From NCBI GenBank assembly GCA_003641745.1, contig QNAI01000002.1, positions 1 to 64,000 of the forward strand: a stretch of DNA of 64,000 nt, in the 5' to 3' direction. The notes under the pieces are model-generated. The model was not told the origin of the DNA. It searched no databases and saw only the letters and a program-made list of their open reading frames with translations. The position numbers were made by a program, and so were the translations under genes. The DNA is from Verrucomicrobiota bacterium. Its GTDB lineage: Bacteria; Verrucomicrobiota; Verrucomicrobiia; Opitutales; Opitutaceae. Of the stretch, positions 1-64,000 are shown piece by piece (the stretch's first letter is position 1; every line of letters starts with the position of its first letter).

Positions 1-374
1 CATTCACTTTCCAATGAATAGCCGTAGAGGATGGTGACGACATCCTGGTAGCCTCGGGCCGATGCTTCCATGGCAAGGCCGGTGAGTTCCCCGTCCCCAT
101 CGTAACCGGCGAAGACGTTGGCATTCGCGAAATCCTCGTCGGACAGCAGTGCCAGGCCCGATTCATCGAGCAGATAATTGGACTTCACGGTTGCTTCAGG
201 CAGTACGGCGAAAATGGCTTTTTCGAGCGCCATCTGCTGGTTGTAGGTGATCCTGGGGAGGGTCAACTGGTAGGTCAGTACCACGAGCAAACCGGACATC
301 ATGGCGATGCCGCCGAGGACCAGGATCAGGCTGCGGCTGCTGGGCAGAACTGGAGCTGGAGTTTCTTCGGTCAT
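1..374 (-). CDS. rnfG: RnfG, electron transport complex subunit G (3' end outside window)
   Basis: The frame opens with ATG at 374 and is still open at base 1, so only about 124 N-terminal residues are visible. They give a short polar N-terminus (MTEETPAPVLPSSRS), one transmembrane helix (about residues 15-37) and the start of a periplasmic domain with the sequence LPRITYNQQMALEKAIFAVLP, cut here to its sense: the region where RnfG proteins leave the membrane. RnfG is the membrane-anchored subunit that carries a covalent FMN on a threonine; that SGAT-type site lies beyond the window edge. The start codon overlaps the stop codon of rnfD by four bases (ATGA), so the two are translationally coupled. 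The assignment rests on topology, sequence character and position after rnfC and rnfD. Confidence 0.88.
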   Translation of the reverse strand, partial: MTEETPAPVLPSSRSLILVLGGIAMMSGLLVVLTYQLTLPRITYNQQMALEKAIFAVLPEATVKSNYLLDESGLALLSDEDFANANVFAGYDGDGELTGLAMEASARGYQDVVTILYGYSLESE

Positions 375-1438
375 CCGGCAGCTTTCGGTTTTTTGGCTCC
401 GTAAATGCGGGGCTGGGTCACGGCGCTGATCAGAGGCGAGCAGGCGTTGGCCAACAGGATGGCGTACATCACGCCCTCGTTGAGGCCTCCGAAGAGGCGG
501 ATAATGACGGTCACGAATCCGATCATCCCACCGTAGATCCAGACCCCACGCGGGGTAACCGGTGAGGCCACCATGTCTGTGGCCATGAATACGGCGCCCA
601 GCATCAGACCGCCGGTGGTGAGGGTGAACAGCGGATCAGGATAGGCCTGCGGATCGATCAGGTAGAACAGGCCCGAGGTAAGAAAGGCGACCAGGAGAAC
701 ACTGAAGGTGATCTGCCAGTTCATCATCCGGCGCGCCACCAGGTAGAGTCCGCAAAGCAGGATCAGCAGGGCTGAGGTCTCGCCGGCCGATCCGGCGGTG
801 GTCCCGAGCAACAATTGAACGGAATCCGTGCTGATCTGCTCGAATTTCATGAGGGCCAGCGGGGTGGCGCCCGAGAATCCGTCGGGGGCGACCTGGGTCA
901 GCCAGTCGCCGATCGGGGTCGGTTTGAGAAAGGGCGGAGTCAGCGTTGACGGAATGAACTGGGTGAAACGGCCTGGACTCATATAGGGCACCCAGGTGGT
1001 GATCGGAACGGTAAAGGCGGCCTGGGCGAATGCGCGGCCGACCAGGGCGGGGTTCATCACGTTGTAGCCCAGTCCACCGAAGAACATTTTGCCCAGTGCG
1101 ATACCCGCGAAGCCCGCCACAGCCGCCATCCAGAGCGGAAACCCGGGTGGCAGGGTCAGTCCCAGGAGCAGACCGGTGATGGTCGCGCTCCAGTCATTGA
1201 TGGATGAGGTCTCCCTCTTGGAGAGGCGGCAGACGAGGTGTTCAGTCAGCACGCAGGCACCGGTGGCAACAATGAGGAGGGCGAGCACACTGATCCCGAA
1301 CTGGTAGACCGAAAAAACGCATACCGGCAGCAGGGCGTAGACCACGTTGCGCATGATGACGTTCACCGGCGGACTCACCCGCAGGTGGGGCGAGGTCCGC
1401 AGCTGGACATTGGGCGCGTGATGCGGGGGTTGGTTCAT
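371..1438 (-). CDS. rnfD: RnfD, electron transport complex membrane subunit D
   Basis: This 355-residue polytopic membrane protein belongs to the NqrB/RnfD family, a core ion-translocating subunit of the Rnf complex (ferredoxin:NAD+ oxidoreductase). The sequence shows many hydrophobic helices from about residue 27 on, the family signature GLGYNVMNPALVGRAF, and the flavinylation motif SGATPL at about residues 188-193, whose threonine should carry FMN. The reading frame extends 32 codons upstream, but the ATG at 1438 (MNQPPHH) is chosen because it overlaps the rnfC stop by ATGA and matches the usual family length. ApbE encoded at the head of this cluster is the expected flavin transferase. Order rnfC-rnfD-rnfG is the classical one. 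Confidence 0.95.
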   Translation of the reverse strand: MNQPPHHAPNVQLRTSPHLRVSPPVNVIMRNVVYALLPVCVFSVYQFGISVLALLIVATGACVLTEHLVCRLSKRETSSINDWSATITGLLLGLTLPPGFPLWMAAVAGFAGIALGKMFFGGLGYNVMNPALVGRAFAQAAFTVPITTWVPYMSPGRFTQFIPSTLTPPFLKPTPIGDWLTQVAPDGFSGATPLALMKFEQISTDSVQLLLGTTAGSAGETSALLILLCGLYLVARRMMNWQITFSVLLVAFLTSGLFYLIDPQAYPDPLFTLTTGGLMLGAVFMATDMVASPVTPRGVWIYGGMIGFVTVIIRLFGGLNEGVMYAILLANACSPLISAVTQPRIYGAKKPKAAG

Positions 1439-2802
1439 GACGCCTTGGCTTTCTCCCGATTGCTGGACTTGGCGATGCGGAAATATTGAACGAGAGGGAT
1501 ACTCGAGGGGCAGACGTAGCTGCAGCAGCCGCATTCAAAGCAGTCCATGAGATGGAAGGACTCCGCCATCTCCTCGTAGCGGTGCTTGTAGGCCATCTTG
1601 CCCAGTTGGGCCGGATTGAGATGCATCGGGCAGGAATCCACGCATTGGCCGCAGCTGATGCACGGGTAGGCGTGATCGGAGATCCTGCCATGGGTGTCCT
1701 GTTCGGTCAGCACCAGGACGCCGCCGGCGCCCTTTGTAATGGGAACATCGAGCGAGGAGACCGTGCCGCCCATCATCGGACCGCCCATGATCAGGTGTTG
1801 GGCGGAGCCTTTGAATCCGAGCTGATCGAGGATGAAACGAAGAGGGGTGCCGAGAGCGACCAGGTAATTGCCGGGTCTGTCGACGCCGGGCCCGGTGACG
1901 GTGACCACGCGTTCAATCACACCCTGACTCATGGGAAGGAGGGCTCCGATTTCGGCGGTCGATGAGACGTTGAAGACACCCAACCCAACCGATGAAGGGA
2001 ATCCGCCGGAAGGGATCTCGAGATTCGTCAGGGCTTTGGCCAGCATCTTCTCCGCGCCCTGGGGGTATTTGGTTTTGACCGCCTTGACTTCGATGGAACC
2101 GTCGGCCGGTAGTTTGGCTCGGATGGCTTCAACCGCGTCGAGTTTATTATCCTCGGTGCCGATGATCGCTTTATTGGCGCCCAGTGCGCGCATGAAAATC
2201 TGCGTACCTCTGATCAGGTCCTCGGTGTATTCGAGCATCACCCGGTGATCCGTGGTCAGAAACGGTTCGCATTCGCAGCCATTGATCAGGACCGTGTGCA
2301 CGGTGTGTTCCTTGGGCGGTGTCAGCTTCACGTGGGTGGGGAAGGCGGCTCCCCCGAGTCCGACCAGTCCGGAGTCCTGAACCGCCTGAACGATTTCCCT
2401 GGGCGACATGGTGTCCACATCCCGCGGCTGAAAATAGCGGACCTCCTGGCTGTCACCTGGATAGACTTCGAGAATAATCGATGGGGTTTTCGGGCCCTTG
2501 GTTGTGGGCATCAATTCGATCCCCTTGATCTTCCCGGTCGCTGGAGCGTGCAGGGGAACGGATACGAACCCACCCGCCTTGGCGATGGGTTCGCCGCGGA
2601 CCACTTCCTGGCCGGGATGCACGAGCGGCACGGATGGAGCGCCCGTGTGCTGCGAGAGGGGCAGGATCATCTCCGGCGAAAACGGGAGACGTCGGATCGG
2701 CTTGTTCGCGGTGAAGTGCTTGTTCTCCTCGGGGTGAATCCCGTGGGAGAACGAACTGCGAACCCAGTGGGCTGGATCGAATAGGCTGCTCAGTCCACTC
2801 AT
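1435..2802 (-). CDS. rnfC: RnfC, electron transport complex iron-sulfur subunit C
   Basis: RnfC is the cytoplasmic-face subunit that binds NAD(H) and FMN and passes electrons through two [4Fe-4S] clusters. The 455-residue protein has the N-terminal barrel-sandwich region (HPGQEVVRGEPIAKAGG), the Rossmann-like NADH/FMN region with GLGGAAFPTHVKL at about residue 147, and the SLBB-type region (VTGPGVDRPGNYLVALGTP). Two ferredoxin motifs follow: CISCGQCVDSCP near residue 381 and CFECGCCSYVCP near residue 420. The first 30 residues contain the family start HWVRSSFSHGIHPEENK. It is separated from the preceding nifJ by about 200 bp holding two hairpin repeats, and is coupled to rnfD by an ATGA overlap. 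Confidence 0.96.
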   Translation of the reverse strand: MSGLSSLFDPAHWVRSSFSHGIHPEENKHFTANKPIRRLPFSPEMILPLSQHTGAPSVPLVHPGQEVVRGEPIAKAGGFVSVPLHAPATGKIKGIELMPTTKGPKTPSIILEVYPGDSQEVRYFQPRDVDTMSPREIVQAVQDSGLVGLGGAAFPTHVKLTPPKEHTVHTVLINGCECEPFLTTDHRVMLEYTEDLIRGTQIFMRALGANKAIIGTEDNKLDAVEAIRAKLPADGSIEVKAVKTKYPQGAEKMLAKALTNLEIPSGGFPSSVGLGVFNVSSTAEIGALLPMSQGVIERVVTVTGPGVDRPGNYLVALGTPLRFILDQLGFKGSAQHLIMGGPMMGGTVSSLDVPITKGAGGVLVLTEQDTHGRISDHAYPCISCGQCVDSCPMHLNPAQLGKMAYKHRYEEMAESFHLMDCFECGCCSYVCPSSIPLVQYFRIAKSSNREKAKAS

Positions 2803-2816
2803 ATCAGAAACGCTGC

Positions 2817-2869
2817 GGGGTCATTGCTTGCAATCGAGCATGACAATGCACGATTTAAGCTTTGACCCC
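2817..2869 (+). repeat. 53-bp hairpin repeat, family A copy 1
   Basis: The element begins GGGGTCATT and ends TTTGACCCC. Inside, AATCG pairs with CGATT and GCAT with ATGC, so it folds into one long hairpin. It sits between nifJ and rnfC inside the operon. Strand denotes the orientation with GGGGTCATT first. Confidence 0.85.
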
Positions 2870-2900
2870 TTCGTGGGGTACTGGCGACAGGACGGAATAC

Positions 2901-2953
2901 GGGGTCATTCCGAAAAATCATGCATGTTAATGCGTGATTTTCGGTTTGACCCC
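2901..2953 (+). repeat. 53-bp hairpin repeat, family A copy 2
   Basis: Same length and outer arms as copy 1, but the middle stem is different and still paired: CCGAAAAATCA against TGATTTTCGG, closing on TGCAT and AATGC. It lies 31 bp from copy 1 in the nifJ-rnfC spacer. Confidence 0.85.
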
Positions 2954-3001
2954 TTCGAACCGCAGTACGGAGGGAGACGATCCTCTGTCCGGTTACCTGC
3001 A

Positions 3002-6000
3002 TTACTGAAACTTCTCGGCCCGCTTGATCAGCTTTTCCACGCCCTTTTCGTTTGGATCCACAGGGGTGCCGGGATGGATGCACCGTCCGGTGCATTTTTC
3101 AGCGGCCCGGACGATGTCCTTGAAGGGGCCGCCCCTGGGGTCCTTGACGAAGGCCTTTTTGTTTTCGTCGTATTCGAAGATCTTCGGGTTGATATTGGTG
3201 CACTCGTCGCAGGTGGTGCATTCGGACTGGTCGATCCAAGCGGGTTCGTACCCCCCGGCGGCGGATGCTTCGGAGGCGTTGCCATTGCCGTCGGTCGCAG
3301 CGGTTGACAGGTCGAGCAGAGCTGCGCCGCCGGAACCGCCACCAGTGAGCATCGACATGAGGCCGCTGGCCAGTTTCTGGGCCGTTTCGCTTCGCACCTG
3401 CCGGGCGATCTGTTCCGGATCCACCTTGTTGAGCAGTCCGGCCAGTCCCTTGAGGGTTTTCCAGTAGGCCTGCCGCTCCTCGGTCGAGCGGACGATCTCT
3501 TCCGCCACCAGCACGCGGATCAGGTTATTCTTCCTGTCCACGGCCCAGATGTAGGGGAAGAGACCCTCGCGGTCCTCATCCTCCATCTGGATGAATTCGT
3601 GGAGAGTGGTCATGTTCTCGTTCCAGGTATCCTGGGGGGCCACCCTGAAGTGCTTCCGGAACCGTCCTTCCCCTACCGCGAAGTCCGCGAAGGTCATGGG
3701 CAGTTCCATGGTCTGGGTGTTCCCGTCGTCATCGAGGTATTCCAGCTTGTAGATCGGCCAGTCCTCGTCGATGGCCGGGTTGCCCTCGAGGTCGAAGCAC
3801 TCTTCCCAGGATTCGCCGGCGTCGGGGTCGAAGCGGATGACCGGATAGGCCCTCGACTCGAGTGCCATCTTGCTGCGTTGTGCCGTGCTGTTGTCGGGAA
3901 CGCCATGCTCCGGCTGGCAGACCGAGTAGATACTGAAGAGGGCCGGGCGGCGGGCATTCAGTCCGTCGATAAAGCCTTCGATCAGATGGGTGGTGTTGGC
4001 GATATTGCCCTGAAGGATGAAGGAGGTCCGGTGGGCCGCTGCGATCAGGGCCATTTCTTTGCGGATCTCGGTCTTGCCCTTCCAGACTTTGCCGTAAGGC
4101 GCCATATCCGAAATCTGGCCGACAAAGCCCGAGGTGCAGGCCTGGCCGCCGGTGTTGGAGTAGACCTGGGTGTCGAGCACGAAGACCTTGATCGGTCGAC
4201 CCGTCATCAGGGCGCGGGAAACGTTCTGGAAGCCGATGTCAAACATGGCTCCGTCGCCGCCGACCGCCACCACCGGCGGACAGAGCAGGTACTCTTCGTC
4301 GGTGAAGGTCTTCCAGTCGAAATAGACCAACGACTCCTCAACCGCCTTGTAGTCCTGTCCACCTTCCAACTCGGATTCAGCCAACCGGATCGCCTTGAAT
4401 CCGTCGGCCATCATGCGCATGTGGCCCTCGAAGAGGCCCAGGGAGACCGATGCGGCATCCTGGAAGAGATGACTCGACCAGGGGAACGGATATGGGTTGT
4501 AGGGGAAACTGCCTCCGTAGATCGAGGAACAACCGGTCGCATTCGCGAAACCGAGATTTGCGCGTCCATGCTTGGTCGGTCCGGTCTCGTAGCGCCATTT
4601 CAAATCCTTGAGCTGGGCGAGCAGATTACTCACCCAGGTCAGCCAGTCCTGATCCAATGGCGTTCCTGCCTTGCCCTCGTCGAGGGCTTCGGCGAGTTGG
4701 GAGAACTTCAGGTCTTCCTCCTGGTGAGTCGCAACGGCTTTCTGGATACCGGCGATGTCTGATATATCCACCGTGTCGGCCAGCCTGCTTTTGACGTGCT
4801 GCTCGAGTTTCCCGATCAACTCGTCGATCTTCTGAATCTGGCCTCTCACCCGGCGCTGCATCAGAGCGGTGATCGTGCTGGTGAAGAGATGCAGGACCGA
4901 TTTCTCACCGCAACCGGTGCAGGCACCGTCGCCGCAGGACATCGACGAATAGACCGACTTGTCCATCAACATGGTCTCGAGCGCACCGATCTTTTCGTCG
5001 ATGTCGTCGATCCGTATGAAGTCGGGAGAGGTGGTCGGCAGATCGAGCCAGTAATCCCACTCGGAGCGGAGGTTCCTGACTGTCTCCGGGGTCTGGTCGG
5101 CGATGGTCAGAGCCTCGTCTTCGCAGACATCGACGCAAAGCATGCAGCCCTTGCAGGTGTAAGGGTTGATGGTGATGGCGTAGAGCCCGCCCGTGCCGGC
5201 CTGTCTCTTTTCCCTCTGATCATAGTAGGGTTTTGTCAGGGCGAATTTGAATTCGCCCATGGAGTCGAGGAACCATTCGAATTCCTGCTTGAGGGCCTCG
5301 CCGTCACCATTCGCCTCGGCGATGGTCTGGTCTATGGAGGCGTGCAGGATCGGGGTCACGTCGATGCTGGCGGTGTCGCCGTTGGCCGTGGCGGCTGTGG
5401 CCCGCATTTTCTTTTCGACCGTGCGAACCGCTCGCGGCAGGAGGTTTACCTCATGGCCGGCCGTGCGGACCCGCTTGATGGTGGTCTCAAAGGCGTCGGA
5501 TATGGAGCAGGCCAGTCCGGGAATCGCGCTGTCCGGGCAGACCGTGAAACACTTGCTGCAGGCGGTGCACTTCTCGGGATCCCAGACCGGATGATTGAAC
5601 CGGATCTGGGTCATGTCCCGATAGACGCCGGTATTGGCCGGGATCAGAGCCAGTGAACTGAACGGATCGGCCAATTGGTCGTTGGGCTGCCCACCGAGAT
5701 AGAAGCTGCCGGTCTGTTCCCAGAAACGGTGGATGTCGGTTTTGGGATCCTCGCTGGCCTCAATGCGCTTCAACAGCGGCGGAAGGTTGGTTTCTTTCTT
5801 CAGGTTGTCCGTGCCGCCCGAGGTGATTTCAGGCATATCATCGATCGTCTTGAGCTCATCGAATCCGCGGCGAACCACCCGCATATTGTCCTCGACCACA
5901 CGGGCGCCCTTGCTGCCGAACTTATAGGTGATCTGGTCGCGAATTGCCTTGAAGAGCGATTCCTCGGTCAGTCCGGCTGAAGACATCAGGGTGGAGCCGG

Positions 6001-7933
6001 CAAAGAAAGCGCCCTGGAAGGCGATGCCCTGCATGCGGAACTGAAGTTCGGGGTCGGTGGCCTCGTCCCGGGCGATCTGGAAGGCGTCCAGGAAACAGAC
6101 TTTGATTTCCTTTTCGACGATGTATTTCCGGGAATGAGCCGGGAATGAATTCCAGACCTCTTCCGCCGTCGCCAGGTCGCTCTGAATGATGAAAGTGCCG
6201 CCCTTCTTGAGGCCGAACAGCGGATTCGAGTGACTGAAAACGTTCGGGTCGGGTGAGAGGACCGCATCCACGAAATTGTACTCGCAGTTGATCCGGATCG
6301 GTTCCGGCGCGGCCGAGAGATAATAGGTGGTGGGCTGACCCTTCTTTTCGGAACCGTACTTCGGGTTGGCCTTGATGTCGTAGCCGAGCAGTTCGTTGAG
6401 CGTGATGGCGAGATTCTTGCCGGTTGTAATGGCGCCCCATCCTCCGACCGAGTGCATGCGGACGGTGATGGCTCCCTCGGGAAGAAGATTTGGGTTTTCA
6501 CTGCCCTTGAGCCCAAGATCCTTGATCGACGGGTAGTTATCCACCAACTTCTGCTGGTAGATCTCGCTCTTGGGGGAACTCGGCCCTTTGCTCAGGAAGT
6601 CGATTGAGAGGTAGAAGAACTTCTTTTTCGGTCCGTCCGGGAGCATGTTTTCGATCGTGCCCACAATGCCTTCGGGCTGCAGGTCGCGGCTGCCCAATCC
6701 GAAGCAACCTGAGTAGAGCGGAGGGGTGTCTCCGGTGTTCTTGAAGCTGGCATAACTGGGGTAGGGAAGGCTGTCGCCCTTGGCGATCAGGCCATTTTCC
6801 ACGCATTTGCTGATGGTGGCCCGGATCTCGCGGATCAGCGGAAGGTCCTCGGCCAGGGGCTGGTCAGTTCGTTCCGGTACGACCACGCCCTTGCGGCCCT
6901 TGATGATATGCCCGAGCAGGTCACCGGGGAAAGGTCGATACATGGTCATATTGACCACGCCGATCTTGATCCCCCGGGTCTCCCGGAGGTAGTCAGCCAC
7001 TGCTTCGGCCGTGCCGATGATGCTCCCCTGGCCAATGACCAGGTAGTCGGCGTCGTCGCATTTGAAGGTCGAGACGCGGGCATAGGGCCGCCCGGTCAGG
7101 TCGGTGAATTCGACCATGCACTGTTCGGCGATCTCGGCAATATGCTCAAAGAAGTAGGGCCGCTGGGCCGCCACCGACTGCATATAGGATTCCTGGTTCT
7201 GCGCGGCACCGGAGAGGACCGGGTTGTCGACATCCCAGAGGATGGGGATACGGCGTCGCTTCTCGCCGTAGAGCATCTTCTGGGCGGGTGTTGGCGTGTC
7301 GATTATATCATCCGGACGGCCCAGGTATTCTTCGATCAGGGCGCGTTCGGGCAGCAGAAGGGTTTCGATCAGGTGAGTGGTCAGGAATCCATCCTGGCCG
7401 ACAGCTCCGGGCGTGAGCGAAAGCTCCGCGATTTTCCGGGAGATGATATTCAGATCGGCGGCTTCCTGGGCGCTCTTGCCGAGCACCTGGAAGAAACCGG
7501 TGTCGTCTATCAAGTGGTAATCATCGTGCCCGGCATGCACGTTCAGGGTGGTCTTGGAGATCGCCCGGCAGCCGATGTTGAGGATGTAGGGAAGTCGCTT
7601 GCCCACTGCGGTATAGAGGGACTCGTGCATATAGGCGATGCCCTGCCCGGAGGAGAAATTCGATGCGCGCAGACCGCTCATGGCCATCCCGGCGGTGACG
7701 CCGGCCGCGGCGTGTTCGCCCTCGGGTTCGATGAAGATCAGGGGCCGACCCGAAATGTTGATATGGCCCTTGGCGGTTTCCTCGGCCCAGTACTCCCCCA
7801 TCTGTGTCGAGGGAGTGATGGGATACGCACCTGCCGCGTCGGTGGATTCCCGCTCGCACATGATGACGGCGGTGTTGCCATCCATGGCAACAGGGATCCC
7901 TGGATACTTCGCTTTCTTGTTTTGAGAAACCAT
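3002..7933 (-). CDS. nifJ: Extended pyruvate:ferredoxin (flavodoxin) oxidoreductase
   Basis: This 1643-residue protein should oxidise pyruvate with CoA to acetyl-CoA and CO2 and reduce ferredoxin, using thiamine diphosphate and iron-sulfur clusters in the cytoplasm. Visible domains in order: the N-terminal domain with AYPITPSTQMGEYWAEE (about 36-52), the pyruvate-binding and gamma domains (to about 770), a two-cluster ferredoxin domain (CTACSKCFTVCP near 790; CKGCMLCVDVC near 927), the TDP domain (CGDGACTGCG near 999; ATGCSSIYGG; GDGAMFDIGFQN near 1226), and a C-terminal extension with another ferredoxin-like motif CTTCDEC near 1571 and CTGRC further on. Usual NifJ is about 1170-1200 residues. 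Extra length comes from about 80 residues between the two clusters, about 100 helical residues before ATGCSS, and the C-terminal ferredoxin. It lies inside the rnf cluster, 50 bp after rnfB. Confidence 0.94.
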   Translation of the reverse strand: MVSQNKKAKYPGIPVAMDGNTAVIMCERESTDAAGAYPITPSTQMGEYWAEETAKGHINISGRPLIFIEPEGEHAAAGVTAGMAMSGLRASNFSSGQGIAYMHESLYTAVGKRLPYILNIGCRAISKTTLNVHAGHDDYHLIDDTGFFQVLGKSAQEAADLNIISRKIAELSLTPGAVGQDGFLTTHLIETLLLPERALIEEYLGRPDDIIDTPTPAQKMLYGEKRRRIPILWDVDNPVLSGAAQNQESYMQSVAAQRPYFFEHIAEIAEQCMVEFTDLTGRPYARVSTFKCDDADYLVIGQGSIIGTAEAVADYLRETRGIKIGVVNMTMYRPFPGDLLGHIIKGRKGVVVPERTDQPLAEDLPLIREIRATISKCVENGLIAKGDSLPYPSYASFKNTGDTPPLYSGCFGLGSRDLQPEGIVGTIENMLPDGPKKKFFYLSIDFLSKGPSSPKSEIYQQKLVDNYPSIKDLGLKGSENPNLLPEGAITVRMHSVGGWGAITTGKNLAITLNELLGYDIKANPKYGSEKKGQPTTYYLSAAPEPIRINCEYNFVDAVLSPDPNVFSHSNPLFGLKKGGTFIIQSDLATAEEVWNSFPAHSRKYIVEKEIKVCFLDAFQIARDEATDPELQFRMQGIAFQGAFFAGSTLMSSAGLTEESLFKAIRDQITYKFGSKGARVVEDNMRVVRRGFDELKTIDDMPEITSGGTDNLKKETNLPPLLKRIEASEDPKTDIHRFWEQTGSFYLGGQPNDQLADPFSSLALIPANTGVYRDMTQIRFNHPVWDPEKCTACSKCFTVCPDSAIPGLACSISDAFETTIKRVRTAGHEVNLLPRAVRTVEKKMRATAATANGDTASIDVTPILHASIDQTIAEANGDGEALKQEFEWFLDSMGEFKFALTKPYYDQREKRQAGTGGLYAITINPYTCKGCMLCVDVCEDEALTIADQTPETVRNLRSEWDYWLDLPTTSPDFIRIDDIDEKIGALETMLMDKSVYSSMSCGDGACTGCGEKSVLHLFTSTITALMQRRVRGQIQKIDELIGKLEQHVKSRLADTVDISDIAGIQKAVATHQEEDLKFSQLAEALDEGKAGTPLDQDWLTWVSNLLAQLKDLKWRYETGPTKHGRANLGFANATGCSSIYGGSFPYNPYPFPWSSHLFQDAASVSLGLFEGHMRMMADGFKAIRLAESELEGGQDYKAVEESLVYFDWKTFTDEEYLLCPPVVAVGGDGAMFDIGFQNVSRALMTGRPIKVFVLDTQVYSNTGGQACTSGFVGQISDMAPYGKVWKGKTEIRKEMALIAAAHRTSFILQGNIANTTHLIEGFIDGLNARRPALFSIYSVCQPEHGVPDNSTAQRSKMALESRAYPVIRFDPDAGESWEECFDLEGNPAIDEDWPIYKLEYLDDDGNTQTMELPMTFADFAVGEGRFRKHFRVAPQDTWNENMTTLHEFIQMEDEDREGLFPYIWAVDRKNNLIRVLVAEEIVRSTEERQAYWKTLKGLAGLLNKVDPEQIARQVRSETAQKLASGLMSMLTGGGSGGAALLDLSTAATDGNGNASEASAAGGYEPAWIDQSECTTCDECTNINPKIFEYDENKKAFVKDPRGGPFKDIVRAAEKCTGRCIHPGTPVDPNEKGVEKLIKRAEKFQ

Positions 7934-7983
7934 GGTCTTGTCGGTTGAATCTTCTATTTTCTAAAAAGGGGCGGAGGGTTGAG

Positions 7984-8871
7984 TTACCGGTCCGGTTGAA
8001 TGGGAAGGGGTTCCTTGCGGATGATCTTCCTGGCCGCGGCGCCTTTGGTCGCCTTCTGTTTTTCGAGCCAGACGATGGCGCCGGTCGGGCAGCGCTGAAT
8101 GGGAAGGGGGGTGGCCAGTCGGTTCTTGGAATAGTCCACGACGGCCAGGTTGTTCTTGATTTCGATCAGACCGGCGGGGGCGTCGGCCGCGCAACGGGCA
8201 CAACCGGTGCAGGCAACCTCGCAGTCTTCCAGGGCCTCGTCGCCTTCCGCCAGGCTTTTGCAGGCCACCCAGAGTTTGTGGCTGACCGGTTGCAGCGAAA
8301 AGAGATCGAGCGGACAAACCTCAACGCAGTCGTTGCAGGCCACGCACTTGTCTTCGTCCACCACCGGTAGACCATGGTGGTCCATGGTGATGGCGTCGAA
8401 GTCGCAGGACACTTCGCAATCGGCCAACCCCAGGCAACCCCAGGTGCAGGCTTTGCCTCCTCCGCCGGCCGCGACAGCCGCCTGGCAGGTTTCCAGACCG
8501 CTGTAATGAGCCCTCATGCGAGCGACGTGACTGCCGCCGGCGCAGGCCAGCCGGGCAACGCGCTTCTCCTCATTGCCCAATTCGACCCCCAGGTATCCGG
8601 CGATGAACTGGGTCATCTCCTTCGAACTGACGGTGCATTGGGCCGGATTGGCTTTGCCGCCGACACAGGCCTCGGCGAAGGCCCGGCAGCCCGGACTGCC
8701 ACAGGCGCCACAATTGGTGTTGGGCAACATCTCCTCGACTTCGTCGATTCGCGGGTCCTCGGCGACATACAGCTTGCGGTTGGCGACCGCAAGGATTGCT
8801 GCGAGCAAGAGCCCGAGCGCTCCCATGAACAGGAGCGTGCCGCCGATCGACGATGTCAGTGCCTCAATCAA
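7984..8871 (-). CDS. rnfB: RnfB, electron transport complex ferredoxin-type subunit B
   Basis: RnfB is the entry subunit that takes electrons from reduced ferredoxin. The 295-residue protein has one N-terminal membrane anchor (about 8-29), then the Fe-S domain with CGACGSPGCRAFAEAC (about 54-69) and the following cysteine of AQCTVSS, then a run of further cysteine motifs (CTWGCLGLADC, CVACNDCVEVCP, CTGCARCAADAP) that would bind several [4Fe-4S] clusters. Its position directly before the pyruvate:ferredoxin oxidoreductase suggests that the two are made together and coupled through ferredoxin. The last motif lacks the standard final CP, having ADAP instead, so one cluster may be altered. Confidence 0.95.
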   Translation of the reverse strand: MIEALTSSIGGTLLFMGALGLLLAAILAVANRKLYVAEDPRIDEVEEMLPNTNCGACGSPGCRAFAEACVGGKANPAQCTVSSKEMTQFIAGYLGVELGNEEKRVARLACAGGSHVARMRAHYSGLETCQAAVAAGGGGKACTWGCLGLADCEVSCDFDAITMDHHGLPVVDEDKCVACNDCVEVCPLDLFSLQPVSHKLWVACKSLAEGDEALEDCEVACTGCARCAADAPAGLIEIKNNLAVVDYSKNRLATPLPIQRCPTGAIVWLEKQKATKGAAARKIIRKEPLPIQPDR

Positions 8872-8896
8872 GGTGTGACCTCACATTCCGGATCGT

Positions 8897-9943
8897 TCAA
8901 CTGGAGAACGGGAATCCGGTCGTTCGCTCGATCCGACCCTGCTTCGTGACAAACAGGGCGTCGGCGCCTGGGATGGACTTCACTAGTTCCATGCCATCCT
9001 CGAGGCCGGCGATGAAGACCGCCGTCGACAGGGCATCTGCCTGCATGGCGGTCGTGGCTGCGATTGAGACGCTCGAGAGCTCTGCCGGTGAACTTCCGGT
9101 CCTGGGGTCGAGCAGGTGATGTTGTTTGAAATCTTCGCTGAAGAACGTTTCGTAATCCCCCGAGGTCGCCAGGCAGCGTCCATTCAGCCGGGTGGTTCCA
9201 AGAAACGCTTCGGCCTCGCGGGGGTCCTTGATCCCGATCGACCAATCGCGCTTCTGCGCATGTACTCCGAGAGTGCCGATCTCTCCGGTGTCGATCAATG
9301 CGCTCGTGATGCCGTGGGTGACCAGAACGCGCCGAACCGCGTCGGCCGCGAATCCCTGGGCGATACCATTGAGCGTGATCCCGGTGCCGTCGCCACGTAG
9401 TTCGATCTTCCGGTCTGAAAGGGTGATGCGGCGCCAGTCGACATTCCGGAGGGCCTGCGCGAGGGCGGCCTCATCCGGTTCCTGTCCGAGCATGGCGCTG
9501 TGGTGACGAAGCGTCCAGAGGGGCTGAACGGTCACGTCGAAGGCCCCCCGGCTCCTTTCAGAGAGATCGTTTGCGGTTCTAAGCACCTCTACCAGGTAGG
9601 GATGCGGATCTGCCAGGCGGCCGGTTGCATTGAGTTGGCTGAGCTGGCTGTCAGGGCGGTAGAGGCTCATCAGCTGCTCGACGATTTCAAGCTCATCAAA
9701 GGCGGAGGCGATCGCCTTCTCAGCGAGTTCCTGATCGTGGTGGTAGACGGTGAGGGCGACCTGAGTGCCCAGAGCATGCGTTGAGCGGGAGACCTTGACC
9801 CACCTCCCGGCTGCCAGCGCACCCGTAAGGTTGCCGCCAGGCACAGTTGCGGTCCCGGCCTGTTTGAGCAGACCCAGCTTCCAGGCGGTCAGACCGGCCG
9901 CGGCTGTGCCGACCAGGCTGAAGATGAACTTTCGACGTTTCAT
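8897..9943 (-). CDS. apbE: ApbE, FAD:protein FMN transferase
   Basis: ApbE moves the FMN moiety of FAD onto threonine in RnfG and RnfD. The protein shows the family landmarks: MSLYRPDSQLSQLN, the GAFDVTVQPLWTL segment, GITLNGIAQGFAADAVRRVL (substrate region), SALIDTGEIGTLG (family DxGG-like motif, here DTGEIG), and a C-terminal HHLLDPRTGSSP plus ATTAMQADALSTAVFIAG. The start at 9943 gives MKRRKFIFSLVGTAAAG, a twin-arginine-like signal for the extracytoplasmic location where this enzyme works; a longer frame from GTG at 10003 would add 20 residues. It precedes rnfB by 25 bp and is the first gene of the cluster. Confidence 0.95.
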   Translation of the reverse strand: MKRRKFIFSLVGTAAAGLTAWKLGLLKQAGTATVPGGNLTGALAAGRWVKVSRSTHALGTQVALTVYHHDQELAEKAIASAFDELEIVEQLMSLYRPDSQLSQLNATGRLADPHPYLVEVLRTANDLSERSRGAFDVTVQPLWTLRHHSAMLGQEPDEAALAQALRNVDWRRITLSDRKIELRGDGTGITLNGIAQGFAADAVRRVLVTHGITSALIDTGEIGTLGVHAQKRDWSIGIKDPREAEAFLGTTRLNGRCLATSGDYETFFSEDFKQHHLLDPRTGSSPAELSSVSIAATTAMQADALSTAVFIAGLEDGMELVKSIPGADALFVTKQGRIERTTGFPFSS

Positions 9944-10045
9944 CAGGCCTTGACCAATGCCCCCGGGAAACTTGGGTGCTGAAGGAGTTTTTGTCGTGCT
10001 CACGTCTGGAATTAGAAATTAGAGTTACTTATGATGTAGAGGGAA

Positions 10046-10075
10046 TTTATGTGACTGATCTAATCAACCTGTAAA
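10046..10075 (-). promoter_or_regulatory. Possible promoter of the apbE-rnf-nifJ cluster
   Basis: On the minus strand TTTACA (10075-10070) and CATAAA (10051-10046) are separated by 18 bp, inside an AT-rich stretch (10004-10135) that contrasts with its GC-rich surroundings and lies just upstream of the first gene of the cluster. Assignment is by eye only. Confidence 0.3.
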
Positions 10076-10711
10076 GAAGGAAAATGGATGAAACTAATTA
10101 ATTACTCAAACATATAGGCAAAGGAAAAGATACTCATAAGGTTCAAGTGGTGCCGGAAAGACCAAGAGCTCGGACCTGCCGTCGAACCGGGTTCATCGGC
10201 AAGAACGCTCCGGTTTTTTCGGAGGATTCAGATTGCTGACCATCAGGCCGGGTATGGGAACATCTGGATCCATTCATTAAGAAAACCAATAGCACCACAA
10301 GCAACTGCCCTCAAGTGCATGCCAAGTCGTGCGTCGCTATTGGCAAATACCGCGGAGTCGAACTTGTGGGGGGCACCTCTGGGAATCTGCGAACAGCGCG
10401 ATCGAAAAAGGGCTCTGGTATTGGCAAGCTCATTTGTGAGACAGGACACTCGAAGCGGTGGGCTGCCTCCGCTGAAATTTGATTCCGCTCAGAAAAGCTG
10501 GCCGGTTTCCAGGCGAATGATGCGAGACCCGTTGCCACGTCCTCTCCTGGTACTTCAAAACCAGGTAACCGGAAGCACGTGGTGACTCATTGAACCGCAT
10601 TTTTTACAATTATCTTTGCGTCAGGCAAATTTGGGATGGCGTCAGCTTATGTTCGCGATAAGACTGCATAATCCACACCTGCTCTGGTCGGTCGGGAGGG
10701 CTCCTTTGTAA
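10076..10711. other. Intergenic region without a supported gene
   Basis: This stretch separates the divergent apbE cluster and the secreted-protein genes. The first 60 bp are AT-rich and may hold promoters. Short frames exist (for example 10319-10585) but lack recognisable protein features. I see no tRNA, terminator or known repeat. Confidence 0.5.
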
Positions 10712-11281
10712 ATGACTGCCAGATACGATTCGCGGACTCCTTTCCCCCCCCCTCCTCATTTCCTCTTCGGAACCCTCGCTTTGAAAAATCCATTCTCTTC
10801 CAACAGGCTTCTCTCTTTGGCCTGTTTGTTCATTGCTGTGGCGCTCACTCAGCCTGGCCCTCTACAGGGCAGACAGGCAGTCTCAGAATCCAATTGGATC
10901 GAATTGGAGTTTCGATCCCAGGAATTCCTGTCCTGGCTTCGCATCTACTTTGCCGAGGAAGATCTGTACGACGTTCGGTTGGCTGATTCGGTGGCTGATC
11001 CGGATGGGGATGGAGACACCAATGAGTTTGAGTTCCTGGCAAAGCTGGATCCGACGGACCGCGAGGTACGCTTCAAGATCTATTTCTCCGGGGACGCCAG
11101 GGAAGAACTCCGCATCGGTCCCGTGGCGAGCGGGGTAACCTACGAAACCCAAACCAGTACGGACCTGAAGGAATGGACCACCATCGACTCCAACTCGTAT
11201 CAGCGGGTTGGGGATGAGTTTCTTATCGACCTGCGGTCCCTGCCCTCCAGGTCGTTTTATCGAGTGATCCTGTCGAACTGA
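10712..11281 (+). CDS. Small secreted protein with a calcium-type DPDGDGD loop
   Basis: The product of up to 189 residues has a hydrophobic export signal at about residues 28-50 (LLSLACLFIAVAL) and a short mature part. Residues around 93-110 contain DPDGDGDTNEFEFLAKLDP, an acidic loop of the dockerin/thrombospondin-3 type often found in secreted proteins of Verrucomicrobiota and Planctomycetota; such loops bind calcium. The C-terminal part (YETQTSTDLKEWTTI ... SRSFYRVILS) resembles the short beta-rich tail that follows these loops. If translation starts at TTG 10781 instead of ATG 10712, the signal peptide becomes a classical one (KNPFSSNRLLSL...). It lies 56 bp before the giant protein and is probably co-transcribed with it. 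No specific function can be given. Confidence 0.7.
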   Translation: MTARYDSRTPFPPPPHFLFGTLALKNPFSSNRLLSLACLFIAVALTQPGPLQGRQAVSESNWIELEFRSQEFLSWLRIYFAEEDLYDVRLADSVADPDGDGDTNEFEFLAKLDPTDREVRFKIYFSGDAREELRIGPVASGVTYETQTSTDLKEWTTIDSNSYQRVGDEFLIDLRSLPSRSFYRVILSN

Positions 11282-11337
11282 CCCTTTCAGTCGGTCCAGC
11301 CTCTTTCCAGTCTGCAAACGCACTTCCGCGCACCCAT

Positions 11338-14300
11338 ATGACCATTGATTCAGGTCTTTTCCGACCCTTTCAAAACCCGTCTTTCAGATGGGTTTTTCTT
11401 TTCTTACTTGTTACAGGGTCAGGCCTCCTGGCCGGACCGATTGTCAGCAACGTCACCCTGGAGCTTCGCCAGGGGACTCAACTGATGGATATCACCTACG
11501 ATCTGGCGCACTCCGATGGCTTGACCTGCACCGTGACTGTAGAGGCCACGACCGATGCTGAGAAATGGGTCCTGCTGCGGGAAGTCACAGGGGAGGGAAG
11601 TGTAGGCGAAGGAGTGACGGTTGGTACCGGAAAAAGCATTCTCTGGGATATCGGCTCAGAGTGGGAAAATCAGTTGTTGCCGAACCTGAAGGTGAGGATC
11701 CGGGCCGACGATGGTCAGGGGAGTGCCTTCGTGCAGATCTCCCGAATTTCGCCAGGCGATCAGGCCGAAATGGTCAACGTGGCTCGCGAGACCATAATTT
11801 TCTTTGATGACCCGGTGGATCCTTCCACTGTGACATTTGACAGTTTCAATCTGACTGCAAACGGGGAGAGCCTGGCCGGTCGCATCGTGGTTTCCTCGAC
11901 CGAAAGGTTCGCGACCTTCTTTTACGACGAGCCGCTTCCTTCATCCACCGAGGTCAGGGTTGTTGTCGATGGAGACAAGATCATCGGACGCAACGGTATT
12001 AAGATCGATGCAGATGGGGACGGAATCGAAGGAGGCGTCGCAACCGCAGATTTCCGAACCCTGCCGCTGACCCGCATTGCCGGAACCAATGTTTTTGGAA
12101 ATGTCTACGACTCCCTCAGCCTCCTTCCCATCGTCGGAGCGACGATTCGGGTCGACGCATTTGCCGAGGCCAATGCGGTGACTGACGCCGACGGACGGTT
12201 TGAACTGAAGGATATGCCCGCTCCGGAATTCTTCGTTCATGTGGACGGATCCACCGCGACCAATGCGCCCTCAGGATTTGTCTATCCGAACGTGGGAAAG
12301 CCTTTTCACAGTGTTCCCGGTCAGAGTGTGCATCTCAATCACCACGGCCATGATTTCGACATCTTTCTTCCGCCCATGGCGATTGCGGACATCCAAAGTC
12401 TTTCTTCGAGTGCGGACACCGAGGTTGGATTTGGTGATGCCGGAAAGAGCACACTCGCAACTCTTTTCCCCGAAGTGGATCCAGCGGTGTGGGATCGCAT
12501 GAGCGTGACTTTCCCAGCGGGGTCTGCTCAGGACGACCTGGGCAATGCCGCCGTCACTGCGGCCGTTATCCCGGTGCCCAAGGATCGCCTGCCGGCGCCC
12601 CTGCCCGCGACATTGGATCCTGCGTTCGTAATTTCGATCCAGGCTCCGGGTGCAACCAACTTCGATGTTCCGGCACCGGTGACTTTTCCCAATACCGACG
12701 GTCTTCTTCCGGGAGAGAAAACCCTCATTTGGTCCTTCAATCACGATGCGGGCGAGTGGCAAGTGATCGGCACGGCGACGGTCAGTGCCGATGGCCTGGT
12801 GGTGGTTTCGGACCCGGGTGTCGGTATTCTCGCCCCGGGCTGGCATTTCCCGTGGCCAGGTTCTCAAGGCAGTGGCGGGGGTGGTGTCGATGGCCCTGAT
12901 GATGCCGAAGACGAAAGATGCGAGACATTGCGGAAGCTGGCGATGAGCAAGGGGACGCAGTGTAGCGTGGCCTTGGGAACGTCTGCCATCGACTTTGCGA
13001 ATCCTGTCGTAGGCTGTCTGGTGGGCCTTGCTGAAGGCGCTGTGGGGTTTGCCGCAGACAGCGCGATTGATCCGGAAGGACAGTTTACCCTCGCAAACGC
13101 CGCGATGACATCCTTCGTAAGCGGTATCGGTTGCATACCGTGGGTTGGGTCACTTTTGTCAACCGGGATTGGTTGTATACAGGCGGCTGATGCGATGCAG
13201 GATTTCGAGTCATGTCGTGGGACGGCAGGCAGTCAAAATGCGCTGGAAATACATGAGGCGAGCGCGACCTATAGCAGTCCATATTCACAGGCAACGGCGA
13301 AGGCGGATGCAATCATCGGAGTAAGCGGATCCATTGATCTGATGAAAAAACAGGTTGAGATCGTTGAAGCTATAGGGGCCATGTACGCCGCGATCATGGG
13401 GAGTGATGTATGGGTGGGAGCAGAGCCTGAAGAGGTTGCAACCCTGTACATGATCATTGGAGCTTTTGAAGACGCGACCGCACCGCTCAGCGATGCCGGG
13501 GGGGTGATCACTGACACCGAAAAAGGTACCATTAACGCGTTGCGAGTACCCTCTCATTTTGGAGACAACGATATCAAAGATGCCATCGATCGACTCAACT
13601 CTTGGACGAGTGGTGTTTCGACTCCGGAGGCGTTCGGGTTTCCGGAGATCGGTGTGGCCGCTCAGAGATTACAGGATCTTCTTGGTGTGCTCGCATCGGA
13701 AGGTTGGCAGGGCATGAATCATGGGGCCCTCGAGGCGTCGATTGCTTTGGGCGAACTCCAGGATGAAGCCGTTGAATCCAATGGCTCGGTTGTGGTTCGG
13801 GAGTCTCTCCAATTCAATATCACCGATTTGGATACCGGGTTCAGCGTTCGCGGAGAAACGGCAACTCACGGGCAATTCGATGACTTTGTATTCGCTTTGA
13901 ATCGACCCTATTCGATTACCTATCTCGATCCACTGACCCTCCAGACAGGAGTCACGGTATTCCGATCCACTGTCGCTACCGGACGGTTTGAAATCCCCAA
14001 GGCCTTCCTTCTCAGGAGTGATGAAGACACAGATGGGGATGGACTGTCGGACGAAGCCGAGCTCGTTATTGGAACGAGCATCACCAAGCCGGACACCGAC
14101 GAAGACGGTATCAACGATTTCACCGAGTTCACTACCGATGGAATGAATCCCCTGGACAATAGAGGTTTCCCGACCGGAATCATCGCCCGCACCCCGTTGG
14201 TTGGCCAAACCAACGAAGTCGTTGTCGGGACCGTTCCCGGACTAGGTTTGACTGCTTTTCTCGCGACCGGCTCTCACGGTCTCGCGATCGTGGATGTGGA

Positions 14301-17300
14301 TGAATTCAGTAATCCGATTGTGCTGGGGCAATTGGACCTCGAGGGCGACTGCACCGATGTCGCTTACGATGACATTCTGGATCTGGCAGTCGTTTCAGGC
14401 AATTCAGGTGGGGTGCACCTGGTGGATGTTTCGGATCCCATGCTCCCCGGATTGGTGCAGACGATCGAGGTCGATTCAGCTCAGGTGGAAATCGCAAATG
14501 GAATTGCCTACCTTGCCAGCGGTGGTTTCCTCTACAGCTTTGATCTGTTCAACCCGGAAAGGTCTCGGAGTGTATCGATTTCATCGGGAGCAATCGCCGG
14601 GCTGACTCGTCAGGGCGATATGCTATACGCCATGGATGGCCTGAATGAGTTGCACGCGATTCAGGTCGATGACATCCAGTTGAGCGTAATTGGCAGCGTG
14701 CAGCTCGACCAGGGAGGGGGAAGGGTATTCGTTGCGGACGGCATCGTTTACGCGGGCGCTCGTCCTTCTTTTGGACGAGGAGGTTACCTGACCATCGATG
14801 TTTCGGACCCGGTCAATATGGCCCTGATTTCAGGTTCATCAGTAGAGTCTCCCAATATAGACGCTGGGCGCTACCTGGTGGAAAATGGCTCGGGAACGGG
14901 GCTCTTGATTGGGCAGAACGTCCTGGATCTGATGAAGACAAGTGATCCGGGCGATACCGGGAATTTCCTCAATCGAATCAACCTGCCGGCTGCGCCTGAG
15001 AGTGTGACCATCGGTTCCGGGATTGCGTTCGTCGCTGATGGGGCAGCCGGGTTACTGACCGTAAACTATATCGGATTCGATACAGGCGGAATTGCTCCGA
15101 CTGCGTTCATGGATCTGGGGTCGCTGGACATCAATTCGGGGAAATCCGGTATCCAGGTTCTGGAGGGAAGCACTGTTTCGATCCCGGTGGGAGTGACCGA
15201 TGACGTTCAGGTTCGCAATGTCGAGTTGCTGCTCGATGGAGAGGTTGTTGCTTCAGATGTTTCGTTTCCCTGGGAATTGGATCTCTCGATTCCTGTGATT
15301 GAAGCTGATGTTTCGGAGGTGACGGTCCAGGTTCGGGCTCTGGATACGGGAGGAAATGCGGGGCTGACCACCGAGTTTGTGCTCGAGCTCGTACCAGACA
15401 CGACCGCACCGATACCCACTTTCTCAGTTCCGGTCGGGGGTGATGAGTTTGGTCAGAACTTCAATACGCTTCAATTCGGGTTTTCCGAACCCATGGATAT
15501 AAACACACTTACCAGCGAAAATTTCCAACTCACCAATACCAGGAATCCCGGGTCTTCGATACCTCTGGATGTGATGATTCTGAGACCGCCGTATTCGACC
15601 GTTCTGTTAAGATATCCCACGCTGAAACCAGGGGACTATGAGATGACTCTCAAGGCGTCGTCGATCACGGATGCCGCGGGGAATCCGCTTGGCCTGACCG
15701 ATCAGGTCATCGCTTTCTCGATCAATAGTAATTATACCTTTTTGAACAACGAAGGGGGGAACTGGCATGATCCTGAGAATTGGAGCACGGGCGTGGTGCC
15801 GGGGCCCGGGGACAGGATATTTCTGGATCTGCCAAAAGATGCGGTGATCACTTTCGACTCGGGAGAGACGCAGATCGAAAGCCTGACCGGGGTCGCAATC
15901 ATCGAGCTGAAAGGTGGGCGCCTCGAGGTAAACGGCACAATTCAGTTGGACGGGCAACTGATCATGAGTGGCGGAACCCTTGCGAATGCCACGGTGCTTC
16001 CTCGAATACCGGGTCGAAACATCGGTGGTGATGTCGCTCTCGTCATCACGGCTACTGGTACGCTCGATGGTGTCACGATTGAGGGCGTTGCCGAAATTTC
16101 CACTCTAGGAACTACTGTTACAATCGAAAATGAAATTACGGTTATTGGTGAGATAAGTTTGCTTCGGGGAGTCTCTTTGTCATTTACCGGACCTGAGGCC
16201 CTTGTTTCTGGCACGGGAATGTTGAAGTTTACGGAGATCTCCTCCATTTATAATCCTAACAGTATCGGCCTGCCCAAGGTCGGGACCTTGACGATCGGAG
16301 CGGGAATTACGATAGAGGCTGGAAGCTTGAACATCTATGGCCATGGTGTTGATTCTCATCTGGTGAACAAAGGAACGATTCGTGCCAACGTTGCAGGCAG
16401 AACGGTGAACGTGGGCTCGTTTGGAAGTCTCCCCGATTCCGTTTTCGAAAACCAAGGGTCCTTGGAGGCGGTCAACGGTGGCATCCTTGATATACGGGTA
16501 CTGACGGGCGGATTGGGAAGCGCGTCTGTCAGCGGAGGGTCGAAGCTGATCGTGGATGGGACGGCCTATACGATTGATCAGGATCTGGTCGTCCAGGACA
16601 CCGGCAAGCTTACCCTGAATGGCGGATGGGACATGGTGGGGCAGGTGACGATCGAAGGCGAACTCAGCATCGGCGGGGATTATACTCTATCGCAATTGAA
16701 AAATGCCAACTGGTCGAATAGCGGCGGCACCCTGACCGTGTCCGGCATTCTGGATCTCCAGGGTGGCACACTGAGCGTCGATGACAACTTTGGACAATTG
16801 ACCATCGATATTGGAACGATCAAGAATGGGACAGTAGCGATCAGCGGTTCCGGAGGCCTGAATGCTTCGTCCAACGTGGGAAACCTTCTGGAGAACGTGA
16901 CCCTCGATGGTGATTTCGACATGGGATTTGGCAGGCTTAGTGTAAGCGGAGGATTAGGAATCAACGGAACGGTAACGATGGCAGCTATTTTGGTTTTTAT
17001 CGACGATTCCACGATCAGTGGAACAGGGACGATGACTTTTCATCCACCCCTCAATGCCCGTAATCCCTCAACAATGGAGATGAGTCGCGGAGGCATCCTC
17101 ACCATTGGAAGTGGTATTATAATCGAAGGAGAAGGCATTTTTCGCGGGTATTCCTACTCAGTGATGACTTTGGTGAATCAAGGGACCATTCGAGCCAGTG
17201 TTCCCGGGAAGAGGTTGACGATAGGTGCGAAATCCTCTCAGAGCGCGGCTTATGTATCCCTTGACAATCAGGGTACTATGGAGGCGGCAAACGGGGGTGT

Positions 17301-18798
17301 ACTCGAGGTTCAGGATTTGGCGGGTGGACTGGGAACTGCCAGCATACAAGGCGCCTCGCACCTTATCCTGGACGGAACCGCCTATGTAATAGATGCGGCG
17401 CTCACTGTTCCGGATTCCGGCATGCTTACGCTCAATGGAGGATGGGATATTCAAGTGCTGATCAACAATGCGGGTGTTCTCAATACGGGCGGTGAATTCA
17501 CGCTGCCCCAATTCTTGAAGTCGCTGAATGGGACGGGAACCGTGGTCGTGACGGGTATTCTGGATCTCGAAGCAGGTAGCTTGAATCTCAACGATGATAT
17601 TGGAGAGCTGGTTCTGGATGACGGAACGATCAGAAACGGAACGATTGCGATCAGTGGCTCCGGGACACTGAGCCCCACGGGGAGCATGAATATCCTGGAA
17701 GACATAGCTCTCGATGGATCCCTTACGGTAAGCGGTGTCAACCTCACCCTCTCGGGAGGTCTGACTCTGAATGGAACACTTACCCTGGAGAATAATGCGC
17801 GCCTGTTCTTGCTCACTGATGTGCCGATCGATGGTACCGGGTCTTTGCTGTTCACCAATACATCGATAAGTGGATCTTCCGGTAATCAGGCCTTACAGTT
17901 TACGATTGGCAGTGGTATTGCTTTGGATGGAAGCTCTCTCACCTTCGGTCAATTTGTGAGCCTGGTGAACCTGGGCACGATTCGTTCCACAGTATCTGGC
18001 GAATCGATCATATTCAGGGGCGATTACGGTGGAGTCTTCGAAAACCAGGGTTCCGTGCAGGTACTGGATGGTGCGATATTGGAAATTCAGAAACTGGCGG
18101 ACAGTGGGGTTGGGAATACCACGCTTGGAGCAGGATCGCAGCTCATCCTTGGCGGAGACCTTAAGCAGTCGATGCTGGGAAACGTCACCAATAATGGTGG
18201 GAATATGAAACTGCAGGGAGTACTGGATCTCGAAAGTGGAACCTTGAACCTCAATGATGCCTTTGGTGAGTTACTGTTGAAAGGTGGGACGATTAGGAAC
18301 GGAACGATAGCGATTAGCGGAACCGGAAATCTGAACACTCGTAGTAATGGAGGTATACTGGAAAACGTGATCCTTGAAGGAGAGATGCTAATGAACGAGA
18401 CTTTCGGATACCTGCTGATTCGAGATGACCTTACCTTAAACGGAACCATCAGACTGCAGGCACCAGGTGTCAGGCTTGGATTTTATGAAGATGAGACGAT
18501 TAATGGAACCGGAAAAATTGTATTTGAGACGACGGTTGGTGATCGAACTTCTCTTCAGATGGTAAATTTGGATGGGGAGTTAACCATCGGGACTGGTATA
18601 ACCCTGGAGGGGGGGCGCGTAACCTTTGGAGTCCGTTCTCCGTGGGCCGGGTGGGGGCGGGTTATGGACCTCGTAAATCTGGGAACAATCCGAGCCAATG
18701 TTGCGGGTCAAACCATCACTTTCGATCCTGACTTCGGCACATTTGATAACCAGGGAACCGTCGAAGAACTCAACGGCGGCGTCATCATCCTGCCGTAA
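11338..18798 (+). CDS. Giant secreted mosaic protein with beta-propeller and beta-helix repeats
   Basis: This 2486-residue protein begins with a signal peptide (hydrophobic FLFLLVTGSGLLAG, about 20-33). By eye the order is: a short beta domain (34-130), an Ig-like Big_5 type domain (about 138-240), a carboxypeptidase-regulatory-like domain with ADGRFELKDMPAP (about 243-330), a glycine linker near 510, a hydrophobic cysteine-containing segment (about 540-630), thrombospondin-3-like loops (DTDGDGLSDEAEL, about 895-940), LVIVD-type propeller repeats (VHLVDVSDP, about 965-1245), two Ig-like regions, and from about 1473 (GNWHDPENWSTGVVP) a long beta-helix. The helix contains four units marked by LVN-GTIRA near residues 1675, 1945, 2209 and 2445. 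No beta-barrel, LPXTG or PEP-CTERM anchor is seen at the end (GGVIILP). A surface adhesin or polymer-binding role is a guess from architecture. Confidence 0.85.
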   Translation: MTIDSGLFRPFQNPSFRWVFLFLLVTGSGLLAGPIVSNVTLELRQGTQLMDITYDLAHSDGLTCTVTVEATTDAEKWVLLREVTGEGSVGEGVTVGTGKSILWDIGSEWENQLLPNLKVRIRADDGQGSAFVQISRISPGDQAEMVNVARETIIFFDDPVDPSTVTFDSFNLTANGESLAGRIVVSSTERFATFFYDEPLPSSTEVRVVVDGDKIIGRNGIKIDADGDGIEGGVATADFRTLPLTRIAGTNVFGNVYDSLSLLPIVGATIRVDAFAEANAVTDADGRFELKDMPAPEFFVHVDGSTATNAPSGFVYPNVGKPFHSVPGQSVHLNHHGHDFDIFLPPMAIADIQSLSSSADTEVGFGDAGKSTLATLFPEVDPAVWDRMSVTFPAGSAQDDLGNAAVTAAVIPVPKDRLPAPLPATLDPAFVISIQAPGATNFDVPAPVTFPNTDGLLPGEKTLIWSFNHDAGEWQVIGTATVSADGLVVVSDPGVGILAPGWHFPWPGSQGSGGGGVDGPDDAEDERCETLRKLAMSKGTQCSVALGTSAIDFANPVVGCLVGLAEGAVGFAADSAIDPEGQFTLANAAMTSFVSGIGCIPWVGSLLSTGIGCIQAADAMQDFESCRGTAGSQNALEIHEASATYSSPYSQATAKADAIIGVSGSIDLMKKQVEIVEAIGAMYAAIMGSDVWVGAEPEEVATLYMIIGAFEDATAPLSDAGGVITDTEKGTINALRVPSHFGDNDIKDAIDRLNSWTSGVSTPEAFGFPEIGVAAQRLQDLLGVLASEGWQGMNHGALEASIALGELQDEAVESNGSVVVRESLQFNITDLDTGFSVRGETATHGQFDDFVFALNRPYSITYLDPLTLQTGVTVFRSTVATGRFEIPKAFLLRSDEDTDGDGLSDEAELVIGTSITKPDTDEDGINDFTEFTTDGMNPLDNRGFPTGIIARTPLVGQTNEVVVGTVPGLGLTAFLATGSHGLAIVDVDEFSNPIVLGQLDLEGDCTDVAYDDILDLAVVSGNSGGVHLVDVSDPMLPGLVQTIEVDSAQVEIANGIAYLASGGFLYSFDLFNPERSRSVSISSGAIAGLTRQGDMLYAMDGLNELHAIQVDDIQLSVIGSVQLDQGGGRVFVADGIVYAGARPSFGRGGYLTIDVSDPVNMALISGSSVESPNIDAGRYLVENGSGTGLLIGQNVLDLMKTSDPGDTGNFLNRINLPAAPESVTIGSGIAFVADGAAGLLTVNYIGFDTGGIAPTAFMDLGSLDINSGKSGIQVLEGSTVSIPVGVTDDVQVRNVELLLDGEVVASDVSFPWELDLSIPVIEADVSEVTVQVRALDTGGNAGLTTEFVLELVPDTTAPIPTFSVPVGGDEFGQNFNTLQFGFSEPMDINTLTSENFQLTNTRNPGSSIPLDVMILRPPYSTVLLRYPTLKPGDYEMTLKASSITDAAGNPLGLTDQVIAFSINSNYTFLNNEGGNWHDPENWSTGVVPGPGDRIFLDLPKDAVITFDSGETQIESLTGVAIIELKGGRLEVNGTIQLDGQLIMSGGTLANATVLPRIPGRNIGGDVALVITATGTLDGVTIEGVAEISTLGTTVTIENEITVIGEISLLRGVSLSFTGPEALVSGTGMLKFTEISSIYNPNSIGLPKVGTLTIGAGITIEAGSLNIYGHGVDSHLVNKGTIRANVAGRTVNVGSFGSLPDSVFENQGSLEAVNGGILDIRVLTGGLGSASVSGGSKLIVDGTAYTIDQDLVVQDTGKLTLNGGWDMVGQVTIEGELSIGGDYTLSQLKNANWSNSGGTLTVSGILDLQGGTLSVDDNFGQLTIDIGTIKNGTVAISGSGGLNASSNVGNLLENVTLDGDFDMGFGRLSVSGGLGINGTVTMAAILVFIDDSTISGTGTMTFHPPLNARNPSTMEMSRGGILTIGSGIIIEGEGIFRGYSYSVMTLVNQGTIRASVPGKRLTIGAKSSQSAAYVSLDNQGTMEAANGGVLEVQDLAGGLGTASIQGASHLILDGTAYVIDAALTVPDSGMLTLNGGWDIQVLINNAGVLNTGGEFTLPQFLKSLNGTGTVVVTGILDLEAGSLNLNDDIGELVLDDGTIRNGTIAISGSGTLSPTGSMNILEDIALDGSLTVSGVNLTLSGGLTLNGTLTLENNARLFLLTDVPIDGTGSLLFTNTSISGSSGNQALQFTIGSGIALDGSSLTFGQFVSLVNLGTIRSTVSGESIIFRGDYGGVFENQGSVQVLDGAILEIQKLADSGVGNTTLGAGSQLILGGDLKQSMLGNVTNNGGNMKLQGVLDLESGTLNLNDAFGELLLKGGTIRNGTIAISGTGNLNTRSNGGILENVILEGEMLMNETFGYLLIRDDLTLNGTIRLQAPGVRLGFYEDETINGTGKIVFETTVGDRTSLQMVNLDGELTIGTGITLEGGRVTFGVRSPWAGWGRVMDLVNLGTIRANVAGQTITFDPDFGTFDNQGTVEELNGGVIILP

Positions 18799-18858
18799 GC
18801 GGACATGGAAGGATGGTGCCGTTGTGGTTTCCCCTTTACGTTTCTCTGCCACTGAAAC

Positions 18859-18951
18859 GGTAGGGCGTGACCGCCGGGCGCGCCGCCCCATAGGCTGAGT
18901 TTCAGCGGATCTACCTGCCTTCGTCGGCGCGTCCGGCGGTCACGCCCTACC
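18859..18951. repeat. Inverted repeat, family B (26-bp arms)
   Basis: The arms 18859-18884 (GGTAGGGCGTGACCGCC...) and 18926-18951 are reverse complements at 25 of 26 positions, separated by 41 bp. One arm recurs at 43916-43941. It lies between convergent genes and could act as a bidirectional terminator or be a small mobile repeat. Confidence 0.85.
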
Positions 18952-18967
18952 AATCCCGAATGCGGTG

Positions 18968-19001
18968 CGAAACAATACGTAGTGCACTACGTATTGTTTC
19001 G
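18968..19001. repeat. Perfect 34-bp palindrome
   Basis: CGAAACAATACGTAGTG is followed immediately by its exact reverse complement, giving a 34-bp palindrome with no spacer. It lies 17 bp after inverted repeat B and 54 bp before the end of etfA, in the convergent gap. A cruciform, a protein-binding site or a bidirectional terminator are possible. Confidence 0.9.
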
Positions 19002-19054
19002 GTGGAGTCGTCTTTAGACTACGGTGTGGACCTCAACTTCCTTGCGCCACGAAA

Positions 19055-20074
19055 TCAGTCCGCCAGGCGTTCGTTCACCTTCTTCATCACCTCAAAGGCA
19101 TCGGCCACGTAGAGCACGTCGGCTTTGCCCTGGGCCCAGCCGCAATTGGCGTCGGTATTGATGGCGCGGCGTTCGTTGATGAATCGCCAGCCGACGGCGT
19201 GCGGTTCTTCTCCGTGGCAACAGGTTGACAAGCCCTTGGCATGCCGGGGGCTTGCCCCGGTCTGGCCGATCTGGTGCAGATGGGTCAGGAAAGGGAGCAC
19301 CGCCTGGCCTTCAGTGGCGAGGTCGACCATCGATTTCGAGCTGCCGAGCGAGGCGCGGTTGCTTTCTACAAATTCCAGGATAATTGAAGCGGCATCATCA
19401 GTGTGAACCTCACCGTCGGCCTGTTTCTTGGTCCAGCCGGCACCCGCAACCAGGAGGGTCTCCGCGTCGGGTCGGATGGTCTGGGAACCGCCGGTTCCGG
19501 CCTCGACGCCGAGGACTTCTGTGCGGGACTCGAATCCTTCGATCTCAATGGGTGTCACGGTGGCGTCACCCGCTTCACAGGGTACGAAGCTGCCCGAAGC
19601 GATGGACAGCACCCAGGGGCGGACCGTTCGTTGCAGTTTGCCGATCATCCTCTGGCGATAGAACCAGCGGGAGACCGATAGCGCTCCGTTTTCAACCAGG
19701 ATATCGGTGATCTGGGTATCCACAGCGCCACCGAGGCGCTGGGCGAGTCCGGCGCAGACCCGATTGAACCTGGAGCCGGCGGTCGCCACCACGATGCCGG
19801 CGTCAACTGTCCGTGCGATCTGAGCGCAGGCGGCAGTATCCGAGGCGTAGCGAGGGGCGGCCCATGCTTCGCCCGCCAGGGCCACGACTCGGGTCGCTCC
19901 CGCCCCGCCGATCTGGGCAGCGGCGGCATCAACCGATCCGCCGACCAGTCCGATGGCCAGTTCTCCATCGATACCTTCCGCGATTGTGCGAGTTGCGGTC
20001 AGGGCTTCGAGCGAAGGCTTGTCGAGTGATCCGTTTTCGTCGGTGAAGCCGATCCAAAGTACTTTATCATCCAT
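19055..20074 (-). CDS. etfA: Electron transfer flavoprotein alpha subunit
   Basis: The 339-residue protein has the ETF-alpha layout: an N-terminal domain that pairs with the beta subunit (VLWIGFTDENGSL..., with VVATAGSRFNRVCAGLAQRLGG near 95-116) and a C-terminal FAD-binding domain ending in ADVLYVADAFEVMKKVNERL, equivalent to the family's conserved tail. The FAD region is divergent: the usual GISGAIQH segment is represented by HQIGQTGASPRHAKGLSTC. It would accept electrons from the acyl-CoA dehydrogenase encoded upstream and pass them to the ETF:quinone-oxidoreductase-like protein. It lies 20 bp after etfB. Confidence 0.88.
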   Translation of the reverse strand: MDDKVLWIGFTDENGSLDKPSLEALTATRTIAEGIDGELAIGLVGGSVDAAAAQIGGAGATRVVALAGEAWAAPRYASDTAACAQIARTVDAGIVVATAGSRFNRVCAGLAQRLGGAVDTQITDILVENGALSVSRWFYRQRMIGKLQRTVRPWVLSIASGSFVPCEAGDATVTPIEIEGFESRTEVLGVEAGTGGSQTIRPDAETLLVAGAGWTKKQADGEVHTDDAASIILEFVESNRASLGSSKSMVDLATEGQAVLPFLTHLHQIGQTGASPRHAKGLSTCCHGEEPHAVGWRFINERRAINTDANCGWAQGKADVLYVADAFEVMKKVNERLAD

Positions 20075-20094
20075 TTTCGTAATCCTCTATTTGC

Positions 20095-20904
20095 TCAACC
20101 CTTCAACCAGGCTGTGATTTCATCGGCGATGGCATCGGTATTCATCTCGGTTTCGACCCGGGTTTCACGGCGTTGTTTCGGGGACTCGACCGAGTCGTAG
20201 GTAGGACCGTCGCCCTTCAATGCGGCTGGGGTGGCCCGCTGCAGAGCCGGCATGATCGTGCGCATGTTCTGCATGCCGATTTGTGGATTGTTGGGTGGTT
20301 CCGGAAGGTTTCCGGTCGCCCATCCCAGAACGGCCGGGGCGCCATTGCAGCGAGACTTCTGCCAGGCACCACCTTCGATCCGTTCGAGGATTTCAAGGGT
20401 GCCGGAGTCGTCGATGGAAAGTCGATCGACGCCTTGGAATTGCTCGTCGATGCCGAGGATCTCGCCGATCATCTGGAGCACGGCACCGGTCCCTCGGGAG
20501 GCGGACTGCCAGCCTCCGAAGAGGAGGAGTTGAGCCGGGTCCAAGCCGGGGATCGCCTTGACCGCATTGGCGAGGGCGCCGGCTGTTTCCGCGGCGTCGA
20601 CGAATCCGGTGGCCGGTCCGTCAACTACCACCAGATCAAAGGCCGCCTTCTGGGCCACGCTCATCATGACCTGCTGAAGTTTCGCTTTCGGGCTCATACT
20701 GACCAGCCAGACCTTGCTGCCGGGATGACGGCGGGCCAGGTCGGCCGCTTCAAAGAGCGCATGCCAGGCCCAGGGATCCAGAACCGCCGGGAGCATCATC
20801 TCGTTCTTGAGGGCGGGACCGGTCGGTCCCATGACGGGTTCGAGCGACTGCAGGGGATTGGGAACGATACCGCCGCAGACGACGATCTGGTAGGTATTGG
20901 GCAT
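20095..20904 (-). CDS. etfB: Electron transfer flavoprotein beta subunit
   Basis: The 269-residue protein shows the ETF-beta pattern: a start YQIVVCGGIVPNP, LDPWAWHALFEAADLARRHPG where the family has a helix of the nucleotide fold, a DLVVVDGPATGFVDAAETAGALANAVK region equivalent to the family's adenine-nucleotide-binding loop, and FGGWQSASRGTGAVLQMIGEILG. The C-terminal 60 residues are polar. It forms a heterodimer with EtfA. A 268-bp gap separates it from the flavoprotein gene upstream; I see no gene or terminator there, so the four genes may still be one transcript. Confidence 0.88.
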   Translation of the reverse strand: MPNTYQIVVCGGIVPNPLQSLEPVMGPTGPALKNEMMLPAVLDPWAWHALFEAADLARRHPGSKVWLVSMSPKAKLQQVMMSVAQKAAFDLVVVDGPATGFVDAAETAGALANAVKAIPGLDPAQLLLFGGWQSASRGTGAVLQMIGEILGIDEQFQGVDRLSIDDSGTLEILERIEGGAWQKSRCNGAPAVLGWATGNLPEPPNNPQIGMQNMRTIMPALQRATPAALKGDGPTYDSVESPKQRRETRVETEMNTDAIADEITAWLKG

Positions 20905-21172
20905 AATGGAATTTTGGAAGAAGGGAAGAAGGGAAGACTGGCTTTGCGGCTGATCAGTTCTTGAAGATTAGTCCGGATGTTTTGCGCATATCGGCGACGG
21001 AGCGAAGCGGAGATGGGCGAACACGCAGTGTTCGGGTCGAAGCCCTGAGCCGAAGGCGAATCAAAAGGATCGTGGGAAATACGAAAAAGAGAAGACTGAA
21101 AACGAAGGAAAGATCGATCGAGTCCCCTTCATCAACAGCACCCGTTTTCCACGATTCTGGTGATACATCCGG

Positions 21173-23032
21173 TCAGTTTTCCGCCGAATGGAAACCGCCG
21201 GTACTGGCCTGCAGATTGACGTTGCCGCGTTCCGGATCGGTGGGGTGGGATTGCGAGCAATTCCACAGGCAGGCACCGCAATGGACACACTTCTCGCGAT
21301 CGAAGAGGGGGATGCCTCCGTCCGGGTCCGTCATGATGGCCTGCCCCGAACACGCCTCGATGCAGATTTTGACCGAACACTGTTCGCAGGTCGCGTTGTC
21401 GTAGAACGAGAGATGATCGGCATAGCCGCCGGGAGCTTGGACCTTGCCGCCCATCAGGAGGGCGTCCTGTTGCGAAACCAGCAACTGGCCGTCCAGAGGT
21501 ATCTCCGGCCAGCCCACGCGATCCATGAGGGCATCATGGAGGGCGGCGGCCCTGGCCTCGGACGTTTTTCGGATCTCTGCGAGTTCCGACTCGCCGATCC
21601 GATCCCGGTAGTAGGCCTCCAGAGTCGGCACATGATCCTTCGGGCGTTGGATCCTGCCACCGAGGTGGAGACGTCCGCCGGTCAGGCCGGCCATGGCGGT
21701 GCCGATGAGACCCCGGACGAATCCTTTCTGGAAACCGTTGCGCGCGTTTTCCGCTTTGATCGATTCCTCTTCCAGCCAACTCTCACGGCGACGCTTCACA
21801 TAGGTTGCTTCCAGGTTCTCGCGGGTAAACGCCTTCTTCTCCTTCAGCAGTTCGAGAACGGCTTCTCCGAGTTGGGTTCCGGTGGCCCAGGCTTCGTCGA
21901 CGCCCGAATTCTTCAGGACATTCGTGCTGCCTGATCCCTCGCCGATACGGGCATATCCATTCCCAGCCAGGAAGGGCTCGCCCTTTCGTCCGGACTCGGC
22001 GATCGATTTGGCGCCCCAACTGCGGAGAGTGCCGCCTTGTACATGCTTCCAGAGCCATGGATGCATGATCCAGTGCTGCAGGTAACGGTAGGCGGTACGG
22101 GTCGGATTCTGAAACCACGACGGAACAAAAATGCCGCAACTCGCCACCCGATCCGGGTACACGTAGAAGAATCCGAAGATCTCAGGTTCCGGGTAACCGA
22201 GCGTGTGAATGACTCTGCCGGGTTCGAGGGTGCAGGATTCGGGCAGATCGATCACGAACTTCATGCCCACCGCCCAATCGCGGCTGTGATTGCCTTCGGG
22301 CATACCGAAATGTGCGTCAAGCTGGCGACCGACCGGGCCATAGGGACCGTCACCCACCACGGTCAGGGCGGCCTCTATGTCCATGCCGGGCATGAAGCCC
22401 ATTGCAGGATTACCTTCGGCGTCCACGCCCTGGTCCAGCAGGCGCACGCCACGCACGCGATCACCGTCGATCAGAGCCTCGCCCACCGGGGTGCCGGGCC
22501 AGACTTGGATGGTGCCATCGGCAGTGACCCGCTGTCCAACCCACTGGCAGAACTGGCCGATCGAGAAGACCATGCCGGGTTCCTTGCGCAGGAATGGTGG
22601 AATCCACGGAAGCACGAAACCGTGATCCCGGGCGAAGGGCCTTACCAATGCATCGCCGATTCTGACCATCGCGGATCTTCGCGAGGCCCCGATGGGATCC
22701 AAGAGGTAGACAACCTCCTCCGAGGTCACCTTTGATGCCATCGGGATATCAGCGAGGTTGACGTCGGGCAGACTCTCGCGGATGGCCCGGCCTTCGGTCA
22801 CCACTCCGGAGACACCGAAGCCGAGATCGTCCGCGCGTTCGTAGCAGATGACCTGGGGGGGCATGCCGGGCATGACGCCGCTGTCCACGGCCGGGGTGCC
22901 GTCGGGATTGATCAGGCCCTTCTGGAGCGCGGTCAGGAATCCGCCCGTGGCCGGACCGAACCCGACGCAGGCGATGTCGACCGGCATGGTCTGCCGCTCG
23001 ATATCCGGCGTTTCCGCACCCGTGGGATCCAT
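21173..23032 (-). CDS. ETF:quinone oxidoreductase-like (FixC family) flavoprotein with C-terminal ferredoxin domain
   Basis: This 619-residue protein would take electrons from ETF and hand them to quinone or another acceptor at the membrane. It has an N-terminal FAD-binding fold (IACVGFGPATGGFLTAL, about 20-36), a central FAD/substrate region containing GDGPYGPVGRQLDAHFG and the conserved SGSTNVLKNSGVDEAWATG segment near 380, and a C-terminal ferredoxin domain with CEQCSVKICIEACSG and CVHCGACLWNCSQ. ETF:QO normally holds one [4Fe-4S]; here the cysteine count allows two. The upstream acyl-CoA dehydrogenase gene ends 5 bp before the start codon, so the two are clearly co-transcribed. A second ATG lies 15 codons in. 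Confidence 0.88.
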   Translation of the reverse strand: MDPTGAETPDIERQTMPVDIACVGFGPATGGFLTALQKGLINPDGTPAVDSGVMPGMPPQVICYERADDLGFGVSGVVTEGRAIRESLPDVNLADIPMASKVTSEEVVYLLDPIGASRRSAMVRIGDALVRPFARDHGFVLPWIPPFLRKEPGMVFSIGQFCQWVGQRVTADGTIQVWPGTPVGEALIDGDRVRGVRLLDQGVDAEGNPAMGFMPGMDIEAALTVVGDGPYGPVGRQLDAHFGMPEGNHSRDWAVGMKFVIDLPESCTLEPGRVIHTLGYPEPEIFGFFYVYPDRVASCGIFVPSWFQNPTRTAYRYLQHWIMHPWLWKHVQGGTLRSWGAKSIAESGRKGEPFLAGNGYARIGEGSGSTNVLKNSGVDEAWATGTQLGEAVLELLKEKKAFTRENLEATYVKRRRESWLEEESIKAENARNGFQKGFVRGLIGTAMAGLTGGRLHLGGRIQRPKDHVPTLEAYYRDRIGESELAEIRKTSEARAAALHDALMDRVGWPEIPLDGQLLVSQQDALLMGGKVQAPGGYADHLSFYDNATCEQCSVKICIEACSGQAIMTDPDGGIPLFDREKCVHCGACLWNCSQSHPTDPERGNVNLQASTGGFHSAEN

Positions 23033-23037
23033 TGCTT

Positions 23038-25101
23038 TCAGACCGGGTAGTCGAGGGCCTCGGGAATCATGATGGTCGTGAGCGACCGGGCGGCCCGGGC
23101 CTTGGCCAGTTCACTTCCAACCAGTGAGCGATCGACCGCATCACGCAGGGCCGAAAACTCGGCGGCTTCACCATCGTCCATCGAATCCTGGAAGCCGAAG
23201 ACCAGGTTGGCGCAGATCCGTGAGACTTCGCCGGCGGAGCGTGCGATCTGCACGTGGCAGAGATCGGCGTAAAACGAGGCGTAGCCGTCGATCGAATTGG
23301 CCAGGACCGGGTTGTCGGCCCCCTTGGTCTTGAGCTCGATCCCGTCCTCCAGCAGGCTGCGGGCGGAAAGGAGCCAGCAGATCGAGTCGGCCAGCGGGAA
23401 AGTCACGCCCTGGCGCTTGCCGTGGTAGAGCTTTTTGCCCGAAGGGTCGCTGTGGCTCTGCAGGTAGTCGATGGTCCATGACCAGAGCTTCATGGCGGCG
23501 GCCAGGGTGGCCGGGGCGAAGGCGGTCTGGGAATCGGCCAAGCCCTCCAGCCGCTGTATCCAGAGGCTGAATTCGTGGCGGAATATCTTGCTGGGCATGC
23601 CAAGGGTGAGGTGGCGGCGCTGAACCGCTTCCGGTCCTTCGTAGGTGGCCTCCAATTGCGCGTCCATCCACTTCTGAGGCAGGAAGCCCGGGCAATCCTC
23701 GGTCGTGCCGTAGCCGCCCATCAGGGAGACGGCCTCGCGCATCATGGTCGCGCCATAACCTGTATTCCAAAGTTTGACCGCGGGGTTCATGACATTCGCC
23801 CGCGCATCCATCAGGGCGAATTGAACAAGGGTGTCGTTGCCCAGTTCCTCGAAGCGGGCCGCATCACGGGTCGCTTCGTCGCCGTAGAGGAGATTGAGGT
23901 ATTCGATGACCTCCGGTTCCTTCTTTCGCAGGGCCATGAATTGCCTGCGGCCGGTCAATCCCTGTTCCTCGCAGATACTGTCCTTGGCCGCTTCGATCGG
24001 GTCGAAGATATCGGCCTGCCGGGACGCTTCGAAACCGACCGAGGCCGCCGCTTCGCCGGTTGCCCAGACATCGATCAATCGGTGGGTGACGTCCTCGTTC
24101 ATCTGGAGCCCGAGATCGTGCCGAGGACTTCCCTCACCGGATTCTCCGCCGTGGAAACGCGAGCGCTGGTAGCGGATGACGGGTTCGATGGCTGAAAGGA
24201 GCTTGGCGGCGGTCATCAGGCCGACCGGGATACGCGTTCGGTGGAAGACAGATGCGATCACTTCGCTGTGGTTGTACTTCGGGATGATCACTCCGTCCAC
24301 CACCTCGTAGCCGCCGATAATCCGGCTGGCCGGTACCTGCTGGCTGAAGACGGGATCTCGGGTGGAAGAGAGTTGATGGACCAGTTTCAGGGTGGGGGCG
24401 CCACGATCGAAGGTGCCGGGATCCGTATTTTCCAGGATGACCATGCAGGAGCCCTTGATCCGCGGATCGTCGGAATCGACCGCCGCAGTGACGAAATTGG
24501 CGAAGTCCATGTTCGTGATGAACCGGCCCCGCTTGTCGACCTGGAGCAGGGGCTCACCACCTTCGGGCCAATCGATGATGCGGACCTTGCCGTTCAGGAT
24601 GCCGGTGTCGACCCCGACGAATGGCAGGGGTTCGGTCAGGGCGAATGCGCCGCGCCAGGGAATACGATCCTCGCCGGGTTGTGGCGGCAGGGATTTTTCC
24701 ATGTAGAACGCCCGCTGTTTGTCCGTGCCTTTGGCCTGGATCGGTGCGAGGGCAAGATTGCTGGCCAGGGACCCGGTGGCCGCACCCGCGTCCACCCAGG
24801 AAAGCTCGAACGCCACCAGGGACATCGCCATAACCTTGGGTCCATCGATGAAGCCCCCCTGGTCAAGGTCCATATAAAGCGCGGTCAGACCGGACTCGTC
24901 GAAGGCGGTGAGCAGTTTCGCCTTTTCGTCACTCCATTCATGGGTGTTGCGCATACCATCGGCGACGAGACGGGCAGCCGTGCCGCGGGCCACACCACGG
25001 GCACTCTGAACAGCCATCTGCAGGTCAAAACGGTCGGAAAACCGCCACATGATCTGTCGGACATCGTCTCCGGGAAGGGTAGGCAATAGGGAGTCTGACA
25101 T
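23038..25101 (-). CDS. Acyl-CoA dehydrogenase family protein
   Basis: About 687 residues with acyl-CoA dehydrogenase features: an N-terminal helical part, the middle domain with AFALTEPLPFVGVDTGILNG (equivalent to the family's A-x-TE flavin/substrate loop), a region VVIPKYNHSEVIASVFHRTRIP, and C-terminal helices including GYGATMMREAVSLMGGYGTTEDCPGFLPQKWMDAQLEATYEG, the motif that holds FAD and the CoA pocket. It is longer than the usual 380-600 residues because of a C-terminal helical extension. The frame continues upstream to 25266, with another ATG at 25251 preceded by GGGGAGG, so the true start may be earlier; the ATG at 25101 fits the domain start best. It feeds electrons to the ETF encoded downstream. 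The substrate chain length cannot be told. Confidence 0.85.
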   Translation of the reverse strand: MSDSLLPTLPGDDVRQIMWRFSDRFDLQMAVQSARGVARGTAARLVADGMRNTHEWSDEKAKLLTAFDESGLTALYMDLDQGGFIDGPKVMAMSLVAFELSWVDAGAATGSLASNLALAPIQAKGTDKQRAFYMEKSLPPQPGEDRIPWRGAFALTEPLPFVGVDTGILNGKVRIIDWPEGGEPLLQVDKRGRFITNMDFANFVTAAVDSDDPRIKGSCMVILENTDPGTFDRGAPTLKLVHQLSSTRDPVFSQQVPASRIIGGYEVVDGVIIPKYNHSEVIASVFHRTRIPVGLMTAAKLLSAIEPVIRYQRSRFHGGESGEGSPRHDLGLQMNEDVTHRLIDVWATGEAAASVGFEASRQADIFDPIEAAKDSICEEQGLTGRRQFMALRKKEPEVIEYLNLLYGDEATRDAARFEELGNDTLVQFALMDARANVMNPAVKLWNTGYGATMMREAVSLMGGYGTTEDCPGFLPQKWMDAQLEATYEGPEAVQRRHLTLGMPSKIFRHEFSLWIQRLEGLADSQTAFAPATLAAAMKLWSWTIDYLQSHSDPSGKKLYHGKRQGVTFPLADSICWLLSARSLLEDGIELKTKGADNPVLANSIDGYASFYADLCHVQIARSAGEVSRICANLVFGFQDSMDDGEAAEFSALRDAVDRSLVGSELAKARAARSLTTIMIPEALDYPV

Positions 25102-25266
25102 TGGGTTTGTCTTGGTTATGAAGGGATTGGAACCGGTAAGGTGAATGGGGCCAGACCTCGAGCTTTTTGTGCGAAGCCAAGCCCCAGACTCATCGAGCAC
25201 GGGCGTGAAGGATACCGAATCGGCGCTTTTTGTCTTCGCGTAGATTGCCATTTCCTCCCCGATCAT

Positions 25267-25668
25267 TGTCCGTTTGAATCGTAGGAAACGGGTGTCACGG
25301 CATCTCAGGTTCCGTTTGGCAGGCGTAATTTTCCCCTTCTGGCGACGGCTTCTCGTCCATGAAAAGCCAGACCGGAGAGCACCATGTCTTCACCTGCCGA
25401 ACCGGAAAATGCTACCCGTGCTCGCCGGGGCAGGAGTGGCGGGACTGATAGACCCTCGGGCTCATTCGCCTATGATCTTGACAGCCGGACCGGCGACACG
25501 AAGCCTTGCCGCAAGGCGCCTATCCGGTTGGCATATCGACAAGGCTGTTGACCATGGGGCGATTCTCGGCCGGTCCACTTTGCCGGAAAAAGGTGATTCG
25601 AAATTGAACAGCGGGAAACGGGCACATTACTTCTGGTGCCAGATCGCAATGCCACACAAGGGAAGAAT
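25267..25668. other. Intergenic region between acyl-CoA dehydrogenase and glycogen phosphorylase genes
   Basis: The genes on both sides diverge, so promoters for both are expected here. No convincing promoter pair, RNA gene or protein-coding frame was seen. Confidence 0.5.
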
Positions 25669-28155
25669 ATGAAGCAAAGCAAAATCCAACCAACGATCGA
25701 AGATGATCGGACCGGAGTGAGCGTAGCAACGCTGGTTCGAGCGATCAAAGACAATCTGTTCTATGTGCAGGGGAAGTTTTCAGCCACTGCGACCAGGAAT
25801 GATGTCTATCTGGCAGTCGCCTATACGGTTCGTGACCGTCTGTTGCGACGATGGATTGATTCGATCGAAACCTATATGAAGGACGATGTCAGGCTGGTTT
25901 GTTATCTTTCCGCCGAATTCTTGATGGGGCCTCATTTGCACAATAATTTACTCAACCTTGATCTGTTTGAACCAATGCGGAAAGCGGTGGCCTCTTATGG
26001 AGTCAAGCTGGAAGACCTGATTGAACAGGAAGAAGAGCCGGGACTGGGCAATGGGGGACTGGGCCGCCTGGCCGCCTGTTACATCGATTCTCTTTCCAGT
26101 TTGCAGATTCCGGCCATAGGCTACGGCATTCGCTATGAATACGGCATCTTCGACCAGAAAATTCAAGATGGTTGGCAGGTCGAAATCACCGATAAATGGT
26201 TGCACTTGGGAAATCCCTGGGAATTGCACCGCCCGGAGCGAACCTATGAGGTGAAGTATGGCGGGTATACCGAAGCCTGGGAGGACGATCAGGGTTGTTT
26301 TCGTGTCCGCTGGGTCCCAAACCGGGTGGTGATGGGAGTTGCCTACGATACCCCGATTCTGGGTTACAAAGTAAATTGTGCCGATCTATTGCGGCTCTGG
26401 TCTGCACAGGCGCCGGAATCCTTTGACTTTCAGGACTTCAATGTCGGCGATTACATGGGAGCAGTTCAGGAGAAAGTGGATTCGGAAAACATTACGAAAG
26501 TCCTTTATCCGAATGATGAGCCCGAGCAAGGCAAACGCCTGCGTTTGCAACAGCAATATTTCTTTGTCTCCTGTTCGCTGCAGGACATGATCTCGATCCA
26601 GTTGGGATTTGGTGGTTCGTTGGATGATTTTCATAAGCGCTTCGCCGGCCAGCTGAATGACACACATCCATCCATCGCCGTGGCTGAATTGATGCGCCTG
26701 CTGGTTGATGAGCATGATATGGGATGGGACCAAGCCTGGAATATCACCCGCCATACGTTTGCCTATACCAACCACACCCTGTTGCCGGAGGCTCTCGAGA
26801 CCTGGTCGCTACCTTTGTTCAAGAGTGTGCTACCCCGACATCTGGAAATTATTTATGAGATCAATCGTCACTTCCTCGATGAGGTTCGAATCCGGTACCC
26901 GGACGATAATGAACGACTTGCCCGAATGTCCCTGATTGATGAGGCGGGTGAAAAATCTGTCCGGATGGCGAACTTGGCCTGTGTCGGCAGTCATGCCGTC
27001 AATGGGGTGGCCGAATTGCACACAAGGTTGCTTACCGCCAACATAATGCGGGATTTCGATGAATTTTACCCTGGGAAATTCAGCAACAAAACCAACGGGG
27101 TTACGCCCCGCCGCTGGATGGTGCTGAGCAATCCAAGGCTGTCGGCCTTGATCACGGAAAAGATTGGGGACGGTTGGATTACCGACCTGAATAAACTCAG
27201 GCGACTGGAGGATTTCGTTGATGATGCCAATTTCAGATTTCGCTGGCACAAGGTGAAACTGGAAAACAAGCGGGAACAGGCTGCCTTTGCCCTTGAACGT
27301 GCCGGTGTTGAATTGAATCCGGAGTCGCTGTTTGATGTCCAGGTCAAGAGATTGCACGAATACAAACGGCAGCATCTGAATGTTCTGCATATCATCACTC
27401 TGTATAATCGGATCAGGCAGAACCCGGATATTGATATCGTCCCCCGGACTTTTGTGTTTGGCGGCAAGGCGGCGCCGGGGTATTTCACGGCCAAATTGAT
27501 CATCAAGCTGATTACATCAGTTGGTGATGTGGTTAACAATGATCCGGACGTCAGGGGGCGACTGAAGGTGGTGTTTGTCCCGAACTTCAACGTCAAATTG
27601 GGTCATCGGGTTTATCCCATGGCCGATCTGTCGGAACAGATTTCCACCGCAGGTTTGGAAGCCTCGGGAACCGGAAACATGAAGTTTTCAATGAATGGGG
27701 CGCTGACAATAGGTACGCTGGATGGTGCTAATATAGAAATCAGGGAGGAAGTTGGTGAAGAGAATTTTTTCCTGTTTGGTCTGACCGCCCAGGAGGTGGC
27801 TGATTGCAGAGCCCGGGGTTATAGGCCGGGAGAATACTATGAAGATAACGAAGCGCTCAGGTCGGTGCTGGACCTGATCGGCGGAGGCCATTTTTCTCAC
27901 GGCGATGTCAACCTGTTCAGTCCCCTGGTTGATGAACTGCAATATAAGGACCAATATATGTTATTGGCGGACTACCAATCCTATATTGATTGTCAGGACA
28001 AAGTTGGCGAAGCCTGGCGCGATCAGGACCTATGGACCCGTATGTCAATTCTGAATGTCGCACGAATCGGAAAGTTTTCTTCAGACCGCTCAATTCAGGA
28101 GTATTGTCAGGATATCTGGAAGGTGCACCCGGTATCGGTGGCTGCGTCGGGGTGA
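25669..28155 (+). CDS. glgP: Glycogen/starch phosphorylase
   Basis: This 828-residue enzyme removes glucose units from glycogen or starch as glucose 1-phosphate, using pyridoxal phosphate. The sequence shows the family blocks CYLSAEFLMGPHLHNNLLNL, EPGLGNGGLGRLAACYIDS, YGIRYEYGIF, GQLNDTHPSIAVAEL, THTLLPEALETW-type segment (YTNHTLLPEALETW), FSNKTNGVTPRRW and the PLP-lysine block EASGTGNMKFSMNGALTIGT near residue 672. The ATG at 25669 is chosen over an upstream GTG because AAGGGAAG precedes it and the resulting length is typical. It stands alone; the neighbours are not glycogen genes. Confidence 0.97.
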   Translation: MKQSKIQPTIEDDRTGVSVATLVRAIKDNLFYVQGKFSATATRNDVYLAVAYTVRDRLLRRWIDSIETYMKDDVRLVCYLSAEFLMGPHLHNNLLNLDLFEPMRKAVASYGVKLEDLIEQEEEPGLGNGGLGRLAACYIDSLSSLQIPAIGYGIRYEYGIFDQKIQDGWQVEITDKWLHLGNPWELHRPERTYEVKYGGYTEAWEDDQGCFRVRWVPNRVVMGVAYDTPILGYKVNCADLLRLWSAQAPESFDFQDFNVGDYMGAVQEKVDSENITKVLYPNDEPEQGKRLRLQQQYFFVSCSLQDMISIQLGFGGSLDDFHKRFAGQLNDTHPSIAVAELMRLLVDEHDMGWDQAWNITRHTFAYTNHTLLPEALETWSLPLFKSVLPRHLEIIYEINRHFLDEVRIRYPDDNERLARMSLIDEAGEKSVRMANLACVGSHAVNGVAELHTRLLTANIMRDFDEFYPGKFSNKTNGVTPRRWMVLSNPRLSALITEKIGDGWITDLNKLRRLEDFVDDANFRFRWHKVKLENKREQAAFALERAGVELNPESLFDVQVKRLHEYKRQHLNVLHIITLYNRIRQNPDIDIVPRTFVFGGKAAPGYFTAKLIIKLITSVGDVVNNDPDVRGRLKVVFVPNFNVKLGHRVYPMADLSEQISTAGLEASGTGNMKFSMNGALTIGTLDGANIEIREEVGEENFFLFGLTAQEVADCRARGYRPGEYYEDNEALRSVLDLIGGGHFSHGDVNLFSPLVDELQYKDQYMLLADYQSYIDCQDKVGEAWRDQDLWTRMSILNVARIGKFSSDRSIQEYCQDIWKVHPVSVAASG

Positions 28156-28678
28156 GCTTTTGGAAGGATTCTTCCCGCGCGGCTTGATAACTGGAATGGC
28201 GCCGATACTTGCCACGACATAAACTCCAGGTTCAGAGCGACCGGGCGTCAGCAACGAGGGGACCATCCGACACCGACTGATCCATGTCTGGTAAGCAGCA
28301 ACGCGGACGGATCCGGCGCCGGCAATGAGAGGTTGTGCATCTACTACCGGCGATCCCTCAACGATTTTTGGTGATCCGGAAAATCGTGGGACCGCTCTGG
28401 ATTACGATATCCGCTGCCGTTACGTTGACGATTTCAGGGGCTCGTGGAGTGAGCCTCACCCGGTCGTAACGGCCGGGAAAGGCAAGGTGGTTGAATGGGT
28501 CTATCAGGTCGCCTGCACATAGAATCCGTTCCCAGGATTGCCGCGCTTTGTTCCCCGTTCGATGCACCCCTCCTCGAATAAGCGCCTGCAGGTGGCGAAG
28601 GCTTGAATCTTCAGGGGGAGCAGATTGCGATGATTCTTGAATGGAACCTGCTTCGAGATTAGAAGAAGACCAAGAATC
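28156..28678. other. Intergenic region downstream of glgP
   Basis: No clear gene. A short frame (28325-28522) encodes a 65-residue sequence with no family resemblance that I can recognise. No terminator with a T-run follows glgP. The end of the region holds the untranslated leader of the alcohol dehydrogenase gene. Confidence 0.45.
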
Positions 28679-29962
28679 ATGAATAAACTCGAGACAGCCT
28701 ACCAATTGTTGCGCGAATTCAAGGGTGACACCTATCATCAGGGCAGGGGCGTGCTCTCCCATGTCGGAGAGATGGCCGCAGCGGTGGGGGGCCGAGCCGC
28801 TCTTGTTAGGGAGACATTTCCCGGGAGCGACCAGCATGTGGCCACGATCTCGGATTCGCTGGCGGCGGCCGGCGTTCAACTCGTCGGGGTCATCAATGGC
28901 GCCCAACCCAATTGCCCTCTGGAAGACCTCTTTCGCATTACCAAAGAGCTGAAGGAACTGAATCCGGACGTGATCGTGAGCTTTGGAGGGGGCAGCACCA
29001 TCGATTCGGTCAAAGGGGCTGAGGTCCTGCGAACCCTGGGTGGTGATATCGAGATCTACTTTGGGGTGGGGGAGGTAACTTCCCGCCTGGCTGAAAGCGG
29101 AAAGACCTTGACGCCGCACATCGCCATCCAATCCGCGTCCAGCTCAGCCGCGCACCTGACCAAATATTCCAATATCACCGATCCTGACACCGCCCAGAAG
29201 AAGCTCATCGTCGATGATGCCATCGTTCCCGGATTCGCAGTTTTCGATTACGACTTGACCCGCAGCCAGCCGCGCGCTCTGACGCTCGACGGCGCCCTTG
29301 ACGGCCTCTCGCACGCTCTGGAAGTCTATTACAGTGCGGTGGGTATGCCCGTTGCGACGTATGAGAAAGCCAGGGATGTTGCCTTGACCGCGATTGATCT
29401 GGTTGTTCGCTATCTGCCGAAAGTGGCGGAAAACCCTGACGATGCGGAAGGACGGGAAGCACTCGGGTTGGCCACCGACCTCGGTGGATATGCGATCATG
29501 CTGGGCGGGACGAACGGAGCGCACCTGACCAGCTTTTCGCTGGTTGACATTCTCAGCCACGGCCGGGCCTGTGCCATGCTCAACCCCTACTACACGGTTT
29601 TCTTCGGACCGGCGGTTGAGGAACCCCTCAGGCTGGTCGGAGAGATCTACCGGTCGGCCGGGTATTCCGATGCAGATTTTGATACCCTGAACGGGAGAGA
29701 GGCCGGAGTTGAGATTGCCCGGGCCATGTTCAAAATGGCGGGTGAGATCGGTTTCCCCACTCGACTCAATGAGATCGAGGGATTCGGCCGGGAGCATATT
29801 GATCGTGCGCTCAGCGCAGCCAAGAATCCCCAGTTGAGAATGAAACTTCAGAATATGCCGGTGCCCTTGACCGCAGACCTCATCGACGAATACATGGGGC
29901 CGATCCTCGAAGCCGCGGTCGACGGGGACCTTTCCCGAATCAAGAATCTTTCGACCGAATAA
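28679..29962 (+). CDS. Iron-containing alcohol dehydrogenase
   Basis: A 427-residue group III (Fe-dependent) alcohol dehydrogenase, expected to reduce aldehydes or oxidise alcohols with NAD(P)H in the cytoplasm. The nucleotide-binding motif FGGGSTIDSVKGAEV is at about residue 99, the metal-binding histidine region DGALDGLSHALEVYYS near 203, and the second metal block GTNGAHLTSFSLVDILSHGRACAMLNPYYTVFF near 277, here named by position with key residues His 282 and His 293 (approximate). The upstream frame from 28637 is rejected because the ATG at 28679 (MNKLETAYQLLREF) follows AGAAGAAGAC and starts the domain. Substrate unknown. Confidence 0.92.
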   Translation: MNKLETAYQLLREFKGDTYHQGRGVLSHVGEMAAAVGGRAALVRETFPGSDQHVATISDSLAAAGVQLVGVINGAQPNCPLEDLFRITKELKELNPDVIVSFGGGSTIDSVKGAEVLRTLGGDIEIYFGVGEVTSRLAESGKTLTPHIAIQSASSSAAHLTKYSNITDPDTAQKKLIVDDAIVPGFAVFDYDLTRSQPRALTLDGALDGLSHALEVYYSAVGMPVATYEKARDVALTAIDLVVRYLPKVAENPDDAEGREALGLATDLGGYAIMLGGTNGAHLTSFSLVDILSHGRACAMLNPYYTVFFGPAVEEPLRLVGEIYRSAGYSDADFDTLNGREAGVEIARAMFKMAGEIGFPTRLNEIEGFGREHIDRALSAAKNPQLRMKLQNMPVPLTADLIDEYMGPILEAAVDGDLSRIKNLSTE

Positions 29963-29968
29963 TCGGTC
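29953..29968 (+). other. Small hairpin over the stop codon of the alcohol dehydrogenase gene
   Basis: GACCGA and TCGGTC form a 6-bp stem with an AATA-type loop that includes the TAA stop. There is no T-run, so termination is unproven. Confidence 0.35.
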
Positions 29969-29996
29969 CTCGATGAATTCGGGGGAAGCCGAGAAG

Positions 29997-30058
29997 GGGT
30001 CAGACTTGAATGGCACTTAGTTAAGCGCCGATCCGGAGTTATCCGACGAAGAATAGCC
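29997..30058 (+). repeat. Dispersed repeat, family C copy 1
   Basis: This 61-62 bp sequence (GGTCAGACTTGAATGGCAC ... GACGAAGAATAGCC) matches, without gaps, the reverse complement of 61958-62018 at roughly four fifths of positions, including the block GTTAAGCGCCGATC. It ends 3 bp before a family A hairpin. Confidence 0.75.
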
Positions 30059-30061
30059 AAC

Positions 30062-30114
30062 GGGGTCATTGCTCATTATCTTGCATGCCAATGCGAGATA
30101 TGTGCTTTGACCCC
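30062..30114 (+). repeat. 53-bp hairpin repeat, family A copy 3
   Basis: Outer arms GGGGTCA and TGACCCC with inner stem TATCT/AGATA and loop TGCATGCCAATGC. It is flanked by family C sequences on both sides. Confidence 0.88.
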
Positions 30115-30153
30115 CTCGAAGCCAAGTTGACCGGAATTCCTCCTGGATACCCT

Positions 30154-30179
30154 TTAGCTTGGTGCCATTCGGGTCAGAC
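30154..30179 (-). repeat. Family C fragment in inverted orientation
   Basis: TAGCTTGGTGCCATTCGGGTCAGAC read on the minus strand resembles the beginning of family C copy 1, so copy 1 and this fragment form imperfect terminal inverted repeats around hairpin A copy 3, about 180 bp in all. Confidence 0.6.
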
Positions 30180-30263
30180 TTTGCTTCTTGCGACCGGGCT
30201 TCACCGATGGTGAATAAATGACCAACCCTGCCATTGATCCGAAAAAGGAGTTGCGCGGGTTAT

Positions 30264-31682
30264 CTATCCTGTCGGCAGATCATAGTCGATGAACTCAATC
30301 TCAAGCAGTTCGGCGAAGGCCTTCAGCTCGCTCTTCAGGTCTCCTTCGACCGCGTGAATGTGGTTGGAGCCGAAGGAGCTCAGGAACTGCTCCTTATCGA
30401 TGTTCATATCTACGAAAATAAGCGGGCGCACCTGAATGGTCGGGCTCTGCTTGGCCCGGTCTTTTTCTACCGTATTCCCGGTCAATACCCCGAGGGTGTA
30501 TTGCGATTTCGTGCGGAAGAGACGCGCGAAGGTCATCTTGTTTCCAGCCGGAACGGTGAATTGGGTGGAGGCGCCGCCGGCCTCACCGAAACTGTGAGGA
30601 ACCAGGCTCACTTCCTTCAGGTTCTTCTTCAGGTCGGGAGACAGCCCGGCAAAGTAGAAGGCCATGGAACCGCAGTTGGCCAGCGTCATCTCCCGGGCAG
30701 TCATCCATGCGATATCGTTTAGACTGGTCGGTCGGCCGCCGCTCAACAGCTTGAGGATCTGCATGGTCAGAGCCCCGTCCGCGTCCGCTTCGCAACTGGT
30801 GGGAACCGGTTCTTTGTCACCGTCCGCGTCAAATGGATCATTCGAGATCGCCACATTGATACATTGCAGACAATAGCCGTTGCTCATTTCCGGCTGGCAT
30901 TTAACACCCGCGAAATCCAACTCGTAGTGTTCACAGATATCGCGAGTGGCGATATAGCTGCGCACTTGTTTCTCCAGATGGGGCGGTGTGAAATTGGACT
31001 CGTTGAAGTCAACCGTGCCGGTTCGCTCCATCAGCCAGTCCACATGCTTCTTGACCGTTTCCTCATCAAGTCTTTCCGCCCGGTAGGCGATTTCGAACTG
31101 ATCCACATGCTCGATGTCGACCGCGAAAATGGACTCCCAAAGGGCGACATCCGCTGTTCCCGTGCTGATACCCAAGGATCGGCCGCCAATGCAGCCGTAG
31201 GTCTGACCCCTGAGTCGTTGTTTCGCGGCAGCGGCCCGCAGAAAAGAGACGAGAATGTCTCGATTGGTTTTCTCCACCGCATCTCCCGGGACCCGCAGAT
31301 AGCGGAGACCGATCTGATCAAGAGCTCCGGCCGCGGCGAGAAATACGAGCTGGCTGAGAGAGTCCTCGGCCTCGTTACAGGCGAGCGCGATCGGAACATG
31401 CAGCAAATTGGCGGTATGGGCAACCAAGGCAGGTGCTACAAAGATGGGTACATACAGGACGACCGCATCCACCTGGGCAGCCCCAATCTCCCTGGCAGAT
31501 TGAACCGCCTGCTTCTTGGAACGAATCTCTCTTGCTTCGGGCCAGACAATGTCGACGTCTGTTTCCAGAGAGGTGACAAATCGCTTCACTTCCCGGTCGG
31601 AAATGGGCTTGCGCTTTTTATAAACGTCTTCGCGAACCAACGATTCGCTGAAGACAAGAACACCGATTTTTGGTCGAATCAT
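30264..31682 (-). CDS. L-fucose/L-arabinose isomerase family protein
   Basis: A 472-residue cytoplasmic protein of the sugar isomerase fold, which converts aldoses to ketoses with a divalent metal. It opens with KIGVLVFSESLVRED, has a Rossmann-like N-terminal domain with DAVVLYVPIFVAP, the central YGCIGGRSLGISTG, and the C-terminal metal/substrate region CQPEMSNGYCLQC followed by CEADADGALTMQILKLLSGG (the family's CE-D-AALTM block) and VPHSFGEAGG. The distance from well-known FucI (about 590 residues) is large, so the sugar cannot be named. It is convergent with the alcohol dehydrogenase gene; no transporter or kinase accompanies it. Confidence 0.85.
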   Translation of the reverse strand: MIRPKIGVLVFSESLVREDVYKKRKPISDREVKRFVTSLETDVDIVWPEAREIRSKKQAVQSAREIGAAQVDAVVLYVPIFVAPALVAHTANLLHVPIALACNEAEDSLSQLVFLAAAGALDQIGLRYLRVPGDAVEKTNRDILVSFLRAAAAKQRLRGQTYGCIGGRSLGISTGTADVALWESIFAVDIEHVDQFEIAYRAERLDEETVKKHVDWLMERTGTVDFNESNFTPPHLEKQVRSYIATRDICEHYELDFAGVKCQPEMSNGYCLQCINVAISNDPFDADGDKEPVPTSCEADADGALTMQILKLLSGGRPTSLNDIAWMTAREMTLANCGSMAFYFAGLSPDLKKNLKEVSLVPHSFGEAGGASTQFTVPAGNKMTFARLFRTKSQYTLGVLTGNTVEKDRAKQSPTIQVRPLIFVDMNIDKEQFLSSFGSNHIHAVEGDLKSELKAFAELLEIEFIDYDLPTG

Positions 31683-31727
31683 TTATGTCCCTTTTCTAGT
31701 TTAGGCAATCCACAGTTCGAACCTGGT

Positions 31728-31770
31728 GGGGTTCTTTCGAAAAAAATCGTGCGTTAATGACAGTGTGTCA
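31728..31770 (+). repeat. Degenerate fragment of the family A hairpin
   Basis: GGGGTTCTTTCGAAAAAAATCGTGCGTTAATG parallels the left half of copy 2 (GGGGTCATTCCGAAAAATC...GTTAATGCG), but the right arm with TGACCCC is missing. Confidence 0.5.
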
Positions 31771-32126
31771 GTGCTAATTGGTTCAGGAGTGGGCTGCCGC
31801 CATGGGAATTAAGGTAAATTCAGGCTGTGGTGAAAGAATGAAGATGGCAAGATCAGCGATCTTGAGCCATGAAAAACGAGTTTCCAGGGGTTTGAACCGC
31901 ATCGGGGTTCAGGTGGAAAAGGGACTCGGGCCGCTGGGCGGACCGGGACCACCGAAATGTCACCGGCTTGGCTGACTTCTCGAAGACTCGGGTAGTTCGC
32001 TGACTCTCCCGCGATTCTCACTTTGGCAGTGGCGACCTGATCTGGTGCGGGATCGAATCGCGTTCAACCATTGGCAACCGCAGATCTCGGATCGATGCCC
32101 TGCGCCGCTCAAGCGGGTTGAGTAGA

Positions 32127-32159
32127 TGTAAATCAGGAATGCTTATCCTTTTTATTACC
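32127..32159 (+). promoter_or_regulatory. 33-bp motif shared by two upstream regions, copy 1
   Basis: This stretch, with core ATCAGGAATGCTTATCCT, matches 34173-34205 at 27 of 33 positions. It lies about 177 bp before the ATG of the RCC1 gene. Function unknown; a promoter element or an untranslated-leader element is possible. Confidence 0.5.
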
Positions 32160-32335
32160 AATAATTTAAAAGGGCAAGTACTCTCCGTGAAGTCTTGCGT
32201 AATCTTACTCCGACTGTTCGAGTACTCAGGCTGAACTTTGGGAACCGGAAATCACCATTTACCCTTCCGCAAGGTGGTGTTCGGAGGGATATGACCCCTT
32301 CGCCACAAGTCCCCACTGTAATTGAGGATACACCC

Positions 32336-33868
32336 ATGAAAACACTGCAAACAGAAGTGCCAGGAATCCGCCGCAGATACACCTACAACATAAGAATACG
32401 GGCGTGGGTTACGATACTCAGTGCGATGTCGATCGTCTTGGGGGTTCTGCCGGGCACAACAAATACGATCAGGGCCGCAGACCCATCCGGACACCTCTTT
32501 GCCATGGGTTACAATGGATTCGGCCAGTTTGGCGATGGGACAATCATCAATCAGCCCACGGCCACGTGGGTGGACTATGATGTGGCCAAGATTTCTGCGG
32601 GGGGGAGTTCCAGCTTCTACATCACGTCCGACGGGACCCTCATGGGCACGGGCCAAAATACAAAAGGTAGTCTCGGTGACGGAACAACCACGGACAAGGA
32701 AACTCCCATAGTCGTCGACACCGGTGTGACAGCTGTGTCAAATGACAGCGCTAGCCATACCCTTTACCTTAAGTCGGACGGAACCCTTATGAGTATGGGA
32801 GGCAACACATATGGCCAACTTGCTGATGGTACGAGAGTCGACCGGCACATACCCATAGAGATTGAAACCGACGTGATTTCCATCGCAGCCTCGAGGACAG
32901 GTAACAGCCTTTACGTGAAGTCAGATGGAACTCTCAAGGGGGTGGGGTATAATGCGCATGGCAACCTCGGTGACGGAACAACCCTCATCAGGTATACGCC
33001 TGTGGATATCGATACAGACGTTGTTGCCGTCGCCGCGATGTACAGTCACACCCTATATATAAAGTCCGATGGAACCCTTATGGGTATGGGATGGAACTTG
33101 CGTGGTCAACTCGGTGACGGAACCACGACAGACCGGCATACGCCGATTGTGATCGATACCAATGTCATTGCCGCGTCTGCTACGACCGCCAATAGCCTTT
33201 ATATAAAGTCCGATGGAACCCTCATGGGCATGGGATGGAACACTTATGGTCAACTTGGGGATGGAACGACAATCGACAGGCACACCCCTGTAGAAATCGA
33301 TTCGGATGTGGTCGCCATCGCCACAGGGCATGTTCATAACCTGTATATCAAGTCCGATGGAACACTCATGGCAATGGGATACAATAATTACGGCCAGCTT
33401 GGTGATGGGACCACGCTTAAGCGGCTTGTTCCTGTGGTGATTGACACTGATGTCTTTGCTGTGGCGGCAGGATCGCACCACAGCCTGTATCTGTCGAGTG
33501 CGCCTTTCGATCCGCTGATCAGAGGGACACCCGTGGAAGGCCTGGAGGACTGGTTCCTGTCTGATTGGTTTGGATACTACGCAACGGCGTTTGCGCCTTG
33601 GCTTTTCCATTCTGAACACGGGTTTGTCTATCGCGCTGAAGAGTCCACCAACCTGAGTACCTACTTTTATGACGATGCGATCGGCGCCTGGTGGTGGACC
33701 AACCAGGACAGCTATCCAGAACTCTACCTCTTTGATCCGCCGGCGGATCTTCAGGGTACCGATATCGGATCGGAATGGCTGACCTACCAGCTGGGCTCGG
33801 TGGATCCCCGGGAATTTGTGGACCTTCGGCCTCCGATTGACGTTGGGCCTCTCTACTTTAATCCCTGA
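32336..33868 (+). CDS. Secreted RCC1-repeat beta-propeller protein
   Basis: A 510-residue exported protein. A long N-region with a hydrophobic stretch (VTILSAMSIVLGVLPG, about 24-39) acts as signal. Then come seven RCC1-type repeats of 48-50 residues, each with LYIKSDGTLMGMG-N--GQLGDGTT-DRHTPV-ID, from about residue 50 to 385, enough for one seven-bladed propeller. The last 110 residues (GLEDWFLSDWFGYY...YDDAIGAWWW...) form an aromatic-rich domain of the sort that caps many surface proteins of Opitutia. The ATG at 32336 is preferred over an upstream frame start at 32195 because the extra residues have no signal character. The ligand is unknown; surface display or polymer binding is plausible. 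Confidence 0.85.
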   Translation: MKTLQTEVPGIRRRYTYNIRIRAWVTILSAMSIVLGVLPGTTNTIRAADPSGHLFAMGYNGFGQFGDGTIINQPTATWVDYDVAKISAGGSSSFYITSDGTLMGTGQNTKGSLGDGTTTDKETPIVVDTGVTAVSNDSASHTLYLKSDGTLMSMGGNTYGQLADGTRVDRHIPIEIETDVISIAASRTGNSLYVKSDGTLKGVGYNAHGNLGDGTTLIRYTPVDIDTDVVAVAAMYSHTLYIKSDGTLMGMGWNLRGQLGDGTTTDRHTPIVIDTNVIAASATTANSLYIKSDGTLMGMGWNTYGQLGDGTTIDRHTPVEIDSDVVAIATGHVHNLYIKSDGTLMAMGYNNYGQLGDGTTLKRLVPVVIDTDVFAVAAGSHHSLYLSSAPFDPLIRGTPVEGLEDWFLSDWFGYYATAFAPWLFHSEHGFVYRAEESTNLSTYFYDDAIGAWWWTNQDSYPELYLFDPPADLQGTDIGSEWLTYQLGSVDPREFVDLRPPIDVGPLYFNP

Positions 33869-34362
33869 CTGAATTCGTCAGGAGGCCCGTGGCAGGCGCC
33901 GCTTCAACCGATGTTTGGACGACCGGGTGCTATTGCTTGATCGATCACAGTAGTTGTTGCGACACGGAGCTATTCCGCCAAAAGGCGGCGATGACCCCGG
34001 CAACAATTTGACCTCGCCACGCATTGACAGAGGTCGATCAGGTGGTCGGTCGCCCCTTGCAAACTGGAGTGGCTTTCAAACCGTGCCCCATCCTCAGCTG
34101 ATCGATTCTCACCTGCGACCCCGGAGCTCGATCCTGTGCCTCGAATGGGTTGGGAGTGAGTGGTGACCATGATGCATATCAGGTATGCTTATCCTGAATA
34201 TTACCTGGGTAGATGCCAGGGTTCTCACCACTTTGCGTGCAACGAATGAACAGGTATCGGCCTGCCCCATGAACACTCAAGAATGCTTGCAGGTTCTGCG
34301 CGGCGCGCAAACAGTGCTGCGCGGCCCCTATGACCGTATGCCTCCCATTAACTGAAATCCCT
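33869..34362. other. Intergenic region upstream of the adenylate kinase gene
   Basis: No supported gene. It contains the second copy of the 33-bp shared motif at 34173-34205. No terminator with T-run follows the RCC1 gene. Confidence 0.5.
34173..34205 (+). promoter_or_regulatory. 33-bp motif shared by two upstream regions, copy 2
   Basis: Core ATCAGGTATGCTTATCCT, flanked so that TCAGG and CCTGA form a small inverted repeat. It lies about 158 bp before the adenylate kinase ATG. See copy 1 at 32127-32159. Confidence 0.5.
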
Positions 34363-35532
34363 ATGGTAAACATCGCGTTATTTGGTCCGCCGGGTGCCGG
34401 CAAGGGCACCCAGTCGGAATTCCTGATCGAGAAATACAAGCTGTTTTACATTTCCACCGGAGATCTGCTCCGCAAGGAACTGGCAAACAAGACTCCGCTC
34501 GGGCTTCAGGCGCAGAGCATCATCGCGTCCGGAGGTTTGGTGTCCGACGAGATCATTGTCCAGATCATGGAGAGAACCATCGGCGAAAACTCCCAGGTCA
34601 ACGGGTTTCTGTTTGATGGGTTTCCCCGCACCTACATTCAGGCCTACATTCTGGAGGGGCTGATGATCAAGCAGAACACCTCGCTGACCTGTCTGATCGA
34701 TTTGCAGATTTCCGAGGAAGTGTCGGTGAAGCGGTTGCTGAAACGCGGAAAGACCTCGGGACGCAGCGACGACAATGAAGCGGTGATCCGAAACCGGCTG
34801 AAGGAATACAGCGAAAAGACTCTGCCCGTGCTCCAGTTCTACGAGGACAAAGGCGTGCATTTCGAGGTCGATGCGTCGGCTTCGATCGAAGCGGTCAGCA
34901 AAAGCGTCGAGGAAATTGTTCAGCATGAACTGAGTAAGAAACTCCTGAATATCGTGCTCTTTGGATACCCCGGATCGGGACGCCGTTCACAAGGAAGGGC
35001 ACTGGCCAAGAAGTATGGGCTCGAAACCGTGACCACCGGCTCGATGCTGGAACAGGAAATCGCGAAGGGGAGTGCGATCGGAGAGAAAATCAAGGAGTTC
35101 TATGAGAGCGGCCAGTTGATGACCGATGAGATCGTCGTTCCATTGATCGAACAGAAGCTCGAGTCGTCCAAGGATGTCAGAGGCTTTATTTTCAAGGGAT
35201 TCCCACGCACTCTGGTGCAATCGTACATCCTCGACGGTCTCCTGAAAAAGCGTGGTACCCAGATTTCGAGAGTGATCGAAATCGAGGTGCCCACTCTCGA
35301 ACTGATCCGGCGGCTGGACGAGCGCAGCAAGACGGAGAAATGCATGCCTTATGATACCAGTACGGCCAAGATCGTGAAGCGCCTGCAGGAACATGAGCAG
35401 AAGACCGCTCCTGTGATCGATAAATACAACCAGTTGCACGGAGTGACCAAGATCGACGGAATGGGCTCATTCGATGAGGTATTTCAGAGACTCTCGGCCG
35501 AGGTTGAGGATGGTTTCAAGAGAAACGGGTAA
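34363..35532 (+). CDS. adk: Tandem adenylate kinase with degenerate second domain
   Basis: The 389-residue protein consists of two adenylate-kinase folds. The first (1-190) is complete: P-loop GPPGAGKGT (8-16), STGDLLR (31-37), FDGFPRT (84-90), and GRSDDNEAVIRNRL (133-146) of the short-lid type; it should interconvert ATP + AMP and 2 ADP. The second (about 191-389) keeps the fold and GFPRT (279-283) but has GYPGSGRRS (201-209) in place of the P-loop, TTGSMLE instead of TGD-LR, and KGFPRT instead of DGFPRT. It has lost the P-loop lysine and several AMP-site residues, so it is probably not a nucleotide kinase. The ATG at 34363 starts the fold exactly; the upstream frame from 34330 does not. A GlyCys-like fusion error is unlikely, because the frame is intact and the codon use is even. 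Confidence 0.93.
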   Translation: MVNIALFGPPGAGKGTQSEFLIEKYKLFYISTGDLLRKELANKTPLGLQAQSIIASGGLVSDEIIVQIMERTIGENSQVNGFLFDGFPRTYIQAYILEGLMIKQNTSLTCLIDLQISEEVSVKRLLKRGKTSGRSDDNEAVIRNRLKEYSEKTLPVLQFYEDKGVHFEVDASASIEAVSKSVEEIVQHELSKKLLNIVLFGYPGSGRRSQGRALAKKYGLETVTTGSMLEQEIAKGSAIGEKIKEFYESGQLMTDEIVVPLIEQKLESSKDVRGFIFKGFPRTLVQSYILDGLLKKRGTQISRVIEIEVPTLELIRRLDERSKTEKCMPYDTSTAKIVKRLQEHEQKTAPVIDKYNQLHGVTKIDGMGSFDEVFQRLSAEVEDGFKRNG

Positions 35533-35604
35533 ACCTTCACTGACCAGGCACTCATCCCGGATCGGAATTGGTGGACGATCGTTGAGGAATTGAAGCGTGA
35601 CGCC

Positions 35605-36735
35605 ATGAAAACAACTACGTCCAGGGAGAGAATGCGCACGGTCCTCAGGGGAGACCTGCCCGATCGTGTCCCATTCGTCCCGACTATATATATTGATCAT
35701 GCTTGCCTGGCGAGTGGCAGGAGATTTGAGGATGCACTCATAGACCCGGCCTTGGGCCAGCAGTGCATGCTTGAAGCGGCTCGCCGCTACAAGTCAGACG
35801 CGGTGCGGTTCTGCATGGGCCCCGATGCGTCATGGTACGATGAAAAGACGGTCGTAGAACGTGAGGGGCGACTGGTTGAGCTCTCGCGAAGGAGCGGGAA
35901 AGCTGACGGCTACTACGATGTCGAAGGTGGAGGCAAGCTGATCCCGTGTCAGAAGACCGATGTTGTGCGCACAATACACGATGTGCGTGGCATTGAAGTA
36001 AGAAGTGCCGGGGAATACCTCCAACGGGGGTGTCTGAAAGATGTCCTGACCCACACACGGGCCGCGCACGATGATGGGCTCTTTGTAGTCGGCATGTGTT
36101 CTTCGCAGACCATCAACTTCATGGTTGAGCAGATGGGCAGCGTCGAAGCCGCGCTCCTGCTTTTACTCGATGACCCCGAATTCGCGTCTGCTCTCATTGA
36201 CAAAGCTGTGGCCATATCGATTGAAAAAGGTAAGGCTTTCATCCAGACTGGCGTCGACTGCCTCTATATCGGGGATTCCTACGCATCCTGCAGCGTCATC
36301 TCCCCTGAGACTTATTACCGTTTCTGTGCGCCGGCGTATGCTCAAGTGGCTCAGGAGTTTCGCAGGGAGGGCGTATCCTGTTATATGCACTGCTGCGGAA
36401 ACTACAACCCCCTGCTCGAACGCCTGCCGTCGATCGGTATCGACGCCATGGATGGCATGGACCCTGAAAGCGGCATGAGCGTGGCCCAGACCAAGAAACA
36501 GATAGGCTCCGAATTGACACTGATGGGCGGAATCAGTTGCATGACGCTCCTGAACGGCGGGCCGGAGGCGGTCTATGATGAAGCGAAACAGTGCATCGTG
36601 GCGGGCAAGCCGGGGGGGCGATACGTTCTGGGTAGCGCATGCGCCGTGCCACGGTACACTCCTGCAGAAAACATGTTGGCTGCAAGAAAAGCTGTGACAG
36701 ACTGCGGATCCTATCATGAAAACAACCCGGGATAG
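35605..36735 (+). CDS. Uroporphyrinogen decarboxylase (URO-D) family protein
   Basis: A 376-residue TIM-barrel protein of the URO-D/MtaA/CmuA superfamily. It starts SRERMRTVLRGDLPDRVPFVP as these proteins do, and carries MHCCGNYNPLLERL near residue 260, in which the histidine-cysteine motif recalls the zinc site of corrinoid:coenzyme methyltransferases rather than the haem enzyme HemE. The segment NGVDCLYIGDSYASCSVISPETYYRF-like (here TGVDCLYIGDSYASCS) is also typical. True HemE keeps an arginine-aspartate set that I cannot confirm here. No corrinoid protein gene lies next to it, so a methyltransferase role is an inference. The first codon of the open frame is TTG at 35590; ATG at 35605 is used. 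Confidence 0.85.
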   Translation: MKTTTSRERMRTVLRGDLPDRVPFVPTIYIDHACLASGRRFEDALIDPALGQQCMLEAARRYKSDAVRFCMGPDASWYDEKTVVEREGRLVELSRRSGKADGYYDVEGGGKLIPCQKTDVVRTIHDVRGIEVRSAGEYLQRGCLKDVLTHTRAAHDDGLFVVGMCSSQTINFMVEQMGSVEAALLLLLDDPEFASALIDKAVAISIEKGKAFIQTGVDCLYIGDSYASCSVISPETYYRFCAPAYAQVAQEFRREGVSCYMHCCGNYNPLLERLPSIGIDAMDGMDPESGMSVAQTKKQIGSELTLMGGISCMTLLNGGPEAVYDEAKQCIVAGKPGGRYVLGSACAVPRYTPAENMLAARKAVTDCGSYHENNPG

Positions 36736-36791
36736 AACTTTTCCCAATCGATTTCCCGGGACTGACTGACAGACTCTGGCCCCTCAAGAAG

Positions 36792-37409
36792 GTGACGACA
36801 CCCAACCAGCACTGGAACGCGATATTCAAACCCAAAGCCGACCCTGAACTCGGCTGGTATGAAACTGACGTTGCTCAAACGCTTAAGTTCCTTGACCTCG
36901 TCCCGCAGAACGACGCGGCTACGATATTCCTGCCCGGCGCCGGAACCTCGGCTCTTGTCGACGAGCTTTTGTCTCGAGGGTCGCACCTGATATTGAATGA
37001 CATCAGCGACGAGGCTCTGAAGCAATTGAAGGAGAGAATTGGAAGCATTCAGGACAGATTGACATGGATTCACCATGATATTTCCAAGCCGCTCCCTTGC
37101 GAATTGCGACAGGCAGATATATGGATTGATCGTGCCGTCCTGCACTTCCTGTTGGACGAGGCCGACATCGACGGATACTTCAACAACCTGCGTTCCACAG
37201 TGCGGCCGGAAGGACATGCACTCCTTGCCGAGTTTTCAGTCACGGGCGCACCCAAGTGTGCCGGGCTTGATTTGCATCGCTACTCTGTAGAGGAGATGAG
37301 CGAACGACTGGGGGCAGGATTCGACCTTGTCAGGCAGGAGGAATACACTTTCATCAACCCTTCCGGCGATCCTCGCCCCTATATCTATGCACTCTTCAGA
37401 AGGAAATAG
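36792..37409 (+). CDS. Class I SAM-dependent methyltransferase
   Basis: The 205-residue protein has motif I of Rossmann methyltransferases as TIFLPGAGTSALVDELLSRG (about 44-63), an acidic residue at the end of strand 2 (LILNDIS) and a third motif IWIDRAVLHFLLDEADI (about 109-125), followed by YSVEEMSERL. The beginning NQHWNAIFKPKADPELGWYE resembles small thiopurine/selenide-type and chloride methyltransferases. The substrate is not evident. The start is GTG with a partial AAGAAGG upstream. It lies 56 bp after the URO-D family gene on the same strand. Confidence 0.85.
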   Translation: MTTPNQHWNAIFKPKADPELGWYETDVAQTLKFLDLVPQNDAATIFLPGAGTSALVDELLSRGSHLILNDISDEALKQLKERIGSIQDRLTWIHHDISKPLPCELRQADIWIDRAVLHFLLDEADIDGYFNNLRSTVRPEGHALLAEFSVTGAPKCAGLDLHRYSVEEMSERLGAGFDLVRQEEYTFINPSGDPRPYIYALFRRK

Positions 37410-37489
37410 GGGCAACAGGAAACCGCGCCAAACGGCAAGTCGTTGATGAGATTTGAGGTTCGTTGCGAGTCGATTACAAGGAAAACGCA

Positions 37490-39874
37490 ATGAGCTGCGG
37501 CCATCGTTTGAGGGACGCGACATGGGTACTAGGCGACCCGGATGAGGCAGTCCTGCGTTGGACGAGAAAGCAGGTGCAGTCATGGGTGCCGAGACTATCA
37601 GGCGCGCCGGCTCGTCTCGTGGACAGACTGGAGGATGGACTCTCGATCGTGGTTGGTTCACGGTTGTCCAACCAATTGATCTGTAAGGCCGCCGATCAAG
37701 GGCTCATTGATCTGACCACCCTGGGCGAGGACGGATTTATTCTGAAACAGACGGTTCTTGACGGTGCGACCGTCCTGCTGATTGCGGGGTGCTCGCCGCG
37801 CGGGGCCGCCTACGGCGTGTGCGAGTTGTTCGAGCGGCTGGGCTGCACCTTCGTCATCAGTGGCGATCATCTCCCTCCGTGCGATCCGGAGATGCCCCTG
37901 CCGTCGCTGGACGTGGCCAAACGCACCGCCTGCTCCTGGCGCGGCATCTTCTTTGGTGGCTATTGTTTCACCACCAACTCGATGATGTCGCTGCCGGACT
38001 ACGAAACGATGTTCGACCAGATGGTCAAACTCAGGATGAACCGGATCGTGTTCTATCACTTCGAGAATGAGCCGTTCATCGATTACAGCTTCATGGGTGA
38101 ACGCAAGCTGGTGGGCGACATCTCACATCCGGATTCGGGTTACCTTTCGTACGGGCGGCATTTCACGGGGTCGTTCAGGGTTGAAGATCTTCCGGTTGGT
38201 CGCGAGCAGTTCGATCGCGAGAAGATTGCACCGTTGGAGTTCCAGGCGGTCGGCAGTTCGGACGATGCGTTGGACACCGCCAGGAATTTCATGCGCAAGA
38301 TTATCGCGCTGGCGAAGGCCCGCGGAATCGGCGTCTGGACGACGGTGCTGCCGCAGTTCATTCCTCCTAATCTGAGCAAGTACAGCCGACCGATGCCGAG
38401 CTTGCATAAACATTGGTCGGCACACCTGAGTTGCACCGATCCGGTGGCAGGACCTCTCAACCGCGCACGCATTCAAGGCATTCTCGACGCCTATCCCGAC
38501 CTCGAAGGCATCTTCCTCGGTATACCGGAAGGTTTCTTCGACGACCCATACCCGGAGACACGGGTGCTGATCGAGCGGGAGTGGGATGACTACGCGGAAT
38601 CGCTGGACCTGCAGAGGAAATACTGGGGCAGGTTCTGGCCCGGCGACAAACAGCAGAAGGCGCACCTCCGCGCTGACATCGCGTTTACCGAAATCGTCAA
38701 GACGACCATAGCCGAGGCGAAGGGGATGAGGCCGGATCTCAAGCTGGGCATCTGCACCGTCTGCAAAGCCTACCTGTTGACGCACCTTCACGACATCCTA
38801 CCACTTGATATGCCCTTTATCGACATCGAGTCGCGGGCATTGTGGACGTTGGACGGCGCTCCCCTGCATCTTTTCCAGCGCATGAAGGGCCGTGAATGCG
38901 TCATCATACCGCGCGCTGTGGACGACGGGTCCCTTCTCGGCCTGCAATTCCCTCTCTGGCAGTACTCAAAGGACGGTTTTGTCTCCTCGGCGAAGGAGAA
39001 TGGAACAAATGGTCTGATGATCCAGACAACGCACATCCGGGGCAACGAGCACAGCATTAAATACCTGGCCGACGGCATGTGGGAAGGCCCTGCCGCGCCG
39101 GGTGAGTTCTACCGCCACTATGCCGAACGCGTGTTCGGTGCAACGGCGGTGCCTCAGGTCATGGAGGCATTCACCAAGCTCGAACAGAACGACGAATTCC
39201 TGGGTGGTCGCGGCCAGCACAATATGCCCTGGAACATGGTCCCGGATCAGATCTGGATCATGCACACATTCAAGGAATTTGACCAGCCGTTCCATCGTGC
39301 ACCCTTCAGTCAGGACTTTGTCGACAGGTGCGAGGAACGGGCGATCAAATTCAGACAGGCGATTGGTTCGCTGTCGCTGGCGCTGGATCGATTTGGTGAA
39401 GCGTATCAGCTGACTACCAGGTCCGGGCAGCAGGAATTGGCCTACATCATCAATCGAACCCACGGCTATCGCGCCCACCTGCAGGCGCTGGTTCAATTCG
39501 CCGAGCTGTACCATCATTACTACGAAATGTTTGCACTCCTGCCCCAGGACCTCGAGGGGTTCAAACAGTCCCTCGATCGTCTGCTCACTGAATCGCACCG
39601 ACTGGAGGGCGTGACCCGGGAATCAGCGACCTACTTTGCGAGTTGCGTCGAACACACCACCGACCTTGCCCTGCTGTGGATGGTCAGTCACAGAATGGTC
39701 CTGGGAAGTCACTGTCTGTGCGAATTCCTTGAGAACATCCGGGCGTTCTACAGTGGAGGTGAGTACTGGAAGCCCGTCGATTGGGACAAACTCTTCGGAC
39801 GTTGCGTGTTTCCTCCCCATGGGACTGGCAGGGTTGGAGAGGGCGAGAACACATCCGAAACAGAGCCGGGTTAA
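37490..39874 (+). CDS. Glycoside hydrolase-like protein with GH20/GH67-type N-terminal domain
   Basis: A 794-residue protein, without a signal peptide, hence cytoplasmic. Residues about 10-120 look like the small alpha/beta domain found before the catalytic barrel of hexosaminidases and alpha-glucuronidases (WVLGDPDEAVLRWTRKQ ... LLIAGCSPRGAAYGVCELFERLGCTFVISGDHLPP). A TIM-barrel-like middle follows (SWRGIFFGGYCFTTN, RMNRIVFYHFEN, GIGVWTTVLPQFIPP, GIFLGIPEGFFD), then a helical C-terminus. Acidic residues in IPEGFFDDPYPETR and DMPFIDIESRALW are candidates for catalysis. ATG 37490 follows AAGGA with good spacing, which decides the start over TTG 37463. Substrate and activity are unknown; a polysaccharide-derived uronide or amino sugar is a guess. 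Confidence 0.75.
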   Translation: MSCGHRLRDATWVLGDPDEAVLRWTRKQVQSWVPRLSGAPARLVDRLEDGLSIVVGSRLSNQLICKAADQGLIDLTTLGEDGFILKQTVLDGATVLLIAGCSPRGAAYGVCELFERLGCTFVISGDHLPPCDPEMPLPSLDVAKRTACSWRGIFFGGYCFTTNSMMSLPDYETMFDQMVKLRMNRIVFYHFENEPFIDYSFMGERKLVGDISHPDSGYLSYGRHFTGSFRVEDLPVGREQFDREKIAPLEFQAVGSSDDALDTARNFMRKIIALAKARGIGVWTTVLPQFIPPNLSKYSRPMPSLHKHWSAHLSCTDPVAGPLNRARIQGILDAYPDLEGIFLGIPEGFFDDPYPETRVLIEREWDDYAESLDLQRKYWGRFWPGDKQQKAHLRADIAFTEIVKTTIAEAKGMRPDLKLGICTVCKAYLLTHLHDILPLDMPFIDIESRALWTLDGAPLHLFQRMKGRECVIIPRAVDDGSLLGLQFPLWQYSKDGFVSSAKENGTNGLMIQTTHIRGNEHSIKYLADGMWEGPAAPGEFYRHYAERVFGATAVPQVMEAFTKLEQNDEFLGGRGQHNMPWNMVPDQIWIMHTFKEFDQPFHRAPFSQDFVDRCEERAIKFRQAIGSLSLALDRFGEAYQLTTRSGQQELAYIINRTHGYRAHLQALVQFAELYHHYYEMFALLPQDLEGFKQSLDRLLTESHRLEGVTRESATYFASCVEHTTDLALLWMVSHRMVLGSHCLCEFLENIRAFYSGGEYWKPVDWDKLFGRCVFPPHGTGRVGEGENTSETEPG

Positions 39875-40348
39875 TCTCGACTTTCCGATCGCAGGAGAGT
39901 CAGAAGGGGCGTTTCACCAAAGGTTGTTGGAGGCCTTCTTCAAGTCATCGAATAAGGGTTAAAAAGACCTCCTGAGAGTTCAATGTGGAAGAAGGCGAAT
40001 GCCCCCAGATTGCGCGGATCAACCTCGGTGATCAGCGCTAGATTGAGGAAGAACCTATGGAAAGGGTCGGGAACTTCAATTCGATGGTTTAGTGCTGCAA
40101 CAAGAAGGCCAGGAAAAATTGGGAATTTTCGAAGTTCTCGCTGAAGTAGACCCGCTGAACTTCTGACCGATCACTTCAAATTAACGCACTTATTTCCATC
40201 GGCCGCTTTCGTCTGCCTTGGCGCATTACCCGTCACCAATGATGACCCATTCCGGGGCGAATGGTTGAACGGTTACCCATAGTCAGCCGTCTCACATCAT
40301 CGTTCAAACCTAAAATGGTCCAATTCATGGTCAAGAGATTCATTCAAT
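39875..40348. other. Intergenic region with a degenerate repeat (family D copy 1)
   Basis: No gene supported. Positions 40164-40211 (TGACCGATCACTTC...CTTTCGT) resemble 41672-41720, so the low-GC acyltransferase gene lies between two direct copies of a degenerate sequence. Confidence 0.45.
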
Positions 40349-41305
40349 TCAATCGACCTTGCTGATTGCGAAACACCCCTTGTCGTAAATCTTCTGAATT
40401 CCCCAAGAGGTGAATATAATTACTAACAAGCAAACTGTTGATAGATACACTACCTGTAGGAGCTCATTTCCAGGAAAATACAACGATACTAGAGTGGAGT
40501 AAATGGGGCGATGAAATAGATACATTGAGTACCCGCTGTAGCTAAGAAATGAGATGACGGCAGCTTTCCCAAACCTATCTTCATTGAGGTAGCAGATCGC
40601 AGAAATGAGGAATGAACAAGAAAACACCATCGAGATGTTTCTGATCTGATTAAATGTCCAGGAGTCATTTTCTATGAAAGCAAGAACAAGCCACAGACAG
40701 AATACCAGTAACACAGAGGGAATGTTTGCTACCCGGCCTTTGAACCCATGGCGCGAACAATATATCCCAACGCAATAACATGGCAGATATAATAGGAGCT
40801 TGCGATCCATAGTGCTCGAAACTGCCTCGATACCAAAGACAATCACGAACAAAGAGCCGGAGAATAACAGAAATTTTGCTGGGCTCCCCACAAGGCCAAG
40901 AAGTAATGGCGTTATCAGGTAGAACAACATGATCATCGTAACGAACCACAGCGTATACGGTGACGGGCCATAAAATATTGAAATGAAAACCAACGACTTT
41001 AGTGATGTAGTCGCATCACTTATCCCGTACAGATAAAAGAGGAGGACGGCCAAAGCGTACATTGGATAAATCCTGAGTAATCTTTTCCGGTAAAATTGGA
41101 TTGGGCCAACTCCCTTCTTTGCTGAGCTGCCATTTAGGAATCCAGAAACCAAGACAAACACCCCCAGTACAATCACAGCCAAACTGCCAGTAACCGGATT
41201 TGCGTATTTAGGCAATGCGTCAGTGTAGTTGAATAGGTGCCAGTAACCGACAATATATAAAATGCTGAAAGCCCTAAGGTATTCGATGCTGATCAGGTTC
41301 GTCAT
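40349..41305 (-). CDS. Acyltransferase 3 family membrane protein
   Basis: A 318-residue polytopic membrane protein of the acyltransferase-3/OafA-WecH family, which O- or N-acylates surface sugars, using acyl-CoA. It begins LISIEYLRAFSILYIVGYWHLFNY with the family's catalytic His-type position in the first helix (YWHLF), has FYRKRLLRIYPMYAL (the arginine-rich RR-x-RIYP motif, about 70-84) and ten or so helices. The C-terminal block SYSGYSMYLFHRPI (about 255-268) is the family's Y-YLHH equivalent. The gene is visibly AT-richer than its neighbours and contains many rare-looking codons, which suggests horizontal acquisition. ATG 41305 is chosen because the upstream 21 codons lie in non-conserved sequence. 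Confidence 0.88.
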   Translation of the reverse strand: MTNLISIEYLRAFSILYIVGYWHLFNYTDALPKYANPVTGSLAVIVLGVFVLVSGFLNGSSAKKGVGPIQFYRKRLLRIYPMYALAVLLFYLYGISDATTSLKSLVFISIFYGPSPYTLWFVTMIMLFYLITPLLLGLVGSPAKFLLFSGSLFVIVFGIEAVSSTMDRKLLLYLPCYCVGIYCSRHGFKGRVANIPSVLLVFCLWLVLAFIENDSWTFNQIRNISMVFSCSFLISAICYLNEDRFGKAAVISFLSYSGYSMYLFHRPIYSTLVSLYFPGNELLQVVYLSTVCLLVIIFTSWGIQKIYDKGCFAISKVD

Positions 41306-41810
41306 TCGGTGTGTGGATGACTCCAATTTCAATGACAGTCGGAAGGTAAGCGTCGGCCAAGTCCCCAATCATGCCAGGGCGATGCCACGGTTACAATCAA
41401 AAGCCAATTGACGAGTTGCCTTCAACAACGGATGCGCAGCCATTTCGGATGGAGAAAAGGGGTCAAGGTGGAGAATAGGGATCAATGGAAACAGATACGT
41501 AAAATTGGATTGGCGTGTATAAGCTGGTTCAAAGCGTTTCGGTCCAAGCCGCGCAGGAAGGGATGCTCTTGCCGGGTTGTACTCTTCCCGGCTTTTTCAA
41601 AAATCGAGAAGGGACCAAAAAGAATTGGAAATCTGCGAAGATCTTCGCAGGTAAGCGACCTGTCAGAATGGTGACCGATCACTCCTGAACTACGTATTTG
41701 TTTCCAATGCCCCCTTTCGTGAACGTGGAGTGAGGCCAGACTGACTGCGCGAAAACCGTGGAATCTGGTTTGCCCGAGCGGGCTTGCGGCTGGAGCGCGC
41801 AACTCAGGGG
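41306..41810. other. Intergenic region upstream of the acyltransferase gene
   Basis: No supported gene. It contains the second copy of degenerate repeat D (41672-41720). A frame at 41408-41674 has no family resemblance and I regard it as chance. Confidence 0.45.
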
Positions 41811-42065
41811 CTATGCCTTCCTGACCAATCCGATGATGAAGAGAAGAACCACGGCTCCGGCTGTGGCGGTAACAATTGAGCCGACCCATTCACCGCCGAT
41901 GGAAATGCCGAGGAGGCCAAAAAGCCATCCTCCCAGGAGCGCCCCGATGACCCCGACGACTATGTTCCCGAGCAACCCAAATCCGCCTCCTTTGAGGATC
42001 AGTCCAGCCAGCCATCCAGCAACGCCGCCAATCACCAAAAACACAATTACCTGTTCGATATCCAT
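41811..42065 (-). CDS. GlsB/YeaQ/YmgE family stress-response membrane protein
   Basis: An 84-residue membrane protein with three helices and the family's glycine-rich pattern GGVAGWLAGLILKGGGFGLLGNIVVGVIGALLGGWLFG, here broken by positions: GWLAG at about 17, GNIVVGVIGA at about 33, and AGAVVLLFIIGLVRKA at the end. Such transglycosylase-associated small proteins are induced by stress; their biochemical role is not settled. It is preceded (on the minus strand) by AAGGAGAAC 6-9 bp before ATG 42065, a clear Shine-Dalgarno site. No operon partner is apparent. Confidence 0.93.
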   Translation of the reverse strand: MDIEQVIVFLVIGGVAGWLAGLILKGGGFGLLGNIVVGVIGALLGGWLFGLLGISIGGEWVGSIVTATAGAVVLLFIIGLVRKA

Positions 42066-42390
42066 ATGTTCTCCTTGGTTGTTTCGCTTCTCTCAACATT
42101 TGGGCCCGGAATAAGGCGCACCAGATGAGTCTTCCGCCTGACGGAACCCGTTCTCAGGTTTTCGAATCCGGCCGATCATTGCAATGACATTTACGACGAG
42201 GAATCAGAGCAAGGAGTCAACGTTCATATTTCATCCACTGCTGCTCTGAAACAGGGTTGTGGTTTGATGGCACGCAAGAATCGGATCGAGACGGCGGGCA
42301 CAGGTAGTGAACAAAGAGGGAATTTCCAAATAGGAAGGTCGCCTAAACGTTCTGCCCGAGGTTTACCAAAACGTATGCTCGGCAGCGGGA
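42066..42390. other. Intergenic region without a supported gene
   Basis: This region between the GlsB gene and the XRE regulator holds the ribosome-binding site of the former and no other feature that I can see. Confidence 0.5.
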
Positions 42391-42585
42391 CTATTCGATG
42401 TAGTCAAAAACTTCTTCGATCGTCTGTTCAAACAGTCGCGCAATCTTGAAGGCCAACGGCAAGCTCGGGTCATACTTTTCCGTCTCAATGGCGTTGATCG
42501 TCTGACGCGACACCCCGAGCGCATCGGCCAAAGCGCCTTGGGACCATTTACGCATCGCGCGCAGTTCCCGGAGGTTATTTTTCAT
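42391..42585 (-). CDS. XRE-family helix-turn-helix regulator
   Basis: A 64-residue DNA-binding protein consisting only of an HTH-3 domain: MKNNLRELRAMRKWSQGALADALGVSRQTINAIETEKYDPS with the recognition helix SRQTINAIE at about 26-34. Proteins of this length usually pair with a membrane protein encoded next to them. It overlaps the membrane protein gene upstream by 11 bp, so the pair is one operon. A 38-bp inverted-repeat region upstream of that operon (43043-43080) is the likely binding site, giving negative autoregulation. Confidence 0.93.
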   Translation of the reverse strand: MKNNLRELRAMRKWSQGALADALGVSRQTINAIETEKYDPSLPLAFKIARLFEQTIEEVFDYIE

Positions 42586-43033
42586 CGGATACCCCGAAGC
42601 GTCGGTGGGTTACATAGCTGCCGAGAACCCAAAGCACGAACATCGATATCAATACTCCGCCGATTCCCAGACCGTGTTCAAAATCGCCGGTGGACACCCC
42701 CTGCGCATTCAACACCGATAACACCATCGCGATAAACAGCGTGCCCAGTGTCGCATACAACATGACCTCCACCTGCACGCGTCGCTGCAGTTTATCGAGT
42801 CCACATATGAAACGTTTGAAATTGCGCACGTAGAGCATCCCCGGAACAAGAGGCAGCAAGTTCAATGAAACTCGACTCACGACATTCCATTCGGAATGGC
42901 CCGACATCAAAATTCTGACGCCCACGAAAGTCGCCGCCGCCACCATCAACCAAAAGCTCAACCGCATGTCCGCCTTAAAGGAATACTCACCCGTGCCCGG
43001 TAGCACCGATCCAATCGTATTTGGTCTTTTCAT
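42575..43033 (-). CDS. Four-helix membrane protein partnered with XRE regulator
   Basis: A 152-residue protein with about four predicted membrane helices (near 24-42, 54-68, 92-110, 124-142), short loops and a C-terminal tail with THRRFGVSDEK. I do not recognise a specific family, but the size and the pairing with a short XRE regulator fit the widespread regulator/membrane-protein pairs (DUF2178/DUF3796-like). ATG 43033 lies only 10 bp from the operator. It could sense membrane state or sequester the regulator; both are inferences. Confidence 0.85.
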   Translation of the reverse strand: MKRPNTIGSVLPGTGEYSFKADMRLSFWLMVAAATFVGVRILMSGHSEWNVVSRVSLNLLPLVPGMLYVRNFKRFICGLDKLQRRVQVEVMLYATLGTLFIAMVLSVLNAQGVSTGDFEHGLGIGGVLISMFVLWVLGSYVTHRRFGVSDEK

Positions 43034-43042
43034 ATCTTCATT

Positions 43043-43080
43043 TGTAAAGTTACCTTTACAGATGTCAAGGTAACTTTACA
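43043..43080 (-). promoter_or_regulatory. Operator-like inverted repeat upstream of the membrane protein/XRE operon
   Basis: TGTAAAGTTACCTT (43043-43056) and AAGGTAACTTTACA (43067-43080) are perfect 14-bp inverted arms around a 10-bp spacer. A nested CTTTACA at 43054-43060 also pairs with the first arm, so three TGTAAAG half-sites are present. The position, 10-47 bp before the ATG, would block transcription or ribosome access. The encoded XRE protein is the obvious candidate ligand. Confidence 0.8.
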
Positions 43081-43277
43081 TAAAATGCAGCTATCGCCGC
43101 GATCCGTGCTCAGAGCCCGCTGGCAGGGATCGGCCATGGGACTTTGGCATTTCACCCAATCACTTGCTGATCGTCGGGCATTGGGCACGGATGAAATTCA
43201 AGGGCCGACCCCTGCCAGGGTGGCCACTGAAGGGGGGGCGGAGGTCATTTGCCAGGCTTCTCGTTGATACGCCCGGG
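43081..43277. other. Spacer between the operator and ssrA
   Basis: No gene or other feature recognised. Confidence 0.4.
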
Positions 43278-43657
<380 letters not shown>

Positions 43658-43990
43658 TCAGCCTGTCTCCGGCGCCGTTTGGCACCTGAGAATGCAAATC
43701 AGGGTTCTGATGGAGCTGCAGTGCAACTCTCAAAGAACAGAGTGACTATCGACTGGGATGGGTGAGAAATCAAGCGGAGAAGACAAGGGGATGCGGTGGA
43801 AGAGCGGAAGAAGGCAAGGAAGACTTAAGAATGATGAACGAAGAAGTGGAGTTGGGTGCGGGTTTGGATGAGTGGATGGGTGGATGTGGAGACGGGGGAT
43901 TGAGCTGCCTGAATCGGCGCGCCTGGCAGTCACGCCCTACCGTCTGGAACGCGATCTTGTCTTTCAGAGAGGTGAGGACAGAGTGCGGGG
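43658..43990. other. Intergenic region upstream of osmC-like gene
   Basis: Apart from a half copy of inverted repeat B (43916-43941) there is a purine-rich stretch at 43770-43910. The promoter of ssrA should lie at its left end but I cannot pick hexamers with confidence. Confidence 0.45.
43916..43941 (+). repeat. Family B repeat, single arm
   Basis: GGCGCGCCTGGCAGTCACGCCCTACC matches the right arm of the inverted repeat at 18926-18951 at 23 of 26 positions. Here reported by position; the core is TCACGCCCTACC. The partner arm is absent. Confidence 0.75.
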
Positions 43991-44404
43991 ATGGTTCGGA
44001 TTTCGATTGATTATCAGGGGGAACTGCATTGCCAGGTGACGCATGAGCCTTCGGGTTCGGCGTTCCAGACTGATGCGCCGAAGGACAACCAGGGGCGGGG
44101 CGAATCGTTCTCCCCGACGGACCTGGTGGCGACCGCCCTGGGCAGCTGCATGGCGACGACGATGGGGATCGTGGGGCGGCGTCATAATATCGAGCTGGAT
44201 GGTGTCAGCGTCACCGTGGACAAGGAGATGACCTCGGAGGGGCCGCGCAGGATCGAACGCCTGACCACCCATATCCGCTTTCCCTTTGATCGGGATGTGG
44301 ATCCGGAGCAGATCCTTGAAAAGACGGCCCTGACCTGTCCGGTCTATCTCAGCATCAGTGATACCATGGAGAAACCGGTTCATTTTCGTTGGGACGGGGA
44401 GTGA
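43991..44404 (+). CDS. OsmC/Ohr family protein
   Basis: The 137-residue protein has the OsmC fold signs: an N-terminal beta part (RISIDYQGELHCQVTH), SPTDLVATALGSCMATTMGIVGRRHNIEL with the first redox cysteine at about residue 54, and KTALTCPVYLSI with the second cysteine at about 116. These two cysteines form the peroxidatic site in OsmC/Ohr enzymes, which reduce organic hydroperoxides in the cytoplasm. The glycine/acidic N-terminal part is typical of the OsmC rather than the Ohr branch. It stands alone and its start is GTG or ATG near 43991 (ATG used). Confidence 0.92.
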   Translation: MVRISIDYQGELHCQVTHEPSGSAFQTDAPKDNQGRGESFSPTDLVATALGSCMATTMGIVGRRHNIELDGVSVTVDKEMTSEGPRRIERLTTHIRFPFDRDVDPEQILEKTALTCPVYLSISDTMEKPVHFRWDGE

Positions 44405-44443
44405 CTGGGCTTGGGGCTTTGGGGGGCATGCGGGCGGTTTGAA

Positions 44444-44496
44444 GGGGTCAAAGCTCACATCTCACATTGGCATGCAAGATGTTGAGCTATGACCCC
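44444..44496 (-). repeat. 53-bp hairpin repeat, family A copy 4 (tandem unit 1)
   Basis: Outer arms GGGGTCA and TGACCCC, inner stem CATCT/AGATG. First of three copies arranged as tandem units of 106-107 bp. Confidence 0.9.
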
Positions 44497-44549
44497 CCGT
44501 TCGGACCGTGACCGGGCTTGCGGGTTTGGGGGCGTGCGGACGGTTTGAA

Positions 44550-44602
44550 GGGGTCAAAGCGCACATCTCGCATTGGCATGCAAGATGTTGAGCAATGACC
44601 CC
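44550..44602 (-). repeat. 53-bp hairpin repeat, family A copy 5 (tandem unit 2)
   Basis: Begins 106 bp after copy 4 and is almost identical to it, including the GTTCGG...TGAC spacer that follows. Confidence 0.9.
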
Positions 44603-44656
44603 CCGTTCGGGGCGTGACTGGGCTTGGGGCTTTTGGGGGTGTGCAGGCGGTTTGAA

Positions 44657-44709
44657 GGGGTCAAAGCGCACATCTCGCATTGGCATGCAGGATGTTGAGC
44701 AATGACCCC
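44657..44709 (-). repeat. 53-bp hairpin repeat, family A copy 6 (tandem unit 3)
   Basis: Begins 107 bp after copy 5. The tandem block ends 75 bp before the binding protein gene. Confidence 0.9.
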
Positions 44710-44783
44710 CCGTTCGGGGCGTTATTCGGTTTTTATACTGTCGACCGTTTGTTGCTGACCGTACTACGCTGGGAATCTCAATT

Positions 44784-46391
44784 ATGGTTTTCGTACGATC
44801 CCGCTTCTTCTTCGTTCCTCTTGTCGTTCTTGTATTGGGCCTGCAATGGGGTTGTGGGCGCAAGACCTCGGAATCCGAGGTGCCCCGGACGTTCATCTTT
44901 GCACGCGGTAGTGATGCCCAGAAGCTGGATCCGGCCGATGTTGATGACGGCGAGTCGGTCAATACCCTGTCCCAAATCTGCGAGGGTCTGGTGCGTTTCA
45001 AGTCGGGCACACTGGAAATCGAGCCCTGCCTCGCGAGCCGCTACACGATCGAGGACGACGGGCTGACCTATCGTTTTGAACTCCGGGCGGGCGTGACCTT
45101 CCACGATGGCACCCCGCTGACCGCGGAGGCCGCCCTGTTTACGTTCAGGCGGCAGATGGAGGAAGATCATCCCGGCCACCTGCCGGGGGCCAATTTCCAA
45201 TACTGGCGGTTCCTTTACCAGGATGTCGACTCGGTGGAAGCGGAGGGTCCGATGACGGTGGTCATTCGGCTCAAGCGGCCGAATGCCTCACTGCTCAACT
45301 CGCTGGCCATCTTCCCGGCGTTTCTGGTCAGTCCGTCCGGACTGGAGGCCTACGGTGAGGAATTCCAGCGGAACCCGATCGGGACGGGCCCCTATCGGTT
45401 GATCAGTTGGGAACCGAACGAGGCCATTATCATGGAGCGCAACCCCGATTACTGGGACTTGGAGAATGCTCCCCGGTTCGAGCGCCTGGTGATGAAAGTC
45501 GTACCCGATAATACGGTACGTCTTCTGGAATTGCGTTCCGGCCGGGTGCATGGGCTCGACGGCCTGCAACCGGCTGAGATTGTCTTCCTCGACGCGGACC
45601 AGGGATTCACCGTCTACCAGCAGGCCGGCTTGAATGTCGGGTACCTGACCTTCAATCTGAATCTACCCAAATACCAGGATCCCGAGGTACGCGAGGCCAT
45701 CGCGATGGCAATCAATCGCAACGAACTGGCCATGGTTGCTCTGGATGGGGCCGGTCGTCCGGCCAGCTATCCAATCCCGCCGGGTTTCCTGGGCGAGCCC
45801 AAGGTTCCGAATGCCGTGATCCGCGATGTGGATCGAGCCCGGGCGATTCTCAGCAAACACGCGGCCGATTTCACGGAACCGATTCGGCTTCAGGTCATGA
45901 GTGCGCCGCGCCAGTATTTCCCCGACCCGGTCAAAGTGGCTTCGTTCGTACGCAGCGAACTTGAGGCCGTTGGTCTGCGAGTTGAAATTGTGTCGAAGGA
46001 CTTCAAGAGTCATTTGGCCAGTCTCCGGGACTTCGACTACGACCTGGGGCTGATTGGCTGGGTGGGCGACAATGGAGACACCGACAATTTCCTGGGCATC
46101 CTTCTGGGCAGTTGGGCCGCAACCAAGGGATCGGCCACGAATTTCTCGAGCTACAAGAATGAAGAGATGGATCGACTATTGCTGGCAGCCCGAAGCGAGA
46201 CCAACCGCGATGAACGCCAGCGCCTCTACGAGGAATGCCTGAAAATCTGGCGACGGGATCTTCCAATCTTCCCGCTGATTCACGGAGACAATATAGCCGT
46301 CATGCGCTCGGAGGTGACCGGCTTTGAATTGCAGTTGATCGGAGATCTTCGCCTGGGTCCCCTGGGGTGGGCCGGTGGCGGAGGGAAGTAG
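44784..46391 (+). CDS. Peptide ABC transporter substrate-binding lipoprotein (family 5)
   Basis: A 535-residue extracytoplasmic solute-binding protein (DppA/OppA family). The N-terminal hydrophobic segment ends in QWGC with a cysteine at residue 24 that should carry lipid, though the lipobox is imperfect. The family 5 signature region is LEIEPCLASRYTIEDDGLTYRFELRAGVTFHDGTPLTAEAALFTFRRQ, represented here as TYRFELRAGVTFHDG (about 92-106). Later blocks FQRNPIGTGPYRLISWEPNEAIIMERNPDYW and DPEVREAIAMAINRNEL are equally characteristic. It is followed by two permease genes and acts with them. The ATPase genes are not in the window. Confidence 0.95.
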   Translation: MVFVRSRFFFVPLVVLVLGLQWGCGRKTSESEVPRTFIFARGSDAQKLDPADVDDGESVNTLSQICEGLVRFKSGTLEIEPCLASRYTIEDDGLTYRFELRAGVTFHDGTPLTAEAALFTFRRQMEEDHPGHLPGANFQYWRFLYQDVDSVEAEGPMTVVIRLKRPNASLLNSLAIFPAFLVSPSGLEAYGEEFQRNPIGTGPYRLISWEPNEAIIMERNPDYWDLENAPRFERLVMKVVPDNTVRLLELRSGRVHGLDGLQPAEIVFLDADQGFTVYQQAGLNVGYLTFNLNLPKYQDPEVREAIAMAINRNELAMVALDGAGRPASYPIPPGFLGEPKVPNAVIRDVDRARAILSKHAADFTEPIRLQVMSAPRQYFPDPVKVASFVRSELEAVGLRVEIVSKDFKSHLASLRDFDYDLGLIGWVGDNGDTDNFLGILLGSWAATKGSATNFSSYKNEEMDRLLLAARSETNRDERQRLYEECLKIWRRDLPIFPLIHGDNIAVMRSEVTGFELQLIGDLRLGPLGWAGGGGK

Positions 46392-46626
46392 GAAGTAAGA
46401 AGGCAGAAGTAAGAAGGAGGGAAGGCGGAAGAGGTCAGAGAGTGGAGGACGGAGGTAGAAAGTCAGAAGGCAGATGAATAGCGAATGTGAAAGTGGGAAG
46501 GCAGGCTTTGAGTGAACGGTGTGAAATCCAAGAAGGGAGAGGGAAGGGCGAGATGAGGAAAGGCATGCTCCGGGCAGGGCCCCATGGGTTTCCGCGATCA
46601 ATGGAGCGCGCGGTTTCTCCTGATCG
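46392..46626. other. Purine-rich low-complexity spacer
   Basis: Runs of GGAAG/GAAGG between the binding protein and permease genes, with no gene or convincing regulatory site. Confidence 0.5.
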
Positions 46627-47670
46627 ATGAAGGCACACGCTCTACGATTTCTAGGTCTGGTCGGTCGCAAGGTGGGCCTGTTCGTGGCTATCTTTTTGAT
46701 CGCCAGCCTGGCTCTTTTCACCGCCATACGGGCGATCCCGGGTGATCCGGTGGCTCTGCGTCTCAAAAACCCGGATCCGGAACGGGTGGCTCAGGAGCGG
46801 GCCCGCCTGGGCCTGGATGATCCAGTCATCCACCAGTATGTCATCTATGTGAAGCGATTCTGGACCGGTGACTGGGGGCGCAGTCTGCTGTCGGCGCGTC
46901 CCGTGAGGGAGGATGTTTCCCGATACTTTCCGGCGACACTCGAGTTGAGCTTTTGCGGCCTTTTTCTAGGTATTCTGATCGGGGTTCTGACGGCGGTGTT
47001 CGCCGAGGTATTCCATCTCGGTATCCTGCGTCGCCTGTCCTTCCTGTTGGGGACGATCGGCCTCACGCTGCCAATATTCTGGATCGGTCTCCTGTCCCTT
47101 ATCGTGGGCAGTCTCTGGCTCGGTTGGTTCCCGGGCGGTGGACGATTCGATTTCTCCCTGATCAAACCGGCGAATGTGACCGGGTTCCTGACCATCGATT
47201 CCCTCCTGGAGGGAGATCCGGTCAAGTTGGGTGCGGCCCTGAACTACCTGGCTCTGCCGGCATTCTGCCTGTCCTTCTACCCGGCCGCTCAAGTCTGCTC
47301 GATTCTGCGGGCCCGCCTTCAGGATCCGCACCTGGTCACCCTGGTGGCTGCCTTGCGGGCGCGGGGGCTTGGTCCGGTTCGGATCTGGATGCGTCATGTA
47401 TTGAAAGTCGTGAGTGCGCCGGTGGTCACGGTCATCGGGACGAATTTCGGAGCGCTGCTGGGGGGCGCGGTCCTGACCGAAACGGTTTTCTCCTGGCCGG
47501 GCCTGGGTCGCTACATGGTAACGGCAGTCCTCGACCGGGACCTCTACGTGGTTCAGAATGTGCTCCTGCTCGTCATTCTTCTTGTGGTATCGGTCGTGTT
47601 TCTGGCCGACTTCATCGCCTACCTGATCAATCCAGTAGCCATCCGCGATTCGGAGGGTGAGGAGTCGTGA
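46627..47670 (+). CDS. Peptide ABC transporter permease (DppB type)
   Basis: A 347-residue inner-membrane permease with six helices. It has the DppB N-terminal helix and RAIPGDPVALRLKN (about 35-48), RARLGLDDPVIHQYVIYVKRFWTGDWGRSL (about 58-87) typical of the family, and the cytoplasmic EAA-type loop ALRARGLGPVRIWMRHVLK (about 241-259), which contacts the ATPase. ETVFSWPGLGRYMVTAV completes the signature. Its last codons overlap the next gene by GTGA. Confidence 0.95.
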   Translation: MKAHALRFLGLVGRKVGLFVAIFLIASLALFTAIRAIPGDPVALRLKNPDPERVAQERARLGLDDPVIHQYVIYVKRFWTGDWGRSLLSARPVREDVSRYFPATLELSFCGLFLGILIGVLTAVFAEVFHLGILRRLSFLLGTIGLTLPIFWIGLLSLIVGSLWLGWFPGGGRFDFSLIKPANVTGFLTIDSLLEGDPVKLGAALNYLALPAFCLSFYPAAQVCSILRARLQDPHLVTLVAALRARGLGPVRIWMRHVLKVVSAPVVTVIGTNFGALLGGAVLTETVFSWPGLGRYMVTAVLDRDLYVVQNVLLLVILLVVSVVFLADFIAYLINPVAIRDSEGEES

Positions 47671-48473
47671 GTCGCCGTTCGATCAAGGGATGGAGTGTGA
47701 CCGGTGTCATTGCCGCGGTCTGGATGGTCTGGGCGCTGACCGGGTTGATCTACACGCCTTACGATCCGCAGGCCCAGGAGTTTCTGGATCTCAGGCTGAG
47801 CGGATTTGTCTCCGGTCACCTGTTCGGGGTGGACGGACTGGGAAGGGACATGCTCAGCCGGCTGTGGCGGGGTTCGGGAGTGACGGTGGTTCTCGGGTTG
47901 CTGGCGAGCTCGCTTACCCTGCTTCTTGCATCGCTTCTGCTGGCGGCCGAGCGATCGGGGCCATTGGTATTAAAGAAATTGATACAAGGAGTCGTGTCGA
48001 TCGGCATTGCCCTGCCGGTTCTCTTTGTCGGGTTGCTCTTCCTCGTTTTCCTGGAACCCTCCCCGGGAACCCTGGTCATGGCGGTGGCCATAGGGAGCGT
48101 GCCGTTCGGATATCGGCAGCTGCGCGTGTTATGGGCCGAACAGGCCGGTGCGTTGCATGTCGCGGCCAGTCGGGCGTTGGGCGCTCGCCGCCGTCACATC
48201 GTCCGCTTTTCGATCTGGCCCAACGCCCGCCTGCAGATTTTGTCGCTGGCCAGGCTGCTTTTTGCGGTTGGCGTGCTCGAATTGAGCGGCCTGACCTTTC
48301 TTGGTTTGACCGGTGATCCGGATCTGCCGGAGTTGGGCACGATCCTGCGCCACAACCAGGCCTATCTGTTTCAGGAACCCTCCCTTGTCATCTGGCCGGG
48401 ATTATTCCTGAGCGGTCTTCTGCTGGTGGTGCATCTGTCGAACGTTCGCGGACGTTCGACAGACAAAAATTAA
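47667..48473 (+). CDS. Peptide ABC transporter permease (DppC type)
   Basis: The 268-residue partner permease. Landmarks are FGVDGLGRDMLSRLWRGSGVTVVLGLLAS (about 53-81) and the EAA-type loop SRALGARRRHIVRFSIWPNARLQIL (about 168-192), followed by FLGLTGDPDLPELGTIL. The start is GTG at 47667, fused to the stop of the preceding gene by a four-base overlap. The family's ALxxxG region is slightly degenerate. The gene ends in a strong hairpin (48434-48463). No DppD/DppF ATPase genes follow, so the importer must use ATPases encoded elsewhere. Confidence 0.94.
   Translation: MSRRSIKGWSVTGVIAAVWMVWALTGLIYTPYDPQAQEFLDLRLSGFVSGHLFGVDGLGRDMLSRLWRGSGVTVVLGLLASSLTLLLASLLLAAERSGPLVLKKLIQGVVSIGIALPVLFVGLLFLVFLEPSPGTLVMAVAIGSVPFGYRQLRVLWAEQAGALHVAASRALGARRRHIVRFSIWPNARLQILSLARLLFAVGVLELSGLTFLGLTGDPDLPELGTILRHNQAYLFQEPSLVIWPGLFLSGLLLVVHLSNVRGRSTDKN
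48434..48463 (+). terminator. Hairpin at the 3' end of the permease gene
   Basis: TCTGTCGAACG and CGTTCGACAGA form an 11-bp stem around 8 bases, inside the last codons of dppC-type gene. The gene downstream is convergent, so it could terminate both transcripts, but there is no T-run on either side. Confidence 0.4.
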
Positions 48474-48547
48474 GAGATGCGAATCCTGAATGAGTTGGCG
48501 CCCGCTCGTGAGTCGGGTTGCAAACACTTCTGCCTTCTCACTTTCCC

Positions 48548-49339
48548 TTACACCGGTTTGACGGCGCGGTCGGGATCGAGGATGGAGTCTTCCCGGGTGG
48601 CGCGATCGGTGTTTCGAAGCGGCCAGAAATCAACTGCCAGCTCATCTGAATGGTGGAGCACGGGAGGCTCGGATGGTTCAGGCAGTCCAGCGGCTGAAAG
48701 GAGGGTCGACTCGTATTCTTCGAGAGTCGCAGAGCGGAGCGACCAAGGTTCGTGCCTGATTTCACCGGTCTGGATCTGGCCTTTTATTTTGGTAAAGATG
48801 CGGTATCTTTCGGTGAGAAACCACGCAAGCGAGCCCGGTTTGATACGGCCGATTGGTGAGCCTGAGCGCCAATCGGCGCGGAAACCGATGCCTTTACCGG
48901 TCTTTCCGAGACGTTGGCTTCGGAAAGAGAAGCGGACATTCTCATGTTCGGTGTCGATCGAAGCCCTGAAATAGGGAAGGTGGTAGACAGAACGAGCGAG
49001 CCAGACAGCCATGGGATTGGAGGCGTCCAGCGAGAAGAACCAGACACCCGGTTCCCCGTGATGTGTCACGTAGGTGCGAGCGTTGATTTGGGAAAACGAG
49101 CTGAGGCCGGGAAGAGCGGGCCCCAAAGCGGGTCGGGCATCTGTCATCGAAAACGGAATCAGGCCGATCCAGGCGGATCCGTCATGTTGATCAACTTCGA
49201 GTTCCGGCGGCAGCAGAGCTCGCAGCAAACTCTCGTCGATTCTCCAGTGCATGAGGAGCAGGCGGCACCAGGTCTGACTCATCAACCGGGCGCCGGATGG
49301 ACGGGAGGTCAGGTGCCGATCCGGTCTGAAGCCCATCAT
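48548..49339 (-). CDS. DUF2071 (YqjF family) protein
   Basis: About 263 residues. The N-terminal region (SQTWCRLLLMHWRIDESLLRALLPPELEVDQHDGSAWIGLIPF) is the DUF2071 signature, with the later elements RTYVTHHGEPGVWFFSLDAS, SVYHLPYFRA and WFLTERYRIFTK. These proteins are cytoplasmic, acetoacetate-decarboxylase-like in fold, and of unknown activity. The open frame extends upstream to ATG 49408 with a Shine-Dalgarno-like GGAG; the start at 49339 matches the family better, but the longer form is possible. It is divergent from rpsT. Confidence 0.9.
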   Translation of the reverse strand: MMGFRPDRHLTSRPSGARLMSQTWCRLLLMHWRIDESLLRALLPPELEVDQHDGSAWIGLIPFSMTDARPALGPALPGLSSFSQINARTYVTHHGEPGVWFFSLDASNPMAVWLARSVYHLPYFRASIDTEHENVRFSFRSQRLGKTGKGIGFRADWRSGSPIGRIKPGSLAWFLTERYRIFTKIKGQIQTGEIRHEPWSLRSATLEEYESTLLSAAGLPEPSEPPVLHHSDELAVDFWPLRNTDRATREDSILDPDRAVKPV

Positions 49340-49431
49340 GAAACCAGCCAAACACATCCGCCGGCCGAGATAAACAATGAATATGGCGAGATTCGAGGGA
49401 ATGAGCATCGACTCCGGGAAGACAAAATCCC

Positions 49432-49459
49432 TTGACTTCCGGTAGGGGTGGGCAATGTT
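49432..49459 (+). promoter_or_regulatory. Possible rpsT promoter
   Basis: TTGACT (49432-49437) is followed after 16 bp by AATGTT (49454-49459). The spacing is right and it lies 18 bp before the rpsT start, implying a short leader. By eye only. Confidence 0.4.
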
Positions 49460-49477
49460 GGCCGTTTTTCTCCTGCG

Positions 49478-49735
49478 ATGGCCAATACGAAATCAGCAAT
49501 CAAGAACGTTCGGAAGAACATCACGAACCATGCGCGGAATCGTGCCCGGAAGAGTCGGCTCAAGACCATCTCCAAGAAGGTGAGCGCAGCAATCGCCCAA
49601 GGCGACGCAGATACCACCAAAGCGGTTGTTCAAGAATATATGTCGGCTCTGGATACTGCGGCAAAATTGGGCGTCATCCACGCGAACGCAGCCAGTCGCC
49701 TCAAGTCGATCTACTCCAATTACGTGTTTGCCTGA
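49478..49735 (+). CDS. rpsT: 30S ribosomal protein S20
   Basis: An 85-residue basic protein with the S20 start MANTKSAIKNVRKN and later NHARNRARKSRLKTISKK, AIAQGDAD and the C-terminal HANAASRLKSIYSNYV (typical S20 ending in ...KSRL). It binds 16S rRNA in the small subunit. The open frame begins 10 codons earlier at 49448, but ATG 49478 gives exactly the family N-terminus. A strong terminator follows. Confidence 0.98.
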   Translation: MANTKSAIKNVRKNITNHARNRARKSRLKTISKKVSAAIAQGDADTTKAVVQEYMSALDTAAKLGVIHANAASRLKSIYSNYVFA

Positions 49736-49758
49736 GCAGGGAAGCACTCTTGAAATGC

Positions 49759-49792
49759 CCCCCGACCGTCATGCAGGACGTCGGGGGTTTTT
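49759..49792 (+). terminator. Rho-independent terminator of rpsT
   Basis: CCCCCGAC (49759-49766) pairs with GTCGGGGG (49780-49787) and is followed by TTTTT, which matches a classic intrinsic terminator. Confidence 0.9.
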
Positions 49793-49823
49793 CATTTTCC
49801 AAGGGGAGGGGTAGCAGTCAACG

Positions 49824-50627
49824 ATGACAGACGAAGCGAAATTCATCTCATTTCCCGAGGGACGGCTGACCGAGGCGTCGGTTCGGCTGGATCTCATCGC
49901 TGATCACGACGGTTGGTTTGCCCTTTCCAAACCGCCCGGGTTGGTCCTGGTTCCCGATCCATGGCAGGCAGGCACAGTGGATCTTGTTTCCGCTCTCCGG
50001 GCTGAAGTCAGTGCCGGCAAGAACCAGTTGGCTTCGCTCGGAATCGTGGCTCCAAGTGCGATCAACCGTATTGATGTGGACGAGTCGGGAGTCGCAATCC
50101 TGGCCAAGAACGACGATGCCGCTGCAACTCTGAGAAATCTGCTTGGTTCGGCCGGATTGAAGATGACCTATGAATTCCTGGCCGAAGGGTCGGCTGGGGA
50201 TACAGTCCTGGAGTGCTCTCTTCCGTTGTCACGACACCGTGAACAGCAACGTGTACTGGTTTCGCATCGATCCGGGAAGAAGGCATCGACTGTGTTCAGA
50301 AGAACCGAGTCATTCGGTCTGGTTTCTCAGTGGGAGGCTGAAACTTTCTACAGCCGCATCCACCAGATACGGATCCATGCGGCTGAGAGCGGTCTCGGCA
50401 TCCTGGGCGAACGGCTCTATAAGTCGGTGCCGTTTGTTTATCTTTCAGATCTGAAAAGGAAATTTCGGCGGAGGGGAAGGCCGGAGCGGCCAATCTATGG
50501 CCACATTGCACTGCACTTGAAGCGGGTTGAAATAATGGTTCCCGATCAGGCACCGATAAGGATCGAGGCGTCGCTGCCCAGGAGTTATTCTGCTCTGATC
50601 AAAAGGTTGCGCCAGTACTCGACCTGA
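49824..50627 (+). CDS. RluA-family pseudouridine synthase
   Basis: A 267-residue enzyme without an S4 domain. The catalytic block NRIDVDESGVAILAK (about 81-95) keeps the aspartate (D84) of the family's HRLDxxTSG motif, but has Asn for His and Glu for Thr. FYSRIHQIRIHAAESGLGILGERLYK (about 188-213) is the conserved uridine-binding segment. It would isomerise a uridine in rRNA or tRNA; the target is unknown. ATG at 49824 follows GGGGAGGGG by about 12 bp. Confidence 0.9.
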   Translation: MTDEAKFISFPEGRLTEASVRLDLIADHDGWFALSKPPGLVLVPDPWQAGTVDLVSALRAEVSAGKNQLASLGIVAPSAINRIDVDESGVAILAKNDDAAATLRNLLGSAGLKMTYEFLAEGSAGDTVLECSLPLSRHREQQRVLVSHRSGKKASTVFRRTESFGLVSQWEAETFYSRIHQIRIHAAESGLGILGERLYKSVPFVYLSDLKRKFRRRGRPERPIYGHIALHLKRVEIMVPDQAPIRIEASLPRSYSALIKRLRQYST

Positions 50628-50655
50628 CGGGTAGGCGCCCGAGGGACCGCTTGAA

Positions 50656-50738
50656 GGGGGCGAAGCTCTACCGAGGCAGCTGTGTGGTCGACATCAGCCA
50701 ATCTCCCATTGGCATGCAGGATTTTGAGCAATGACCTC
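50656..50738 (-). repeat. Family A hairpin, long variant, copy 7
   Basis: An 83-bp form with about 30 extra bases, containing CTACCGAGGCAGCTGTG, inserted in one arm; the right half (CCATTGGCATGCAGG...AATGACCTC) is the usual one. The outer arm has GGGGGCG in place of GGGGTCA. Confidence 0.75.
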
Positions 50739-50758
50739 GGGGATTCGGACCTGTTGAA

Positions 50759-50812
50759 GGGGTCAAAGCACATAATCTCGCATTGGCATGCAAGATTATG
50801 AGCAATGACCCC
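50759..50812 (-). repeat. Family A hairpin, copy 8
   Basis: A 54-bp copy with inner stem ATAATCT/AGATTAT and outer arms GGGGTCA and TGACCCC. It lies 20 bp after copy 7 and 57 bp before the AddB-like gene. Confidence 0.9.
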
Positions 50813-50868
50813 GTTTTGCGGAAAGCGGTGGTCAAATCGATCTGGACGCTTAGCTTGAGGGGTGCCCA

Positions 50869-53787
50869 ATGTTTGATCCGAGCCTGAAACATCAGCTCTT
50901 CTTGACCCAGGATTGGGAGGCTGCCTGGCGACTGGTGGTCAAGCCGTGGTTGACTGAGTCCGAAGGTGTGAACATTGGAACCGTGGTGGTCCCGACGCGG
51001 GGTCAGGCCCGGGCGATGCGTTCAAGGATGGCGACCGAAGGAATCGCCACAGTCGGAATCCACTTTGTGACGCCCGGATTGATCAGAACTCTGTTGTGCC
51101 GTCATCGTGTGACGGGGGCGGAACTGCCGGATCGGGCAATTCTGGAATTCGGCCTGAACCAGGCATTGGAAGATCTGCGGTTGAGGAGCAGGGGCCTGGA
51201 CGAAGAGGAAGGCTTGACTCATAGTCTCTTGAGCCGCCCAGGAGCTTCGATTGATGACTGGGAGGATCTGGTGAGATCCGGATTGGACGAAGGTTCGTTC
51301 CCACATCCCTTTATCAGGGAGGTATTCAGGCGACTTCGGAGATGGTTGAAGCGGAATGGTTTTCATGTCCCATACGAGGATGATATACAGTCGCACAGGG
51401 TTGGGAAAAGAGACCCAGTTCCGGGGGAGCGGGCCTTGTTCTACGGCTTTTCGGCTGGATGTCGATCGGAGTGGCCTCATCTGTCTTCCTATTGCAGGGA
51501 AGTTGAGCGGATCGTATCGGTCGTGCCGTATCCTTCATTCTCGGGCAAACCGATCGAGGAACAGTGGGTTGAATTGTGGGAGGCGATGGCCGGCTGTGAG
51601 GCCGTGAGTCTGCCCGATCAGGAAGAGCGCGAGAATGGCGAGCTGGCCCGGAATTGGGCCCTGAACCTACCGGGGCCGGGCGGAAACCCGGTTCACGATC
51701 GTGTGCGATTGCTGGTCGGCCAGAATCCAGCGGCAGAGATGGCACGGGTATTCAACCAGGTCGTGAATTGGCTGAGCGGAGGTTCGTGTCAGATCGCAGT
51801 CGTCTTTCCGACGGAATCTCCTGCAGTTGCCGATCTCGGCCGTCGCTTGACCGAAGCGGGGATACGGTTCTGTGATGAGATCTCAACCACCGGAGCCCCG
51901 TCTCAAGAAGTAGGGTTGATACGGGCGCTGCTCATTTATCAGAGGGCGGGCTGCAGGCTTGAAAGCCTTTGGGACCTGGCGCGTCTGTTGCGTGCCACGG
52001 GGCTCATTGGCCTGACTGCGGGGGAGAGTCGCGATTGGATTGAGCGGGTCTTTGACGCGGGTCAATCGCACCGCGTGGCGGACGCGATTGAATTGCCGGA
52101 AATCAGTCGTCTTCGGGGCAGTGATGAGATGATCCGGCTGATTCGCGGAGTCGAATTCTGGCCCGAATCGTTGGCGATCGGCGCCGCGATCGAGCGGGTA
52201 ACCCGCATCGTCGGGGACTGGGGCATTGAGTCGCAGATCCGTAAGGAAGGGTTGGAGCATTTGAGACTTGGCGACGAGCGGGAATATGCGAGGGATTCGG
52301 TGATCGATCTGCTGATCGCATCTCTGCCGGAACGAGCCCCGCGCCGGGGTCTTATCAGGGATGATTTTGCACCCGTCGTTCTGACCACTCGAAAGCGGGC
52401 GGAATCTCTGGTATGGTCGCACGTTATCTTCGCGGGTTCAAACGCTGAGGAGTGGCCATCGCCTCCGGAGGAGACCTATTGGCTTTCAGATGCGGCCAGG
52501 CGTGAGCTGAACCGGAAGCGCGAGGATTCCCTCCAGCTCCCGTTGACGGAAGACGCATCAATTCTCGAACGAATGGATTGCCTGGGCCTCTGCAATAATG
52601 TTGTCGGGGAAATTGCTTTCTCTGCCTGTCTACAGGCAAACGACGGAAGCGAGGGTGAACGCACGCCACATTCCTGGTTGGAGAGGGTTCTTCTGCACAA
52701 AGCTCGTTTTCAGAGGAACAGAGAGGGCGAGTCTGAGCAAACTGTGGATGTGTTTCAGGATGAATGGCGTGCCCTGTCCCGATGCCTTCCGGGCGCACTC
52801 ACCCCATCTGCGGATCTGGGAGATTGGTTGTCTGTCTGGATGGGGCGGAGGGATGCCGAGGCTCCATTCGACCGGTGTTTCTATTGTGCCGAAACCGGTG
52901 GGGCGGATGGTCGCCGGTGGGCGGCTCGTCTCCTGGAACGGGGGTTTTCGGATCCGGTCATTCTATGGTATGAAGGTGTGCTGCACCTTTTCCCGATCGG
53001 TGAACAACCGTTGGAGCGAAGTCGCCGAAAGGAACTCGGACTGCTCGTGCACCGACTGCTGGCACAGGCCCTGCGCGGCGACCATCCTTCCGGGACAATT
53101 CGCCCGGCCCCACCGCCTGAGGTCTGCCGAGACCGGTTGGGGCGGCTCCTGGATTCCTTGCGACGCCGGCGGCCGGAAGATGCCTACTGGGATTCTTTTT
53201 TTCTCGAGCTTTCGTCGATCGCATTTGGATTGTTTGACTCCGTCGCGAGCGAGATCGAAGGTCAGTATCTGGCGGTCGAGTATCCGCTTCCTGGAGACAC
53301 CATGCTGTCGACGGTGCACGGCGGACTCGGCATCAGTGGAAGGGTGGACCTGGCCATTCTCGATCGGCCGGAATGGAACGGCGCCTCGGTAAGGGTATTC
53401 GACTTCAAGACCGGCAGCGACAAGCCGCTCGATGCCGGGAAAATGGGCCGACTGGGACAGTCCCTTCAACTTGGCGTCTACCTGCAATCGTCCCTGGCAC
53501 TCGGTGCTCGGTCCGCTTCGGTGGAGATGATCCGGGTGGGCCATGAACGGGGTCCGGTAATAACCGACGGCGAGTTACCGTCGATCCAGGCGGCTTTCGA
53601 CTTTCTCGGTGGAATGGTGCACACTGGGAAATATGGGCAATTGACGGCCGACCGGACGCGATTCCGAAGGGTGTTTGAAACCCCGCTGGCCTGTGTGCCG
53701 ATACCGACCGCTGTTCTTCAGAGAAAATTTCAGGCGACCTTTCCCGAAAAACCGGACGACGAGGATTTGGATGGGGGTCAGGAGTGA
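50869..53787 (+). CDS. AddB-like PD-(D/E)XK nuclease
   Basis: A 972-residue protein of the AddB/PDDEXK superfamily. The N-terminal two thirds are a divergent UvrD-like fold with no intact Walker A lysine visible (VVVPTRGQARAMRSRM occupies that place). The C-terminal nuclease has GRVDLAILDR (about 823-832) and VFDFKTG (about 844-850), whose Asp and Lys form the PD-(D/E)XK core; a supporting EYPL block precedes it. It should unwind and degrade DNA ends together with AddA. Its end overlaps the next start by GTGA, so the two are strictly coupled. A cysteine cluster typical of some AddB proteins is not evident. Confidence 0.85.
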   Translation: MFDPSLKHQLFLTQDWEAAWRLVVKPWLTESEGVNIGTVVVPTRGQARAMRSRMATEGIATVGIHFVTPGLIRTLLCRHRVTGAELPDRAILEFGLNQALEDLRLRSRGLDEEEGLTHSLLSRPGASIDDWEDLVRSGLDEGSFPHPFIREVFRRLRRWLKRNGFHVPYEDDIQSHRVGKRDPVPGERALFYGFSAGCRSEWPHLSSYCREVERIVSVVPYPSFSGKPIEEQWVELWEAMAGCEAVSLPDQEERENGELARNWALNLPGPGGNPVHDRVRLLVGQNPAAEMARVFNQVVNWLSGGSCQIAVVFPTESPAVADLGRRLTEAGIRFCDEISTTGAPSQEVGLIRALLIYQRAGCRLESLWDLARLLRATGLIGLTAGESRDWIERVFDAGQSHRVADAIELPEISRLRGSDEMIRLIRGVEFWPESLAIGAAIERVTRIVGDWGIESQIRKEGLEHLRLGDEREYARDSVIDLLIASLPERAPRRGLIRDDFAPVVLTTRKRAESLVWSHVIFAGSNAEEWPSPPEETYWLSDAARRELNRKREDSLQLPLTEDASILERMDCLGLCNNVVGEIAFSACLQANDGSEGERTPHSWLERVLLHKARFQRNREGESEQTVDVFQDEWRALSRCLPGALTPSADLGDWLSVWMGRRDAEAPFDRCFYCAETGGADGRRWAARLLERGFSDPVILWYEGVLHLFPIGEQPLERSRRKELGLLVHRLLAQALRGDHPSGTIRPAPPPEVCRDRLGRLLDSLRRRRPEDAYWDSFFLELSSIAFGLFDSVASEIEGQYLAVEYPLPGDTMLSTVHGGLGISGRVDLAILDRPEWNGASVRVFDFKTGSDKPLDAGKMGRLGQSLQLGVYLQSSLALGARSASVEMIRVGHERGPVITDGELPSIQAAFDFLGGMVHTGKYGQLTADRTRFRRVFETPLACVPIPTAVLQRKFQATFPEKPDDEDLDGGQE

Positions 53788-56700
53788 ACCGACCGATCGA
53801 TCAGGACGCGCGCGATCTGTTTTCCTCTGGTCTGGAGCGGAACTATGCGGTCAACGCGAACGCCGGTTCCGGGAAAACAACGGCGATTGCGCAGCGTCTG
53901 GCTGCGATGACCATGAGTCCGGACGCGGTCGAAATGCTATCGAGGACCGTCGTGGTCACATTTACCCGCAAGGCGGCTCTGGAAATCAGGCAGCGGGCTC
54001 GGGCGGAGGTTCTGACCCAGTTGGGCAGGCTGCCTCACTTGGATGAGGGGGCATTGGAAAGCCTCGGCCGGGCGTTCTTCGGGACCATTCACAGTTTCTG
54101 CGTGCTCCTTGCGAGGCGGTATGGCCAACCTCTTGGCGTCAATCTTGACCCTGAGGTGGTGGACGATGGGGAAAACGCGGAACTGTGGGAGGGATTTCTT
54201 GAGCATGACTCGATGCACTGGGAATCGGTCCCGGAAGAGGTTCTCGGTCAGTTTCTCCGATACCAGAACCTCGAGAACGTTTTTTCACTGGCGCAGACCC
54301 TGACTGATCATTCGAGCCGGTCACTGCTGGAAGGGGGTGATCCTGGATCTTCGCCCGATCCGGATTGGTGCGTATTCGACGAATTGATGGCTCGGGTATC
54401 CAGTCGTCGCGGGAAGGCGGTGGAGAGCCTGAAGGCAAACCAGCGGGCTCTGGGTCGATGGGAAACCGCTTTCCGGAAGGGGCACGGGTTTCTCCCCATC
54501 ATCAAACCAACCGGCAAGGGCAATGGTGTCGTGGAGCTGTTCAAAGGGTTCTTTGCTCCGATCAAGGGATGGTCAGCGACGGTGGCTGGTCGCCTGGCGG
54601 CAGAGCTGGCCCAACGTTATCGGGATTACCGTCGGGAGCAGGGCGTGCAGACCTACCTGGACCAGGTCGAATTGGCGAATCGGTTGCTCGAGCGCCCGAA
54701 TATTCTCGATCGAATCCGCCGAGACGGGTATCGGATTCTTCTGGATGAGGCGCAGGACACGGACCCTTTGCAGTTTAATGTCCTGGTCGAAATCGCACGA
54801 CCCCCGGGGGCCTCGCTCGGCAGCTGGCCCGGGGACGGTGCACCTCCCAGACCGGGGCACTTCTGTCTGGTCGGAGACGGTCAGCAGTCGATTTTTGGTG
54901 GCCGGGCTGACATACGTAACTACCAGAGACATGTTGAGGCTTATAGAATGGGATCAGGTGGTGATGTCCTGGATTTCAGTGTGACCTTCCGTCTGCCGAG
55001 CCAGCTGATCGGCTTCATGAACGAATCGGTGGCTCCCGCATTTTCCGAGTTGATCGAACACAACCAAAGTGTCGACGGAGACTGTCTTCAGGTCCCGTAC
55101 CTGGAGCTCTCTCCGCGGCCGAATCCGCTGGCGGGGCAGGTCAGCCGCCGCACGTTTGCTTCGGGTGGCGCCAGGAAGGTGGACGATCGGTTGGAGGCTG
55201 AGCTGGAGCACCTGGCCCGTTTTCTCGTCGGATCGGGCCCTCGTGGGGTAGGGGCCTCTGATTGGTCGGAGATCTGTTTGCTTGCTCCACGAAAGGATTG
55301 GCTGGAGACGGCGCGGCGTATCCTGGTCCGGGAACGTGTCCCGGTTTCGTTGCAGACGCGGGCGAGTCGAAATGGCGATCGACCGGCCTATGCCTGGATT
55401 GCCGGGTTGCTGTCCGTTGTCATCGACCCGGAAAATGGTTTTGAGTGGGTCGGCGTCCTGCGCGAGATTTTCGGTATATCCGATGCGATGCTGGCGGCGT
55501 GCCTGGACGGGGTGGCGCCGGATTTTGGCTCGCCGGATCGGTATCCATCAGCTCTTGGGAAAGCTCTCTCACTGATACGTCCCTTCGTTCTCGGTTGCGA
55601 TGATAGTGGGGTTGAACCTGTCCGTTTTCTGGACGACTTGGTCGAGGCCTGCCTGCTTCGCGATCGATTGCAGGCTCTGGGATCCGGCGACGAGTGTTTC
55701 GAGGATCTGGAAGCCATTCGACTGATTGCGGGTGTGATCTCAGATTCGGACGGTGGTGTGCGGGATCTGCAACGGCGGGTGATCCAGGAGGTCGACAAGG
55801 AGACGCCGTCGGGACAGACGGGGATCGATGCGATCAATCTTTTGACCTGCCATTCCGGCAAGGGACTGGAGTGGCCGGTGGTCATACCAATCGGACTATG
55901 GCGTCCCTTGCTCAGAGCCGCGGATAGGGGGTTTTCGCTGGTCGACGAGGCTCGGCGGCCGCGGGTCTATTTCGATCGGGCGAGTGTCCCCGACGAGAAG
56001 GCGGTTTCGCATGAACGGGAGTCGGCGCGTGAAACGATGCGATTGCTCTACGTGACCCTGACCCGTGCTCAACGGCACCTGATTCTATCCCTATCCGATG
56101 ACCTCAAGGGATTGCCGGGGAGTTTTCTCGATATCTGGTCAGGGGGTGATCCCGATACCTTGGCCCGTCGATTGGGAGGTTTGGTTGATGCTTCGGAGGT
56201 TGTTCTCAAGACCGTGCCCGCGGTCGAAATTGAGCCGCGACCAGTGAATGCCTTGATCCAGGAACCGTCGGCAGACCTCCTGGAGCAGGCTGCTGCGGTG
56301 TCTTCAGGATCACCAACCCGCCGGTTGCCTCACGAGTTGGGGGAGGGGCAAGACCAGATCAGAGCAGTTCGCCACGATGCAGGGATGGATGAACCTCATC
56401 CACCTGCGGATTCGAGTGATCCGATCGACTATGGAATCTGGTGGCATGAGACGATGGAATTCCTTCCGTGGCGGGCCGATCGAGGTGAAATCGACGGATA
56501 CCTTGAAGCCCGTGTCGCCCTCGCGGATCGCGATGGTTTCAGGGAGCGCGGGCAGGAAGAGCTTTCCCGATTCCTGGTCAGTGAACTCTGGAACTGGCTG
56601 AGGGATCCGAACCTCATCCACCATGCGGAAATACCCGTTTTTGCTCCTGGCGGATCGGGAGAATGGATCGACGGAGTGCTGGATCTCTTGTGTCTGAATA

Positions 56701-56915
56701 CGGGCACGGACGAGTTGACCGTCATCGACTGGAAAACCAATCGCAGGTGGGGAGGCGAGTCGGAGGGCGCATTTCTGGATCGGTTGGGTTCGGTCTATCG
56801 ACCGCAACTCAGCGCCTATGCGAGGGCTGTTTCCCAAGCTCTCGGAGGGGCGAACCCGGCATTGCAGGTTTACTCGACCGTCTGTGGGAAGGTGATTGAG
56901 ATAGGAGAGGGGTGA
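53784..56915 (+). CDS. AddA-like UvrD helicase-nuclease
   Basis: A 1043-residue superfamily 1 helicase with a C-terminal nuclease. Motif I is [10 protein letters not shown] (about 24-33), motif Ia [15 protein letters not shown] (about 58-72), motif [16 protein letters not shown] (about 317-330), motif [20 protein letters not shown], motif [16 protein letters not shown] (about 686-700) and motif [17 protein letters not shown] (about 752-766). The nuclease has GVLDLLCLN and VIDWKTNRR (about 979-987). With the upstream AddB-like protein it would repair double-strand breaks at recombination hot spots. The start is GTG 53784. Confidence 0.95.
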
Positions 56916-57039
56916 TTGCGGCCGCATTCAATCCGACAGGGGAACCGAGTGGGGCGGAACGGTCGGCAAGATTATCCTTTACAGGCTCGGCCACCGTACG
57001 CAGCTTGGCTGTTTTTCTCGAAAACCTGGACGTCATTAT

Positions 57040-57141
57040 ATGGGCAATTTGAAGAAGAAGCGACGCCTCAAGATGTCGAAGCACAAACGCCGCAAGCGTT
57101 TGAAGTCTAATCGGCACAAGAAGCGGACGTGGCAGAGATAA
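57040..57141 (+). CDS. AURKAIP1/COX24-type basic small protein
   Basis: A 33-residue, extremely basic protein, [20 protein letters not shown] and [13 protein letters not shown], too short for most gene finders. It resembles the AURKAIP1/COX24 domain family (small proteins attached to the ribosomal small subunit), which share the KKRR-KM-KHK-RK core. Start ATG 57040 lies in TCATTATATGG; no strong ribosome-binding site. It stands between addA and pilM. Confidence 0.85.
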
Positions 57142-57492
57142 CCGTTAGCTGAGAACGGTTGAGTCCGCATGCCGGGCTCGAGAGGTTTTCCAGAATCCAT
57201 CCGAATGGGTGGTTGTTGTGTGCCTGTGGAGTGTCTCCAGGGTGGCATCGAGCATACCATGATGGCCCGATGATTGCCGCTAAATGCGACTCCGATCCCA
57301 TGGGCAGCAGATTCCCTTGGGGTATTGGGCTCATTTCCCAATAGAGCATTCTACCTGCAGGGATGGTGATCGACTGTAGTCGGAGACGGCAGTGTTCCCG
57401 AAAAACCGGTTCAACCTTTGAGCTAAGGCGTCGATAGAGATTTCCGAACGCCAAATCGCTTAGGAAAAAACCTGAACCCGTTATCGGGAACA
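57142..57492. other. Intergenic region upstream of pilM
   Basis: No supported gene. It should contain the promoter of the pil cluster, but no hexamer pair stands out. Confidence 0.5.
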
Positions 57493-58533
57493 ATGCGGAT
57501 GATTTCGTCGAAAGGGAAAGGAATCTTTTTAGAGGTCAACGAGCACTCTCTGCTCGTCGCCCGGACCAGCAGTTTCAACACACCACTCACCATCGAGAGT
57601 GTGCGGGAGTTCTCTTTGGAGGATCGCGAAACCCTGGCGGATGAGTTCAGACAGTTCACAGGGACGCGTCAGGGAAGTTTTGCCGTGGCGCGATGCGGGG
57701 TGTTCCCGGCAGGCCGAGTGGTGTCTCGAACCTCGCTTGATCCCAAGAAGGCACGTGACGGGTCCTATCTTCAGGATCTGCTTGCCTCCCAACTGAAGAT
57801 AGACCTGAAGGAGTTTCTCCTTTACCTGCTCGGCGCCAGTGACGGGTCGGATGCAGGGGGTGAAGCGGGGTTCCCCAAAGAAGCCCTGATCTGTGGTGCG
57901 CCGCAGACGGAGATCCAATCGATTCAGGACTCGCTGCTCGAAATGGGCGCCTTTCCCGACCGCCTCGAACTCGGCACCGTCGCCAGCCTGGGCGGAATCA
58001 TCGAATGCCTGAAAAATCAGGAAGGATCGCTGCCGACTCTGGTGCTTGAAATAGGCGCTGAAATGACGAACGTCTTCGTGGTCAACAAGGATGGCGTCGA
58101 TATCTCGCGACCTGTGGCCTACGGGACGTCGTCAATGGTTCCCGTGATTCAGAAGGAACTCGGGTTGAAGGACGAAGAGTCCGCCCGGCGTCTATTCTAT
58201 TCCAACAGTTTTGACTTCACCGGGCTGGGTCCGCAGTTGGTCAAGAAACTGGTCAGAGAACTGCAGGCGTCGGTCGGCTTCTACGAGGTCCAGACCGGTC
58301 AGACCATAGGCCAGCTCTACTGTTCGCATCTGCCCTCGAAACTCTCCTGGTTGCAGAAGACCGTTTCGGACATGCTGGCGGTCAAGGTGCTGGCCATTGA
58401 TTTCCAGGCCTGGCTCGGCGATCTGGGCATCACCCTTGGGAGCACAGTCGAGGAGAACAGCCTCGATGAAACCTGGCTCGGACTTATCAGCCTGATGGGC
58501 GACTTTACCCCTGAAGTGGATGAAAAGAATTAA
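57493..58533 (+). CDS. pilM: PilM, actin-like type IV pilus assembly protein
   Basis: A 346-residue cytoplasmic ATPase-like protein of the PilM family. The core has EALICGAPQTEIQSIQDSL (about 128-146), TLVLEIGAEMTNVFVVNKDGVD (about 181-202, phosphate-2 region) and KLVRELQASVGFYEV (about 253-267). It binds PilN at the inner membrane. It overlaps pilN by 14 bp and heads a four- or five-gene operon. It could also be a GspL-type protein of a secretion system, because PilA, PilB and PilC genes are not in view. Confidence 0.9.
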   Translation: MRMISSKGKGIFLEVNEHSLLVARTSSFNTPLTIESVREFSLEDRETLADEFRQFTGTRQGSFAVARCGVFPAGRVVSRTSLDPKKARDGSYLQDLLASQLKIDLKEFLLYLLGASDGSDAGGEAGFPKEALICGAPQTEIQSIQDSLLEMGAFPDRLELGTVASLGGIIECLKNQEGSLPTLVLEIGAEMTNVFVVNKDGVDISRPVAYGTSSMVPVIQKELGLKDEESARRLFYSNSFDFTGLGPQLVKKLVRELQASVGFYEVQTGQTIGQLYCSHLPSKLSWLQKTVSDMLAVKVLAIDFQAWLGDLGITLGSTVEENSLDETWLGLISLMGDFTPEVDEKN

Positions 58534-59131
58534 GAAAGACGCGATTGTCTCTCAGGCAAACTGGCATCCGAACTTCCGGATTGCGGAAGCGCTTCCGGAT
58601 CTGAAGGTCGTTCGGACCGACTTTTTCATCAATGCCATCAGTCTGTCGCTTGCTGCGGTCGCTGTATTCTTCCTGGCAATACGCGAATACAAAGCCTTCA
58701 GCCTCAAGAGCGAAATCTCGGCATGGGAGGAAAAGATAGAAGTCAGCCGCGCCGAGAACCTGGCCTACCTGAGACTCAGTAAAGCGTTCAAAGATGAGAA
58801 GGCCAAATTCGAGGAGGTCCGCGATTTCATTGCGACCGACCTGCCCGTGACCGAATTCCTCGAGACGCTCAGCCCCACCATACCGGAGGGATTGGATCTC
58901 GATTCGATGGCCTTTGGCGGCGAGCGTGTGGTGATTCGAGGGACCATTCTCGGGAACTCCGAGACAGCCAGCATCACCCTTTCCAATTACCTCGAAACGC
59001 TGAGAAAGAACCCCGGGCTTGGACCCAAGTTTGCGGACATTTCGTTGACTTCACTGGTGCGCGATGCCCGTAGCGAGGTCCTCAATTTTGAGATTGTCCT
59101 GCAGCGCAATGAGAAAAAGACGTCCACATGA
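58520..59131 (+). CDS. pilN: PilN-like assembly protein
   Basis: A 203-residue protein with a short N-terminal cytoplasmic part, one membrane helix (about 37-53, INAISLSLAAVAVFFLAI) and a periplasmic coiled-coil/ferredoxin-like domain (KSEISAWEEKIEVSRAENL... then DLPVTEFLETLSPTIPEG). Its size, topology and place between pilM and pilO identify it as PilN. It is longer at the N-terminus than the usual PilN. Start ATG 58520 lies in pilM. Confidence 0.85.
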   Translation: MKRIKKDAIVSQANWHPNFRIAEALPDLKVVRTDFFINAISLSLAAVAVFFLAIREYKAFSLKSEISAWEEKIEVSRAENLAYLRLSKAFKDEKAKFEEVRDFIATDLPVTEFLETLSPTIPEGLDLDSMAFGGERVVIRGTILGNSETASITLSNYLETLRKNPGLGPKFADISLTSLVRDARSEVLNFEIVLQRNEKKTST

Positions 59132-59682
59132 AAACCCAAGACATCGTTGACTTCCTGAAGCGCTACCCGATTCCGTGCCTGTCCGTCACGGTCGTCGTGA
59201 TTACCTTGGTCCTCGTCTACTTTCGGATGGATGTGAATACCGAACTCGAGGGCAGGTACCAGACTGTGTCGGCCGAAGGCGCGACGGTGATGAACAATAT
59301 CGTGAACGGATCGGGTCTCCAGGAACATGTTGAGGCGATCCAGGCGCAATCGAGCGAACTTGAGTCCAGGCTGGTCCGACCGGCTGAACTGGCGAAAAAT
59401 CTCCAGTACTTCTATCGATTGGAGAGCGAGACGGGCGGAAAGCTTGGTGAGCTTCGTCAAGTTCCGTTGACCAACCTACCAAGCACCAAGGGCTCGTTCC
59501 AGCCGGTTCAATACTCACTCGTGGTGACTGCTGACTACCCCGTCCTCATGGACTACCTCAATCGGTTGGAGGAGGGTGTCAGCTTTTATCGAATGAAAAA
59601 CTTCTCTCTCCAGCACAGTCGCGAAAGCACGCGTCGGATGCTGGTGATGGCAATGAACATCGAACTACTTGGTACGAAATGA
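59128..59682 (+). CDS. pilO: PilO-like assembly protein
   Basis: A 184-residue bitopic protein: N-terminal cytoplasmic helix, one membrane segment (about 16-33, PCLSVTVVVITLVLVYF), a coiled coil and a small periplasmic domain (VQYSLVVTADYPVLMDYLNRLE, about 128-149, equivalent to the PilO core). It dimerises with PilN. The start overlaps the pilN stop by ATGA and its own stop overlaps the next start by ATGA. Confidence 0.85.
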   Translation: MKTQDIVDFLKRYPIPCLSVTVVVITLVLVYFRMDVNTELEGRYQTVSAEGATVMNNIVNGSGLQEHVEAIQAQSSELESRLVRPAELAKNLQYFYRLESETGGKLGELRQVPLTNLPSTKGSFQPVQYSLVVTADYPVLMDYLNRLEEGVSFYRMKNFSLQHSRESTRRMLVMAMNIELLGTK

Positions 59683-60167
59683 GACTTGCAACAGGATTTT
59701 GCATGGTTGCGCTGACCACGACCCTGGTATCGAGCGCCGCCGCCCAGGCCACGGCCACTGTGATAGCGGTCAAAGATCGAACCCTGACCCTGGCCATGGC
59801 GAGAGAATTGCTTACCATCAAGGAGGGTGACAACTCAGCTGCGATGGCCCGGATGCGGGACCCGTTTGAGGTGATGCTGGCCGACGTGGCGGTTGTGGCT
59901 GAGACCTCAGTCGAGGTCGTGCCGGCGCCGGCTCGTTACAACGATCGCCAGGTACTGGAGGCCATCGCCCCTGGAGTGAATCCGACTGGAACGGCCCGCG
60001 TCGGCACAACGGATTATCTTCTTTTTGGGCAAAAGAGGCTCAAGCAGGGAGAGAAGCTTACGATTACCTATGAGGGATCAGCCTACCTGATCGAGATAAC
60101 CTCAATACAAAGAAATAATTTCAGGATACGCCTGAACAGCGAAGAGCTTGTCAGACCAATCAAATAA
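59679..60167 (+). CDS. Periplasmic PilP-position protein
   Basis: A 162-residue exported protein with a signal peptide (LATGFCMVALTTTLVSSAAAQA). It lacks an obvious lipobox, unlike typical PilP. Its C-terminal half (KRLKQGEKLTITYEGSAYLIEITSIQRNNFRIRLNSEELVRPI) is a small beta domain with the K-x-G-x-x-L...Y-I-x-I...F-x-I-R-L pattern of PilP/GspC homology regions. Placed between pilO and the secretin, it most likely bridges the inner membrane proteins to PilQ. The family is not certain. Confidence 0.7.
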   Translation: MRLATGFCMVALTTTLVSSAAAQATATVIAVKDRTLTLAMARELLTIKEGDNSAAMARMRDPFEVMLADVAVVAETSVEVVPAPARYNDRQVLEAIAPGVNPTGTARVGTTDYLLFGQKRLKQGEKLTITYEGSAYLIEITSIQRNNFRIRLNSEELVRPIK

Positions 60168-60177
60168 AGGGATTGCT

Positions 60178-61707
60178 ATGAAAAAAAGGATGATGGTTAT
60201 GTGCTTGGGTCTTACCCTTTTGGGTACGGGCCTCCACGCTCAAACCCCGGAACCGGATACGTCGGACGTTGCAGCCGCAGCGCAGGCCGAAGAGGTTGCC
60301 GAAGACAGTCAATCGGGCCCTGAGACCGCCACGGTCTCCAAGGGCGTAAAGGTGGCCTTCCCGGGCGCCGAGAGTCAGAAGACTATTGTTACCCAGAAGA
60401 GCCAGGAAACTCTCTCGGTCGATTTTCCGGACGAGGAGATCCGAGTGATTCTGCGCAACATCGCGGACCTCTTTGAACTCAATCTGGTGATTCCGGATAC
60501 GCTGCAGGGTCGCGCGTCGCTAAAGCTGCGCGAGGTGACCTGGAAGCAGATATTCGATGTCATTCTCCATCCCGTAGGATTCACCTATGTGGAGGACGGC
60601 AATATCATCCAGGTCGTTTCGGTCGACTCCCTGCAGATTGAACCTCCGGTCACGGAGATCTTCATTCTCAACTACGCCAGGGCGGGTCAGGTGGCACCTA
60701 CGGTTACTTCAATGATTGATCCGGCCGCGGGTGGCCGAATCCAGATCGACAGTCGGAGCAATGCTCTGGTCATCACCGAGCGCCCTTCGCAGATGGGCAA
60801 GATCCGTCCGGTGATCGATGCTTTGGACAAGGCGACCGATCAAGTCATGATCGAGACCAAGTTCGTTGAGATTGCGGACAAGGACCTGAGTGACCTCGGC
60901 GTCAATTGGGCCTCGCTTCAGAATTATGAGGTTGGCGTAGAAGGCGGGCTGGGGGACGATGGCTTCCACTCCTATGATCGTCAGAATATCAACGGCATGG
61001 TCGACAAGGTCAGTCTCTACTCCGCAGTCTTCACCGCGGACAAGTTTTCAGTAGTGTTGAGCGCCCTCGAGTCGAACCAGGATGCCAAGCTGGTGTCCAA
61101 TCCGACCCTGGTGACGATGAACAATACCGAGGCGTTCATTTCGATCGGAGAGCAGTATCCGATTCCAAACTACACCTATAACCAGGAGCGCGGCACCTTT
61201 GAGGTCAGTGGATTTGAATACAAGGACATCGGCATTCTCATGGCGGTGACGCCACAAGTGAACAACGAGGGCCTGATCAATCTCAAGATCGAGCCTGAGG
61301 TGAGCAGCACCAACGGCAGCACCAATTTTGGTGGCGCGGGCGGCGCGGATATCCCGATCATTTCGGTCCGCAAGGTCACGACTAACGTCGCCCTGAAGGA
61401 TGGCTATACCATGGGACTGGGCGGCCTTATTGAGAGCCTCACCCAGGACGTGGAAACCAGGGTGCCACTGCTAGGGAAGATTCCGGGATTGGGTCGTTTG
61501 TTCAAACACGATTCGGCGAACAATACATCCCGCAATCTGGTTATCTTCATTACGGCCAAGGTCCTCTCGCCGGAGGATGCAACCTACAAGGAGGTCTTTG
61601 ATCCGCGACAGATCAAATCCATGGAGATCAAGCCCGAAGACATTCCTGGCTTCCAGAGTAATGTGGATCCGTTTGCCCAGGCATCGGTGACGGGCGGGTC
61701 GGAATAG
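60178..61707 (+). CDS. pilQ: PilQ-like outer membrane secretin
   Basis: A 509-residue secretin. A signal peptide (MVMCLGLTLLGTGLHAQ) is followed by an N-terminal STN/N0-type domain (VDFPDEEIRVILRNIADLFELNLVIPDTLQG, about 81-111), an N1 domain (ILNYARAGQVAPTVTSMIDPAAGGRIQID, about 162-190), and the secretin core with VMIETKFVEIADKDLSDLGVNW, SNPTLVTMNNTEAFISIGEQYPI and the C-terminal signature RVPLLGKIPGLGRLFKHD. It forms the outer-membrane pore for the pilus or pseudopilus. The AMIN domains of classical PilQ are absent. ATG 60178 is used, 10 bp after the PilP-position gene and preceded by AAGGGATTG. Confidence 0.94.
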   Translation: MKKRMMVMCLGLTLLGTGLHAQTPEPDTSDVAAAAQAEEVAEDSQSGPETATVSKGVKVAFPGAESQKTIVTQKSQETLSVDFPDEEIRVILRNIADLFELNLVIPDTLQGRASLKLREVTWKQIFDVILHPVGFTYVEDGNIIQVVSVDSLQIEPPVTEIFILNYARAGQVAPTVTSMIDPAAGGRIQIDSRSNALVITERPSQMGKIRPVIDALDKATDQVMIETKFVEIADKDLSDLGVNWASLQNYEVGVEGGLGDDGFHSYDRQNINGMVDKVSLYSAVFTADKFSVVLSALESNQDAKLVSNPTLVTMNNTEAFISIGEQYPIPNYTYNQERGTFEVSGFEYKDIGILMAVTPQVNNEGLINLKIEPEVSSTNGSTNFGGAGGADIPIISVRKVTTNVALKDGYTMGLGGLIESLTQDVETRVPLLGKIPGLGRLFKHDSANNTSRNLVIFITAKVLSPEDATYKEVFDPRQIKSMEIKPEDIPGFQSNVDPFAQASVTGGSE

Positions 61708-61736
61708 ACCGCGTTTTTTCTGGTAATCCGCTTTTC

Positions 61737-61783
61737 GGCCATGGTTCGCGCCCCTGCAGGCGTGACCATGGCCGTTCTTTTTT
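61737..61783 (+). terminator. Rho-independent terminator after pilQ
   Basis: GGCCATGG (61737-61744) and CCATGGCC (61766-61773), with inner pairing around CCTGCA, form a long stem followed by CTTTTTT. It lies 30 bp after the secretin stop. Confidence 0.92.
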
Positions 61784-61840
61784 CATAACCGGTCGGGTCC
61801 GATTCCGGTTGGGGTTCCGGACTCGTATCCAGGCTTCGAG

Positions 61841-61923
61841 GGGGCCAAAGCACTACCGAGGCAGCTGTGCGACCGACATCAGCCAATCTCGCATTGGCAT
61901 GCAAGATTGTGAGCAATGACCCC
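61841..61923 (-). repeat. Family A hairpin, long variant, copy 9
   Basis: The same long form as copy 7, sharing ACTACCGAGGCAGCTGTG and CGACATCAGCCAATCT, with outer arms GGGGCCA and TGACCCC. Confidence 0.8.
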
Positions 61924-61957
61924 CTCCTTCGCATAGAGCTTCGGAGGACACGCCGTG

Positions 61958-62018
61958 GGCTGTTCTTCGTCGAAAAATTCCAGATCGGCGCTTAACCTGG
62001 TGCCATTCGGGCCTGACC
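61958..62018 (-). repeat. Dispersed repeat, family C copy 2
   Basis: Reverse complement of family C copy 1 over 61 bp, including GTTAAGCGCCGATC and TTCGACGAAGAA. As at 30000 it lies next to a family A hairpin. Confidence 0.75.
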
Positions 62019-62019
62019 G

Positions 62020-62439
62020 TTAGTTTCCCACGACCGAGATGGTAATCCGTCGGTCGTGGTGTTGTTTGCGGTGTTCCCAGAGGAAGATGCCCTGCCAGGT
62101 ACCGAGCTGAAGACGGCATCCGGCAACCGGAATCACCTCGGATGTCCGGGTGAGTGCCATTTTGATGTGAGAGGGCATGTCATCCGGCCCCTCCGAGGTA
62201 TGAGTATAGGCCGGATCCCGCTCCGGGACAAGGCGGTCGAGATAGGCTTCGAGATCACGACAGGCCGAAGGGTCCGCGTTCTCCATGATGACCAGGCTGC
62301 AACTGGTATGACGGCAGAAGACATTCGTGATGCCATCCTGGATCCCTGACTTTGCGGCCACGGCAGCGACCTGATCCGTGAACTCGTAGGTGCCTGACCC
62401 GGTTGTTCGGATGGTGATGTCTCGCTTGAATACAGCCAT
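62020..62439 (-). CDS. yjbQ: YjbQ (UPF0047) family protein
   Basis: A 139-residue protein of the secondary thiamine-phosphate synthase/YjbQ fold. Features are the RHTSCSLVIMENADPS block (about 44-59, with the conserved His and Thr-Ser), PERDPAYTHTSEGPDDMPSHIKMAL (about 76-100) and QGIFLWEHRKQHHDRRITISVVG at the C-terminus (family QGIFLxEHxxxxHxR). ATG 62439 (MAVFKRD) is used; 14 more codons are open upstream. It begins 75 bp from the next gene on the same strand. Confidence 0.94.
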   Translation of the reverse strand: MAVFKRDITIRTTGSGTYEFTDQVAAVAAKSGIQDGITNVFCRHTSCSLVIMENADPSACRDLEAYLDRLVPERDPAYTHTSEGPDDMPSHIKMALTRTSEVIPVAGCRLQLGTWQGIFLWEHRKQHHDRRITISVVGN

Positions 62440-62514
62440 GGTCGATGGCAGTATTCCAAGCGAAGGGCCGATTGCTGTCAACGGGCCACGGGAGGTCTTC
62501 GGACAGGTCCTGGC

Positions 62515-63597
62515 CTATTGCTGTCCGGGAGTCGGGGGTGGCCCCGGTTCCGGAGTCGACGATGTGTCTGGAGCGGCCGAGGTGGCCATCGTGGCCAGAG
62601 GTTCAATCGGAAGGGCAAAACTCAGCCGCTTGTTGTCCCGTTCGAACTCAAGGCTGAGAAATTCGCCGATCTCGGCGTAGAAGATCGAGTCCCTAAGCTG
62701 ATTGATGGATTCGGCCGGCAGCCCGTTGATGTTGCGCAGGATGTCTCCTCTCTGGAGGCCGGCCTCGGAGGCGGAACGGTCGGGTAGGAGCTCAGACACG
62801 TAAATTTCCTTGGCGACATTCAGGCGATCAGGTCTCTCCGCAAACTCCATTGGCAGGCCACCATACTGGACCGAGCCCGTCGCTTCCAACTGGGCATGAA
62901 GCCGGATGAGGGCGCGGGTTGGAACCACGTAGGACGAGCGTACTTCAGGGACTGAAGCGACGGAGATGCCAAACAGGCGCCCATCGAGATCGAGAATGGG
63001 TGATCCTCCCTCCGCGGGTCCTCCCGGAATCCCGACGCGGGAGTAGGTGAAGGGAAAGACGAAATTCGAAAAGAAGCTTTCGGCCCCCGTGACCAGGCCA
63101 ATCGACGGAGTCGGGTTGAAATCGAGAGGACTGGTTATGGCCATGACGACCGAACCGATCTCATGAACCTCGTCGGAAAGAGTGAGCGGAATAAATGAAA
63201 ACGAACGTGGAAGCTTGAGGACCTGAAGCAACCCGACATTTGTGCGCGGATCGTTGCCGATCACCTCAGCCAGGTAGGAGAGGCCGTTTTTTTCCACCCA
63301 GATCCGGTTGGACTGTTCGGTGGCCGTCGAGTTGGTCAGAACCTGGCCTTCCGCGCTGACAAAGAATCCGGAGAAGACAAGGAGCGAGATCCGTGGCTTT
63401 CCCGTGTCGTCAAGATCCTCGGTCGCCACCTTCACCCGGACAATTGCGTTGGAATGCTCGCGATAGAGATCAACCAGGCGACTCTGAAGATCGAGGCCTT
63501 CGACGGCCTGGACAGGGGTACTCGCAGGGGCGAAGATTGCGCCCGCTGCGACTGCGAACCAGAAAACGCTCCGGCGCCATGCCGCCATCTCCGTCAT
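62515..63597 (-). CDS. HtrA-like protein with PDZ domain and lost catalytic triad
   Basis: A 360-residue exported protein with a signal peptide (VFWFAVAAGAIFAPASTPVQA, about 11-31), a trypsin-like fold (about 40-235) and one PDZ domain (about 250-340, VSELLPDRSASEAGLQRGDILRNINGLPAE). The triad of HtrA/DegP proteases is absent: LTNSTAT at 87-93 has no histidine where the family has TNAHV, DPRTNVGLLQV (116-126) has Asn120 where Asp is expected, and PAEGGSPIL (194-202) replaces GNSGGPL, removing the serine. The fold around these sites is otherwise kept (DLDGRLFGIS). It is probably a pseudoprotease that binds peptides or proteins in the periplasm. The C-terminus is proline-rich (PEPGPPPTP). Confidence 0.85.
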   Translation of the reverse strand: MTEMAAWRRSVFWFAVAAGAIFAPASTPVQAVEGLDLQSRLVDLYREHSNAIVRVKVATEDLDDTGKPRISLLVFSGFFVSAEGQVLTNSTATEQSNRIWVEKNGLSYLAEVIGNDPRTNVGLLQVLKLPRSFSFIPLTLSDEVHEIGSVVMAITSPLDFNPTPSIGLVTGAESFFSNFVFPFTYSRVGIPGGPAEGGSPILDLDGRLFGISVASVPEVRSSYVVPTRALIRLHAQLEATGSVQYGGLPMEFAERPDRLNVAKEIYVSELLPDRSASEAGLQRGDILRNINGLPAESINQLRDSIFYAEIGEFLSLEFERDNKRLSFALPIEPLATMATSAAPDTSSTPEPGPPPTPGQQ

Positions 63598-63606
63598 TCG
63601 GAGATC

Positions 63607-64000
63607 CTAGAACTGGGCGACCGTTCGGGAAGAAGGTCGGCCGAAGGAGGTTTGGCTGGAGAGCGCGTTGACCACGTAAGTCCCACTGGGGGAACTGCCT
63701 GTGAACAGCGTCTTGGGTGACGAAAGCGTAACGTATCGTTGGGGTTGATCGTCCTTCGCCATAATATCCTCGATGTAACGGGCTCTTGCCGTAATCGGTA
63801 GCGGACGGGCCTCGAACCGATCGCTCCTGGTGGCGACGGGTTGAACGATCATTTCAGGAAGGTTTCCCACCGAAGCGACGACCTGGCTCTCTACCGGGCG
63901 GACGGCAATTGTTTCGTAGCGTTCAGAAACGGGAGAACTTTCCGGGCTGGTCGTAACAATGGACGGACCACTGACCACGAAATACCCGGTTGCGATTGCG
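63607..64000 (-). CDS. Unidentified protein, C-terminal part (start outside window)
   Basis: The frame is open to the edge; the residues before the first in-window start are AIATGYFV, followed by VSGPSIVTTSPESSP, which looks like the end of a membrane or signal segment leading into a Ser/Pro-rich linker. The visible 131 residues contain YETIAVRPVESQVVAS and YIEDIMAKDDQPQRYVTLSSPKTLFTGSSPSGTYVVNALS, with no family that I recognise. It lies 9 bp before the HtrA-like gene and is likely co-transcribed. Confidence 0.65.
   Translation of the reverse strand, partial: AIATGYFVVSGPSIVTTSPESSPVSERYETIAVRPVESQVVASVGNLPEMIVQPVATRSDRFEARPLPITARARYIEDIMAKDDQPQRYVTLSSPKTLFTGSSPSGTYVVNALSSQTSFGRPSSRTVAQF

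Follow-up and report, generated by a model that had tools for sequence, protein, structure and literature searches.

The gene cluster at the start of the 64,000-nucleotide stretch of Verrucomicrobiota DNA analysed here (the window) probably encodes, with a likelihood that we place at roughly 0.6, an Rnf-type ferredoxin:NAD+ ion pump equipped with a dedicated pyruvate oxidoreductase, in which a NifJ-derived protein would act as the subunit that wires catalysis to the pump. The initial annotation had read the order apbE-rnfB-nifJ-rnfC-rnfD-rnfG, and this was borne out by Pfam and NCBIfam assignments for all six genes:

8897..10003 (likely ATG start near 9943), minus strand: apbE, FAD:protein FMN transferase (PF02424, 241 bits)
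7984..8871, minus strand: rnfB, electron-entry Fe-S subunit of Rnf (TIGR01944, 90 bits against a cut-off of 68.7; PF04060)
3002..7933, minus strand: nifJ-like PFOR of 1643 aa with a fused C-terminal ferredoxin (POR_N, PFOR_II, POR, Fer4, TPP_enzyme_C, Fer4_13)
1435..2802, minus strand: rnfC, NADH-binding subunit (TIGR01945, 492 bits, above cut-off; PF01512, PF13375)
371..1438, minus strand: rnfD, membrane subunit with the FMN motif SGAT in GFSGATPL (TIGR01946, 287 bits, above cut-off)
<1..374, minus strand: rnfG, 5' part alone owing to the contig end, first 124 codons (TIGR01947, E=1.7e-8)

The products of rnfB, rnfC and rnfD thus exceed the NCBIfam cut-offs and the partial RnfG is recognisable, while the ApbE product would put FMN onto RnfD and RnfG. 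The nifJ-like frame is open through all 1643 codons. Overlap of rnfC and rnfD occurs at ATGA, and the intergenic gaps measure 25, 50 and 199 bp, the last being that between nifJ and rnfC; judged by this spacing, co-transcription of the cluster is plausible, with the nifJ-rnfC gap holding two REP-like hairpins:

2817-2869, no strand: 53-nt REP-like palindrome
2901-2953, no strand: 53-nt REP-like palindrome

Both belong to a family of REP-like GGGGTCA...TGACCCC palindromes of 53-54 nt, seven copies of which are present in the window against 0.05 expected, the others being at 30062-30114, 44444-44496, 44550-44602, 44657-44709 and 50759-50812, so that three stand in tandem near 44.5 kb. Beyond the cluster, and transcribed away from it, lies a gene (11338-18798) whose 2486-aa product matches Big_5, Big_7 and TSP3 and has a long C-terminal region rich in repeats.

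Base 1 of the window is base 1 of contig C2, and the cluster leaves the contig inside rnfG. Neither RnfE/RnfA (PF02508) nor an orthologue of the FNR-like gene found in relatives (see below) was detected in the host MAG (4.3 Mb, 307 contigs, 83% complete), which says little since the cluster runs off the contig in rnfG; in close relatives rnfE and rnfA follow directly after rnfG.

Concerning the nifJ-like protein, its membership of the PFOR fold is evident from the POR_N, PFOR_II, POR, ferredoxin and TPP domains, and its best PDB matches are the PFORs of Moorella and D. africanus. Its score against the NifJ equivalog TIGR02176, at 382.6 bits, falls below the cut-off of 911, and it is consequently considered a divergent, enlarged NifJ relative or subfamily. 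In common with the homodimeric PFOR/NifJ enzymes of D. africanus and M. thermoacetica it possesses domains I-VI, the catalytic residues and the 12 cluster Cys, but it differs from them in length (1643 versus approximately 1200 aa), in two inserts of 80-100 aa and in a tethered fourth [4Fe-4S] domain resembling D. africanus FdI. The regions concerned are:

5099..5590, minus strand: PFOR domain V with two [4Fe-4S] clusters (Cys 789, 792, 795, 799, 927, 930, 933, 937), kept in 71/71
4532..4909, minus strand: helical insert of approximately 100 extra residues in the TPP domain, between proximal-cluster Cys 1008 and 1135
3239..3349, minus strand: variable Ala/Gly/Pro/Ser-rich linker, 29-50 residues in the family
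3074..3235, minus strand: C-terminal single-[4Fe-4S] ferredoxin domain (Cys 1572, 1575, 1578, 1614; Fer4_13)

In D. africanus numbering, T31, E64, R114 and the residues that bind Mg/TPP are retained by all 71 full-length relatives, the window protein included, and so are the 12 Cys of the three core [4Fe-4S] clusters. One row based on a wrong ORF, L021can, was left out of the analysis. Approximately 80 extra residues part the two domain V clusters, and the helices of the approximately 100-residue insert are seen in the structure model; both inserts are shared by the rnf-linked NifJ and by stand-alone Opitutales paralogues (L003-L014; 1480-1660 aa, about 37% identical). These paralogues were considered as members of the same system and rejected, as they have no C-terminal ferredoxin and no rnf gene was seen near the four that were inspected.

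Loss of the pyruvate-binding Arg114 was likewise considered, the xARQTGF motif reading IDDTGF in this protein, and was rejected on the basis of an alignment to 1b0p, in which Arg114 corresponds to the conserved R123. A 2-oxoacid other than pyruvate as the substrate of this enzyme would be in keeping with the failed TIGR02176 cut-off, with the replacement of the motif's Arg by Asp in 71/71 proteins and with the presence of a canonical NifJ as well in approximately 10 of 24 host genomes, but such a substrate is distinctly unlikely given that T31, E64, R114 and the Val at I123 are kept and that PFORs are the nearest solved structures. The canonical copies in those approximately 10 of the 24 host genomes tested also render doubtful, for the wider family, the earlier description of the clustered gene as encoding the main ferredoxin-reducing enzyme.

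The C-terminal extension distinguishes the rnf-linked form from its relatives. Its four extra Cys are invariant in the 71 rnf-linked full-length proteins (71/71) and absent from the stand-alone paralogues and from canonical NifJ. In the structure model the domain superposes on D. africanus FdI (1fxr) with an rmsd of 0.7 A and a TMt of 0.86, and the linker preceding it is disordered (pLDDT 25-40, against 72 for the whole model); the C-terminal domain on its linker reads as a tethered ferredoxin.

Among the best 80 of 556 relatives detected, rnfB immediately precedes the rnf-type NifJ gene in 57 of 61 testable loci, rnfC immediately follows it in 67 of 68, and the complete C-D-G-E-A series is present in 53/57. 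Of the 54 loci testable for apbE, four carry it upstream, all of them in Opitutales. The resulting block, rnfB-nifJ-rnfC-rnfD-rnfG-rnfE-rnfA, often has an FNR-like gene behind it and, with NifJ identities of 61-78%, occurs in Verrucomicrobiota, Kiritimatiellota, Gammaproteobacteria, Acidobacteriota (Bryobacterales), Hydrogenedentota, Calditrichota and SAR324; its Opitutales hosts include Pelagicoccus mobilis, and the window protein groups with Opitutales in the NifJ tree. Within a phylum sample of 337 genomes, RnfA scored above the cut-off in 128 and the rnf-type NifJ was present in 11 besides the host itself, the other Verrucomicrobiota Rnf clusters inspected being rnfABCDGE-like or differently ordered and devoid of NifJ. 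The arrangement had been described as unlike the usual rnfCDGEAB or rnfABCDGE; it is indeed unusual, yet a unique or recent arrangement was rejected, as the order recurs across phyla; it was published in 2014. In the Solemya velum symbiont, the rnf2 cluster carries PFOR genes between rnfB2 and rnfC2, and pyruvate is proposed as the Rnf donor in the relevant passages of that report (PMC4287430), so that both the gene order and the notion of pyruvate as the source of electrons for Rnf are already in print and not new here.

A rival reading is one of ordinary clustering, in which PFOR is co-expressed with Rnf and free ferredoxin carries the electrons, the fused domain only speeding hand-over to a soluble ferredoxin or the FNR-like enzyme. 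We regard this as rather unlikely. In its favour is the reading published for that symbiont (PMC4287430). It agrees with Candidatus Halobeggiatoa L058:9983-14884, a rnf-type NifJ with no rnf gene within its 8-10 kb flanks, which together with four loci that have no adjacent rnfB indicates that strict NifJ-Rnf co-dependence is not absolute. It also agrees with a plant-type FNR-like gene that closes the cluster in 38/57 loci of the best 80 of 556 relatives, for example at the ends of these clusters with NifJ (type 1):

L031:19681-20541: FNR-like gene
L044:19702-20562: FNR-like gene
L045:19543-20403: FNR-like gene, with others elsewhere

The encoded protein has the plant/cyanobacterial FNR fold (E=1e-49 to solved FNRs) but scores below the NCBIfam PetH cut-off, and in the aligned rows the NADP 2'-phosphate motif SR...K-x-Y is replaced by a SPRPxFDEP-like sequence, leaving its nucleotide uncertain; the fused ferredoxin could have this enzyme, instead of RnfB, as its partner. 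What a free ferredoxin leaves unexplained is that the extra ferredoxin is invariant in the rnf-linked form alone, and that catalytically dead NifJ descendants at the same site next to rnfB have retained exactly the electron-transfer clusters.

These descendants are encoded in a sister type of cluster with the overall order korA-korB-X-rnfB-Y-(sucCD)-rnfCDGEA. Following a search of 369 Gammaproteobacteria, korA-korB-X-rnfB-Y-rnfC, and onwards through rnfA where the stretch allows, was observed in nine fetched gammaproteobacterial genomes and in SAR324, with two further genomes identified by protein match alone. KorA exceeds the TIGR03710 cut-off in all three copies tested, and no copy of KorB has lost CxxC or GDGD. 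Y (1258-1599 aa) aligns along NifJ and has all eight domain-V Cys in 10/10 copies, but the proximal-cluster Cys in 0/10, and most of its TPP/pyruvate residues are lost. X (750-857 aa) corresponds to the C-terminal half of NifJ and has lost catalysis; the four Cys of the tethered ferredoxin are present in all of its full-length copies (9/9). Y groups with the rnf-linked NifJ and not with the paralogues (FastTree local support 0.897). Judged by these residues, X and Y are NifJ descendants devoid of catalysis in which ferredoxin-type clusters have been kept, and loss of catalysis with retention of the wiring is what a subunit role for the NifJ-derived protein predicts. Taken together with the conservation across phyla, these KorAB-scaffold clusters make a coupling of 2-oxoacid oxidation to Rnf well supported.

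Genes for succinyl-CoA ligase (sucCD) lie between Y and rnfC in L282, with same-size ORFs (by size alone) at this site in L281, L285 and L286, and their presence fits a 2-oxoglutarate product. As PFOR/OGOR and Rnf are reversible, the system might instead run backwards, the ion gradient and NADH driving electrons through Rnf onto the tethered ferredoxin, which would serve to make pyruvate from acetyl-CoA by reductive carboxylation or, in the KorAB type, 2-oxoglutarate from succinyl-CoA. For Rnf, reversibility is also reported in PMC12174285. Many of the hosts are autotrophic sulfur bacteria, as such a direction would favour, but sucCD suits both directions. The Acidobacteriota and Opitutales hosts, moreover, are mostly heterotrophs, and overall we deem reverse operation quite improbable.

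In a tree of RnfC+D+E+A the NifJ-linked Rnf (type 1) received a support of 1.0, the KorAB type (type 2) 0.996 and the two jointly 0.999, with a narrow outgroup of 16 Rnf clusters lacking NifJ, nearly all from Verrucomicrobiota; in an RnfA tree that included gammaproteobacterial Rnf the joint clade received 0.896 (all FastTree local supports). By these trees, the Rnf partner of the rnf-type NifJ forms its own clade. RnfB, C, D and G of the window and RnfE and A of its relatives are ordinary by HMM when compared with canonical Rnf (RnfABCDGE/CDGEAB/BCDGEA), from which the system differs in this separate clade and in having a PFOR gene inside the cluster, with rnfB on one side and rnfC on the other.

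According to the proposed pump with its own pyruvate oxidoreductase, pyruvate and CoA would be converted at the TPP site to acetyl-CoA and CO2, and the electrons would move along the three [4Fe-4S] clusters of the PFOR core, from proximal to medial to distal, and on to the linker-borne C-terminal ferredoxin, which would dock on RnfB. From RnfB they would travel through Rnf to NAD+ with the pumping of Na+ or H+, so that the oxidation of pyruvate would be linked directly to the pump, with no pool of free ferredoxin in between. In the type seen in the window a single polypeptide would provide both catalysis and wiring; in the clusters in which KorAB took over catalysis, the NifJ scaffold would have dropped its active site and proximal cluster and kept the clusters leading towards RnfB. 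Chances appear about even that the joint clade as a whole represents Rnf with an integral 2-oxoacid-oxidoreductase arm, namely, in one branch, an active PFOR whose ferredoxin swings, making up a direct pyruvate:NAD+ ion pump, and, in the sister branch, a PFOR that decayed to two dead wiring subunits plugging in KorAB for 2-oxoglutarate.

In the textbook view a soluble ferredoxin pool feeds Rnf. Were the wiring to be confirmed, the oxidation of pyruvate (or 2-oxoglutarate) would itself be the ion-pumping step, low-potential electrons would be shielded from oxygen and side reactions, and a metabolic enzyme would have become a respiratory-complex subunit, decaying to one entirely in one branch. 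The existence of cultured hosts, namely Pelagicoccus mobilis, Allochromatium, Thiocapsa, Thiothrix and Sedimenticola, makes this reading directly testable.

Relative to S. velum rnf2, the cluster described here extends the arrangement to Verrucomicrobiota and includes apbE, while the portions of that paper dealing with rnf2 (PMC4287430) describe no fused ferredoxin, conservation across phyla, FNR-like gene or KorAB-scaffold sister type. Beyond that paper, the full-text literature (subscription papers and bioRxiv lying outside its scope) yielded nothing that describes the KorAB-scaffold-Rnf cluster, the ferredoxin fusion or the conservation across phyla, nor did the literature searched describe a separate clade of the partner Rnf; similarly, no paper describing korAB-rnf-sucCD clusters was found in a search that lay outside the subscription literature. 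A further parallel is offered by the four-subunit KorABCD and Hdr-Flx clusters of tubeworm symbionts, in which 2-oxoacid oxidoreductase genes lie with those of electron-transfer complexes and a direct exchange of electrons between them is proposed (PMC6315080, PMC11636981); the partner there is Hdr-Flx, whereas here it would be Rnf, reached through NifJ-derived proteins. In the Riftia symbiont, korAB and a 'PFOR-like' gene are reported to be jointly down-regulated when sulfide is limiting, no link to Rnf being drawn in the section concerned (PMC11636981).

Two further observations concern other Rnf-like genes. L246, L247, L249, L251, L253, L254 and L255 carry Rnf/Nqr-like RnfD-E-A clusters with an FNR-domain match behind them, which may be NqrF; ApbE is present in some. 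The host MAG also contains a second RnfC-like gene (G000:C44:13238-14581), below the RnfC cut-off and possibly PduS-like.
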